From Paraescarpia echinospica (Eukaryota; Annelida; Polychaeta; Sabellida; Siboglinidae), in assembly GCA_020002185.1 (NCBI GenBank), contig CM034534.1:19364075-19428074 (forward strand): DNA of 64,000 nucleotides, given 5' to 3'. The translations under genes were made by a program, and so were the position numbers. Below, in pieces: positions 1-64,000 of the stretch. The notes under the pieces are model-generated. The model was given only the letters and a program-made list of their open reading frames with translations. It ran no database searches and was not told where the DNA came from. Numbering within the stretch: position 1 is the stretch's first letter; every line of letters begins with the position of its first letter.

Positions 1-236
1 ATCAAGGAAGCCAACAGAAGAACGCGGCAAATAAAAGAAGCCACATGGATCAGAAAGGTCAGGACAACAATCGACCGAGGGGAATTATGAACTACCTCAC
101 ATGTATGATGACGTTGTACGTCACATGTAGTGAAGAATTTTACATATTGGATACGTCTAAGAGAACTCATTTGCATAGAAATGAATATTCTGAAGACTGT
201 TCAGCAATTCAAGGTGTTGTTTGCTCCTGTTTTCAG
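1..236. other. Presumed PERK intron
   Basis: No exon was recognised before the transmembrane exon. The short ORFs here run across its acceptor and are not supported. Confidence 0.4.
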
Positions 237-357
237 GAAAGAGGTGTTGGCCCTCAGTATTGTGCTGGCGGTGGTGTTGCATGTCTTTATTGAGAAACTG
301 CGCAAACTCTATGGGCGAACCAAACCCCCGCTGGAAAGCAGTGAGCCCATTCCGCAG
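237..357 (+). CDS. EIF2AK3: PERK transmembrane exon
   Basis: The acceptor is TTTTCAG and the donor CAG/GTAAAC. The exon starts with the last base of a codon and ends in phase 0. It encodes a single hydrophobic helix (core [14 protein letters not shown]) followed by a basic stop-transfer (EKLRKLYGR) and the tail [10 protein letters not shown]. Only this tail has a counterpart in the chimeric locus (LESVETTAQ); the helix is absent there. Confidence 0.88.
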
Positions 358-3300
358 GTAAACACATTACACCATGATAATGAGTGAATTTTAAAAATAG
401 ATTGAAGGTAGCTAAAGATGTGATTGCTGTTATCTCAAGAGGAACACATGTAAATTAACATTGCATGTCTCACACTTGGTGTGTGATATGTACTGAAACT
501 GTCCGCGTAATCATAGATTCATCGACAGGGAATAAGATGATTAATCAAATGTCTTCATTATTTTAATTTACCGTTCTAAATTGTATTGATATGAATTATA
601 AATACATAGTAAGCAGATGCGCAATGTTTAGTTTAGTTTAGTTTAGTTTTTTATTATTAGTTCTTTGGCCGAAGGTCGAAGGGACTATTGCCATCACTCT
701 GCGTCCGCCGTCCGCCGTTAGCTGCCGTATCTCAGAAACCGTTCAGCAACTTTTTCTCTAATTTTGCATAGACATATCTTAGGGCACTGCCACTATGCAC
801 GAGAAATCTGTATTTGAATGAATCATTTTAAGGGCCTCCCTAGGGCCTCCAAGGACCCCAAAACTGGTGAAAATGTAACATTTTGCCTATTTTTTCAAAA
901 ACTGTTCAGCAACTTTTTTCTAATTTTGCATAGATGTATCTTAGGGTGCTGTCACTATATACAAGAAATCTGTATTTGATTGAATCATTCTAAGGGCAAC
1001 TAAGGGGCCCCCTAAAGTGCAAAAGTTTTACATTATCTAGTGATGTGGTTTTGAGAAGGGCCCTTGAGACCACCCCAACAGTAGATGTTGTGTATTATGC
1101 CACAAAGTCAACAGCTGTGACTAATCTCTACAGCCTAGTCCATTGAGACCTTGACTAATCTTTCATTGGTCACAGCACCCAGGCAGAGTAGACACACTTG
1201 GTCCCTGTTAGACTGAACAGTTGCCTAACACTTTTAAACTGTATCTTCAAAACTATTGATTTTCTAAAATTGCAAGTTGTGTTTATTTTGATGTTCATTT
1301 AATTATTATAAAATGGTGTGACTGTGGTGTCTGTTGGTTAAAGATGTATTGACTGTAGAAACCTGTAGGTGACAAACATAGAAAATTAATATTCTGTCAC
1401 CTGTAGGTGACAAACATAGCAAATTAATATTCTGGTCAACTATAGAGTGAAATATCGGACACTTTATTTATATCAAATGCATTCTACTGTTCTGTTTACG
1501 CTTGCCATGCCTTGTGTAGACTTGGTACTGTGTAAATCAATTGTATCAATATAGACTAATAATTACAGATTCCAGACCTGGGGCCGAGTACATTTTTATG
1601 AGTACGAGTACTTTGACGATGGACGAGTACGAGTACATTGCTAAAAGCTGAGTACGAGTACATTCTCACGAGTACGAGTACGAGTACAAGTACATTTTTG
1701 TAAATATAAATATTAAATAATAACGTATTGTAAAATTATAAAAATTAATCTAATTTATATAACTCAGCACAAGTGAATATACAATGGCAGTTGATCAATT
1801 TTTTATGAGGAAAATTGTAAAAAAAACTCTTTATTTCAAACTATGGATACAGTACTGGATAGAGCAATAAGCATGTAGTTACTCTTACTAAACATGCTAG
1901 CACTTGTGTTTCTAACAATGGGCATAGGTACAGCAGATATCCTAGATTCAGGTAAAATAGCATGGAGAAAGAAATTAGTGAAACACACAGTGTGCACTGG
2001 GAGAATCAGTAATTTGATTTTTGGGTAAAAGACGTGATTAAATTAACAATATCAATACCAATGCAACCATAGACAAAAAGATCACAATTACCTACAGATG
2101 CTTGACAAAGTTTGAAGTCGTTTTCATGTGGCCTTTTATCTCGATCTTACAGTATTTGCATTTCCCTAACACATTCCCTGTGGAGTTAGGTAGTATCACA
2201 AAATGGCTAAGTACAGTCGACATGCTACTAGTACTAGTTTTATACTTCAGCTCTTGCAACAAAGTTGAACAAACAATACTCCAATTAACTTAATCAACAA
2301 TTTAGTGGATCTCTCTGCAATGTAGGCATGTATCTGTATCTGTATCTGTATTTTGACTGGCAAAATGTCCTATGGACACATCACGCCAGTGCGCATGGTG
2401 GCTCTTATGGATTAATTTTTTACATGTTGGGCTAGGCTAATCTGGAATGAATTCAGTGATGTACTTGATACAATGCTTGGAGGTAGAGAATTCCACTCTT
2501 TTATTGTGACTGGGAAAAAGCTGTTTCCAAATATGTTTGTCGAGTGCCTGATTTGTACTAACTGTTTATTATGTTTACGTGAGCATCTGGTGTTGCGTTT
2601 GGTGTATTGATCTAGTGGGATATCTATGAGGTTATGTTCCATTTTATATAATATGCTAAGTCTTTGGGTTTTTCTTCGTGATTGGAGGGTGTCCCACTGG
2701 AGATCTTTAAGGAGTTGTGTTACCGTTCCAGGCTCTCTAGAATAGTTGTTCTTACAAAATCTGGCGGCTTGTCTCTGGGTTCTTTCTATGAGTTTGATAT
2801 TTCTTAGGCAATGTGGATCCCATGATGCTGACGCATATTCAAGTATGGGGCGGACAAGGGTTGTGTAGGCTATGGACTTGATTTGGGTTGGGCATTTATT
2901 TAAATTTCTTCTAATCATTCCCAATGTCTGTTGTGCTTTTTTTGTGACCGAGTTGCTTTGTATTGTCCAATTTAATGTATTTGATATATGTATGCCAAGA
3001 TAACAGTGTGATTCAACAGATTTAAGTTGTTGTCCGCAGAATGTGTAGAGATTTGGTGTCGGTTTTCTTGAGGCTATTGTCATTGTATAACATTTAGTGG
3101 GGTTGAATTTCATAAGCCACGTGTGTTGCCATTTCTCAAGTTTGAGCAGATCGTTTTGGAGGACAGATGTGTCTTGGTCAGTTTTAATCGGTGAATATAA
3201 CAGGCAGTCGTCTGCAAAAAGGCGAACAGTTGAGGAAAGATTGTCTGGCAGGTCATTTATGTAAAGTAGGAAAAGTAGGGGCCCCAGTACTGTGCCCTGT

Positions 3301-6300
3301 GGTACCCCAGAAATGACTTGAGTTGATGTTGACTTAGATCCATTTATAACGACCTGTTGAGTTCTTCCTGTAAGGAAGCTATTTATCCATGATGATATTG
3401 GGCCTGTGATGCCATAGTGTTTGAGTTTGTGGATTAATCTTTTATGTGGAACTTTATCGAATGCTTTGGTGAAGTCAAGGATGGCCATGTCTACAGATTT
3501 CTTCTCATCAAGTGATTTGCTTATGTCATGGATTGTTTGAATTAATTGTGTTTCAGTTGATCTTTTGGCACGGAAGCCATGTTGGTGGTCAGTTAGAATG
3601 TGGTGCTGTTCAAGATGTTTCATAATGTGACTATGTATGATGTGTTCAAGAAGTTTAGAAACCACAGGTGTTAAGGATATTGGTCTGTAGTTAGATGTTT
3701 CTGCTCTACTTCCTTTCTTAAAAATTGCTGTTACATTGGCTTCTTTCCAGGTATTGGGGACTTGTCCAGAGTCAACAGATGATTGGAAAATGTCATGTAT
3801 TACTGGTGCTAGATGAGAGGCATATCTGTTTAAGAACCATGGTGGAATGCCATCTGGTCCTTGCGATTTAGAAATGTTAATTTTGGAAAGTTGATCAAGT
3901 ACTCCTTTAAGTGTAATTGTTAGTTTGGGGATTTCTCCATGTGGACTTCTGGCCATATCTGGTAGGGTGGAATTTCCTTCGTGTGTGAAGACACTTTGGA
4001 ACTGATTGTTTAAGGCTTCTGCTTTATGTTTGTCGTCGCTAATGATGTTACCAGCAATGTTAAGGTCCCCAATACCCTGGTTATCCTGTCTAAGTTTAGA
4101 AATGAAGCTCCAAAATGATTTAGGTTTCTCTGTTATTGTTGTTGTCAGGAATTGACTTATGTAGGATAGTCTAGCAGAACGAAGGTGTTTATGCATGTTT
4201 CTCCTGATGTCACAGAATTCTTTCCAGTCTTCTGGATTTCTAGTTCTTTTTGCTTTGTTATATAGCTGTTTCTTTATTTTGCACATTTTCTTTAAATCTT
4301 TATTGAACCAGGGAAGATTGTGTCTTGAAGTAGTAAGTCGGTGCGGTACATATTGGTTCATAATGTTGATGATTTTCGTGGAAACAAGATTCCACTTGTC
4401 ATTGACAGTCATGTTTTGGTTTTGAGAGAAGTATTCATGTGTAAAGTTTTCAAGAGATTTCTGGATGTTAATATTGTCGGCTTTATTTCTAATGAAGACT
4501 TTACGTTTTGGACGATGTTTGCGTTTGGGCGAAATGTTTACATCAATAATGACTGTGCTATGGTCTGCTATTCCGTCTACTACATTTATCTTCTTTATTA
4601 ACCCAGGTCTATTGGTGAAGACAAGATCTAAAATATTGTTGGCATTTCCCTGTCTGTGCGTGGGTTCCTTGACATGTTGGATCAGACCATGTTCCTCTGT
4701 AAGAGAGAGTAATTTATTGGCAGCAGCTGTACTGTATCCATTGTTAGTTGTGACTTGGTGAATTTCCCAATTGATGTTAGGGAGGTTGAAATCGCCAGTA
4801 ATGATGACATTATGTGTGTTGATCTTGTTACCTAATTTAGAAAGGGCTAGGTCTAGTTCTTCGATTTGAGTTCCATGAGAGTCATTTGGGGGACGATAGA
4901 GGGTACACATGATTATTGGTTTCATTCCTGTTATCTGGGTTTCAGTCCAAATGCTCTCACTGTTAGTGTCTAGGTCTGGTAGGTGGCTTGTTATGAGGTC
5001 ATCTTTTGATATTTGAAATACCCCCCCTCCAGTAGTGTCTGTTTCTCTGTCCTTTCTAAAGACGTTAAAGTTGCTTGGGAATATTTCTCCATTTTTTATT
5101 GAGGGATCTAACCATGATTCAGTGCCACAGATGATGTCTGGGTTATGCAGATTGTTTAGTGCTTCGATGTCTGAGGCTTTCTTTTTAACGCTTTGGCAGT
5201 TTATGAGGATGCATCTGAAGTTTGGTCTCTTTTTTGGTCTATATGCTTTCTTGCTATTAGTTGTATTGTTGTTGGTGGTTTCGTTTAGGTTATGACAGTT
5301 ACTGTCCAGTGGATAAAAGGGATTTGCCGTTGGGATTTCTGTATCTCTGAAGAAAGAATTTGTGAAGTTGAAGTTGTTGCATTCGGGGCAGGCCCACGAA
5401 CATGAGGAATTTATTAATCGTTTGTATTCATTGTCATCTATTGCACAGCATTGTGAGTGGATCCAGTTTAGGCAGTGGTCGCACTGAATTGCTTTATGGT
5501 CATTTAGGACATCTCCATGGCAAATGCCACACGGTGCTGAGCAATTTGAACAGTGCCATGGTACATTTTGGTTTCTGTAAGTGTTGTTAAATTCTTGTCT
5601 GGATATCCTGGCGCATTTGATGTGTGTGGATTTATTACAATCATTACAAGTTAGGATGAGTGCATTAGACCTTAGTGATTTCTTACATGAGTGACATTTA
5701 GAGGGGCCTGGATTTAGTTGAACATCTCCTGAGAGCATGATGCATAGAAGAATGGAGAATTTTGTTGTTGTCCTGGGTTTATACGGTAGAGGAGTGATCA
5801 GTAATCCAGTGGAGGTGCTGGATTTGAGACATTTCAATTGGGCTATGGTTTTCCATATGGGACTATAAATGTAGTAGGACGTGACAGAATGGATGTCTTG
5901 TCTAGCTTTGGCGTTGACATAGGTCTCGTTTGTGTTGCTCTGGAAACTCTCCAATTTTTTTAAATTGGGATCATTTAAAAACCTAAAAGTTATCTGCAGA
6001 CATAAAATCATGAACAGGGTACATCTAAAAGTGCATCTTGTAGAGGTATGTCGTACGGAGCCTGCCATGTCACCAACTCGAGTGGTAGTGGTTTAGAGTT
6101 GATAAAACGGTCAAGTAGTTATTAAGAAACACACCCACACTTAAAACGTGTACTGAGATAATACTAAAAAATAAAAGATAAATAATTATAAAATATCTGT
6201 CCGTCTAAACGGTTTAGTGGCTAGTTGTTGTTGTTGCTGTTTTTTGACAGCCTACAATCCGGATTTGTAATAGTATGATACGTAAGCTTTATGTGAAAGT

Positions 6301-9300
6301 ATATATTTACATGTGTGTATTTACATGTGGTATCACTGTCATGATATATCTAGGGGCAATATTGAGTCACCGACCAACTAGGCACACGTAAACCAATCAT
6401 AAAGTACGATTGACATTTGAGAAAAAAACTTAGCCAATCAAGTTGATATCTGTCTTTAATGATCACAAATGAGTGGGTAAAAAAGACTGACCAGTGGATA
6501 CCCCCAGCCAATCATTTGAACTTTGCTGGTTGTCTCCAGGTTAAGCATGTAAAACAAAGCAACCAACAGGATGATTTGTTACCTGGCATCCCACTGGCTA
6601 CATGTCTTTGTTTAGCATTTCTCTTATCTCTGCTCCCTCAGTGCATGTTCTCTCTGATCTAGACTATCATGCCACATGGCTTCACTGGTGTCACACTAAG
6701 TTGGCACAGGATTATATTAGTGTAGGGTGACATCTGACTTGAGCCACCTTACTTCTACAGAGGAAGACTGGCAGTTCTTGTTCTTAGCAGTTAGCACTGT
6801 CGGCCAGTGCCAAGTGGCATGGTCTCCAGACTACATTAAATGCATTCCCTGTCTAACAGGTGGGTTAACTGCTACTAGTAGTTGGCTCTTTATGGACATC
6901 CTGGTGGCTTGATTAAACTGTTTTATGGCCTGAACTGATAGCCTACAATTATTGTTTGCTTAACAGGGTGTTTCTGACTGGGGAAAGATGCTGCCTGTTG
7001 CCATGTTAGGGTATATATTGAGAAAGTACTCAGATGTACTCGTAATGTACTCGTAAAATCTGAGTACAATGAGTACGAGTACATGACCCATAAGTTTTAT
7101 GAGTACGAGTACTTCAAAAATGTACTCGAGTACACGAGTACCGAGTACTTCCGCCCCAGGTCTGACAGATTCACAATACAATTGACACCAGAAACAACCA
7201 AATGTCAACCATTAGAAGAGTTGACATAGTTAAGGCACAATAAAGCCTTTTGACAAATACAATTCAACCAATACCCCTATCTTTTATTTTCTTTAGACTA
7301 CCTTTTACTCTCAAATAATCTGTCCTCTTAATTTTATACATAAAAACATAATCTGGCATAACTTTATACATTTTTGTAGCAGCACATTTGTACTTCCAGT
7401 GTATCATATATTTATCACTTGTTGTGTATTACACCCAGCTGTGGAGCTAAGATTCTCTGCCTGCTATTGTTTGATGGGAACTGTGACTAATCTGTAATTG
7501 GTCACTGGCAGTAGCTTGTGTCAACAGACAGCATTAAGCCACTAGATCCCTGTTAAACTGGACAGTTGCCTGTAGGTTTTAAACTGTGTCAAACAGTGAG
7601 TCTACCTTTTGCTCTCAAATAATCTGTCCTCTTAGTTTTACACATAAAGACATAACCTGGCATAACTTTATAAGTCTTTGTAGCAGCACACTTGTACTTT
7701 AGTGTATCATTGCAACATAACATACATATTACATACTGTGTGCCACATTTGAATGTTGTGCATGTAATATTTCCATGCAATCCATTTGCATATATAATTT
7801 CAACAGCCGTTTTCTTCATTTTCCCTTTTTGACCCCTACCATGTTCAATGCTCCATAACTTCGCCAATTTTTGTAGCAGTCGTATAATTTTTGAACCGTG
7901 TAAAGCACCCTACCAAACCTTTACAAGGATGTAAGAAAACAATGTTACAATTTTTCTGACTTACCACTCATTTGGTCAGCCGGGGTCACATATAGACATA
8001 TTAGTCCAAAGGACTTCAGGGCCACTTGGCCCATTTTTATATACATAACCCGTAACTAAATGTATAATAATATTATATACCATTTAGGGCGTCCAGTTGC
8101 TTTAACTAGTTTAGTTTTTACTGGCGTTCTGGCATTCATTGTTTCCATATGTACTTTGTTTTTGCATTATTTATGCCAAATAAAAACCAATTTCCATTCA
8201 ATCGTGTTTCAAGTATTGTTTGGATTAGCACTTCTTAGTGGATAGAACCATGGTTACTATTAACTCTGAAGTTCCTCTCCTTCCCACAGGAGCCGGAAAC
8301 GTCGACAGAATCGAAACCAGCGGAGACAGCGGAAAAGACAAATGAAAAGGAATTTCAGTCGAGGTACAATGACCTTTGTTACCTGTTGAATGGTTCGATC
8401 AACCGAGTCCTCGCGTGAGGTTGTTAGTAGAGTAGGTTAACCCGGGTCAGTGACATGTCTGTCTTGCCTATTGAGGTTGTGTCTCTCACACAGACATCAG
8501 CTAGAAATGGCACAAAACTAAGATATCTCCCAGAAAAGTGGTATCACCGTATGAACAAAGTTTTCCTTAGAGATGCAGCGGACTGGTGCCTTCCTTTGTC
8601 CTCTCGATGGACAGTACAGTGCTATTTCCAGCTCGCAATGGAATGGCAGTAATTTATGTATACAGGACATCACAGTTAGTGTACAACACTATCAAAATGT
8701 TGTGTGTGACCTCCGTCAAGCTTTGCCACCAATGTTGATAATGGTTATATGCGTGAATTATATTACTATTACTGCATAACTTCTCATAAATCAAACATTC
8801 CCGCATGTAGTTGTCACTTTTAAAACTGCCTTACGTTTTTGTCATTAAGAAACACTTGTGGCCAGAATTTCAACAAAATATATGACAGAATCTTCTTTGA
8901 TGGCTTGACAGAGCTTTTGCTAGACAACAGGTCACATAATTTTTGGAAATGTAAATTCCTCCACACAGGTCATGGGAATGAAGAGGTAAAATATAAAATG
9001 GGGGGTACTGTTCTAAGTACTACTGTAAAAGAAAAGGACTTGGGGTTAACCATTAGTGCTGATATGAAGGTTTCAGAGCAGTGCGGAATTGCAGCGTCAA
9101 AGGGAAATCAAATCCTTGGATTAATTAGGCGAAATATAGCGTATAAGAAAAAAGAATTAATAGTACCGCTGTACAAAACAATAGTGAGGCCTCATTTAGA
9201 ATATTGTATACAAGCATGGAGGCCATATCGCAAGAAGGACATAGATATGCTAGAAAGAGTACAGAGGAGAGCGACTAAAATGATACCAAATCTGAGGGAT

Positions 9301-12300
9301 CTTAGTTACGAAATACGCCTAAAAGAATGTGGTTTAACAACATTAGAGACCAGGAGATTGAGAGGAGATCACATAGAAGTGTTTAAAATATTGAATGGTT
9401 ATGAAAATATTGATAGAAACATTTTTTTCTCAGTTAAGAAAAATAGAAGGACCAGAGGACATGAAGCTACATTAGTAAAGGAGCAGTGTAGATTAGATAT
9501 AAGAAAGTTCTCATTCTCACAAAGGACTGTAAATGAATGGAACAGATTATCTCCTGATTGTGTTGGTGCTAGTAGCGTGAATGTTTAAAAATAAAATCGA
9601 CACACACCTTAAAAAGGCGGGATACATGTAAATAAAAAGTATTGGACTCTCGATAAGCCAAAAGGCTTCCTTGTCCACCTGCCATCCAGAGTAATTTTCT
9701 GGATGGCAATCTTGTTAAATCTTGTTAAATAATGGATAGGTCAATTGGGTATTGTTTCTTTAATGCCACAGTGTTGAACATATCGAGAAGAAGGGTTTGG
9801 AAACCATTTCAATTCTCCCCATAATTACGGCACAACGGCAACCTGTCAAAATAACAAAGGGCACAAATGATTATCAGACATTGTTGTTTTAGGCTTTATT
9901 TTTTAACTGTATAATGCAGTGCAAATAAATTGTTCCTCTACAACTATGTATCATTATGCTCCGTGATACATATCATGTTGTGATACAAATATTGTTTTAC
10001 ATATCATGACTTAGTGTATCGTTTCAGGCCCAGTACCTTCAGGAGTGTTACGGGAATCGATTATTCCCACTCTGCACGATTTTTGGTATCAACGTCATTA
10101 TGTGAATAATGTACCCGCACTCTGCGCAATGGTTTTCAAACCCCCGTGGTCACATGATGGTGACGCATTGGTGGTTATAACGGCATTGTGTTTTGTGGCT
10201 GTCGCTCCTTGGATCTGACATTGGCCGGACGTGTAATAAAACTATTTGCGGTTACATCATTCACGTTGTTCTTCATTGTTCATCACCTCAGGAATCAACA
10301 AACCCTATTTTCCAAGTCAAGTCCTGTAATGCTTCTTACACCAAATATAACAGGACGGACACGAGCGGAAGGTTCATTTGGATTTCGATGGAGATGACGA
10401 AAAACAAACGATGCCAACGACGTGAACAGCAAACAGTTTAATTTCACATCCGGCCAAATCCATTGAGCGACTATCTTCAAAACAGCCGTTGTTATCCGTT
10501 AACATCACAATGTAATTCACATACTCGCAGCGGGATGCAAAGCGTGGTACGTAATTCAAGACGCCAAGACAGATGTGATGTTATATAAGTTATATAACTG
10601 ATTCCGTCCGGTGCTGCATTTCACTGTTACAGCACCTCACAGTGTGTTTTGCGTTTCAGGTTCTTCACCGACTTTGACCCCCAGGCGTGTCTGGGCAAAG
10701 GGGGGTTTGGGGTGGTGTTTGAGGCCCGCAACAAGATGGACGACTGTCTTTACGCCATCAAACGTATCTCACTCAATAACAGGTATGTATTCAGTCTATT
10801 AAACATACATGCCGTATTAAGCGTACACACCTCTATCAGGATCTGACACTGTGACAATTATCTCCGAGGCAATATTTGACTTGAGAAGTTGAGTCGTGTT
10901 ACTCTTGGCTGGTGAATCCATTATTTGTTGTAATTTAATTTCTACAAATGTCGGATTAAATTCAAAGCTCGGTGAAGACATAAGATCTAAGTCATTACAG
11001 TGTCTACTCAATAACTGGTACATTCTTCTTCACGTCTCTACACAGTTAATGTGGAACGTCTTTCTTCATATGACACAAATTCTTCAAGTATGTAAAATAT
11101 TATATGACGCACAAAAACAAACTGTGGCACACACAATCAGTAGTAGGAAGTATTTCTTAAAACTTTTTTTGCCAGTTTCGTTTCAGAGAAATTTCACACA
11201 AACATGAACCTACCTATCTACTCAATCCACTGTGACATGCCACCCTATTTGTGCAAATGGGTTATTCAATTTCTGTGAAATCATTGGAAAAAGTATTAAT
11301 ATATTTTTAGATGGATGTGGTCAAAACTTTGTGAATTTGTTATACCAACTGCACGTATCACTTACACTTAATTACCTACGAAATTGTCCTGACCTTCATG
11401 AAATGTCCAAAGTAGTATTTGCATAGGGCGCACAGGGAAGTTTTTTTAACTTATTTAGTTCGACATGTAAAACAGGTTTTGTAACATGCCAATTCTCCTG
11501 CACAATTTCAGTCATGTTTAATGTATCAAGAACAGGGACGAGTCCAATCACAAAAAATATTTACTGTTACTTTTCAATTCACACTTATAAAATGTTCTAT
11601 TTTTTACAGTTATGCTATTTCAACTATGGATTTATTTTACAATGTTATTTATTTGTTTAAGCACTGCACGGCATGTGTGCTGCTGAATTTTTATATTTTG
11701 TACAAGATTGATTTGGTCTTATGTGAGACAGCACCTTTTGTAGGTTTGTTAAGTACTGTGTTATAATAAAAAATTGTCATTGATTACAATTCATGTAATT
11801 CTTGCAATTACATTAGAAAATAAGTTACAGAGCCATTTCAGAACTAGAACCTTTTATAATTAAATAATTAGTTTTGCCTGTAATAAATTACAATGATGTC
11901 AATAGGCCAACTGTATCTTTGAAAAATGATGTATTTTATGTTCTGTGTTGTGCGCAGCGAACGGGCGAAACAGAAGGTCATGCGAGAGGTCAAGGCCCTT
12001 GCAAAGCTTGAACACACGGGAATCGTTCGCTACTACCAGTCATGGTTCGAGAGCCCGCCACCAGGGTGGCAGGAGCAGCATGACCAGCATTATCACGACA
12101 TGTTCTCGACAGCGGACTACACGACCGAGCCGAACCTGCAGTCGGCCACCAGGGGGCACTGTGCACGAAACCCACCATGTGGCTTCACAGACACAAGTAG
12201 TTCAGTGGCTGCGAACACTCGTAGTGACACAGGGTTCTCTGTCAGCGTCGGTGTGTCAACCGGAAGTCACTACAGCGAGGAAACAGATGACTCACTTCTC

Positions 12301-15300
12301 AGCGAATCACGTGACACGACTTCAAGTCATAACATCGTGATTAAGGATGTGACAGACTCATTTGATATAGTCTTCCAAGACTCGCAGCAGAAAGAAGACA
12401 GTAATAATCACAAGAAGCCCGATATGAGTCACATATCTGACAGACTAAATGTGACAGACAGACAACCATGTGTCAGTCGACGCAGCGGTAGTGGTGACTC
12501 ATCGACGTCACCACCTCAACAGAGCAATGACACTTACGGTGTCACCAATAAACAGTCCAGTGAGAAAGAGAGAGGTGCTGCCACCAAGTATGTACCCCGC
12601 CTACTGCTATATATACAAATGCAGCTGTGTCAGCGGGAAAGTTTGAGGGACTGGCTCTGTGCCAACACGCTAAATCGTGATCGCAAACAGGTCCTTGACA
12701 TGTTTGATCAGATCTTGTCGGCCGTCGACTATGTCCACGAATGCGGACTGATGCATCGAGATCTCAAGGTAGGGTTTTTGGGTCAGATATTGTTGTTCAT
12801 CTCTTGTTTCCCTGTCTGTCAGGGGTGAAGCTGGCCTCGATTGTGATCCTCGATGTCAATTTTTCTTTTCCTTGTTTTTCTTTTCCCTCACTGATCCTCC
12901 ACTGCTCTGTCCACCAACCGTCTCCATTCCCCTCTGTCTTTCATTCTTGAACTCCACTCCTCTCCTTACCACATAAATACATATGTATTCAGTTATACAT
13001 GCACACACAATTGTGACACACATTTTAAATGCATAATGGACATATACATAACACCAAGAGTCAGTAATGTTTATTTTCACGAATACAGGACACAGCATCT
13101 GACAGCCCGTCGGCTCAAATTTCCACCCATCCAAAATCAACACGGCCTGTCTAAAAGACGGGTCTGTCTAGATAAAGCTGTGCATCATTGGTGTCAATGT
13201 TACCTGTGTCAGTAATACTTGGACATGCATGCTGTTTGGCTCGTCTCACATATCTGTGGGTTTTGTATCTCACAGTAGATTTTATTCCCAGAACTACCTT
13301 CAACCTGAGCAAGATTGCTTTCTTTGAAGCTGCTTTGGGAATCAGGATCATTCTCTCACTCATCTTGATATTTTCAGAAACTCTAGCTACCTTCCGCAAA
13401 AACACCTATACATAGTTGTGCAGTGGAACTGTATTAGAAGGACTAATGTCCTACATTTTACTGTAATGGAAACAATTTGGGACTGTTCTACGGTGACTTT
13501 TAAAAATAATAACAATAAGTTTATTTCAGTTGCAACTTTCAAAGATACAAGACAAAGTAATACAGATTAGGATAAATATAAGATTGTAGTGCAACGAAGA
13601 AGATTCCTATTAAAGTGAGGTAGATGTATCATTGCTTGGTGATCTTAAAGCAAGGTAACAAAGACTCAACTGTATTGATGAATAGACGTGACATTTGACA
13701 TTTTGAAAAAAAGACGGATGGCACTTATGACGTTTTGAAAAAAAGCTCTCTTGTGCAGGTCATGTAATTTATGTGTGTTTATCGGGCTTTGTATAAATAA
13801 GTTATATAGTATCATAGCTTAACACATGTTTAAACAAACGTTTCCTGCTTATTTCGGGGACATTTTGAAAACAGCATTTATCATGTTTTGTCCTGAATCC
13901 CATACAGATTTTGCATGAATTATTTTTATACTGATTTACATTTCCTATGTTTAGATTCTGGACTACCCAATTGTAGACTTGAACATACAACATTTTATAC
14001 TTTCTTATTATTAACCAACTGTTTTTATTCCATGACGTGTGTTTTTTTATTATAAACCATTGATTATGCAAGTGAACTGTATTTAGTAATAATAAAAAGT
14101 CTGTGTTTTTCAGCCGTCCAACATTTTTTTCTCCCTGGACGGCACGGTGAAGGTTGGTGACTTTGGTCTCGTGACCGCGAGTGAGGAACACGTCACGGAG
14201 GGTGACAGTGACATCTGGGGGGACCGAGCCACCTCACAGACCCCCCGCCGTCACACCAACCAAGTCGGCACAAAACTCTACATGAGTCCAGAACAGGTAC
14301 ATGCTGGTTAGAGGCTCATCGTGACATGTCGTATTTTAATTACTTGTCATATCTTAAAAACTACTTGTCCTAACTTGAGCAAATTTGCAGTGAATTAAGT
14401 CAGTATGAAAATATGGCCAAGAATTAAATAATTATTTAATAAGTTTGCCTTATGGTATTTAATTTAATGGGTGTAATTAATGACACCTCCTAGGTCAAAA
14501 TTACCGCTACAGCTGTCACTTTTGTTATAAAGGTAACATTTTGGGGCCAGAACTTCAATAAAATGTACAATGGAATGTCTGAAAGCAGCATGTATTCGAC
14601 ATCCATTCTATGATGGCTTGACAGAGGTTTTGCTAGGCAACAGGTCAGTTGATGGATAGGTCAGTGACCTCAGGTAGATTTAACCACTGGAACGGTCACC
14701 TAGTCACCAGACATCTCCACATGTATGTACTCTTTCTGTACGCTGGCCACATGATCAAAACAACATTTGCATATATATGTATCGATCAAAATTTACATAA
14801 AGTAGAAACAAATTTCTTTAGTAAACAATTATCGTACATCCTGTTCAAACCAACTATAACCAACCAGAAAGAATCCTTAATTAATGGGGAATTTTGAAAA
14901 AAAATACGGATTCTTTGTGGTGTAGATGAACACACGCACACACATGCATATAAACGCGTGCGCATGTGTGCCTTAAAATGTTGCATGTTATGTGGGATAT
15001 AGCCAGTTAATAGCGAGACTGTTTTTGTAGATTGTGGGAGGCAGTTATACACACAAGGTGGATATCTATGCCCTTGGAATGATCTTCTTTGAACTCTTCT
15101 ATCCCTTCGCCACCGAGATGGAAAGAGTGACCACACTGCTCAATGTAAAACGTCTCCAATTCCCGGGAAGATTTTCGAGGGAACTACCAACTGAGGTATG
15201 CCAGATGGAACTTATTGAATACCTTCCCAGATGTGGGTTTTATTACCAAGAGTGTCCCTTTGAAGTGTACCCAACGTGATAGTTTATACTTGCAAATAGA

Positions 15301-17706
15301 GCAGTTGTTTGAAGACATCAGTATAAATATACAAAGTTACGAACTGGAATAACCTTGAAATAACAATCGGCGACAAAGTAACAAAGAACTCTACTGAAAT
15401 ACTCTGGTATATATTTCTGACGTAAATTAAAACATCACTGGTTATTGAAGCGACACATTATGTTGTCACCCATCAAAGCTGTATCATGTATGTATGGTCT
15501 GTCATTCCTGATTCATGCTGTTTGTCAGGTTGTGACATTGTGTCATTTTTTGTTGTGGTGCCATTGTGTGCCATTGTGTCACTTTGGTGGTGCATTTGTA
15601 TAGTCTGTAGTAGAAGTAGACTGTCATTAGAGTCACGTGTTATAATAATGTGACATTGTGTCACGTTCATGGCGTGTTGATGTAGTGACGTAACGTTTTG
15701 TCACATCAAACTTATGGTAATAAATGTCACAATGCCATGTCATTTGTGTAATCTCACGACACAAAGTTATCTGTATTGTCATGTCATTTATATTGTCATG
15801 CCACAGCCTGCCATTCATGTCATGTCATCTATATTGTCACGACAGAGCCTGTCATTTGTGTCATGTAATCTATATTGTCATGACAGAGCCTGTCATGACA
15901 GCCTCTCATTTGTTGTCATGTCAAGACACAGTGTCATCTGTATTGTCATGACATAGCTTGTCATTTGTGTCATGTCATCCATATTATCACAACATAGCCT
16001 GCATCACAACCAGAGCTGTAACAAGTACCGGGTACATTTATTTTGTACTTGAGTAAAAGTACAAGTAACTTTGAAAAAAGCTACTCAAGTAAAAGTACTT
16101 TTTGAACAAATGTACTTGAAGTACAAATAAAAAGTAAACAAATGTACTTGAAGCGAATGCAAAAGTACTACCAAGTCAGTTCAGTAGTGTGCAAAACAAA
16201 CACTTTATTGAACAGGACAGGATCCTCAGCAGGATACAGTGACAGGCTCCTCAAACAAACTATACATACTATGCAAGACAGTGACAAAAGAAAAAAATAA
16301 TAGTAATACCCTATTCAGTAGTGTGTACAGTGAATATTGTCTACGGCCAGCCTGGGGGTCAATATGTGAGACAAAATATTGAGAACATGAACCAAGAATA
16401 CATATAAACAACATTTATTGGTCCTACAATAATTACTTTATTTTTAAGATAAATCTGAGTAACCATTAGCAGTTTAAATTGCCACAGCGAAGGGAATGTT
16501 TTGGGGCGATAATGTTTGAATTTCGACGTGCATTTATCACTAATGCAATTCGGGATGTTGTTCAGGTCACTAATAGCTCGATCGAACCTAAATCTGAGAA
16601 CATGTTTTGTTCATATTAAGTGCACTTGCACCTTTTGTACAAATAACGACGTGTTATGGTGTAATATATTTGCACAGCAAAAATGAGGCAAGAATACCTT
16701 TTAGCTGGGTAGGTCTAACACTAATAATTTACCAACCACGTGTGTAAGGAAGGTTCGAAAGTGATCAACAGATATGGCATATCGGTGCACACAACAAACA
16801 GATCAACTTAACAGTAGCCCCGTGAACTGACTTAATGTCAAATATCCTGGATAAGTATGGCAATGGATGCTGCAAATGATCGTTTTCGGCTGATCCTTCC
16901 ATGATAAATCTTTGAACGCGAATGACATCATATAATCTTGGCAATGTTCACGCCACCTGGTGATCATGCGTGGTAATGACAATGATAGGCCAATTAGAAA
17001 AGACTACCAGTTGTTGCTCCGGCTGATATCTATTTATATATATATGCTGGCGGAAACCACTTCCGGGCTTCAGGCATTATTGTTCGTTACTAATATTTTT
17101 GGAGCTCCATATTTTTTACGCATAAATTATGGATACTTCGTTACATTTATGAAAAGTATACACATCTGTACTTCGTTACAAGTAAAAGTACTCCTAAAAA
17201 AATGTACTTTGTTACTCACGAAAAGTAAACTTTTCTACTCAAGTACAGTAACGAAGTACTTGTACATCATTACGTTCCAGCTCTGATCACAACGTAATCA
17301 TCCATATTATCACGACAGAGCCTATCATTCGTGTCATATCACAACACAATGTCATCCACGTTGTCATGACAGAGCTTGTCATTTGTGTCATGTCACGACA
17401 CCATGTCATCCGTATTGCGTCAACAGAGGCTGTCATTGACGTCATGTCATGACACAATGTCATCTGTGTTGTCACAACAGAGCCTGTCATCCATGTCACC
17501 TGTCGTTGCAGTGTACATTCCTGGAGCCGTTGCTCTCTCACAAACCCGATGAACGCCCCGACACAAATGACATCCGATCTCACGCGCTGCTCGCCGACTT
17601 CGAAGAGGCGCGTGTCGTCGTCAAAAGATTGCGCAGCATCTCGACGTCTCGCCTACACACAAATTCATCGTCCAGTGGCACTTCTGTCGACAAGGATCAC
17701 TCGTGA
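237..17706 (+). CDS. EIF2AK3: PERK-type eIF2-alpha kinase, canonical copy, 3' seven exons
   Basis: Seven exons (237-357, 8290-8363, 10660-10782, 11958-12768, 14114-14296, 15031-15195, 17512-17706) with consistent GT/AG boundaries and phases give 556 residues plus a stop. The product is the transmembrane and cytosolic half of PERK, the ER-stress kinase that phosphorylates eIF2-alpha and lowers translation. Visible in order: a hydrophobic transmembrane segment, a short Glu/Lys-rich juxtamembrane stretch, the glycine loop GKGGFG, the ATP lysine in YAIKRI, the long acidic/Ser-rich insert typical of PERK, HRDLK, DFG, the activation-loop threonine in [11 protein letters not shown], and the C-lobe. 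The lumenal sensor exons must lie before position 1. A near-identical kinase half is present in inverted orientation at 39501-51236, fused there to CARD exons. GCN2, HRI and PKR are less likely because [14 protein letters not shown], the insert and the transmembrane exon match PERK. Confidence 0.95.
358..1572. other. PERK intron with tandem-duplicated repeat
   Basis: The first 60 bases match the intron that follows chimera exon 3. From about 660 an old repeat begins (CTTTGGCCGAAGGTCGAAGGG). In it, a segment of about 165 bp (CTGTTCAGCAACTTTTT, TTTTGCATAGA, AAATCTGTATTTGA) occurs twice. A 38-bp direct repeat (CCTGTAGGTGACAAACATAG) is at 1363-1433. No gene is seen. Confidence 0.5.
1565..1572. 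repeat. 8-bp target-site duplication, left (hAT at 1573)
   Basis: ACAGATTC directly precedes the left inverted repeat and is repeated exactly at 7165-7172. Confidence 0.85.
2320..6240 (-). mobile_element. Full-length-looking CR1/L2-group LINE
   Basis: The element is on the minus strand inside the hAT. Its 3' end is an ACAGAT-type simple tail near 2330 (TATCTGTATCTGTATCTG on the plus strand), as in CR1/L2 LINEs. The 5' limit is approximate because no target duplication was found. Confidence 0.7.
2412..6068 (-). CDS. LINE polyprotein: 2A-like motif, two PHD fingers, endonuclease, reverse transcriptase
   Basis: An uninterrupted 1218-residue ORF. Near residue 110-120 lies a hydrophobic stretch and GDVQLNPGP, a 2A-like ribosome-skipping motif (canonical core DxExNPGP; here Gln replaces Glu). 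Two Cys/His-rich PHD-type fingers follow (CHSCKKS..CNDC..HIKC..WHCSNC and CGICH..CDHC..WIHSQC..WACPEC). Next is an APE-type endonuclease (NCQS, GTESW, TGDFN, ADHS), then a reverse transcriptase ([42 protein letters not shown]) and a C-terminal CR1-type tail. This is a single-ORF Jockey-superclade (CR1/L2) element; the absence of stops implies recent activity. Confidence 0.9.
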   Translation of the reverse strand: MAGSVRHTSTRCTFRCTLFMILCLQITFRFLNDPNLKKLESFQSNTNETYVNAKARQDIHSVTSYYIYSPIWKTIAQLKCLKSSTSTGLLITPLPYKPRTTTKFSILLCIMLSGDVQLNPGPSKCHSCKKSLRSNALILTCNDCNKSTHIKCARISRQEFNNTYRNQNVPWHCSNCSAPCGICHGDVLNDHKAIQCDHCLNWIHSQCCAIDDNEYKRLINSSCSWACPECNNFNFTNSFFRDTEIPTANPFYPLDSNCHNLNETTNNNTTNSKKAYRPKKRPNFRCILINCQSVKKKASDIEALNNLHNPDIICGTESWLDPSIKNGEIFPSNFNVFRKDRETDTTGGGVFQISKDDLITSHLPDLDTNSESIWTETQITGMKPIIMCTLYRPPNDSHGTQIEELDLALSKLGNKINTHNVIITGDFNLPNINWEIHQVTTNNGYSTAAANKLLSLTEEHGLIQHVKEPTHRQGNANNILDLVFTNRPGLIKKINVVDGIADHSTVIIDVNISPKRKHRPKRKVFIRNKADNINIQKSLENFTHEYFSQNQNMTVNDKWNLVSTKIINIMNQYVPHRLTTSRHNLPWFNKDLKKMCKIKKQLYNKAKRTRNPEDWKEFCDIRRNMHKHLRSARLSYISQFLTTTITEKPKSFWSFISKLRQDNQGIGDLNIAGNIISDDKHKAEALNNQFQSVFTHEGNSTLPDMARSPHGEIPKLTITLKGVLDQLSKINISKSQGPDGIPPWFLNRYASHLAPVIHDIFQSSVDSGQVPNTWKEANVTAIFKKGSRAETSNYRPISLTPVVSKLLEHIIHSHIMKHLEQHHILTDHQHGFRAKRSTETQLIQTIHDISKSLDEKKSVDMAILDFTKAFDKVPHKRLIHKLKHYGITGPISSWINSFLTGRTQQVVINGSKSTSTQVISGVPQGTVLGPLLFLLYINDLPDNLSSTVRLFADDCLLYSPIKTDQDTSVLQNDLLKLEKWQHTWLMKFNPTKCYTMTIASRKPTPNLYTFCGQQLKSVESHCYLGIHISNTLNWTIQSNSVTKKAQQTLGMIRRNLNKCPTQIKSIAYTTLVRPILEYASASWDPHCLRNIKLIERTQRQAARFCKNNYSREPGTVTQLLKDLQWDTLQSRRKTQRLSILYKMEHNLIDIPLDQYTKRNTRCSRKHNKQLVQIRHSTNIFGNSFFPVTIKEWNSLPPSIVSSTSLNSFQISLAQHVKN
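7165..7172. repeat. 8-bp target-site duplication, right (hAT at 1573)
   Basis: ACAGATTC directly follows the right inverted repeat. Confidence 0.85.
7173..8289. other. PERK intron with an approximately 300-bp tandem duplication
   Basis: A segment with CTCAAATAATCTGTCCTCTTA and GGCATAACTTTATA appears at about 7305 and again at about 7612. Part of 7440-7580 (GTGACTAATCTGTAATTGGTCA, CCCTGTTAAACTGGACAGTTGCC) resembles 1115-1240. So the hAT landed inside an older, internally repetitive element. No gene is seen. Confidence 0.5.
8290..8363 (+). CDS. EIF2AK3: PERK juxtamembrane exon (74 nt)
   Basis: The acceptor is CTTCCCACAG and the donor GAG/GTACAA. It codes for a Glu/Lys/Thr-rich linker ending in EKEFQS, starting in phase 0 and leaving two bases. 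The exon is too short to stand out as an ORF. It is supported by the equivalent 74-nt exon at 50539-50612, which has the same boundaries. Confidence 0.9.
8935..9728 (+). pseudogene. 5'-truncated LINE fragment (RT C-terminus and 3' UTR)
   Basis: The reading frame from [11 protein letters not shown] through [18 protein letters not shown] to [15 protein letters not shown] is a dead-on-arrival copy of the LINE at 59578-62545. It ends with the same 3' hairpin and a doubled ATCTTGTTAA tail. It lies in the PERK intron 8364-10659. The equivalent intron of the chimera is about 900 bp shorter, so this insertion is private to the canonical locus. Confidence 0.88.
9729..10659. other. PERK intron remainder
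   Basis: No gene is seen. The stretch includes a CpG-richer segment at 10020-10560 without a recognisable exon. Confidence 0.4.
10660..10782 (+). CDS. EIF2AK3: PERK kinase exon: glycine loop and ATP lysine
   Basis: The 123-nt exon sits between GCGTTTCAG and CAG/GTATGT. It encodes [20 protein letters not shown] and then the YAIKRI lysine. It differs from the chimera's exon at 49035-49157 by one residue (Cys versus Phe before the glycine loop). Confidence 0.95.
10783..11957. other. PERK intron shared with chimera
   Basis: It aligns by eye with the reverse complement of 47915-49034, for example CACACCTCTATCAGGATC and CCGAGGCAATATTTGACTTG. Introns of 1175 and 1120 bp that still align indicate a recent duplication. 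Confidence 0.8.
11958..12768 (+). CDS. EIF2AK3: PERK kinase exon: alpha-C, insert loop, HRDLK
   Basis: The 811-nt exon has acceptor TGTGCGCAG and donor AAG/GTAGGG. It begins with [14 protein letters not shown] (alpha-C glutamate). It carries the long low-complexity Ser/Thr/Asp-rich kinase insert, then the YIQMQLC region, and ends exactly on the catalytic-loop HRDLK. It has 33 nt (11 codons, [11 protein letters not shown]) that the chimera lacks. Confidence 0.94.
12769..14113. other. PERK intron
   Basis: The start matches the chimera's intron 45162-47136 (GTAGGGTTTTTGGGTCAGA). A short tandem duplication around 13690-13745 contains TTTTGAAAAAAAG. No gene is seen. Confidence 0.5.
14114..14296 (+). 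CDS. EIF2AK3: PERK kinase exon: DFG and activation loop
   Basis: The 183-nt, phase 0-0 exon encodes [16 protein letters not shown], an acidic activation segment and [11 protein letters not shown]. The threonine before KLYMSPEQ aligns with the autophosphorylated activation-loop threonine of mammalian PERK. Confidence 0.93.
14297..15030. other. PERK intron with a dispersed repeat
   Basis: 14540-14660 (GGCCAGAACTTCAATAAAATG, GATGGCTTGACAGAGGTTTTGC) matches 8860-8935. The LINE fragment at 8935 was inserted into another copy of this repeat. Confidence 0.55.
15031..15195 (+). CDS. EIF2AK3: PERK kinase exon: C-lobe, alpha-F
   Basis: The 165-nt, phase 0-0 exon encodes [18 protein letters not shown] and the METERV-like helix that follows alpha-F in PERK. 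The acceptor is TTTTTGTAG and the donor GAG/GTATGC. Confidence 0.92.
15495..16010. repeat. CATGTCA minisatellite, left block (PERK last intron)
   Basis: Degenerate units of roughly 50-60 bp built from GACAGAGCCTGTCAT, TTGTGTCATGTCA and ATCTGTATTGTCATGACA. The array resumes at 17286 after a hAT insertion and also occurs in the paralogous intron at 39700-40580. Confidence 0.85.
16011..17285. mobile_element. Non-autonomous hAT element inside the minisatellite
   Basis: The left end is CAGAGCTGTAAC and the right end GTTCCAGCTCTG, near-perfect inverted repeats. Both are followed inward by AAGTAC/GTACTT subterminal repeats (AGTAAAAGTACAAGTAAC). The exact 8-bp target duplication ATCACAAC lies at 16003-16010 and 17286-17293. 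There is no coding capacity. Length 1275 bp. It is absent from the chimera's copy of the intron. Confidence 0.88.
17286..17508. repeat. CATGTCA minisatellite, right block
   Basis: Continuation of the array (GACAGAGCCTGTCAT and TGTCATGTCACGACA units) up to the acceptor of the last PERK exon. Confidence 0.83.
17512..17706 (+). CDS. EIF2AK3: PERK terminal coding exon
   Basis: The 195-nt exon begins after GTCGTTGCAG and encodes the last C-lobe helices ([15 protein letters not shown]) and a Ser-rich tail ending in TSVDKDHS before TGA. The 3' splice site lies directly against a CATGTCA-rich minisatellite, so the acceptor tract is itself partly repeat sequence. The paralogous exon 39501-39695 has the same length and stop. 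Confidence 0.9.
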   Translation, partial: CTFLEPLLSHKPDERPDTNDIRSHALLADFEEARVVVKRLRSISTSRLHTNSSSSGTSVDKDHS

Positions 17707-18405
17707 CGCACAGATGACCTCACTGGTTGCATGACAGGGTCATACACAGACCTTCCAAGTCTCGATATGGCAGGATATGTAATCGCACTTGTTTGTGATT
17801 TTTTACATCTTCCCTATCTCAGAATTTCAAAACAAAAACCTCTGGTTTTGTTGCATTTCAATTCAGCAAACTTTTTCTGTGTTTCAGGGAGGTTTGATAT
17901 GAAAAGTTAAGTGTGTATGATTGTATGATATAACATTGATAAGAGCAACTTTAAATAATGCCAATTACCTGAAAGATCACTACACTCGCAGATGTTCACT
18001 TTTTTCACAATACGTAGAAACGGATCCGAACCGAGTATAATTTGTGTAAAATATATTCAACAGAAAAATATTTGTTTATTTGCAAAAATCTGCCGTGAGC
18101 CCCCACGTGAGGGGAATCTCCTGCTATATGCGCTTGTCAACTTGGAAGGTATGTAGTGGACATAGTGACCACACTACAGGCTTTATCCGTCTAGTCAGTG
18201 TAGTGGCTAGATTTGCCAAATTCTCCTAGCATATCACTTTTGTGTATTGTCTGTTAAAGGGAGGGTTTTCCGTTTTTTTTTGTAAAATCACTTTACACAG
18301 TATAAATTATGTGTATTGTAACACAAATATGTTTCACCGAAGCAGAAACAACTTTTGAATTCAACAATTCAGTGTTTTTTGAAATCGCTGTCACTCGTGG
18401 CAGTG
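17707..18405 (+). other. PERK 3' UTR / flank
   Basis: Non-coding. The first 30 bases still match the sequence after the chimera's stop. No other gene is seen. Confidence 0.5.
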
Positions 18406-18407
18406 TA

Positions 18408-18745
18408 GGAGCGCGGCTAGTTTAGTGGTTAGCATATCCGTCTGCCATGCCAGCGTTCTGAGTTCGAAACCCGGACCTGGCAGGCATGATATTTGGTGTA
18501 AAAACCTGGCTCTCAACATTGGGGACTGTGTATCCCTCGCGACTTGGAGATCACGTTAATGTCGGGTCCGTCTCAATTTGGGACGTAAAGGAACCACTGA
18601 GGACGACAAGCACCCTGGCAGTGACCACCCTCAGTGCCAGCATAGAAAGGTCGGTTTGGCGATAAAGTTCTGAAAAAGGCTGACTAGTTGAATGAGACCC
18701 CATAAGACCATTACATTGTAACAACAATAATACAGACTAGTTAGT
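18408..18745 (+). mobile_element. tRNA-derived SINE
   Basis: The head GCGGCTAGTTTAGTGGTTAG resembles a pol III A box and GAGTTCGAAACCCGG a B box, spaced as in a tRNA. A tRNA-unrelated body follows (ACTGAGGACGACAAGCACC, GGTTTGGCGATAAAG) with an AACAATAATA tail. Confidence 0.72.
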
Positions 18746-20286
18746 TAATAGAACAGTGCCGAGCGGTGAAAACAACTAGAAACTCAAATCACTGCGTTTG
18801 GAAAATAGCGGGAAAGGTCATGACCCGACGTGGGCGGGGCTTCCAGTGTTGGCTCACTGTCGTGTAAACAAACCGTTTCCTCATGAAACATTTAAATTTC
18901 GACAACAAAAGTGAATCAGTAAAACATTTAGTCAGTCAGCGTGTTATAACAGATGTGGTTTATACTGTTCGAGATGATTTTACAATGAAAACCATCAGAA
19001 AAACTCCTTTTTACGTACAATGTCTGTCCCTCACGTGTTAACATTTATTTGTAATATATTGTTCTTAATACAAGAATAAATACGTTGAATGTTTGCTGCC
19101 CATAAAATTGTGATTCATTAGTCTGAAATCGTGGTTGCAATTTGAATGTTGCACCCGTGGAATGTTCAAATTGTAAACACGTTTTAAAACTAAAATGCTA
19201 GTTTTGCCAGTAATTGGCAGTTACTGCAGAGGCATGCGACGGAACTTTAAAGGTATAAGTCGGTTACAGGAATAAGGAACAGACATACCTTTTATGTCCA
19301 GATCTCGATTGTACTTTGCAATAAAGGGTTCTGCTCTCAGGCAATTCTTGTGCTATATATAACTTGTCGTACTGTTTTTTACTGCATTGCCACTGTTGTT
19401 TAGATGTGTGTAACAAAAAATCGCACTACAAAGTATTTTTATTTTAGTAACTTTGGTGCTTTTGTCCTATTTATAATGTGTTAAGAAATAAATGATGTAT
19501 TCTGTTGCAATGTTTGTTTTGTGATTGTGTCGTACCAACCAACGCCAAAAATAGACCCACTTCAATCAAGTGTTGTATATAATGACGTAGTTGAAGGGCG
19601 TCAGAGCAAAACACGACAAACATCAATTTGGGTGAAATTTTGACTGCAAAAATTTCAGAACTTAAATGTACAAAAAAGGATTTTGGCCCTTGCCATCAAT
19701 CATGGATCTTGTTTTCTTAAGATATTCCAATATCATGTACACCTTTTATTTTATACTATGAGGATGTAGTGTAGAAGTTAGTTTTGTAAACTACAAACCA
19801 GCTATATCGTGTGTTGCTCTGAAAGTCTTCAGTTTTTATTTAAAGCTGCAATCACATGTGATCTAATCCATCAAGAATCTGGTTCTTTAATGTCCAAATA
19901 TATTTAGTGTGTGAGGAGTGTAAATAACATCCGCCATCGGTTTGACGAAATAGTGCATACATAAATGCATACACAGAATAAAGTGCGATTGTGTGACGCA
20001 TTCATTTAAAGATTCCAATTCTTGCTAATTACACAATTTAATTGCTTGATTGATAATTTTGACAATCATACATGTGCAAAATGTTGCATGCAAAGACAAT
20101 CTGGTATGTCAGAATGGATACTACCGGTATGTAGGTTCGCTTTTTGCAAAATCGATTTAAAATGAGACAAGCGAAAGAAATGACTTGAGGAGATACCTTT
20201 AAACATGTATGCCAGATTTCCCCCTCGTTATTCTTCAGGGGGTTTCACCCCTCCACCCTGCTTTGTTGAGGCGATCTGAGCACAGT
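18746..20286. other. Gene-free flank
   Basis: No ORF, RNA gene or clear repeat was recognised. Confidence 0.4.
19487..19492 (+). terminator. Candidate poly(A) signal for PERK
   Basis: AATAAA is followed within 15-40 bases by the GT-rich stretch TGTTTGTTTTGTGATTGTG. It lies 1.8 kb after the stop. Another AATAAA at 19075 is a competing candidate. Confidence 0.3.
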
Positions 20287-20620
20287 TAAAAGTAAAGGTA
20301 AGTTCCTAAACAGCATCGTATCCAGTCGTTGGGACTGCTCAAAGCACTTTACACTTTACTCCCTGGTAGACCTGTTCAGTCGAACACCATCTCGACTTCT
20401 CTGGGTATTTAGCCATGTTGCAATTAATGCACGAAGACAATTTATACACAAATACCCACCACTGTGTACAGCCAGGTATTCATTTACATCAGCTGAGTGA
20501 ACTCGAGCAATGTAGTGTGAACAAACTTAGCCAAGATTCGAGGGAGCAGGAGAATTCAAACAAAGAATCTCTCGACTGAGAGTCCGACATTCTACACCAC
20601 GCTCTACATACAAAATAGCA
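20287..20620 (-). mobile_element. SINE family B copy
   Basis: It shares AACACCATCTCGACTTCTCTG, the CCACCACTGT and AGCTGAGTGAACTCGAGCAA blocks and CTCTCGACTGAGAGTC with copies at 39270, 46565 and 49318. On the minus strand the head is tRNA-like. This copy is degraded. Confidence 0.7.
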
Positions 20621-21061
20621 TTGTCAAGAGTGGTCATAATGTATCAGAGTGGGAGAGTGGAATCGGGGAAATATTTTTCAGTAAACAGGTTTTGGGGGTC
20701 AGTCGACCTTCCCTGTTTGGAGATTTGGGTGTGGGTCAATTTTTAGAGCACATTTTACCAATGTACGAGACTGGACGGTCGGTTATATTCTAATGTAAAT
20801 AGTTTTAGGGTGGGTATGATTTCAAATCTGGGTGTGTTCTTTGATTCCGCTGGCGGACCCTCCTGATAAATAATGACTGCTCCCTTATTGCTCAGGGAAG
20901 GGAAGGGCCATTTTGAGTTGTCCAATGTTATCAGAGATTCCATAATGTGAAATAGGATTTCCACACATTTATTCCAAATCGGACAAACAGCAGGAGCCTG
21001 TTACAGGCTTGCCACCTTCTGATAATGTCACATACATGTAAACATAAAAATATACAAAGTC

Positions 21062-21293
21062 TAAGGGATCATCTCGGAACATCAAATCAGACAAAATTAC
21101 TTTCGTTTGGAGGGAGGGGTGTCAGAGACTGTTTCATCTGGCATCAGACATTTTAGACATCAGACAAACACTGTTAATATATTGATATCATCACATCATT
21201 TTTACAAACTTTCATCTGAAGGGTGGGGATGGGTGCTGAGGCCAGATGAAAGTAATTTTGTTTCAGAAGTCGACGTTCTGAGATGATCCCTAA
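21062..21293. mobile_element. Small palindromic MITE
   Basis: The ends AGGGATCATCTCGGAAC and GTTCTGAGATGATCCCT are inverted repeats. The inverted similarity continues inward (ACAAAATTACTTTC against GAAAGTAATTTTGT). The element is about 230 bp without coding potential. Confidence 0.65.
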
Positions 21294-22316
21294 TCAATTA
21301 ATAAAAATACATCATCTATTAAACTTCAGATAGCATTTGCGGAACACATTTCACCAGTTTCAAACACCGGTACGTATAAAATAAACAGACCTAGCAAATT
21401 GGTTTAAGAAATTGTATTTCCAACCACTCTCAGAAGTTGCCCATTTAACCCCCGACACGTTTAGTTTACCCCTTAAATACACAATGTTTGCATCACATGT
21501 ATTTATCACTAATAGTATCCAATAATAAGCAACTATGTTTTTGATCAATTAAAAATGTCTGAATTGCTGAGTGTGATGTCCAATTTGGACTTTCAGATCC
21601 ATAATGCAAGTTTCTGGAATAATAACGAGTATTAATGTTTGTATAATAATACATTTTTGCACATATACACACACAACTGTATTTTATACAGGCCTACAGC
21701 TTTATAGGCAGGACACCAGCAACATTTACATTTTAACTCATGTAATACAAAGCATGCACACACCCATCTTGTGGGTGGCACAGTCATGGACAGCGAAGTC
21801 AATTACTAGTTTGATTCAGCCGACTTCCCAACACTGCGTAAGATATCAGCCAGGAGTAGAGTACATTGTCATCACCCCCGGCTTGTGAAGATTATATCAG
21901 AGGTGCCAAGTTCACTGCTTTGGTGGTAGACCTCATGCTTTTTTAATTTTGTTGGGTAATTTCACGATCTACCACCGGACCGATATTTCATGGTACAGTT
22001 TTTTGTTTTCCGATTTTAAATCATCATAAACCGGTGAATGTCAAGGTTTAATAACATCGTTACTGCCTCTGAACTCAATTATGCTGTCTAACCAACATCT
22101 TAATTAAAAAATGCATCAAAAATAAGTAAATATACCCTAAAATTGAACAATTATCCAGCCATGGAGCAGTTTGTTTTCTTGCAGGCACTCCCCCTCGTGA
22201 CTGCAACATGAGGCACGTGGTGCCAGATCCTCATCTACCATTATCATATTCATACCATGAAAACAGGTAGATCTACCTTTTTTGGCGATATAATTTGGCA
22301 CCTCTGGTTATAAGAA
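21294..22316. other. Gene-free flank downstream of MAVS-like gene
   Basis: It holds the 3' UTR/flank of the minus-strand gene. Short ORFs here have no recognisable similarity. Confidence 0.4.
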
Positions 22317-23674
22317 TCAGCCCCGCTTCATCAAGAAGATAACAGCTGCAAGAGTAACAGCAGCAACAGCCACCATGAACGACAACAGAGTGATGCCTTG
22401 GTTCTCTTCTGCATAACCCTCTTCTGAGTGGCCAGTATTGTCTTTGACAAGACTGACATCACAGTGGTCAGTATCGCCTTGGGCAAGACTGATATCACAC
22501 TGGCTGTCTTGGACATCAGATGGACTCGGGTGGATACGACCGAGTTGACCAACATTGTGCAAGACGCTGTGGTCTCCAGACACATCTGACAAAACTGTGG
22601 AAGGTTGCATCTTCAAGTGGCCATCTCCACTCGCAGGTGGTGTTTGCGTCAATGAACTGTCCAGCCCACTGCGATGGTCAAGCCTCTCTCCAGCCATGGG
22701 TGGAAAAACACTGCCCACATAACTATCAATGCCACAGCATCGGTCCTCGTTGTCTATCAGATCACTCCTTCTGTTGCTTTCTGTTAGGCTGGACACATTA
22801 TCTGTTTCGACACTATTACACATGCGTGGCTTCATAAGCTCTGTCTCGTCACCACTGCTTCCGTCGTCATCGCTCGACTGCTCATGGGAGTCAAGATCCC
22901 CTTCTTCCTGTCTTGACGTCATAGACACCTCCACTGGTAGGTTTTCTTGTGTGCTCACCAGCGAAGGTTCTGGGGTCGTTTCAATGCGAGCCTTCTGTTC
23001 GGTATCGGCGCAGTCTGAGGGTTCCACAGAGGCAAACGGCAATAGGTCTGCCTCCCATCTCACAGCAGTATGTCCTTGTTCGATATCAACATCAGGTAGT
23101 CCTGATTTTACATCATGCCGCATATCAGGTAGTCCTGATCTTCCATCAGGACTTACGTGAGGTTGTCCTGATTTTCCATCAGGACTTGTGTGAGGTTGTC
23201 CTGATCTTCTGTCAGGACTCATGTCAAGTTGTCCTGACCTTCCATTCAGACTATCAATTTGTCCTGATCTTCTAGCAGGATTTTTATCACGTTGTCCCAA
23301 TAATCCATTAGGATTTATGTCACCTTGTCCTGATCTTTCACCAGGACTAACATCAAGTTGTCCTGACCTTGTATCAGGACTCACGAGAGGTTGTCCTGAA
23401 CTCCCGAGAGTACCAAATTCACTGAAACTGGCACTGGCATCAGCAGTGAGAGAACTATCACTTGTGTCCAGGCTCGACATGTCATCGTCGGTCAAACTGT
23501 CACCTGACTTGGGGACAGACATGTGACAGTGGTGGCCTACCTGTACATTACAGTTTGTCATCATCATGATTGTGTCACCTTGACCTCTTTCTGCTGAGGT
23601 CGCAGGTGGCATGTCTCCTTGACCTCTCTCCGTCTGTGACCTATCGGGTTGTCTGCCGCATGCAATTTCGAGGG
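22317..23674 (-). CDS. MAVS: MAVS-like exon 3 (disordered region and tail anchor)
   Basis: The 1358-nt exon starts after TTGTTCCAG with [13 protein letters not shown]. An upstream in-frame ATG at 23736-23738 is intronic because the homologous acceptor at the other locus falls at the same place. The exon holds [13 protein letters not shown] motifs, a Ser/Asp stretch, about ten 11-aa repeats, an acidic region (SSDDDGSSGDETE) and the C-terminal hydrophobic helix ending LMKRG. Confidence 0.83.
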
Positions 23675-26600
23675 CTGGAACAAGACCAGAAGCCAGCGTT
23701 AGTGCACAATGACTTGTATCGTCCCAACAAACCATCAATTATCACCACTACGGTATGTTGGTTTTAAACTTGTTCGCATTGGCGACATCTGCAGAGTTGT
23801 TCATGACTCCATTCTCTTAGTTAGGAGAAAGGCCTTCCAGAAAAGGATAGCACATCGCAAAGACATCAGTAAATAACTATTGTTGTGTTTTTCTTAAGTA
23901 TAACATCAAAAGATAGCATATTGCAAAATAAATAAGTAAGTATCATTGTGTTTTTTTTAATATGTCACCAATTGGTAGATCAGAGGCCACTGATCCAAGG
24001 AAGTGAATAAACATAGAAAGAGAGGTCGGCAACTGGAAGAAGATACTCTTACAATGTTACAAAGTTAGAGTACTGATATAAAGATTGTCATACAGTATTA
24101 ATATACAGACTGTCATATAGTGATAATGTACAGACTGGACCTGTGCGCCTGGGAGGAGATACTCTTACAATGCTATAAAGTTAGTATATTGATATATCAA
24201 CTGACATATGCATGTCAATGTTACACAATAAATATCGAGATTAAATGTGCACATTAATGCAAAAATGCCGAAAGTGCCACTGGGGTGAACCTGTGAAAGA
24301 CGCAGTTTAACTTAAGTTTGATAATGATAACGCAGTGGATATGGAAGGCACAACACTACTGAATGCAACTCGACACAATAACCCAGAATGTGCTCCTGGA
24401 GTGAAAATGTGCACGTGTGACTATAGACTGGGACATGCTGGCACTTTGTGCCCAACTCGACCAGTCTAGACCAGACTCCCTGCAAGTGCAGTATGTCCAC
24501 TACACTAACCGTCACCAACTGCACTATACTCTAAGCTGGCATTACGTCATAACCACATAAACTTGAAAACATTTGACTACATCAGAACTAGTCGGGGTCA
24601 GTCCAGATGACGTATTCAACAGATTTCAAGTTTTCATGCCGGCTTCGAATATAGCGTAGTCGGTGCAGTGGACGCAATAAGTCAGAGGGAATCTGGTCTG
24701 ATCTCATGAAAAGTGCCATGTTAACCTGGCCTTAATTAATTTCCATTGCAGTTTTAAAAGTAACTAATAAACTTGCTTTACCTTCCACCATTCCATCAGC
24801 CAACTCTTTAAACCCCACTTCTTGGAGCGCCTCGATAAACTCTTTCGTTTTTCCTTTGCGTGATAGACATTCCTTCAGTTTCTGCACAGCATTTTGTTCC
24901 CCGTCATTCCTTTGCACGCATTTAATCTCTTGCTACAATATGCACGAAAGTATTAGTGTTATACATCTGCACAGATTCTTAGCTTAACCAAAGCAGTGTA
25001 TTCATTTTGTCAAAACAAAATACTGCAAAACATATCCATAGTGGACATTGACCGGGCTGCAGTATAAGGTCCATTATGGCTACATCAATGCTATGGACTG
25101 GTTGTGGACACTAAACTTCAGAGGAACTTCAGTATTAAATTTAAGGTTACCCTTGGGACTGTGCAAAAGTGACCTGATTAGCAAGATGACCATACTAGCA
25201 GCACTATTTTCATATACTTTGTTGTGTATGGAACAAATTTGGGAGTATCCTGGGGTGACCTTAATTGCGAGGTGGCTGTATAACCGAGGTGACCGTAAAG
25301 CAAGCTTCTACTGTAGTCTTTCAGAACTTTCAAAAGTGTCCGTTTGTAGGAAGGTTTTCGTTACGGAAAAGTGTCCGCTATGACAGATTTCACTGTATTC
25401 AATTTTGCCAATCTGGAAATATTCATGGTTTCAAGCATAACAAAATATTCCTTTGTCAATTTGTCGGAAAAACATCCTAGCAAGGCAACCATGAAACGTG
25501 ACATAGATTGGCACTCTCCTAAAATTTATGTTGTTTTTCACTTGATTTAATTTCTAAAAATAAATTACTAATTGATAGGCTGACATTCAAGACAATAACA
25601 AGTCTGACAATATATTCACATATATATATCACTAGACTATTCTTTCAAGACTCATACTAAAACCACCATTTCCAGGACTACATAATTAATTTACACATTA
25701 ATTAGGCATTGACAATGTGTTTTATATATCCAGATAGAAACCTTCTCAAAGGTGCTAGCTAGGTAACATATTAGTCCAAGAGCCAGCGGTCATTAATTTG
25801 CTTGAAATGACCACGTGTCTGGTGGGTATTTCTGAATAGCCATACAGTTGGGCTGTTCAAAACACTGTCTTAAGGTTCCCGAGTGGTGGACTGACATGCA
25901 TGGGGATGATGAATGACCTTAGGTGCGAATGATAAAAGATGGGGGTAGGGGTAAATAGTAGTCCATTTGATCCACCCAAATCTCCCAAACTACAGCAACT
26001 TGGTATCGTTGGAAAGATATTAGGATACTCTATCCAACAACGGCATAATTAATGTGTAATTATGGTGTAGTGATGTCATTATGACGTCATATGTGTACAT
26101 TTTAGTTCGTACTTCAAGTAGGTGAAACCCTCTAACCTAGAGAATTAAAGACTTTCAGACAGAAAAATCCATTTCCTTAAGCTAAATCAGTTAGTAAAAG
26201 ATAGCTGATTTCACATAACGCGAGTCACTGTAACGCGAGTCGTGCTGATTATGTAACATTTGTTAATAAGATATAAATTTATTAATTGTGCTTTTTAAAC
26301 GCTATTTAGTTGTGATTCATTCAAGGGTATTCATTGGTTTCTGTCATTTATACTTTGAAGAAAAAATTGACATGAATAAAGGTAGGTTTCTGTGTTTTCC
26401 TTTTGCCATAACATGAGTCATTCTATAATTAGATACAATCAAAACCATATTATGTAATTAACATTTGTTGACATCATTTAATACACTATGCCAATAGATT
26501 TCCACCTACAGATGATGGAATTTTGAAATGCATTATTATAGCACATATGCCAAAATTTAGTTTCTGAAATGGGCAAAACTGTAACGCGAGTCACGGTGGA

Positions 26601-26861
26601 AATGCCCAATGATTAAATCCAGTTAATAAATTTAATGTTTATTACAACAACATTGACAACTACCCATTAACACACATTGTTAGTGTAACATACAAAAACT
26701 GTTTATTACAAGTGTTACAAACATACTTGATCTGAAGTTGAAAGGCTGGGTAGATGTGGCAGTATCTCCATTGGGTTAATCTTTTTAACAATGACTGGGT
26801 AGTACTTGCACAATACTCTATTAAATCCAGTCGCAAAGTCCCATATTCTCCAATCGTCCAT
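22317..26861 (-). CDS. MAVS: MAVS-like CARD adaptor with C-terminal tail anchor
   Basis: Three exons (26727-26861, 24782-24932, 22317-23674) give 546 residues. MAVS is the adaptor on the mitochondrial outer membrane that relays RIG-I-like receptor activation by nucleating CARD filaments. Residues 1-95 form a CARD with the MAVS-like signature MEILPHLPSL, an acidic/Asp-Gln turn, KLKECL, FIEALQEVG and LADGM. A long hydrophilic Ser/Asp/Gly-rich region with 11-residue repeats follows. Residues 523-542 (core FMVAVAAVTLAAVIFL) are a C-terminal hydrophobic helix, and only MKRG follows, as expected for a mitochondrial tail anchor. Length and plan match vertebrate MAVS (about 540 aa). The start is the first ATG of exon 1; the related copy has an in-frame stop just upstream of the same ATG. 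Another CARD/tail-anchor protein is possible; no catalytic domain is seen. Confidence 0.82.
23094..23405 (-). repeat. 33-bp coding minisatellite in MAVS-like exon 3
   Basis: About ten units of 33 bp encode degenerate 11-residue repeats such as RSGQPHTSPDG and KSGQPHVSPDG. The frame is kept throughout. The fusion in the other locus cuts just before this array. Confidence 0.85.
23675..24781 (-). other. MAVS-like intron 2 with minisatellite precursor
   Basis: 24000-24210 contains two or three diverged units (AGATACTCTTACAATGTTACAAAGTTAGAGTA) of the sequence that is expanded to about 24 copies in the chimera's equivalent intron. Confidence 0.8.
24782..24932 (-). CDS. MAVS: MAVS-like exon 2 (CARD second half)
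   Basis: The 151-nt exon spans ATTGTAG to GAAG/GTAAAG. It codes CARD helices 3-6 ([29 protein letters not shown]) and leaves one base that completes the first codon of exon 3. Confidence 0.83.
24933..26726 (-). other. MAVS-like intron 1
   Basis: No exon was found. The motif TAACGCGAGTCA recurs at about 26218, 26231 and 26582 and, degraded, at 26410, in an AT-rich unassigned repeat. 25430-25560 aligns with 54680-54800 of the chimera's intron. Confidence 0.5.
26727..26861 (-). CDS. MAVS: MAVS-like exon 1 (CARD first half)
   Basis: The coding part has 45 codons, from MDDWRIWDF to STSDQ, ending in phase 0 at CAA/GTATGT. A good acceptor (TTTGTGTTGCAG) precedes it by about 40 bases, so a non-coding 5' exon probably lies further upstream; it was not located. 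Confidence 0.8.
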
Positions 26862-26979
26862 TCCGTGCCACGCTTTCAAGATTGCGTCGGAAGTAACGTC
26901 TGCAACACAAATTGTATTCATTTACAGACAACTGTTCGGGGCCGTCCATAAAGTATGTCACGTTAAATTTTGTAGAGAA

Positions 26980-29073
26980 GAGGGAGCTAACCCGGTGTAC
27001 ACTAAGCCGTATCGGGTCCCCTATGCTCTGCGACCAAAAGGCGAGCAAGAGTTAGAGAGGCTTCAAAAAGCAGGGGTGATTTCACCAGTTACAAGTGGTG
27101 ACTGGGCAACAGGTATGGTGGTTGTACCCAAGAAGAATGGTGCTATTAGACTGTGTGGCAATTATAAGACGACAGTTAACCCTCAGTTGAAAACTGCGTC
27201 CCCGCCGAATATCCACTTTGACGATATTCTGGCAGATTTGGCTGGTGGAGCAAAATTCTCAAAACTTGACTGCAGTGTTCTGCCCAGGTTCTCAAAAGGG
27301 CAGGGTGCCATTTCAGAAAAGGGCACATAGGACGCGGTGAGCAAAAGCTGAAAAGGCACGTGCGAGGTGTGACTAAATAGTTAACATGACCCGAGAAAAA
27401 GCCATTTTAATAAAGGGCACATAGAGCGCGGTAAGCAATGGTTAAAAAGGCACTTGTGACATGCTACTAAATTAAATAGTTAACAATAGTAGCTTGTAGT
27501 TTAATACCATGCTACTTACATAAAGTATATGATGTACACAGTGTGTGTATTTATGCATTATAATATTGGCTTGGGCAAGCATTTGTAGAACAAAACACAA
27601 TATTTAGCTTTACATGACTTTTTATTTTGTGTCAATCAGCATAATATTAAATATACATAGAGAATATTATACAGGTAATATGTGTGCTAAATTTCTTTGG
27701 GCTAGGTTTAACATAAATAGAGATATACTGTTATTATTAAAAAATGTACAAGCAATATAGTAATTTTGAAAAAGGACATTTAAATAAATATAAATGTGGA
27801 CAAATGGATGATTATATAATATATATAGACAATACAACATATTTTATTTTATTAAATTGGTATGTATTAACTTTATTTGAGTTTTAACAAAACACGATAT
27901 TCAGCAAAACATAACATTTTATGTATAACATAAACAGAAAAAGTAATTATTACTACACGTAGTTTGAAGCCACTGTTTAATGGTACCCCTCCGAATAATA
28001 ATTATTACAGGTAGCTACTGCTAAACGCTTTGGCAAAAGAAGACGCTAGCCGCCAGCAACCTTAGCACCCTTGGCTAGTCCGCTACACGCGCACGTGACG
28101 TCGTGACCTAGAAACGGCACGCCTTGCAACGAACATGAGCGACGTCATGTGCCGGCGGGTCGTTGCATATTGAGGGGAGCAGGTTCTTTTAACGCGGACA
28201 ATACGCAATTATTCACTACTATTGTTGAGCTATGTTATATTAAACGTCATTACTTATCATTATATATCGGTATATTAACAAATAAAGAGTGTATGAATAA
28301 AACATAATTTATCACACGTGACGGCTTCGAAAGTCTGTCGCGAAAAGGCTGGTCTACCGACTTGCGAAGTTTGGCGCCTCCTCAGATTAAAACGTATTTT
28401 AAGTTTTGCAAGTATCAAGTGATTAAAAACTGAACGACTAATCTAACGGTAGAAGTCTCCCTGCGATCAGACTTTAACTTTTGAAGATACGAACAAAATA
28501 AGGAATATCTGTCGATCGAGTGTCTGCAAGCGCCCCGATCTCGTGACGCATCCATTCTCGATTGCGGGATGCGCTCATTTGGGAACAATCTAACCGCGCG
28601 TGTGGCGCGATCGGGATGCGTTTCGAGAGCGGGACGCTCGCAAATTAATAGTTATATACATGATCGATCGTGTAACCGACTGTAGCCATGAGTAGGGTTA
28701 CATGCAAAATATAGCAGGGCGTCGTATAAAAAAGGCAGAGGGTTCTTTTTGCCTTTTTTTGGGTACCAGGGCATCACTGAAAAAGAGCAGATTCCATGCA
28801 AATTCGACCTAGGCAGAACACTGCCGAGTTAGCAAATGCGTACAACCAAATGGAGGTTTCTGAGGAATCTAGTCAGTACCTGACCATATCAACGCATACT
28901 GGACTATTCCAGCAGAACAGGAATCACAACTGCGCCAGCTATCTGACAGAATGCGATAGAGAAAGTGTTGCAAGGATTGCCAGGTTTCAATTCAAGGTAT
29001 ATCTAGATGATATCCTTGTGTCAGGAAGAACTGAGGCAGAACATCTGAGAAATTTGGGCAGGGTGTTTTTATA
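26980..29073 (+). pseudogene. Ty3/gypsy reverse-transcriptase fragment split by a hAT-like insertion
   Basis: The first part (YTKPYRVPYALRPKGEQELE, GVISPVTSGDWA, VVVPKKNGAIRLCGNY, AKFSKLD) is the finger half of a gypsy reverse transcriptase. The frame resumes after the insertion with LANAYNQMEVSEESSQYLT and VYLDDILVSGRTEAEHL. A deletion removes the residues between the two motifs of the palm. No gag, protease, integrase or LTR is attached. Confidence 0.85.
27273..28823. mobile_element. hAT-like non-autonomous element in gypsy RT
   Basis: It begins CAGTGTTCTGCCCAGG and ends CCTAGGCAGAACACTG, 16-bp inverted repeats with one mismatch. It splits the gypsy frame exactly between FSKLD and LANAYNQ. 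Internal AAAGGGCACATAG-type repeats lie near the left end. The middle (28040-28660) is unusually CpG-rich. The flanking 8-mers are not identical, so the target duplication is eroded. Confidence 0.72.
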
Positions 29074-29784
29074 AAGCGGAGTGATGGTATAAGGCCGTTG
29101 GACCTTCGGCCCAAACGACTAAAAACGGGTGAAATCAATAAGTATAATGTGGCGTCTCAATACACATTCAGTGTAGAAATATGTTTCACTCAAAGGAAAA
29201 CAGTTCCACTTGAGATCTAAATGTTTCAAGAGAGGTGTAGTATAAGGTTTGTGGGAGAGCCTTTAAATGCAAGTCTATAAAATAATGCATCCCCAAAACA
29301 TTACGGGCCTGATTTGGTTGTAGTCTGATTCTGAAGTTCCACGTGGATAGCAGTTCCGTGCCATCATATAAAGCTGTGAATATAATAACATGTTTGCACT
29401 TCAAGTGGATGAAGGCAAAGTGTCGAAACCAATGGGAGTGCGGCACGGCAAGATGTCAAATCCGGAAAGAAACCCTCTTGGACATCTAAAGGGTTTATCC
29501 AGTTTGACCAGCCACATGAAGACAGGTGATTGCAGCTATCGGAAGAAACAAGAACAACGTACATTTCTCTTTAGAGCCGACCAACATTTTGCAAAATATA
29601 ATGAGACATGTGGAGAGTTTATTCATAAGTTCTCCAAACATCAATCAATTCATCTTTTAAAACCAATGCAGTGCACATTATAATATAACACATACATTAT
29701 AAATTGACAAACAAATTAACATAATTAAGTTTTACCAACATATACAATAATCTGCCAAACAATTTTCATACAAAGGCTTTCATG
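29074..29784. other. Unassigned sequence
   Basis: Only short ORFs occur (29390-29683) with no recognisable family. No repeat boundaries are seen. Confidence 0.35.
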
Positions 29785-29960
29785 GAGCGGAGCACAGTGG
29801 TGCAGTAGCTAGAGATTCAGACTCGACCGAGAGAACCCAGGTTTAAATCCTGTGCTATGGTGTCAAACCTTGGGCAAGTGTGTTCACTCTATGTTGCTCC
29901 AGTTCACTCAGCTGTATGAATGAGTACCTTGCTATAGACAGTGGTGGATATAAAGTATTC
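29785..29960 (+). mobile_element. SINE family B copy
   Basis: The tRNA-like head GCACAGTGGTGCAGTAGC and AGGTTTAAATCC is followed by the conserved body CTTGGGCAAGTGTG, CTCCAGTTCACTCAGCTGTA and GACAGTGGTGGATA. Confidence 0.75.
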
Positions 29961-30611
29961 TATATGTACAGCTATTTTGTATTAACCCACTTAATTAAAC
30001 ATTTAACATTGTTAACAATAAAATATTAATAACAGGAATAATCCATCCTAAATTCGATATATAATGGTATATGGTTTCACAATTAGCTAACAATAATTAA
30101 AAACAACATATTTCTGAAAGGGTGGCATCCATGGCCTAATGCCCACGTATATACACCAGTTTAGGAGTATAACCGGAATAGATCAGGGTGAAATCCATTG
30201 AAATATTTATTAAGACATTTATACAGTCTTTCATACTGGTGACATTATTGATGTTTAAAACTGTTGAACCATTCAGTAACTAAATGACAAGCACACCTAT
30301 TCGCTAAATTTTTTTATAAAATTCACCTGCCACTATTTATAATAAAGCTAGCAATTATTATAAGAAACAAATTTTTTTAGCAAAATAAAATGTTTGAAAA
30401 ACGCAAACAAATTAATATGTATTGTATCATAGCCATGATAATATTACCTGTGATAAACGACATTAAAATGCAGCAATAATTACACAAGCAAATAATCGTA
30501 ATAAATACCATCAGCTGCTGTCAGCATTAAATTTAAGGTAACCTTAATTAATTAGATATCGCGTGTTTTATTGACTTTGTTTGATAATAATATTGAAATA
30601 TAAAGCGCAAT
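29961..30611. other. AT-rich, gene-free
   Basis: Nothing recognised. Confidence 0.35.
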
Positions 30612-30714
30612 CAACACCCCTTCGTGGATGCATTTGTTGACCAAGTCTTCAATCCGTTTGCTTAGACCCGGCTACCACACTGACCGTTTTGCATGTTCTC
30701 GGCATTTCGTGACA
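30612..30714 (-). pseudogene. Gypsy integrase zinc-binding fragment
   Basis: About 100 bp are nearly identical to 35648-35750, the minus-strand integrase N-terminus (WWPGLSKQVEDLV). The fragment is directly abutted by a LINE 3' end. Confidence 0.75.
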
Positions 30715-30968
30715 TTAGCAAAGGAGCAGTATATATTAGATATAAGAAAGTTCAAATATTCACAAAGGATTGTAAATGAATGGAACAGATTATCTCCTGA
30801 TTGTGTGGGTGCTAGTAGCGTGAATGTTTAAAAATAAAATCGACACATACCTCAGAAGGGCGGGATAAACACAGATAAAAGGGTTGGACTCTCGATAAGC
30901 TATAGGCCTTCCTTATCCACCTGCCACCTAGAGTTAATTCTGTGGGTGGCAATCTTGTTAAATCTATC
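30715..30968 (+). pseudogene. LINE 3'-end fragment
   Basis: It carries the last about 35 codons ([15 protein letters not shown]), the 3' hairpin and the ATCTTGTTAA tail of the CR1-like family at 59578-62545. Confidence 0.85.
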
Positions 30969-33900
30969 CCCATGTCTGAAATCAACCATAAACTGGCGCC
31001 ACCTACCGGAGTTTACGGTGGAATTAATGAATACACGCAAAAAATATCTTGTACATTTTGACCGATAAAAGAGAGTAAATTTTATTGTTTGATAACGTAA
31101 CGAGTGTATATATGTAGAATAGGTTTTGTAGATATATGGTGTAACGTTTGGTGACTGTAGGTGAACGTTATCACGGTTTTTTCGAGGTGCGGGCGGCTAA
31201 ACTGCAAAACGAAAAGTACCGACATTTCATTTAACGAAATGGCCCAAACTTGGTTCATTCTACCGGTTCATCCCCACTATCAGTGGGGAGCGGTGGTCGA
31301 TAGCCTGCTAGATCTCATATACTAAGCCGGACTAGCCTGAGGCTAAGCCTATCACTTTTAAGCCTAGCAGCTAGCTAGCCTAGTCTAACCATGGAAAGGA
31401 CCCGGCCTATACCTACCTGTCTTTGTATATTTTTGCCCTAATCATGAATCGACAGCTCGTTCCACAGAAGAAGAACGCTCTGATACTGATCACTGTTGCA
31501 GGTGTAATTGTGTTGAGAAACACCATATGCAGTTTCACATATAGGGAAAGTAATATTATGTCTTGATCTGGTTGAATAACACCATTACGCTACCCCGAAC
31601 TGTCAGAAAAGCGGAAGTGTGCAAGTTTGTAAATGACAGCCTCTCAGTGACAGTGGTGATGCATGATCTAAAAATAAACGCAGGGAAACCCGTTCGAAGT
31701 CACTCTGTTTTTGTAGAAAAATGACTCGGGTAATACCATAGAACACGTGATCTAAAATACATTAATCGGCAAACTAGTCATGCTGTAACTTACTGAATAT
31801 GCGCATGCTAAGGGTTTCGCCGAGGGTAACACGTACATGACGCAACGCTATTAAATTTATGACAGGGCCCACTTTGTTGTATTTGTCCATCACAAGGTGG
31901 CAGCAAAGACAAAATTTCCTTATTTTGGTTGATTATCTAAGTATATAACTAAGAGTATACCATTTCGTACTTTTTAAATTAATTACTAGTTTATTAATCT
32001 GCCATGAGGTAGTGATCACGTGAGATGCTGTTAACTCTCTCTGCCCTGGCTCTGCCCCTTTGATGTGACCTGATCAGTACACCATCCTTATCATACTGGT
32101 GAGTGTCACATAATTTATTAACCAAAATTATTTATTTTCTTATAATCATTTGATGCAGGTTTGATCAATAGTGTTAGTTAATATTAGGGTCATGACTAGT
32201 TTTATTCTCGAGGGTACATATATATATATATATACATGACCTTATCTGCCCATGTCCTACTTACTATGGAGCACTGTTTGTCAGGTTCAGCCTCCAGTAA
32301 TTTTACTGGAATGACTGGAGATTAGGGAAAGAAAGATACTTGATCTAGGATTTAGTTATAACAGAGAAAACATTGTAATTACTATTTAATCATATTATAA
32401 GTATACATCATATACCATGTTAGCGTAATATTACATTGTTGTGAGTAGTTAACTTAGCAAATGTTGTTTAATCCCTTTGACAAACGTATGAAACAGGTAT
32501 TCAGTGCTTCCCTGCAAAGGCCTAACAAGTGATATTCTGGCCAGCAGGGTGATAGTGAACAGCTTGCCCACTAGATGGGGTAGTAGAGATGTCCAGCAGT
32601 GTTTATGACCTGGCTGTACATTGCCTACACTGCATGGCTACAGCAACAAATGCAGTAGCTTGGGTTTAATAGATCACAGACAAGTTGTTCCCACTTCCCT
32701 GTAGCTGTCTATTGGATATAATATATGCCTTATATTGAACCCTAATGGACAGTCTTAACAATTAAGCGAATGTAACATTGTTATTCCAATATGTTCTATT
32801 GTAAACGCAATGCTTCTTACACGGTTAGTTCTAGGAGAAAATTAATAGAATGTACGTATGGTGTTATTCATATACTGGCTTATATAGGATGATGTGCGTT
32901 CATTGACCTACTACTACACACACTGACGTAGCTGTGGTGGGGTAAGCGTCAGAGATTTATAGAGTATTATTTTAATTTCCACTGGATCATCCGTGTACCT
33001 TCTCTGTATTAATGTTAGTATGTAAAACTCTCAGTGTCCTGGTATATTGTTAGTAAAGTATTAGTTACACACAAATAGTGTTTACAACAATGTAAATGTA
33101 TTACCCTTGTTAAGACAATGATGCTTGTGTTATATGTATTCGTAGCTTTGCTACCAGAGAACAGTGTTGGATACGTTGATTGTATTATGTATGTTTTATC
33201 TGTAATATCAATATGGGCGCAAGAGCGAATCTCTTTCAGTTGCTAAATGTATTATGGATGTTAGCGAATTTGTAATTGTTTTAGCTATTTTGTATTTCTT
33301 TTTGTTGTAGAAATTTACAGGATTTTACAAACTTGCCAGTAAATATAAAGCATTGGAAGCAATGAATCGTTGTTGTCTCCCGATGCACCCACGCTGCATA
33401 AGAATAAGGATTCCCCATGAATCTGAAAATCCCACTTGTGTTGTTGTAGGGGTAAGATCACATTAAGGATTCGTTCGTCATTACCGAGTTAAAGAGTGCC
33501 CTTGAAAATAGTGTTTGGTGTGATGTGTGGATTTTTTCGAGCACTTTTACATGGGACATGTTGGTCCAGTGTATACTGAATGTACTACTGCATTATATCT
33601 CTCACGAGGTAGCAATAAATATGCGCTAGTCGCTCGCGTATTCGCACGGTGGCTATTTTGCAGAACGCACCAATATTTCAAAACACGTCACAAGATTGGG
33701 GCGAAATAGGTTTTTTTTCTGAAATACGAGGTATGAGAATTTCACGATTTTTCCACAGCACTTGTGTTAGTGGAGGCTAAATATGTTGACATTTTCAAGA
33801 AAATTGTGCAGGAAATGAAGGCAACGTTATATGGGCCGCCTATGTAAAATCTAATCTGGTCTTACCTGTAGGCGTGGACGCATCACAGACACAGATTACG

Positions 33901-35299
33901 GCTACTAACGTGGCTTATGTGGTATTCGCAACGCAAATTTATAAAACAGTTCTTTGTACGTAGAGCATGTTCTCATTTCAAAGCAAAAGTTCCGTTCCCA
34001 GCCAGTTCTTACACTATATAATTTATATGCATAATATTTTTGATCGAGTCTACATATGGTAGGCTCCACTTGTAGAGAGCCACCGTGGCTATAATTAGTT
34101 AATTATTACCTATTAGAGGAATTTTTACCTATTAGCGGAAAAACTTAGAGATTAACAGAAAACTCCAGTATTCACGGTTATATAAAAGCAAGCATATGGT
34201 TACTCTCAAGCAGAAACAGGGCAGAACAACAAGGCTGGGAACGATGTGTTTATTTGTCTGTCTGAGGGCGTCGTCCTTCGTGTCATCCAGAAGAGGAAGT
34301 AGTTGACCGTTAAGGATTGATTGTAGCAGAATTCTGGTACAGAAGTTGACCGTATGTCAGTTGACCTTAGATGTGCCCTGGTTTTAAGAGTTAACGGGAA
34401 GGTTATCCGGAAGCAACGTCGAACAAACGTCGGCGGTCCCCCATCCCCATAGTATGATGACATAAAACTACGCATGCGTATTGTCATAATTCAAAGGAAC
34501 ACGTTACCTTGCGTTTGCATCTTTACTGTTTAAAAGAGCGCTCCCAGGCTTGGCAAGAGGCCTAGCCAGTTCGTTTAAAAGGTGACTATTTCAGCTGATA
34601 TACAAAAGGAGAGACCTTGACGCTCTTCACGGGGGGACTACGAAAATGTTCTCCACATTTTAGAACATTCAAAATTTCAACAAACCGCCGGTTTGCATCT
34701 TGTTTTATGTTTGGACTCTTAAAAACGGCACATACGTTAAAATGTAAAAGAGACGCTGACACACTTGTGTTGTTTTAATGCTGCACGGACATTGTTGCCG
34801 ATGATGATACTATACGTGAATAAAATCAACATTCTTTACGAATCTGGAAAGCGTGTTTGGTCAAATTATTGTCGAACAAGAATACCCTTAGCCGTGAGGG
34901 AACGACAACAACAACGACACTACGATGCACGCGGCTTGGCGAGCGAACAACCCAAGGTGACTCCCGTCTTCCACAGCCATTGCGTACCGCCCACACTGGG
35001 GGAAGGAAGAGACGATGGAGGGGGACAAAAGCATTTACACATTATGCAATATTCTTATATTTTTGTTTACCTTTTCTCTTTGTGTTCTTTTTATATTCAT
35101 ATGGACATCTGTACATGCTGCACAGTTGAGCCTGAAATAAATATATTAAACTGAATTACTGTGAGGTTTGGCTCAAGCTCTTATAAATTATAATTCTAGT
35201 CCCATTTCTATGTTTAAATACACGATTCAGCACATACTGTTAAGATTTAAGAGACGACGATGCTGATGATGAGAAGGGCCGGAACGATACACCACAGGG
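30969..35299. other. Repeat-rich, gene-free stretch
   Basis: 31450-31810 resembles 62780-63120 (TATGCAGTTTCACATATAG, GACAGCCTCTCA, GCATGATCTAAAAATAAA). 31310-31350 resembles 55785-55825 (ATATACTA, GCCGG, TAGCCT). These suggest remnants of one element family. A TA-dinucleotide run is at 32218. No coding exon was recognised, although a non-coding first exon of the MAVS-like gene could lie here unseen. Confidence 0.45.
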
Positions 35300-38050
35300 T
35301 ACGCCACATCCTCCTTTCTCAGGAGTGCTCGCATTCATTAACATTTCAGTGTCCCAATTGGCCAGAGGTTACTAGCACATAGCCACAGTTCAGATCGATG
35401 TTTACCATCGACTGTCTACACTCTACACAGCCGCATTGTAGTCACTGAAATAGGACGGAGGTTTCCTGTCTCTTGCTAGATTTCGTCTTGGTCCAGGTTC
35501 GTCAATCACCGGTGGATCGACCGCAACTAGTTCGTCTGTAGGTTGATCCACAGGAACTGCAACATCGTTCGATACTGCGACATCGTCCGGTACCGCTTCA
35601 CATTTAGGGGCTACAGGAGTTGGTAGCAAGTGTCGTCGATTTCATCGCACAACACCCCTTCGTGGATGCATTTGTTGACCAAGTCTTCGACCTGTTTGCT
35701 TAGACCCGGCCACCACATTGACCCTTCATACACGTTCTCGGCATTTCGTGATTCCTTGTTGTTCTTCGTGGATCTTCGCGAGTATTTCTGGACGCATTGC
35801 TGTTGGGATAACCAGAGGGCTACCTTTCAGTAGTAATCCCTCCTGGACAGTAAGGTATGCGCTGACTGGCAGGCAGACTTTCTTATTTGATTATAACTTT
35901 GGTCTGTCAGGCCACCCATGTACGCAGTAGTACGGATTCCTTCGACATGTTGCATCATCAGGTTGTGTTCGCTTGATTTCCTGCAATCGCATATCAGTCA
36001 TAGGAAGTGCATCAATGGTTGCGATGACGTACGTTTGGCAGTCATCTTGGAAGCTCTTGTCATCTGCCTGTAAGCTTTTAGTGACTGGAGCCTGCGACGA
36101 CGTCCTTTCCAGGGACGTGTGAGATGCCGTAGCTGAAGCGCATCTTTCCAAGAAGTGATACGACAGGTTTGTGATCCGATCTGATTAGGAATGAAATGCC
36201 GAAAAGAAGTCGTTGTACCTCTCGCAAGCCTATGTTTTTGCTAATGCTTCTTTCTCAATTTCAGCATATCGTTGTTTGGCTGCCGACATTACTCTTGAAG
36301 CATACGCGATTGGTCGTAGTTCGCCATCTGGTTGCTTCTGTAGCAGCACTGCTCCAAGGCCATACGAGGACGCGGCTGCTGAGACAATTGTTCCTCTTCG
36401 TACATCGTACAGTGTCAGCACTGGAGCTGACGTCAGATTGTCTTTCATCTGCGTAAAGGCTTTCTGTTGTTTATGAACCCATATACAGTCATTCTTCTTG
36501 ATCAGAAGATCCCGTATTGGTTTCGTGCTCTCTACTAGGTATGCTGTGAAGTTTCCCATTTGATTGGCCATTCCGAGAAGTCGTCGCACACCGCTGACGT
36601 CTGTTGGCTCTGGCATGTTTTGTATTGCCTTGACCTTCTCGGGATATGGGCTAATTCCGAATTCGTTTATGATCTGGCCCAAGAACTTCACTTCTGAAAC
36701 AGAGAACTGACAGTTCTTCTCGTTCAATGTTACCTTGGCACCTTGAAGTCTTCATAGAACAGCCCGGATGCGTTCATCGTGTTGACGTTGTGTCTCGCCA
36801 AAGACTAGTATGTTATCCATATTACACACTACTCCGTCTGTGCCTTCCAGAATTGTCGACATCCGTCGCTGGAAGTGTTCTGGTGCCAATGAGATCCCGA
36901 AATGCATTCGGTTGAAGCAGAATCTGCCAAATGGTGTCGTGAATGTTGTCAGTAAGGCAGACTCTACTGATAGCGGGACCTGCCAAAATCCAGAATTTGC
37001 AACCAGTTTGGTGTAGATTCTCGCTCCTGCCAACTGTCCTAGAATATATTCCAAAGATGCTTTTTTTGACGTTTGCGAAGTACGCTTTCGTTGAGCTTTG
37101 TCAGGTGTACGCAGATCCTAACATCATCTTTCTTTGACACTGACCATCGGTGCACACCAATCAGTAGACTGTTCGATTCTCGTTATTACTCCAATTTCCT
37201 CCATCGTTTTCAGCTCTTTCTTTGTTTTAGCCATCAGTGGCAGAGTTGGCATGGACAGAAACAGCCTACAACACGCCGCTCTAAAATGGACACCACCTGG
37301 AAAACGGAAAAGAGGCATACCACTGGGCACCTGGCGAAGAACGATAGACGAAGAAATGAAGCTGGCATGGAAGAACTCGCATGAACTGAGCTGGCTCGCC
37401 CAAGACCGATCTGCCTGGAGGAAATCTGTTGACGTCTTATGCTCCAGTGGGGGCGAAGATGTTAGGCAAGGAAGGGCAGAGGTATTCTTCTTGGTACGGT
37501 GATGGTGAAAGGCTGGGCATCTTCTTTCAGTATTGGGTAAGGACCTTCCATCTTGCACAGTCCTTCGAAGAGATCCGGGAACTCGTTCTGGTAGTCAATT
37601 TTGCCTTCGATAGAATCAATGACTCTTCTGATCAGCTGGAGTGCCTCTATTGCTGAGTTGCCCAGCAATGACAGCGTAAATGTGCGGCGAATTTGTGACG
37701 GATTCTGCCAATCAGTGAACGTGACGAATTTGCGACAGATTCTGACAGTCGGTGATCGTGACGAAGTTGAATACGCTATATATTCCGGGTTCGCCAGAAT
37801 CGCAATCGAGTACAGCACAGATCTTGCATTACCGGCATAGTCGATTGGTTCGGTGGCAGCGGCGGAACGTGCGAGGCGGCAGTAGCGTGACTCGTGTGTA
37901 CGCATACCTGAAAACCCAATAACAACATCTGAATAACCATAATGCTTTAACGCAATCACATAAAACATTTTGCAAAATAAAATAGCGTTGAGCCTTGAGG
38001 TTTCATTTTTTTGCGAAAGCGAAAGTTTGCAAACGCGTTGCTTACCTTGT
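35300..38050 (-). pseudogene. Degraded Ty3/gypsy pol (PR end, RT, RNase H, integrase remnants)
   Basis: Reading on the minus strand: the protease/RT junction (LLGNSAIEALQLI, FPDLFEGL), RT (MEEIGVITR, FGRFCFNRMHFG, VCNMDNILVFG with the catalytic YxDD degraded to NMDN), the RT thumb ([20 protein letters not shown]) and RNase H ([28 protein letters not shown]). Then come frameshifted remnants before integrase (YVIATIDALPMTD), the integrase zinc finger (WWPGLSKQVEDLV), and the pol C-terminus (RKPPSYFSDYNAAV, 35423-35629). The integrase core is deleted. A purine tract (AGAAAGGAGGATG) near 35310-35325 may be the polypurine tract. LTRs were not delimited. Multiple frameshifts make it inactive. Confidence 0.85.
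37246..37474 (+). pseudogene. LINE C-terminal fragment inserted in gypsy RT
   Basis: It encodes WTPPGKRKRGIPLGTWRRT and WLAQDRSAWRKSV, a tail common in RTE/Jockey-type LINEs. It interrupts the gypsy frame and is bounded by a 7-bp direct repeat, GGCAGAG (37239-37245 and 37475-37481). Confidence 0.75.
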
Positions 38051-39269
38051 GATAAGAGAGTGGTAAGCATGGTGGCAGAAGCAACTGGCAGACAGCGAGA
38101 AGGCAGCTACGAAATGGCGCGATGTGTTCTATCGCCCAGAATGTTCCGATGTCGCTTCTTTTCACACATAGCTACTAGTTTTCGATCGCTTCTAGAAAAC
38201 GTCTTCAATCGGCTGTATTGCGCTCAACCGTTTCTTCAAACGTTCAGGCTCGATGAACAATGCCAGTGACGTCATGCCTAGTTTGCTTTTGGCCGCTTTA
38301 GTTCCATGTCTGGTCAGTTTGCGTTGGCGCGACCAACTGCCTACCGTAACATTCAAACGTAGCGTTACGTCACATTTGTTGCTCGCATCTGATTGGCTAG
38401 CCGAAACCTACTCCGCGAAGCACGGACTCGATCACGCTGCATGCACGAGGGACGACCACTGATATGTAGATAGATCATATAGATCAGTAGGGACGACCAT
38501 CCTCGCAAGCCAGGGCTGTTTACCATGCAAAACCTGGCAGATCTCCTACGCAAAGTGTGGAAATTAGCGGAGTCAAACTAATAATTGACTTCGCCAGTCG
38601 CAACTGCGTCACCTGTGAGAACATTGTGTATTTGAATAATTGCATCTACTTCCTAAACATTGGTAATAAAACGAGCCATGGTTGGTTAAAATTAATTTTA
38701 TTATGATCACCTGACTGAAAGCAATCAGCCAGGGGGTACTGCCGGGTGGCACTGACGTAATCAGCAGCAGCGACCCCTAGCGCGCAAGGATGGGGACGAC
38801 CCTTGAGACCACGAGCGTTCGAGCAGTTTATTCAATGCCGAATGCGTGAATAATACCTATTATTACAGATTGATAAAACCGGGGAGAGGAGTTTTTGGTC
38901 GACGGGGTCTGTCGCAGAATTTTTTTCATAGAATGGCTAGCAAATGGTAGTCTTGGTGTTGCTTCAGTCCTGGCAATAATTTGTCAGGTAACAGTTGCTG
39001 TACATTCAGGCGTCTGCTTCGCCATGACATTTCACCATTATCCAGTACATAAAATCCCCTGATGACACCCCTCCCCTGTGTAACTCTGGACATTACATCC
39101 AATAAATACCCCCGTCCTAATCAGTGGACGATGTCAGTACGGGCATGCGTTTGATTACATGTGTGTTTACGTGTTTGATTTTATCAATAATGCACAGCGA
39201 TAAAACGCAGGTCCATAAAAACCACACTTTATCAATACGCTGTGTGTGTTTGTGCGTGCGTGTGTGTGA
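38051..39269. other. Gene-free stretch between gypsy and chimera 3' end
   Basis: Unassigned, moderately CpG-rich at 38040-38480. No domain-bearing ORF is seen. Confidence 0.4.
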
Positions 39270-39455
39270 CTATTTCTATACAAATATCCACCACTGTCTA
39301 TTGCCAGGTACTCATTCATACAGCTGAGTGAACTGGAGCAATATAGAGTGAACGAACTTGCCCAAGGTTCGACACTGCAGCACAGGATTAAAACCCGGGT
39401 TCTCTCAGTCGAGAGTCCGAAGCTGTAGCCACTGCACCACCGCTCTCTACAATGG
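39270..39455 (-). mobile_element. SINE family B copy downstream of chimera stop
   Basis: CCACCACTGTCTATTGCCAG, AGCTGAGTGAACTGGAGCAA, CCCAAGGTTCGACACTG and a tRNA-like head (CGGTGGTGCAGTGG on the minus strand). It begins about 45 bp beyond the chimera's stop codon, so it lies in its 3' UTR or flank. Confidence 0.78.
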
Positions 39456-39500
39456 TCCATGGATAACCAATGTCATGTGATAAGTGGGGTCATCTGTACA

Positions 39501-39695
39501 TCACAAGTGGTCCTTGTCTACAGAAGTGTGGCTGGATGGTGAGTCTGTGTGATGACGGGATGACGGGGTGATGCGCAGTCTCTTTACAGCCGCACGCACC
39601 TCTTCGAAGTCGAAGAGTATCGCGTGAGATCGGATGTCCTTCGTGTCGGGGCGTTCACCGGGTTTGTGAGAGAGCAGCGGCTTCAGGAATGTACA
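39501..39695 (-). CDS. Chimera terminal exon
   Basis: The 195-nt exon contains [15 protein letters not shown] and the tail TSVDKDHL followed by TGA. As in PERK, its acceptor abuts the CATGTCA minisatellite. Confidence 0.9.
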   Translation of the reverse strand, partial: CTFLKPLLSHKPGERPDTKDIRSHAILFDFEEVRAAVKRLRITPSSRHHTDSPSSHTSVDKDHL

Positions 39696-42600
39696 CTGCA
39701 ATGACAGGTGACACAGATGACAAGCTCTGTCGTGACAACACGGATGACATTGTGTTGTGACATGACATGAATGACAGGCTCTGTCATGACAACACGGATG
39801 ACATTGTGTCGTGACATGACACGGATGATAGGCTCTGTCGTCACAACACAGATGACATTGCATTGTTACATGACATGAATGACAGGCTCTGTCGTGACAA
39901 TAAAGATGACATTGTGTTGTGATATGACACAAATGACAGGCTGTGTCGTGATAACATGGATGACATTGTGTTGTGACATGACACGAATGACAAGCTCTGT
40001 CATGACAACATGGGTGACATTGTATATCGTGACATGACACAAGTGACAGGCTGCGTCATGATAACATGAATGACATTGTATCATGACATGACATCAATGA
40101 CAACCTCTGTTGAGGCAATATAGATGACATTGAGTCGTGACATGCCACAGATGACAGGCTCTGTCATGACATGTGGATGACATTGTGTCGTGACATGACA
40201 CGAATGACAGGCTGTCATGATAATGCAGATGTCACAGTGGTATGACATGACATGACACGAATGACAGGCACTGTTCAGACAATACAGACGACATGGCATC
40301 TTGATATGACGTCAACAACAGGTTATATTAACATCATAAATATGATGTGATGAAATACTAAAGATGACTACATTGACATGAACACGATACAATGTCACAA
40401 AATCATACTTTACACTAATGACAGTCACTTAATTATAAATATTTCCTAAAATGTGACAGTGTCACCAATGACAGATTAAACAACTCACCATAAATCTGAG
40501 ACAATGTCACACTATGACAAACTACATCACAAAGATGACACAATGTCACAACATGACAAGCAATGACAGATTAGACAAACATGTTGTAAATTTGACAGGA
40601 ATTACATTTCTAACATGGGTTTAACAACCAGCAAGGTTTATCATGATGATAAAATTTACGATATCTCTTCAGAAATATACGTTTTCAGTTAGTCATTACA
40701 TTACGTTTAGACCATCAGTTGGGCTTTGAAACGTAGCAAAACGAAAATTATGACGAAATAATGCAAAACAGTTGGTTAGTACATGTCTGATGTATGCAGA
40801 TGGATATATAGTAAATGGTTACACCAAATATTTAATACATTTGTCGTAATTGACATTTGAAGAATTTTAGGCTGGAGCAAGGCAATTCAACACCGTTACC
40901 ATGCCTATGAAAAGATACGTTGCAAAAAGTGCATTAAATATCATTAATACGTCATTATAACTATTCTGATTGCTTTCTCTAGCGTGCATTAATGTTTATA
41001 TTAACCTAATTATCATTATTTTTACTTTTTTATGTGACAGACAGATTTTAGGAGGTATTTTCTGAAATCTTTCATGCCAAGATAACGGTGTCGATAGTAA
41101 CAGTGTTGAAGAAATTTGATATTTTCCGTGTATTACGCAAAACACGGATTTCTATTATTACTATAGCCGTTGTAACTATATAAAGATGTTTCACTGTGGC
41201 CTATCTCAGGATATTTTTTATTTTGACAAATAGCCTGTTACGTACTATACATTGGTAACAGTGTGGACATTAAATAAACGTTATTATGGTAAAATAATTA
41301 CATTTCTTACAGTTACACATCAAACGCAGTGTTTATTATGGCATGGTGAGGTTATGCAAATAGCAGCAGCACATAAAGAATGAAGACACTTTACTTGTGA
41401 GCTTCGAGTGGATACAAACTAAATCAATAACAGTGTTGAGAATATTTATGAACAAATGTAAAGTGGTCATATCATATTCCAAACCCTTAAAGTAGAAAAT
41501 CTAACAACAGTCAAATATAGCTTATACATTAAAGTAATGGAAACCTATTACACAAGATACCTTATTAATTTGCTTACATGTGCATTTTCAATGAGAAATG
41601 TCAACTCAGTCTGTTATGGCCTACCGGGTTTAATGGATGCCCCTTAGCAAAAACATTATTTTGCAAACCTCACCCATTTGCTTGTGCCTATATTGCAAAG
41701 AACATGTTGACATTCTGCAATATATCTTGTTTTCACATCACAAAGATAACTTTTAGGGACATTCCTATACTTCAGACAGCAACTGGTGGTCTAAAAGTGC
41801 AATGACTGTCGTTCCAATAATTAGTTCAAATATGTACCTTGGAAACTATTTCAATCTTGTTCCAACTTTGTTACCCTTCACAATATAACAAGTTTACAGT
41901 TACTGATTGTTATTTTTTAAATTTACTTATTTTGGAAATATATTCAGTACAAAGGTCATTCTGGCATACCTCAGTTGGTAGTTCCTGCAGAAATCTTTCT
42001 GGGAACTTGAGCAGTTTTACATCAAGCATCGTCTCAACTCTTTCCATCTCGGTGTCGAAAGGACAGAAAAGTTCGAAGAAGATCATTCCAAGGGCAAAGA
42101 TATCCACCTTGTGTGTATAACTGTCTCCTGCAATCTGGAATACACGGCTCTCTTTTAACTGGCCTTATCTGACATAACATGCAATGTTTTAAGACTAAAA
42201 TACTGTCAAACAATATATGAAATCATAAAATAAAATCATACCTGTGCGGTCGTCCATTTAATCTAAAGACTATGATGTGACTTAGTTAATGAGAGCAATA
42301 GATACGCTAGTCAGCAGCAGTGTATACCACATTCACCCAGTATTGACTAATCTATACATTACTATGCTACCTTTTGGGGGAAGTCTGACAGAATCTTCTC
42401 CCAGGTGCTGAGGTCCACTCTGTGTTAATTCACTACCTTGGACCACCAGCCTTTGATCTACCAATTGGTGATGTGTTAAAACACAACATGGTATTTGTTT
42501 TTAGTTGTGTACTTATGTGAACTTGGTAAAAGAAAGTAATGGAAATAAATGCTCAACTTGTTTTCTTGTTCCACGAATGGGGTGTAAATGTGTTAAAGAT

Positions 42601-43759
42601 AGAAATCAGATTGTTTGCGACTGCTTGAGTGGTAAGAACCTTTAACCTACAGGAAATAAAAACCTTCCTCTTCTTCCGGGAGGTCACGGGTGAACCCCTG
42701 ACAGTTTGGCACCCCAGAGGCAAAGAGTCTAGGAGAAAAAGGGGTCACACCCCTCGTGAAATGTCACATTTTAGTTAACTCCTCGTGAAATGTATTTTAA
42801 TGAACTGACATAATATCTTAAATTGACCAAATTGATATGGGTATTATGCCTATATGTTAAAAGAAAGTCAAATATGATATAGCAGTTGATTTGCATAATC
42901 GTAACCATGATAACCAGTTAACTATTTGACATTCTTACGGGGGTAGTTTTGTGGAACATCTGATGGAAAATTTAAATCATGTATATGGGTGAATATTTGA
43001 CAAATGGACAAAAAGCTGTTGCCAACATTCAACAGTTTTTAACGCATTGAGTTTGCATATGTGTTTTAGTTATGTATGTTATGTATTACCACATCTCTCT
43101 ATTATCATTGGATATTTTTTTCTTTTGGAAATTTTTCTGGTGCAAAGAAAAAAAAAACCTACACTGGTCTCCCAACTGAAATTGTGTGTTGCTAATGACA
43201 ATTACCAGGTATTATTCTGCTTATATGTAATGATTAAAAATATGGAAACAAAATTACTGTCAGGAACTCTCCTGCTAATATATGGGCATAGCTTAGGAAA
43301 CAAACTTTGATTTTGATTTTTTTAACAAATAAAATCCCAGTTGTACTCTTGGTTTGTGTCATAAGAGAACAGTATCTATATCTGCCAAGCTGAAGCGACA
43401 TATGTTCTAAAAATCACCAGAATGTCAATGTGTGTTCAGTGTGCATGAAAGATCCTACCAAAAAACAGTTGCGAGTTATGAAATGTTTCAGTCTTGTGGA
43501 CAAAATGTAATCCGAAAAGTCATTAGTGTCACATGTCATTAGTAAACGTGACTCTAATGACTTGTTTTGTGACATTAATGAAAAATTTTGTTTTATATTA
43601 ACTCAAAGATTTGTAATTCTGCTAAATAAGTGTATCTAGATGTGCACTTGCTGGACACGTGCTCTCAATTCCAAATGGCAAAGCATCAGCAGCAAATATC
43701 CAGGCAAAATTAATCTGATGTTAAAATGGTGCAAGTTATGTCAAACTGTGACGCTAATG

Positions 43760-43848
<89 letters not shown>

Positions 43849-46800
43849 TGAATGCGAGTGTGGTGTGTGTGTGGCGTATGTGGTGTGGAGTGTGGTGTGT
43901 GTCTGGCGTGTGTGGTGTGTGTGGAGTGTGATGTGTGTGGAGTGTGTGTGTCTGAATGCACGTCTGGCATGTGTGGTGTGTGTGTGGAGTGTGACAAGTG
44001 TGTGGTGTGTGTGTGTGGAGTGTGGTGTGTGTGTGTGGAGTGTGGTGTGTGTGGAGTGTGGTGTGTGTGTGGAGTATGGTGTGTGTGTGGAGTGTGGTGT
44101 GTGTGTGTGTGGTGTGTGTGTGGAGTGTGGTGTGTGTGGTGTGTGTGTGGTGTGTGTGTGTGTGTGTGAAGTGTGGTGTGTGTGTGGTGTGTGTGTGGAG
44201 TGTGTGTGGAGTGTGGTGTGTGTGTGGGGTGTGTTGTGTGGGTGTGTGTCTAAATGCGTGTACTAGATAATGTTTAGTATATAAAACTGTCCATGTCCAT
44301 GTCTTATTCTAAAAACTGGTATCCTGGGAGTATAAAACTTTGCACATGTTGATATCTCTTTCTGATTCTGGGGAAACTAGAAGTATTTGGGACATAATTC
44401 ACTGATGAACCTGCCTCATCAGATGTGGGACTCTGACTTTGCTCATCTATGCTGATTTTATAATCTCTAAATAAATTAAGAGACTAAAACATTTTGTCCA
44501 GTTGTTAAATAGTCACCCATATATCCATTTTTATTATAACAGATAATGTATTAAGTTGTGCAGTGAAGGAGTTTGGTTAAAAAGAGTAATACTTTTGATA
44601 AACAATATTTTTAACATTATGTTACGTTTTTACAATTGATAAACAAACACTAAAAATCATATTTGTGCCAAAGTTGTTCCTCTCTATCCACCCTAAATAT
44701 TCCATTTCACAGCATACTATAATATTTGTTAGACAAAATAAAAAAAATGAAATATATGAATTCATATTTCCATGGCACGTACCACAAAACTGTACCATTA
44801 TATTGTCCAAGAATTATCTGGTTACCATAGCTACCATAATGCAGACTGATAATTACATAAAACCTGACATACTGACTTAATACTCTGCAAATTTGCTCAA
44901 GCTAGGACAAGTAGTTTTTAAGATATGACACGTAATTAAAATACGACATGTCACGATGAGCCTCTAACCAGTGTGTACCTGTTCCGGACTCATATAGAGT
45001 TTTGTGCCCACTTGGTTGGTGTGACAACGGGGGGTCTGTGAGGTGATTCGGTCCCCCCAGATGTCACTATCGCCCTCCATGACGTGTTCCTCACTCGCGG
45101 TCACAAGGCCAAAGTCACCAACCTTCACTGCGCCGTCCAGGGAGAAGAAAATGTTGGACGGCTGAAAAACACAACAATTTTATTATTTCTAAATATAATT
45201 AACTTGCATAATTAATGGTTTATTGTAACTCAATGCAAGTCATAATTATAATATATGTATGTATGTACAATGGGTCCAGTGATACTTTGTATTACACTGT
45301 CTGCATAGCCTGCTCGGCTTTTCTCACATGCCTGACCAGGAATCAACTCTGGCCGCTGGGAGCAAGATCCAGTGGGTTAGAGATAGAGACCACCACCCTG
45401 TGAGTCTACGACAGGTTACACATTTACCCCCTGTGTGGGATCTTTTATTTCCCCTGGCGTAGACACCAGATAGAAGGGACCAACGGCTTTCAGTCTCTTC
45501 CGAATGTCCCAGACAACATGAGGTGAACAAAATTGTCTAAGTTTTGAAATGGTAGCAGGTGGAATCAAATCTTCCGCACGACCACCGCTCCCCACTCTTA
45601 TCATAGTTACATAAATATCACTGGTAGGAGAGAATAATGTGGTCAAAAACCTATAAACAGAATTGACATACTACTGCTTTATCTTAATGTCACTTTACCA
45701 ATACAACTACAGTACCAGTCAGACCTGTGTTCAATCCACTTTTATCAATTCCAATTCAATTCCAAGCATCAGTTCTAATTAAATTCAACATATACGTACA
45801 AAAAATGATCAATTCAGTTCAATTCATTTTATTCAATTCAATTCAAATTCAAATCAGCAACAATAGCTGTTTTGTTGTAACTTATTACGCTTCTGCACAT
45901 TGATGTGCAATGAAACCCCAGGGAAAATCCATTGAAGCAAACAATAGCCCTTTAATTTATTTAATTAAGCACTAATAGCACTTACACTAACAGGTTTTAG
46001 TTTAGGCCATTGTCCTTTGTTGGCACCCATATCTCAGGCTGTCCCAGCATAAGCCTGGAAGTTCATAATAAAATGCCTGCTTTATTCTCAGAAGAGACAA
46101 GGCTAAGCAGGCCTTGTGCCAAGTACTGCAATGTGGGTGTTATGAAGGGTTACGTTGATTCAAGTCAGCCAACCTGCACCAGTATCTACTATAGCACCAC
46201 CTCCCAACTTGGCTAAAGAATAAAGGGGATGCTGAACTCTGTATATTGGCAAATGCTAATTCATCCCCTCTGCAAACATAATTTTGGTCTCTGGTGGTCA
46301 ATTTTTTTATCAATTCAATTCAAATTCAATTAAGAATTGAATCCTAGTCTGATTACAGTTTGCAGTTTTTTCCAGAAAGTATTTAGAATTTCTGAAAATG
46401 TTAAGATGATTGGGACTTTGTTCCAGATTTTTGATGCCGCTTTAGCAAAAGCATGCTAGCCCAGGTTGAGCTTAGTTCTGGGAATAAAAAACTGTTAGGT
46501 GATAGGAGATCAGAGGTACCTCGGGATATATGAGACAAGCCAAACAGCACGTCCAAATATATGACATAGTCTCAAAGGTAAGTTCTTATATAGCGCAATA
46601 TCCAGTCCGCTGGCAGACTTGTTCAATCGAACACCATCTCATCTTCTCTGGGAAGCATTCAGCAATGCTGCAATTAATGCGTGAAGACAATTCGTACACA
46701 AATATCCACCACTGTCTATAGCCAGGTACTCGTTCATACAGCTGAGTGAACTGAAGCAATGTAGAGTAAACGAACTTGCCCAAGGTTCGACACCGTCGTG

Positions 46801-49800
46801 CAGGATTGGAACCCGAGTTCTCTCAGTCGAGAGTCCAGAGCTCTTACCACTGCGCTACTGCGCTCCACCTCAGGTAGCACCGAGACCACAAAGGTATCTG
46901 ACCTTGGTTACTGACTTTCACTGTTATTTATATGTCCATCGTGTTTTTGAAATGTGTGTCACAAAAGTGTTCATGTATCAATGTATACAAATGTATTTAT
47001 GTTGTAGTTACGGCCAGGAGAGGAGTAGAGGCTGAGAGTGAAAGACAGAGGGGAATGGAGACGGTTGGTGGAGAGAGCAGCCCTGACAGACAGGGAAACA
47101 AGAGATGAACAATAATGTCTGACCCAAAAACCCTACCTTGAGATCTCGATGCATCAGTCCGCATTCATGGACATAGTCGACGGCCGACAAGATCTGATCA
47201 AACATGTCAAGGATCTGTTTGCGATCACGATTTAGCATGTTGGCACAGAGCCAGTCCTTCAAACTTTCCTGCTGACACAGCTGCATTTGTATGTAGAGCA
47301 GTAGGCGGGGAACATACTTGGTGGCAGCACCTGTCTCTTTCTCACCGGACTGTTTACTGGTGACACCGTGAGTATCACCACTACCCCCGCGTCGACCGAT
47401 ACACGTTTGTCTGTCTGTCACATTTAGTCTGTCAGGTATATGACTCATATCCAGCTTCTTGTGATTATTACTGTCTTCTTTCTGCTGCGAATCTTGGAAG
47501 ACTATATCGAATGAGTCTGTCGCATCCTTAATCGCGATGTTTTGACTTGAAGTCGTGTCACGTGATTTGCTGAGAAGTGAGTCATCTGTTTCCTCGCTGT
47601 AGTGACTCCCGGTTGACACACCGACACTGACAGAGAACCCTGTGTCACTACGAGTGTTCGACGCCACTGAACTACTCATGTCTGTGAAGCCACCTGGTGG
47701 GTTTTGCACACAGTGCCCCCTGGTGGTTGACTGTGGGTTCGGCTCGGTCGTGTAGTCTGCCGTCGAGAACATGTCGTGGTACTGCTGGTCATGCTGCTCC
47801 TGCCAACCTGGTGGTGGGCTCTCGAACCACGACTGGTAGTAGCGAACGATTCCCGTGTGTTCAAGCTTCGCAAGGGCCTTGACCTCTCGCATGACCTTCT
47901 GTTTCGCTCGTTCGCTGCGCACAACACACAACATAGAATACATAATTTTTTCAAAGATACAGTGGGTCTATTTACATCATTGCAATTTATAACAGGCAAA
48001 ACTATTTATTTATAAAAGATTCTGGTTCTGAAATTGCTCCTTAAGTTGTGCTGCTCCACATAAGGCCAAATCAATCTTATACAAAACATAAAAATTCAGC
48101 AGCACACATGCCGTGCAGTAAACATGTACTGCACTTACACAAATAAATGAAATTGTAAAATAAATCCGTAGTTGAAATGGCATAACTGTAAAAAGTTTGA
48201 ACATTTCATAAATGTGGATTGAAAAGTAACTACCCCGGGGCGTAAATGATTTTTGTGAATGGACTCATCCCTGTTCTTGATACATTAAACATGACTTAAA
48301 TAGAACAGGAGAATTGGCATGTCACAAACCCATTTTGCATGTCGAACTAAATAAATTAATAAAATAAATAAGTCTAAAAACTCCACTGTATGCCCTATGC
48401 AAATACAACTTTGGAAAATTTGGTAGGTAATTACGTGTAACTGATACGTACAGTTGGTATAAATTTTTTACAAAGTTTTGACCAGATCCATTAAAAAATA
48501 CGTTAATAGTTTTTCTAATGATTTCACAAAAATTGAATAACCCATTTGCACAAATAGGTTGGCTTATCACAGTGGATTGAGTACGCAGGTAGGTTCATGT
48601 TTGTGGGAAATTACTCTGAAATGAAACTGGCAAAAAATCTAACTTCGATGGAAGTTTTAAAAAACATTTCCCACTACCGATTGTGTGTGCCACAGTTTGT
48701 TTTTGTGCGTCATATAATATTTTACACATTTGAAGAATTTGTGTCATAAGAGGAAAGACGTTCCACATTAACTGCGTAGAGACGTGAAGAAGAATGTACC
48801 AGTTATTGAGTAGACACTGTAATGACTTAGATCTTATGTCTTCACTGAGCTTTCAATTTAATCCGACATTTGTAGAAATTAAATTACAACAAATAATGGA
48901 TACAACAGCCAAGAGTAACAAGACTCAACTTCTCAAGTCAAATATTGCCTCGGAGATCATTGTCACAGTGTCCGATCCTGATAGAGGTGTGTACGCTTAA
49001 TACGGCATGTATGTTTAATAGACTGAATACATACCTGTTATTGAGTGAGATACGTTTGATGGCGTAAAGACAGTCGTCCATCTTGTTGCGGGCCTCAAAC
49101 ACCACCCCAAACCCCCCTTTGCCTAGAAACGCCTGGGGGTCAAAGTCAGTGAAGAACCTGAAATGCAAAACCCCCTGTGAGTTGACAATAATAATAAGGT
49201 AACTTCTACTGCGCTTACATCCTTGGAAAACGAGGTCAGAGGTGCATCATTTTCACAACATGTAAAACATCCGATCCAGTGACTAAAAGTTGAGCAACAG
49301 TTGTAGGCTAAAAAAGTAAAAGGTAAGTGTCCAGTCCTCAGGATTGCTCAAAGCACTTCACACTTTACTCCCTGGCAGACCTGTTCAATCAAACACCATC
49401 TCGAATTCTCTGGGAAGCATCCAGCCATACTGCAATTAATATGCGAGGATTATTCGTACACAAATATCCACCATTGTCTATAGCCAGGTACTAATTCATA
49501 TAGCTGGGTGAACATTCTTAGTATCATCTCTGAATAAACAGTGACTAAATCTTGCAGAATACTGCTATTAAAAAAAGCATTAAAGGGAGTCAGTTTTTTC
49601 CTCTACCCAGAATTAGACTTAACAGCTCTTGCGTCTATAGATGCATGAGGCAGTCAAAGCGCGCCATCCAGATCTGTCGCTTGCTAATGTTCTGACGTCG
49701 CTCCAACTTTTGTTGACCAGCTGTGGGTCGTGGAATTAGCCAGAGTAGTAAATAATAACAGGAAGTCTGCTGTGACAAACCTGAGAAAATGGGAAATTGT

Positions 49801-52800
49801 TGAACTCGGCCCGCCTCGGTGATATTGCCAATAAAGCTTGTTTTTAAATTTGGTGTTTTATTTACCATTTGAACATACTCCGGGGTCGCATCCTTCAAAT
49901 TGCGAATGTTGTTACGACTTAAAACAATTTGATGGGTGATAAACATTCAACGTATTTATTATACTCATTAGAACAGTACTGTTAATTAGTACATGAAAAG
50001 CTTCCATATGGTATCATCGTTACTCTGCTCAATTCTATTACACAATATTCACAACATGCAATGACATCTGGTGGCTAACTATTAAACTATGGTTGTGTGC
50101 AAGTTTCCTGTTTTGCGGGTGTCACACATGTTGTACACTGGAAGCTGTGTATCAGTTTAGTTTGTACAATATTTATTAATAGGTGACTGTTATGACAGTG
50201 ATCAAGTTTGGACTTGTACTAGCATTCTCTCTCACTCTTTGAATCAACATTACAGCAGTTGGCAGTTGAAGAATAAAAGCATGCTAAGGACAATTTGTAT
50301 AAAAGATGTATTTTAATACAAACTCTTATCGTGTTGTGTTTTTGTATCCCTGATTGGTTTTAGAAAACTTCCAATTAAACAAATATTACACAGTGATTAA
50401 ATGTGTAACTGCCATGAACCTCATTTCTCAACCATACGAGGCAAGACAGAAGACAAGACATGGCTCCTACTCTACTAACAACCTCACACAAGGACACGGT
50501 TGATCGCACCATTCAACAGGAAACAAAAGTTCTTGTACCTCGACTGAAATTCCTTCTCATTTGTCTTTTCCGCTGTCTCCGCCTGTTTCGATTCCACCGA
50601 CGTTTCCGATTCCTGTAGGAAAGATGTGAATTTCAGTGCTATTAGTAACACACCTACCTGCCCCTAAAACTTCCTGTCATCATAGGCAGATACAGAGGGG
50701 GCTGGGGGGCATGTGCCCCCCAAGACCGCCTGCGCTAGAGTGACGTGACTCCTAAACCTTTGGAATGTGCCCCTGTTACAACTTACGTGTCCTGTAGACT
50801 TATGGAATGTGCCCCCGTTTAGGCGAGTCTCAAGGGGGTGCAATTGGAGGTTTTTGGTGAGCTTCCGAAATTGTGAACATCTTCATGAACAATTATCAAT
50901 GTTGCCACCCCCTCCCCCCATCTTTCAATGACATGACCCGACAGCGGAGTCGTGCTGAAGCCCCAGCTCAGCACACCCAATATTAATTTGGTTCGGCCGC
51001 CAGTGGAAATTGTTTGGCAAGCCTCAAGAGGGTACAATTGGAGGTTTTGGGCCCTTCTAGACTACCATCTACGGATGTTGCACACTATTGCCTTTTATGA
51101 TGTCCATATAGCACTCTAGTTTGCAACATAACAGCAATCACATTTTTAGCTACCTTTAACCAACTCATTATCATTACATAATGCTATTACCTGGGCAGTT
51201 GTCTCAACACTTTCCAATTGTGTCCTACGGGGTTGTCTGCTACCATTTTTACCGGAACTAGCACTGACATCTGCACTGCGAGAACTGTCATTTGCGTCCA
51301 CGGTTGACATGTCACCATCGGTCCGTCTGTCACTTGACTTGGTGACAGACATGTGACTGTGGGCACCAATCTGTAGGTTCTTTACAACACAGTGGGTCAT
51401 GGTAACCCTTGTGTCTCCTTGACCAACTTCCGTCAAGGTTGTATGTGGCATATCTCCTTGACCTCTTTCTGCCAAGGTCGTGGGTGGCATGTCTCCTTGA
51501 CCTCTCTCCATCTGTGACCTATGGGGTTGTCTGCCGCATGCAATTTCGAGGTCTAGAAAATGATCAGAAGCCAGGGTTAGTGCATTGTTTACACAATAAT
51601 TCTTACACCCACGTAACAAACCATCAATTACATTTTTACCACCATGGTATGTTGATTTTAAACTGGTTCACAGTGGCGCCATGTGCAGAGTTGATCACCA
51701 CTCCATTCTCTCCCGCTAGAATGGGACAGCATATCACGAACATGTAAGTAAATAACTACTATTTTTTTTAATACAAAGTCAAAAGATAGCATATTGTGAA
51801 ACAAGTATCATTGTGGGTTTTTTAAATGTCATCAACTGGTAGGTCAGAGGCCATTGTTCCAAGGAAGCGAATGAACATAGAAAGAGAGGACGGCATCTGG
51901 GAGGAGATACTATATATACTGCCATAATGCTACAAAATTAGAGTATTATTATACAGACTGGCACATGAGAGGACGGCACCTGGGAGGAGATACTCTTACA
52001 ATGTTACAAAGTTAGAGTATTAATATACAGACTGGCATATGAGAGGATGGCACCTGGGAGGAGATACTCTTACAATGTTACAAAGTTAGAGTATTAATAT
52101 ACATACTGGCATATGAGAGGATGGCACCTGGGAGGAGATACTCTTACAATGTTACAAAGTTAGAGTATTGATATAGACTGGCATATGAGAGAATGGCACC
52201 CGGGAGGAGATACTCTTACAATGTTACAAAGTTAGAGTATTAATATACATACTGGCATATGAGAGAATGGCACCCGGGAGGAGATACTCTTACAATGTTA
52301 CAAAGTTAGAGTATTAATATACAGACTGGCATATGAGAGGATGGCATCTGGGAGGAGATACTCTTACAATGTTACAAAGTTAGAGTATTAATATACAGAC
52401 TGGCATATGAGAGGATGGCACCTGGGAGGAGATACTCTTACAATGTTACAAAGTTAGAGTATTGATATAGACTGGCATATGAGAGAATGGCACCCGGGAG
52501 GAGATACTCTTACAATGTTACAAAGTTAGAGTATTAATATAGACTGGCATATGAGAGGATGGCATCTGGGAGGAGATACTCTTACAATGTTACAAAGTTA
52601 GAGTATTAATATACAGACTGGCATATGAGAGGACGGCACCTGGGTGGAAATACTCTTACAATGTTACAAAGTTAGAGTATTAATATACAGACTGGCATAT
52701 GAGAGGATGGCACCTGGGAGGAGATACTCTTACGATGTTACAAAGTTAGAGTATTAATATACAGACTGGCATATGAGAGGATGACATATGGGAGGAGATA

Positions 52801-55336
52801 CTCTTACAATGTTACAAAGTTAGAGTATTAATATACATACTGGCATATGAGAGGATGGCACCTGGGAGGAGATACTCTTACAATGTTACAAAGTTAGAGT
52901 ATTAATATACATACTGGCATATGAGAGGATGGCACCTGGGAGGAGACACTCTTACAATGTTACAAAGTTAGAGTATTGATATAGACTGGCATATGAGAGA
53001 ATGGCACCCGGGAGGAGATACTCTTACAATGTTACAAAGTTAGAGTATTAATATACAGACTGGCATATGAGAGGATGGCATCTGGGAGGAGATACTCTTA
53101 CAATGTTACAAAGTTAGAGTATTAATATAGACTGGCATATGAGAGGATGGCATCTGGGAGGAGATACTCTTACAATGTTACAAAGTTAGAGTATTAATAT
53201 ACAGACTGGCATATGAGAGGACGGCACCTGGGTGGAAATACTCTTACAATGTTACAAAGTTAGAGTATTAATATACAGACTGGCATATGAGAGGATGGCA
53301 CCTGGGAGGAGATACTCTTACAATGTTACAAAGTTAGAGTATTAATATACAGACTGGCATATGAGAGGATGACATATGGGAGGAGATACTCTTACAATGT
53401 TACAAAGTTAGAGTATTAATATAGACTGGCATATGAGAGGATGGCACCTGGGAGGAGATACTCTTACAATGTTACAAAGTTAGAGTATCAATATACAGAC
53501 TGGCATATGAGAGGATCGCACCCAGGAGGAGATACTCTTACAATGTTACAAAGTTAGAGTATCAATATACAGACTGGCATATGAGAGGATCGCACCCAGG
53601 AGGAGATACTCTTACAATGTTACAAAGTTAGAGTATTAATATAATATACAGACTGGCATATGCATGTATCAATTTTCTGCAAAAAATATTGAGATTACTT
53701 ATGCGAACTTATGCCAAAAGTACCACTGGGATGAAACTGTGAAAGACGCATTTAAAGTTTGATCGAGTTAACACGGTAAATAGGGCACAAACAATACTAC
53801 TGAACAGTGAAGTAACCACTTACTTGTGTATATATATATATATATATATGTTAGTTATGAATAGAGGCCAGTGGCAATAACACATAATGTGGCCCTGGAG
53901 TAACAATTAGCATATATAGAAGAGAAATCTAGTGATGGTTTTTTAAGATAATTTGTTTTTGGAGGGATGTACTTTCAGAATTATTGCGCAAAATCATGAA
54001 TGCAGGCACTACAACACCTACACCATAGTTTATCAATATAATGGTCACTTAAAGTATTGACCAGTTGTTTACATGATTTTAGAAAAATGTGCCAGTGTAT
54101 TGAACTGAAATGAATGTGAACGTACAACTAAATAAATTTCTGTTGCAGTTTTAATGTAGCTAATAAATTAACTCTACCTTCCACCATTTTATCAGCCAAC
54201 TCTGTAAGCCCTACTTCGTGGAGGGCATCTATAAACTCTTTCGTCTTTCCTTTCCGTAGCAGACATTCCTTGAGTTTATACACAGCGCTTCGTGCCCCGC
54301 GATTGTTTTGTTCATATATAATCTCTTCCTACAACATGCATGTAAGTATTTGTCTTTATATCTGCACACATTCTTAGTTCAAACAAAGCAAACAAACTAC
54401 ATTCATCTTGTCAAAACAACATAGATTAAAACCTGCTCACAGCGGACACCATTGGGATAGCACAATACGTCCATTATGGCCACATTACCACTATGGACAG
54501 ATTGTGGACAATAATGTATACAAACTAGTTTGTTATTCAGGACTTTTAAAAAGTGTCCATTGTAGAAAGGTTTCCTTATGGACAGGTGTGTGAAAAGCCA
54601 GGTTTCACTGTATTTAAATTTGCCAGTAAGTAAAAAAAATCATGCAAAACTAAATAGTCCTTTTCTCAGTTTTGTTAAAGCATCCTGGTTTCAAGCATAA
54701 CAAATATTCCTGTGTCAATTTGACTGGAAAACATTCTAGCAAGGCAACCATGGAATGTGACATGGTTTGGCACTCTCCTAAAATTGATATTGTTTTTCAC
54801 GTGACTTTTTGTATAAATTTTGTTAAAATAAATTACTAATTGACAGACTGATATTCAATACAATGACAACGGATTCATGTAGAAAACACGCAATTATGCC
54901 AACATCTCCAGGGCTATTTAATTAATTAGTTAATTAATACATCAATTAGGCATCTCGATAGAAAACATTCACATAGGCACTAACAAAGTAACATATGAAA
55001 GACAAGTCATGATAACTTAAATTTAAGACAAATTCAATAACTTACAATAAAATTAGTTAAATAAAATAAATAAATAAAGTATGCAAGAGGACCTTAAACA
55101 TTTATCACAACACCACTGAGAACAATATCTGAACATCCATATTATTGTTGTATGGTTGGAAAACTGTATATTACAAATGTCATAAAAACACATACTTCAT
55201 CGGAAGTTGATCGTAATAGGCTGGATATGTATGGAAGTATCTCCTTTGGGTTAATATGCTTAACCATGTCCGGGTAATACTTGTACAATACTCTTTTAAA
55301 TCCGGTCCCAAAATCCCATGTTCTCCAATCGGCCAT
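39501..55336 (-). CDS. Chimeric MAVS-type CARD / PERK eIF2-alpha kinase
   Basis: Nine exons (55196-55336, 54178-54328, 51191-51552, 50539-50612, 49035-49157, 47137-47914, 44979-45161, 41970-42134, 39501-39695) total 2172 nt = 723 residues plus stop, with every phase compatible. Residues 1-97 are a CARD about 70% identical by hand count to the MAVS-like CARD at 24782-26861. Residues 98 to about 205 are a hydrophilic linker matching the start of MAVS exon 3. Residues from about 206 are [13 protein letters not shown] (end of the transmembrane exon), juxtamembrane linker, glycine loop 255-260, ATP lysine 277, HRDLK 539-543, DFG 559-561, activation threonine 596, full C-lobe. The PERK transmembrane helix and the MAVS tail anchor are both missing, so a cytosolic CARD-kinase is predicted. 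Role by inference: an eIF2-alpha kinase switched by CARD oligomerisation. No transcript evidence is available here. Confidence 0.88.
39700..40580. repeat. CATGTCA minisatellite in chimera's last intron
   Basis: About fifteen degenerate units with ATGACAGGCTCTGTC, GTGACATGACA and GATGACATTGTGT. This is the reverse-complement counterpart of the array at 15495-17508, without the hAT insertion. Confidence 0.87.
40581..41969. other. Chimera intron remainder
   Basis: AT-rich. No additional exon or clear repeat was recognised. Confidence 0.4.
41970..42134 (-). CDS. Chimera exon 8 (C-lobe)
   Basis: The 165-nt exon contains [18 protein letters not shown] and ends LPTE/GTATGC. It is open throughout. 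Confidence 0.9.
42135..43640. other. Chimera intron with stray copy of VNTR precursor
   Basis: 42365-42480 on the minus strand (CACCAATTGGTAGATCAAAGG, CCTGGGAGAAGATTCT) matches the repeat from which the MAVS-intron minisatellite arose (23960-24060, 51830-51910). So that sequence is a dispersed repeat. Confidence 0.6.
43760..44256. repeat. (TG)n microsatellite with GTGTGGAGTGTGGT variants
   Basis: About 85 bp of pure TG is followed by about 400 bp of degenerate TG/TGGAG repeats, inside a chimera intron. Confidence 0.95.
44979..45161 (-). CDS. Chimera exon 7 (DFG, activation loop)
   Basis: The 183-nt exon contains [10 protein letters not shown] and [11 protein letters not shown]. It has four substitutions in 61 codons relative to PERK, none at catalytic positions. 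Confidence 0.92.
45162..47136. other. Chimera intron with AATTC-rich tract and SINE
   Basis: 45740-46340 is rich in CAATTCAATTCAAATTC-type simple repeats. 45300-45650 is an unassigned repeat-like segment. Confidence 0.5.
46565..46875 (-). mobile_element. SINE family B, most complete copy
   Basis: On the minus strand: GGAGCGCAGTAGCGCAGTGG (A-box region), CGGGTTCCAATCCTGC (B-box region), the body CCTTGGGCAAGTTCGTTTAC and AGCTGTATGAACGAGTACC, then the 3' part CAGAGAAGATGAGATGGTGT. The tRNA-like cloverleaf spacing is clear, but the tail marks it as a SINE rather than a tRNA gene. Confidence 0.82.
47137..47914 (-). CDS. Chimera exon 6 (alpha-C, insert, HRDLK)
   Basis: The 778-nt exon contains [14 protein letters not shown], a shortened insert loop and HRDLK. 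It is 33 nt shorter than the PERK copy (in-frame loss of [11 protein letters not shown]) and has many scattered substitutions, but no stop or frameshift. Confidence 0.92.
49035..49157 (-). CDS. Chimera exon 5 (glycine loop, ATP lysine)
   Basis: The 123-nt exon contains [10 protein letters not shown] and YAIKRI. It is almost identical to 10660-10782, and the flanking intron bases are also alignable. Confidence 0.93.
49318..49515 (-). mobile_element. SINE family B, partial copy
   Basis: It carries the 3' part and body (AACACCATCTCGAATTCTCTG, CCACCATTGTCTATAGCCAG) without the tRNA head. It lies in the chimera intron 49158-50538. Confidence 0.7.
49516..50538. other. Chimera intron 49158-50538, remainder
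   Basis: The exon-proximal part matches the PERK intron (CCTGTTGAATGGT, GATCAACCG, GTGAGGTTGTTAGTAGAGTAGG). No gene is seen. Confidence 0.5.
50539..50612 (-). CDS. Chimera exon 4 (PERK juxtamembrane)
   Basis: The 74-nt exon begins ESETSVESK and ends EKEFQS, between TTCCTACAG and GAG/GTACAA. It corresponds to 8290-8363 and keeps its phase. Confidence 0.9.
50613..51190. other. Chimera intron 3 (PERK-derived)
   Basis: Both ends match the ends of PERK intron 358-8289. At 578 bp this is close to the ancestral size before the nested hAT/LINE insertion. An imperfect GAGTCTCAAGGGGGTGCAATTGGAGG repeat occurs twice (50825 and 51020). Confidence 0.65.
51191..51552 (-). CDS. Chimera exon 3: MAVS linker fused to PERK transmembrane-exon tail
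   Basis: The 362-nt exon spans TTTTCTAG to CCCAG/GTAATA. It opens with [13 protein letters not shown] like MAVS exon 3 and follows that exon through the Ser/Asp stretch to GSRQP. It then switches to the PERK tail LESVETTAQ (compare LESSEPIPQ at 237-357). The intron after it (AATGATAATGAGT, GGTAGCTAAAAATG) is the PERK intron seen at 361-420. Without this splice the frame ends 14 codons later at 51146. The switch point is about 51220-51236. Confidence 0.88.
51888..53665. repeat. 74-bp VNTR (about 24 units) in chimera intron
   Basis: Tandem units (GGCACCTGGGAGGAGATACT, CTTACAATGTTACAAAGTTA, GAGTATTAATATACAGACTG, GCATATGAGAG) of 70-74 bp with very low divergence. Variant units (ACGGCACCTGGGTGGAAATA; GATGACATATGGG) recur in the same order about 587 bp apart, so there is a higher-order repeat of about eight units. 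Confidence 0.95.
53666..54177. other. Chimera intron 2 remainder
   Basis: A TA-dinucleotide run is at 53829-53850. The stretch next to exon 2 matches the MAVS-like intron. No gene is seen. Confidence 0.5.
54178..54328 (-). CDS. Chimera exon 2 (CARD second half)
   Basis: The 151-nt exon has the same length and phases as the parent's exon 2. It encodes [19 protein letters not shown] and ELADKMVE. About 34 of 50 residues match the parent. Confidence 0.87.
54329..55195. other. Chimera intron 1
   Basis: 54680-54800 aligns with 25430-25560 in the MAVS-like intron (GTTTCAAGCATAACAAA, AACATTCTAGCAAGGCAACC). Confidence 0.6.
55196..55336 (-). CDS. Chimera exon 1 (CARD first half)
   Basis: There are 47 codons from [10 protein letters not shown] to RSTSDE, ending in phase 0 at GAA/GTATGT. 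An in-frame TAA lies two codons before the ATG, which fixes the start. The acceptor TTTGTGTTACAG upstream again implies a non-coding 5' exon. It has two more codons than the parent exon and matches it at 32 of 45 aligned residues. Confidence 0.87.
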
Positions 55337-56476
55337 TCCGTGTTACTCTTTCAAGATCACATCAGAAGTAATGTCTCTGTAACACAAATTATAAACAAAT
55401 GTTAGGGGCCATCCATAAAGTATGTATCGTTAAAAGTTGACTTTTTTATTGATTTTTTATTTTAGTCCAACCTGCATAGATGACACCATACTAAATCCTA
55501 GTGCCGCGGTGCTACCTGCGGTGACGACAACGACCGCTGTACTGCCTATAGTATAGGTGTCACAACAAACTGTGCAGAAAATGTACAAAAAAACGCGACC
55601 AAAAGGGACCTTAAAAAGTGTGATGGATGGAGTTAAAAGTTTAGTTGAATATCAGGACAATATTTTTATATTATATTTCATTCAGATTGGAAATAAAAAT
55701 TAAGGCTAATTTCACTTAGTCTTCATTTTTTAAGTATGCTTCAGGCAAGATTATGCTTTAAGCAAATTACGGGTAGCTAGACCTTATATACTATGCCGGG
55801 TTAGCCTATGGCTAGACCTCTGATTTCTATGGACAGCCAGCCTACCTCTAACTGCTAAGGCTAAGCTGAGGTGCCAACCTAATGGGGTCAGCACACTGAT
55901 AGTTTTCCCACTGGCGACCATGTTAACGTTTTGTCTGATTACAAGAAAACGTGACCTAGAAAATGTATTAAACTTCTCACCTGCCGTTATCATCATCTCA
56001 TTGACATGCTGGTCGAGTTTAGTCAAAATCTAATATTTGTAGCTCTTACAAAATGCCTGTATGTATGACACCCGTCAATATTTATAAATGGATGCAAGCA
56101 GTAATCCAGCTAAAGCCAGTTTAGTAAAGGGTCAACTAGCCAAATTGCTGCCAAATACCCTTCCGCTTAGTAAAATCAGCTAAAAATACACCATTTTACT
56201 GTCAACAGCTTCTACAATCACATTTAGAAATCTGACTACTCAAGTGCACTTGTGTCAGAGCAGGTGAATATTGTAAAAAATAATTTCCCCAAAATATACT
56301 GCACTGTTACGTAACCAAGCAGGAAGTCTAATAGAGGGTGTCTAATGACGTCAGCACTATGCGTGCACACAACCCCCAGCGGCCATATTGGAGTACAAGC
56401 GAACCGTTCGCAACCGCCCCGCATTGTGTGTTCACTGAGCCGCTAAATTGTTTTCTTTGTCGTTGCACCGCGCAGT
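55337..56476. other. Chimera 5' flank and transposon 5' end
   Basis: The first about 90 bp match the 5' flank of the MAVS-like gene (GGGGCCATCCATAAAGTATGT). After that the sequence belongs to the DNA transposon or is unassigned. The transposon end was not delimited. Confidence 0.4.
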
Positions 56477-58410
56477 ATGGCTTCAAAGACAGTTAAAGTT
56501 CCGTATGTTGACACATTAGATGTGTTGACAAAGCAGAGGTATTTAGATAAGTTACGAATCGTTGATAGCGTTGATCCGTATTCTTTGCCGAATTCGGCAT
56601 GGTCTAAGACTAAGTCTAAGAAGGAAGCATGCTTCCCAGCTGTATCATACCCAGACATAGTGAACTACTTGATTTTTAACAAATCTTTCTACACCATGGA
56701 AGACATGAAGGCGTGGAAAAGCCTAGAGGCGTACAACCAGCTGACGTCAGGATGGATAAGCGATGTGGCGGTTTTTGTGAAAAATGGCTACCACATTGTA
56801 CGAGCGAAAGTAAGCTTTGATTTCAGTAAATTTAGACATTTAGTTTTGATAAGTAAGTAGTCCCCCTATTAATAATATTACAATAGCTTAATGAGAATGA
56901 CTATAAAATTAATTGCAATAAAATATGTGCATGCAATTATACCTATGGCTATGCCCTTTTTCCCATGGGGCTATGCCTATGGCTATTGTGTAACTATAAA
57001 TAGTAGGTCCCTATATTTATAAGCATAAAAGGCTGGATATATTTTTTATTAAGTACTGTTTTTATTATTAATTGCTTTATGCATCAACTTTGTTTTGCAG
57101 AAGATAAGTAGGTACAACCATGACTTAAGGCCTTACAGCTATATATTTATGTATTTTAAGGCCCTAATTTTTGCATGTATAACATTGTCAACAATTCTAA
57201 ATTTAGTTTGCACCGTACTAAAATTTTACACTGTTTGACAGGTACTTCATTCGCAGAGACTTCGCGAAAAGCCATTGCAGCCATGGATCATCGCAGCTTT
57301 TTCTGTGGACTTAGCCTGGGTGACACAAAGCCTGTTGTGTTGTCCATTCTGCCTCCGTACAGTGATGGGTTTGTTCCCAAACAGGCCCAGGTAAATTTTC
57401 CAGCAGTGCTTTCGGACATGTTCCAGGATGAGCTGTACAAACAGCCGTTCCATGTCGTCCTGGAGAAGTGTTCGTCTGTCACGTTGGCTGTCACACTTCA
57501 ACAGGCGGAGGCAGTGGAGATGGCGACAAGGGCTCAGGCCAACTCACGACTGTGGCCAAAGTTCAGGGCTGGCAGGGTGACTGCATCAAGGTTTCACAAA
57601 GTGTGCCACACCAACCCCTCTCAACCAGCACCAAGTACGATCAAGGACATCTGCTACCCGGATCGACACCTGACCACACCAGCCATACGATGGGGCATCA
57701 AGCATGAGAACGTTGTGAAGGCTGCTTATCGCAAGACGATGACCGGGCATGCCAACTTCTCCATGCGGGACTCTGGATTAGTCATCCACAACCGATATCC
57801 AGAGATTGGGGCTTCTCCCGATGGAGTCGTCCGATGTGACTGCTGTGGGAAAGGCAGTCTCGAGGTGAAGTGCCCCTACCTCGTGCGTGACGAGGTCCTG
57901 AGTGAGGTAAAGGAAGGCGCCACATGTTTGGCAAAGAATGCAGATGGCACTCTACACTAACAAAAAGGACATGCCTACTACTACCAGGTACAGTGTCAGC
58001 TGTTTGTGTGTGGGCACAGCTATGGAGACTTTGTTGTGTGGACACAGAGGTCCTATCACTGCGAGCGCATCTACAAGGATAACATTCTCTGGGAAGAGAT
58101 GGTACCAAAAGCCCGACACTTCTTCCGAGTAGGTGTGCTACCTGAACTGCTGGGAAAATGCCACACACGTCCACCCCTGGTTGGCTGTGCTGTGAACTCG
58201 GACACTGTGAACACTGGTGAAGCTGCACAAGCAGTGAGGTGTTACTGCCGAAAGGAGGAGTGTGGCGAGATGGTGGCCTGTGACAATGACAGCTGTCAGT
58301 ATGAATGGTTTCACTACATGTGTGTGGGTGTGCTGTCGGAACCAAAGGGAAAGTGGTTTTGCCCTGAATGCCGAAAGAACAAACGCAAACAGAGAATGGA
58401 GAAACGCTGA
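56477..58410 (+). pseudogene. ISL2EU YqaJ-type nuclease with C-terminal PHD finger
   Basis: Exon 1 (56477-56809) starts MASKTVKVPY and ends HIVRAK at a GTAAGC donor. The next exon begins at 57242 (VLHSQRLREKPLQPW). The frame then jumps to SFFCGL...ILPPYSDGF: the SWIM-type zinc-finger segment normally found here is missing and the frame shifts. The YqaJ core follows (FRAGRVTASRFHKVC, WGIKHENVVKAAY, ASPDGVV, LEVKCPY with the D and E-x-K metal ligands). A TAA at 57958-57960 interrupts [16 protein letters not shown]. Downstream are GDFVVWTQ and a PHD finger ([11 protein letters not shown]...[14 protein letters not shown]...WFCPEC), ending at 58410. Confidence 0.85.
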
Positions 58411-58421
58411 ATCATGAATGC

Positions 58422-58531
58422 CCAAGAAAAAAGGAAAAAACAAAAAAATAGCATGTCTGACATGTCTGCAGTTTTTCATTTCACATGAAAATCCTAGCTG
58501 CACTGATGAGTCCTGGGGGGACGAAACATGT
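58422..58531. repeat. Foldback element, left arm
   Basis: It is the inverted copy of 58816-58919, including TAGCATGTCTGACATGTCTG, GCTGCACTGATGAGTCCTGG and ACGAAACATGT. It lies between the convergent nuclease and transposase genes. Confidence 0.85.
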
Positions 58532-58815
58532 TACTAACAGACAGGTGCAATTACAATATATATATTCATATCAATTACAGCATACCACTTTCATCACAAA
58601 AATAATTATTCCTTTTGGTGTCTATATTGATATAATCAGGTTCAAGCTAAAATCCAGATATATAAAATATCAACCAAAAATAATGTAATAAGTGTATTTA
58701 TTTTTAGAGCATGTTTATTTACACATGTAATTTCAAACATTTATTGTTTTCCATTCAAAAGTTAATTATAATAAAATTTGTAAATGTTATTCTTACCAGA
58801 AGCTTTAGTCTTTAC

Positions 58816-58919
58816 ACATGTTTCGTCCCCCCAGGACTCATCAGTGCAGCTAGGGTTTTCACGTGAAATGAAAAACCGCAGACATGTCAGACATGCTATT
58901 TTTTTTTTTTTTTCTTGGA
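58816..58919. repeat. Foldback element, right arm
   Basis: ACATGTTTCGT, CCAGGACTCATCAGTGCAGC and CAGACATGTCAGACATGCTA form a near-perfect inverted repeat of the left arm across a spacer of about 285 bp. Confidence 0.85.
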
Positions 58920-58961
58920 TATCATTCCACACATGCCACCTCCTACCATTGTGCAATCTCA

Positions 58962-59577
58962 CTAGTCATATGGAACGATGGGCCCATTCAAGTTTGTAAG
59001 TGCACAGCAGACAGTGGCTATTTTGTCAATCGTGGTGATTCCTGTTCCATCATTGACGAAGAGAAAGTCAATTGGCACTGTTTCTCCCAGAAAGGTGTAC
59101 TTCTGACGAAGCAGGCCAATAACACGCTCAACATGGATTCGCAGATGAGCGAGTTTTCGTGATCGTTCAAGCTCGACTGCTGGCATCTGGCTCTTCCCCT
59201 TTGTGAAGGCAGGCATTTTGATGGTTGCCATCATCAGTCCCACACTGTCATTCACATCAAACCCTCTGTCGGCCATCACAACGTCACCTGGGAGGAGGTG
59301 GTCGAGGAAACCACAGTGTTCGGTGAGGTACTTGTCACTGACTCGGCCAGCCCAAGCTCTCGACAAGAAGGAAATGGTCCCATGTGGCGTAATTCCTATG
59401 AGGAACTTCACCATATTGTGATGCTTGTAGGAAGACCAAGTCAGTGACCTTGCTTCCAGGTTTGATGGTGTTTCGATATACACCTCGAAACAGTCAATGA
59501 TTACCACAACTTTTGACTCGAGATAACGCCGGAACTCCATCGGCATCGTCTTCCTCAACTGTTGACAGTGGGACAGG
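58962..59577 (-). pseudogene. ISL2EU transposase, catalytic (3') part
   Basis: DDE motifs: [11 protein letters not shown] (first D), [12 protein letters not shown] (second D), [18 protein letters not shown] (E). Also [17 protein letters not shown] and [17 protein letters not shown]. It ends [13 protein letters not shown] with a stop at 58962. The 5' side runs into the LINE at about 59577. Confidence 0.87.
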
Positions 59578-62545
59578 TTGCATCTATTTAAACTAAATTC
59601 GCAGGGGGGACTCGCAGAGAAGCCTGAAACTGGAGGCATACATAAAGGCAGCAAAAATAATTCAGCAAAGAACAGTCTGGAAAACTGTTCTGAAGCTGGG
59701 TATAAATGTGTTTGTTTAAATGCAAGGAGTATAGTAAACAAAAGAAATGAACTAAACATTATGGTAGAAGATATTGACCCTCACATAATAGGTATAACCG
59801 AATCATGGGCAACCACCGATATATCAGATGCCGAATTGGGACTGACAGGATATGTAATGTTTAGGAAAGATAGAATAGGAAGAAGGGGAGGTGGAGTTAT
59901 TTTATATATTAAAGAATCTATCCAGGCTTATGAAATAAAATTAGACAGAGAAGCAGATTGCAAAGAAGCTGTTTGGTGTAACATAGTTACAGGAAACTCA
60001 ACGTTAACGGTTGGATTAGTTTATCGAAGTCCAAACATAAGCATAGAAGAGAATGAAAAAATACAAAACGCTATAAGGGAAGTGAGCAAACGGGACTGTG
60101 TTATTATGGGGGATTTTAACCATGGGCATATAAAATGGAAATCTCTACAGAGTATGGGTAGTGAGGACCACAAGTTTTTAGTTTTAGTACAAGATAGTTT
60201 CCTTTCTCAACATGTGCTAGAACCAACCAGGGGAGAGAATGTGTTAGACTTAGTTTTGTCCTCACAGAATGAATTAGTTGACAATGTTAAATTATGTGAG
60301 CCTCTGGGAAGTAGTGATCACAGCCAGATACATTTTACCATCAAAGTAAAATCAGAAAGAAATAATAAAAAGCAGTTCAGGAGAAATTTCCACAAAGGAA
60401 GATATAAGGAAATGAGGAAATATTTAGCAAAGATAGACTGGAATAATACACTGAAGAATAAGACAGCAACAGAATGCTGGAATATCTTAAAGAATGAAAT
60501 AGAGTGCATCGTAGATAAATTTGTTCCCTTCAAAAAACAAGGGAAACGGACCAGAAAGAAATACTTATTGAAAGAAGCCATTAGAAAAATTAAGTATAAA
60601 CAAATGATGTGGAAGTCATATAGACGTACTGGAAATGACGAAGACTACAACATTTATAAAGAAGCACTAAACCAAGCTACAGCTGAAATTAGAAATTCAA
60701 AGAGAAGCTATGAACATAAATTAGCTTGTAATATAAAACATGACAGCAAGAGTTTTTATGCGTATGTTCGAAGCAAACAGAAAGTTCAGGATAAGGTCGG
60801 TCCTCTAGAAGATAGTGCTGGAAATATAATATCAGAAGGATTCTTAATGGCAGAAGACCTAAATGAGTATTTTAGTTCAGTGTTTACCAGAGAAGACACT
60901 AGTTCACTGCCAGTACCAGAGGCTAAGTTCAAGGGGCAGAATCAGACTATTTAAGACAGTTAATTGTAACCCCAGAAATGGTAGCTAAGAAAATCAGGGC
61001 TATGAAGGATAATAAATCACCTGGAGTGGATGGTATTCCACCCAAACTACTATTGGAAATTGTAGAACAAATTAGCATACCGCTTGCAACAGTTTTCAAC
61101 TTGTCATTAGAAGAGGGAGTGGTTCCTTTAGAATGGAAAGAAGCAAACATTATACCGTTATTTAAAAAAGGTTCGAGAAACAAGTCAAATAATTATAGAC
61201 CAGTTAGTTTAACATCGGTGATTTGTAAATTATTAGAAAGACTAATTAAAGATCACATGGTGGATTTTCTTGTTAAACATAACTTGATAAACCCATCTCA
61301 ACATGGGTTTCTAAAAGCGAGGTCATGCTTAACAAATATGTTATGTTTTTTGGAAGATATCACTAAGTGGGTAGATGATGGATCACCAGTAGATATCATC
61401 TACTTAGATTTTCAAAAAGCTTTCGACAAAGTGCCACATCAGAGATTACTGCTTAAACTAAAAGCCCATGGCATAGGAAATGGTATAATTAACTGGATAG
61501 AAAAATGGCTGATTGACAGAAGACAACGGGTAGTTGTTGATGGGGAGGCTTCAAACTGGAAATCAGTTTTGAGTGGGGTTCCACAGGGATCAGTACTGGG
61601 ACCTATATTATTCTTAATATATATAAACGATTTGGACAATGATATAGCTAGCAAGGTGTTGACATTTGCAGATGATACAAAAGTGTTTAGAAGGATTAAA
61701 AGTGATGGGGATAGACAGCATTTACAAGATGATCTAGACAGGTTGATCAAATGGTCTGAAAAGTGGCAAATGTTGTTCAATTTTGGGAAATGTAAATGCC
61801 TTCACACAGGACATGGGAACGAATATGTAGAATATACAATGGGGGGAACTGTACTAAGTACTACTGTAAAAGAAAAAGACTTAGGGCTGACAATTACTGC
61901 TGACATGAAGGTTTCAGAGCAGTGTGGAATTGCAGCTTCAAAGGGAAATCAAATCCTTGGATTGATTAGGCGAAATATAGCATATAAAGAAAAAGAACTA
62001 ATAATACCGCTGTACAAAACAATAGTTAGGCCTCATTTAGAATATTGTATACAAGCGTGGAGGCCATACCGCAAGAAGGACATAGATATGCTAGAAAGAG
62101 TACAGAGGAGAGCGACTAAAATGATACCAAAACTGAGGGATCTTAGTTATGAAAAACGCCTAAAAGAATGTGGTTTAACAACACTAGAGACCAGGAGATT
62201 GAGAGGAGATCAGATAGAAGTGTTTTAAATATTGAATGGTTATGAAAATATTGATAGAAATGTTTTTTTCAGTTAAGAAAGACTAGAGGACATGAAGTTA
62301 CATTAGTAAAGGAGCAGTGTAGATTAGACGTGAGAAAGTTCTCATTTTCACAAAGGACTGTGAATGAATGGAACAGATTATCTGATGATTGTGTGGGTGC
62401 TAGTAGTGTGAATATGTTTAAAAATAAAATCGACACATACCTCAGAAGGGCTGGATATATGTAGATAAAAGGGTTGGACTCTCGATAAGCCAAAGGGCTT
62501 CCTTGTCCACCTGCCATCTAGAGTTAATTCTCTGGATGGCAATCT
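59578..62545 (+). pseudogene. CR1-like LINE (endonuclease + RT), recently inactivated
   Basis: The first frame (59578-60954) has an APE endonuclease: [40 protein letters not shown] frameshift near 60940 leads to the RT frame (60978-62228): [57 protein letters not shown]. An A-to-T change makes a TAA at 62226-62228, where the fragment at 8935-9588 reads through; a second frame break follows. The 3' UTR hairpin and ATCTTGTTAA tail are intact. No PHD fingers or 2A-like motif, so this family differs from the LINE at 2412. Fragments of it lie at 8935 and 30715. Confidence 0.88.
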
Positions 62546-62725
62546 TGTTAAACTCATCTCGTCCTGGCCATATAATTAGTGGCTGCATCATGACGTACAG
62601 AACATCAAGTGTGTTCAAGAAAATTCTTGAGACAGTCGACTGTCTGACGTTGAACAGTGTCCTGACCCCTAGCCTGGGCCGGGGCTGGGCCTGGCCCTTG
62701 TGAAGCTGTGGTACCGGCCTTGTAA
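62545..62725 (-). pseudogene. ISL2EU transposase, N-terminal part beyond the LINE
   Basis: On the minus strand this reads FNVRQSTVSRIFLNTLDVLY and PLIIWPGRD, the helix-turn-helix and linker that normally directly precede the catalytic part at 59577. The LINE therefore split one exon. Confidence 0.78.
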
Positions 62726-64000
62726 CTTGTTACTTGTAATAGTTGTATATTATCGCCCCGGCCGAGGGCCAAGCTGCGGCATCTTCTTATTCCACAGAAA
62801 AAAAACTATTTTATTTCACTGATGTAATTGCGTTGTGTACATTCATATGCAGTTTTACATATAGAGAAGGTATTATTATTTATTGCTCTTTCAAAGACTA
62901 TTACGTTACCCCAAACGCGGTGGCAACGCGAAGTGTGTAAGTTTGCAATTGACAGCCTCTCAATGAAGGTGCATGATCTAAAAATAAATGCAGGGAAACC
63001 CCTTCAAAGTCAAGCTATTCTTTTATAGAATACAATTACTCGTGTAACAACTTTAAAATTATATAGAAGTATACGTTCATCGTGAAAAATATTTACTGAA
63101 AATGTGTTCACGGTGTAACTTAGTCACTGGGACTTGGGCGTACGTGTAATACGTACGTATGACGTAATGTCATTACATTTAGAGTACCGGTAGGGATTCC
63201 CCATGAACAGTTTCTGGGAAAGCGGTTTCGTTTCCCAGCAGGTACCTCCCAGCACTAGGTGACGTGTGTCATTATTTCCACGTTTCTGTTTCGACTAAAG
63301 TATTATTTAGGAATCGACGGTCAAGAAAAGATGCGGTTGCAAGGAACAGCAGCGAAGTGAAAACGACAGGCTAGCTTAATTTCTGGGTTTCTCAACATCA
63401 ATGCAAGGCATATAGGCCTACCAGGTAAGAACTATATTTTATTACCAAAAAATAATAATTCTTTGGAGATATAGACTACAGCAGACCCTAATTGGCTAAT
63501 GTACCTTGGATATACATACATGCAATATCATATCTAAAGTCTCGACATAGCAGCAGGAATGTCTACATGCATTAAATATGAATAAAACTATAAATTAAGT
63601 ATAATAAAAATTAAATGGCTCCTGGTCCTAAACATACTGAGGTACGTATAAACCTCAATTATCAATATATATGAGTTATTTTATGAAATATTAAATGAGG
63701 TATCAAGTCAATATGTTAAATGTGGGATATATATATGCAATACATTGAAGAATAAAAAATGGGCCGCTAACCTAAGTCTTTAGAGTTGGGTCGCCAAGAG
63801 TCTCCAGCAAACTTTCCATTAGACCATGTTGTCCTGGCTGCTTAATTGCCTGTAGCCTACCACTACCAGATGCATACAAGACATATGTCATTACTCAGAT
63901 TTGGATCAGAGCCAAAAAAAGATTAAGAACCATTTCTTAATAGGCTACAAACATGCTGAACTGTAGACCTAGTTGCCTTTACATGTGTGTCACTGGATGC
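62726..64000. other. Transposon 3' flank and unassigned sequence
   Basis: 62780-63120 resembles 31450-31810. A possible 5' splice site (CAG/GTAAGA) is at about 63423, without a supported exon. The remainder is AT-rich with nothing recognised. Confidence 0.35.

What the first reader, a model, noticed from the sequence alone, without database searches (positions are those of the whole stretch)
39501..55336. In-frame fusion of a MAVS-type CARD to the PERK kinase domain: a candidate CARD-activated eIF2-alpha kinase
Nine exons with compatible phases (141+151+362+74+123+778+183+165+195 = 2172 nt) read CARD, linker, full PERK kinase, stop. The MAVS-like and PERK parents are both in the window, so the origin is visible. 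Every catalytic landmark (glycine loop, ATP lysine, HRDLK, DFG, activation threonine) is kept. Known biology: MAVS CARDs polymerise after RIG-I-like receptor activation; PERK is activated by oligomerisation and phosphorylates eIF2-alpha. Inference: the chimera could turn viral RNA sensing directly into translation arrest, converging on the role of vertebrate PKR by a different route. I know of no described CARD-eIF2-alpha kinase, but I could not search.
Basis: partly seen in the sequence, partly recalled or inferred. Interest (0 to 1): 0.97.

Follow-up and report, generated by a model that had tools for sequence, protein, structure and literature searches.

The report
Antiviral CARD fused to PERK kinase
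In an unnamed animal genome, a gene joins the virus-signalling CARD of a MAVS-like protein in frame to the kinase domain of the stress kinase PERK; the encoded protein would likely let virus sensing shut down protein synthesis directly, a wiring I found in no database or paper that I searched.

Summary
Residues 14-95 are a CARD_2 domain (E 6.5e-13); the C-terminal part is a PERK-type kinase (best solved match EIF2AK3, E 9e-97) with its catalytic landmarks.

The break lies inside exon 3 (51241-51216): sequence before it matches the MAVS-like gene; the exon's last codons, splice donor and following intron match PERK's exon just behind its membrane segment. So CARD and PERK parts share one exon. 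The PERK parent has luminal exons just outside the window.

In the 1.08-Gb assembly I found two loci for this CARD, two for this kinase, and exons of a RIG-I-type receptor. dS at the two ends is about 0.4. The frame stayed open.

I found no transcript, and no CARD-eIF2alpha kinase elsewhere. A CARD-gated eIF2alpha kinase is the best reading; activity is untested.

The parts
55196..55336 (-). chimera exon 1: start codon, first half of CARD (residues 1-47)
   Evidence: including 83% nt identity to MAVS-like exon 1 over 119 nt
55337..55434 (-). 5' leader shared with the MAVS-like gene, with a possible 5'UTR acceptor site
54178..54328 (-). chimera exon 2: second half of CARD (48-97)
51191..51552 (-). 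chimera exon 3: MAVS-derived linker (98 to ~202) joined to PERK juxtamembrane (from ~210), with PERK's splice donor
51216..51241 (-). fusion breakpoint interval: MAVS homology ends at 51241, PERK homology starts at 51216
51128..51190 (-). start of intron 3, homologous to the PERK intron after its membrane exon (window 358-433 +)
   Evidence: E 1.6e-7 over exon end and intron together
50539..50612 (-). chimera exon 4: PERK juxtamembrane
49035..49157 (-). chimera exon 5: kinase N-lobe (glycine loop, ATP lysine)
47137..47914 (-). chimera exon 6: rest of N-lobe, PERK-type insert loop, C-lobe up to HRDLK
44979..45161 (-). chimera exon 7: DFG, activation loop, SPEQ
41970..42134 (-). chimera exon 8: C-lobe with alphaG (TEMERV)
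39501..39695 (-). chimera exon 9: end of C-lobe, tail, stop
22317..23674 (-). MAVS-like parent exon 3: linker and C-terminal membrane segment
24782..24932 (-). MAVS-like parent exon 2 (CARD)
26727..26861 (-). MAVS-like parent exon 1 (CARD, start codon)
237..357 (+). PERK parent membrane exon
   Evidence: (weak matches, best E 0.003), and position between luminal and kinase exons
8290..8363 (+). PERK parent juxtamembrane exon (counterpart of chimera exon 4)
10660..10782 (+). PERK parent kinase exon (counterpart of exon 5)
11958..12768 (+). PERK parent kinase exon (counterpart of exon 6)
14114..14296 (+). PERK parent kinase exon (counterpart of exon 7)
15031..15195 (+). PERK parent kinase exon (counterpart of exon 8)
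17512..17706 (+). PERK parent last exon with stop (counterpart of exon 9)

Best explanation
The locus holds an open nine-exon gene that joins the CARD of a MAVS-like protein to a complete PERK kinase domain with no strongly hydrophobic membrane segment, predicted to act in the cytosol as an eIF2alpha kinase that is likely switched on when its CARD joins CARD assemblies of the RIG-I/MAVS pathway. Shown here: the join inside exon 3; absence of PERK's luminal sensor and of both parents' membrane segments; intact catalytic, activation-loop and alphaG motifs; an open frame despite divergence from both parents; a MAVS-like gene and exons of a RIG-I-like receptor in the same genome. Inferred: it arose by fusion of a duplicated MAVS-like 5' part with a duplicated, inverted PERK 3' part; the MAVS-like 5' end drives its transcription; the CARD is recruited to MAVS or RLR CARD filaments; crowding there drives kinase dimerisation and autophosphorylation; phosphorylated eIF2alpha then stops translation and starts the integrated stress response during viral infection.
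For: Gene model and domains. Breakpoint inside exon 3 with PERK's own donor, so CARD and PERK sequence share one exon and one frame. PERK parent with luminal exons at C4:19351460-19363238. Two loci found in 1.08 Gb for this CARD (4 exon matches, 5 candidates scored) and two for this kinase (the 10 matches at 8.5e-18 or better, of 28, all lie in the two loci; next best 3.7e-10; 89 of 121 candidates scored). Similar age at both ends: dS CARD 0.41, linker 0.38, exons 8-9 0.42 (Fisher p 0.88). Frame kept: 0 of 5 coding indels frame-breaking against 33 of 44 intronic, in the blocks aligned; a neutral simulation of the chimera branch gave a mean of 9.1 stops, and 0 of 2000 runs had none. Kinase dN/dS 0.28 (0.20-0.38); 0.28 (0.18-0.42) in exons 4, 7, 8 and 9. 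Of 117 kinase columns at least 95% conserved in 114 PERKs, the chimera alone departs at 1 (L to M), the parent alone at 1, both at 4. Best 19-residue hydropathy of the chimera 1.46 (inside the kinase) against 2.71 for the MAVS-like and 2.32 for the PERK segment. Exons of a RIG-I-like receptor over C4:67458294-67499337: two CARD_2 matches, RIG-I-type helicase (1.3e-24), RIG-I_C-RD (2.9e-34). Precedent: an artificial dimerisable domain on PERK (Fv2E-PERK) drives eIF2alpha phosphorylation on ligand addition (PMC2614882, passages).
Against: No transcript was found: the search of 5.8 billion proteins, which includes sources that look like assembled transcripts, listed nothing near identity (top hit 47% over 67% of the query, no listed row above 63%); whether this species is in that set is unknown. 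CARD dN/dS (0.42, 0.22-0.85) and linker (0.59, 0.34-1.09) do not exclude a relaxed chimera branch, and exons 8-9 alone give 0.34 (0.20-0.57) with 7% of bootstraps at 0.5 or above. Exons 5-6 are unusually similar to PERK (dS 0.15 against 0.42, p 0.0003), which suggests gene conversion, so part of the kinase's integrity may be borrowed. The indel contrast depends on gap costs: with cheap gaps blastn split the exonic gaps, and 14 of 17 exonic against 96 of 121 intronic gaps were not multiples of three, although the net frame is intact. Of 64 aligned kinase differences, 11 fall on the chimera, 5 on the parent and 48 could not be assigned. In oyster, MAVS without its membrane segment no longer bound RIG-I CARDs (PMC5557890, passages); the chimera lacks that segment too. 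Kinase activity, substrate and CARD assembly are untested.
Confidence: 0.62

Rival explanations
1. Young chimeric pseudogene: the fusion exists in DNA but makes no functional protein.
For: No transcript found; CARD and linker dN/dS 0.42 and 0.59; exons 5-6 appear homogenised with PERK; the chimera branch is drawn longer than the PERK parent's in the kinase tree.
Against: 723 residues stay open over segments with dS 0.08-0.44 to the parents; 0 of 5 coding indels break frame against 33 of 44 in introns, and 0 of 2000 neutral runs stayed open; all 16 splice sites are GT-AG; exons 4, 7, 8 and 9 together have dN/dS 0.28, with 0.4% of bootstraps at 0.5 or above.
Confidence: 0.13
2. Decoy or regulator: the fusion protein, or a shorter CARD product, is made but works as a modulator of MAVS or PERK signalling rather than as an eIF2alpha kinase.
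For: Proteins that lose the membrane anchors of both parents can act as dominant negatives (recalled); reading on past the exon 3 donor meets a stop after 14 codons, so an unspliced CARD-only product is possible.
Against: The kinase keeps catalytic, activation-loop and alphaG motifs and 112 of 117 PERK-conserved positions, with 4 of the 5 departures shared with its parent; a pure decoy would not need them.
Confidence: 0.15
3. Assembly artefact: two unrelated loci were joined at exon 3.
For: The region is full of satellites and transposable elements and holds a large inverted duplication.
Against: Next to the join both flanks are only about 70% identical to the parents (71.6% and 69.6%), so the parents themselves cannot have been mis-joined, and no third copy of either part was found in the assembly. 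The join is in frame, within about 25 nt, and the two ends of the gene are of similar age. The DNA search for other copies of the breakpoint did not complete.
Confidence: 0.05
4. CARD-PERK kinase whose CARD is triggered by something other than RLR/MAVS, for example caspase or NLR-type CARD complexes, so that it serves cell-death or bacterial sensing.
For: The genome has other CARD exons: 8 CARD_2 matches outside the two window genes, 2 of them in the RIG-I-like receptor; of the other 6, 3 were scanned and score as well or better as PF00619 CARD. The CARD's own best solved match is RIG-I rather than MAVS.
Against: The CARD shares 69% identity with the MAVS-like protein's, and CARDs tend to pair with close kin (recalled).
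Confidence: 0.15

Closest known systems
PERK (EIF2AK3)
   Same: Kinase domain including the insert loop, juxtamembrane exon and intron phases; its closest relative is the PERK gene that ends about 22 kb away in inverted orientation.
   Different: No luminal stress sensor and no membrane segment; a CARD and MAVS-derived linker replace them.
MAVS (oyster CgMAVS and vertebrate MAVS; PMC5557890, passages seen)
   Same: N-terminal RLR/MAVS-class CARD with the same exon phases as the MAVS-like gene beside it.
   Different: No C-terminal membrane segment; a kinase domain replaces the distal linker and anchor. [quoted passage not shown]
PKR and fish PKZ (PMC7137213: start of abstract in a search listing and two passages)
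   Same: Same proposed logic: a soluble eIF2alpha kinase with an N-terminal alarm module.
   Different: PKR has dsRNA-binding and PKZ Z-DNA-binding domains that contact nucleic acid; here a CARD would couple to the sensor by protein assembly, and the kinase is PERK-derived.
Fv2E-PERK (laboratory construct; PMC2614882, passages seen)
   Same: An oligomerisable module on PERK.
   Different: Artificial and drug-driven; here the module is a natural CARD.
RIPK2 and other death-fold kinases (recalled)
   Same: A CARD and a kinase in one protein.
   Different: Different kinase family and domain order, and not eIF2alpha kinases.
Lophotrochozoan RLRs with grafted N-terminal domains (PMC8998645, passages seen)
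   Same: Exon-level domain grafting within the RLR pathway.
   Different: There sensors gain N-terminal domains; here an effector kinase gains the CARD.

Membership tests
eIF2alpha kinase family | kinase domain closest to PERK/GCN2/HRI/PKR with catalytic residues intact | tested here: met
   Of the top 19 solved-structure sequences, 17 are named as EIF2AK3, GCN2, EIF2AK1 or the RNA-activated kinase PKR and 2 carry generic kinase names; the 20th is NEK1. Landmarks intact.
eIF2alpha kinase family | phosphorylates eIF2alpha at Ser51 | not testable with these tools
   no assay; alphaG (TEMERV) and surroundings align with human PERK
PERK (EIF2AK3) | ER luminal sensor domain | tested here: not met
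   absent from the chimera model; present upstream of the + strand parent
PERK (EIF2AK3) | transmembrane segment between sensor and kinase | tested here: not met
   hydropathy maximum 1.46, inside the kinase; the breakpoint lies just after PERK's segment
MAVS | N-terminal CARD of the RLR/MAVS class | tested here: met
   CARD_2 6.5e-13; 69% identity to the CARD of the MAVS-like gene
MAVS | C-terminal membrane anchor | tested here: not met
   absent in the chimera; present in the MAVS-like parent
MAVS | CARD filament formation | not testable with these tools
   no assay; no structure prediction was requested
PKR | dsRNA-binding domains | tested here: not met
   none among the 11 Pfam families reported at E up to 1

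The most novel reading that the evidence does not exclude
This is the first CARD-gated eIF2alpha kinase: an invertebrate made its own PKR-like antiviral kinase by plugging the MAVS CARD into PERK, so that RLR/MAVS assemblies stop translation directly without interferon, TRAF or IRF steps.
Probability: 0.5. Interest if true: 0.95.

Novelty: new variant of a known kind. Interest (0 to 1): 0.88.

Why it matters
Each known eIF2alpha kinase is defined by its sensor (ER luminal, heme, uncharged tRNA, dsRNA, Z-form nucleic acid; partly recalled). A CARD would be a new class of input, coupling CARD signalling assemblies to translation arrest. It would be a PKR-like solution from a different kinase and sensor, with both parents and the breakpoint still readable at one locus, so the steps of making a new immune effector can be tested directly.

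Tried and rejected
Third copies as a source of misassembly: looked for and not found (the tool scores only its best candidates). Junction by intron-intron shuffling: rejected, because intron 3 begins with PERK intron sequence. The + strand gene as a second chimera: rejected, because a PERK membrane exon and luminal exons precede it. CARD relatives in the protein collection: region searches with the chimera CARD (109 candidates) and the MAVS-like CARD (35 candidates) gave nothing at E up to 10; that search needs shared 5-residue words, so fast-evolving CARDs can be missed. CARD profile against the 120 listed PERK hits: no match up to E 100. Only 120 of 3089 hits were listed, from 7993 scored candidates, so lower-ranked fusions could be hidden. 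TRAF motif scan with recalled motifs: only the loosest, four-residue pattern matched, at 3 places in the MAVS-like protein and 1 in the chimera linker. Rfam on the window: 0 matches. Literature: all ten searches (two returned nothing, 26 and 35 asked about mollusc MAVS and Fv2E-PERK) showed no CARD-eIF2alpha kinase among the listed titles and abstract starts; the library is open-access only and each listing is capped. Of 120 fetched PERKs, the 6 of 900 aa or less were dropped for the conservation count (114 used), and 42 of 120 were used in the tree. The output was cut in the middle.
Full report
OBSERVATION. The nine-exon model reads without a stop through 2172 nt (723 residues plus stop), all eight introns are GT-AG, and phases are compatible. 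Pfam finds CARD_2 at residues 14-95 (6.5e-13, 49 bits against a cut-off of 28.2) and Pkinase (4.1e-46). The kinase's best solved relatives are EIF2AK3/PERK (9.1e-97), then GCN2, EIF2AK1 and PKR. The CARD's best are RIG-I CARDs (4.5e-8); MAVS follows at 0.038, or 2.4e-5 with a two-sequence profile.

PARENTS. A MAVS-like gene on the same strand (exons 26861-26727, 24932-24782, 23674-22317) encodes 547 aa with a CARD_2 domain (1.1e-14) and a hydrophobic segment at residues 525-543. On the + strand, exons 8290-17706 carry an open PERK kinase. A membrane exon at 237-357 matches PERK membrane segments weakly (best E 0.003). DNA fetched upstream of the window holds luminal exons (for example E 1.2e-20) at C4:19351460-19363238, so I read this parent as a full PERK; its exons were not joined by a transcript.

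BREAKPOINT. Homology between the chimera and MAVS-like loci runs in blocks from 98 bp upstream of the start codon through both introns and exon 3, and ends at 51241. Homology to PERK starts at 51216, covers the last codons of PERK's membrane exon, its splice donor and some 65-75 bp of the next intron (69.6% over 102 columns, E 1.6e-7), and resumes at 50649. The chimera therefore passes from MAVS-like to PERK sequence within one exon, just after PERK's membrane segment. Neither parental membrane segment is kept; the chimera's highest 19-residue hydropathy is 1.46.

AGE AND SELECTION. dS is 0.41 for the CARD, 0.38 for the MAVS-derived linker and 0.42 for exons 8-9; CARD plus linker do not differ from exons 8-9 (Fisher p 0.88). 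Exons 5-6 are lower at 0.15 (p 0.0003 against exons 8-9), which I read as gene conversion between the inverted copies. In the aligned blocks, coding indels are 5, none frame-breaking; intronic indels are 44, 33 frame-breaking. With cheaper gaps the contrast vanishes, 14 of 17 exonic against 96 of 121 intronic gaps not being multiples of three, because one in-frame gap is cut into several; what holds either way is that both frames are open. A neutral simulation that mutated the present chimera sequence by half of each segment's dS gave a mean of 9.1 stops, and none of 2000 runs stayed open. Kinase dN/dS is 0.28 (0.20-0.38), exons 4, 7, 8 and 9 together 0.28 (0.18-0.42), exons 8-9 alone 0.34 (0.20-0.57); CARD 0.42 (0.22-0.85) and linker 0.59 (0.34-1.09) are not decisive. 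Among 117 columns conserved in at least 95% of 114 PERKs, the chimera departs at five, four of them together with its parent.

GENOME CONTEXT. In the whole assembly (1.08 Gb, 3111 contigs) the CARD query matched four exons of two genes, and the kinase query matched 28 places, the 10 strongest being exons of the chimera and PERK and the next 3.7e-10. The assembly also holds exons of a RIG-I-like receptor at C4:67.458-67.499 Mb: two CARD_2 matches, a RIG-I-type helicase and a RIG-I_C-RD domain. I treat these as one gene from their order and strand; they were not joined by a transcript.

WIDER SEARCH. The full-length search gave 3089 hits; none of the 120 listed carries CARD_2 in its precomputed domains, and my CARD profile finds none in them. 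In a midpoint-rooted tree of 44 kinases, printed without support values, chimera and parent are sisters, next to two unnamed proteins and beside nemertean, annelid and mollusc PERKs; the species is not identified. Ten literature searches listed no CARD-eIF2alpha kinase (numbers and limits in Tried and rejected).

MECHANISM. From papers: a drug-dimerised PERK construct suffices for eIF2alpha phosphorylation (PMC2614882, passages), and oyster MAVS interacts with RIG-I CARDs, though only with its membrane segment in place (PMC5557890, passages). Recalled: PERK is activated by oligomerisation, and vertebrate MAVS CARDs assemble on RLR CARDs. Inference: the chimera's CARD brings PERK kinase domains together on RLR/MAVS assemblies and stops translation. 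The oyster result warns that MAVS-anchored filaments, rather than the receptor alone, may be the trigger.

VERDICT. The fusion gene is well supported as DNA and as an open, largely constrained reading frame. CARD-gated eIF2alpha kinase activity is the best explanation but untested, and expression is undocumented here.

Noticed in passing
window 10633-13067 (+) and 46908-49184 (-): The PERK and chimera kinase arms form a large inverted duplication whose middle (exons 5-6) has much lower dS than its ends, suggesting gene conversion between the two copies.
   Followed up: partly
window 51805-53800 and 24020-24363: A satellite with 72-74 bp spacing in chimera intron 2 has about two dozen units, while the related stretch in MAVS-like intron 2 is only some 350 bp long.
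   Followed up: partly
window 39639-40320 and 15500-17500: A satellite with 54-bp spacing sits in the last intron of the chimera, with related sequence in the last intron of PERK.
   Followed up: no
window 2412-6092 (-): A LINE with a 1226-residue open frame (PHD, endonuclease, reverse transcriptase) lies in the PERK intron after the membrane exon.
   Followed up: partly
window 56447-58410 (+) and 58962-59780 (-): A YqaJ/alkaline-exonuclease-like frame followed by a PHD finger, and a DDE_4 transposase, lie on the 5' side of the chimera.
   Followed up: partly
window 26970-27330 (+): What looks by eye like a Gypsy-type reverse transcriptase fragment begins about where the shared 5' leader of the MAVS-like gene ends (not scanned with Pfam).
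   Followed up: no
L010, L011, L012, L013, L015, L018: Six further CARD exons in the genome, three of them clustered at C1:4.706-4.733 Mb; L010, L011 and L018 were scanned and score as well or better as PF00619 CARD.
   Followed up: partly
G000 C4:67458294-67499337 (L009, L014, L019-L022): Exons of a RIG-I-like receptor with two CARD_2 matches, DECH helicase and RIG-I_C-RD, on the same contig as the chimera.
   Followed up: yes
window 43760-44260: Long GT-rich microsatellite in chimera intron 7.
   Followed up: no
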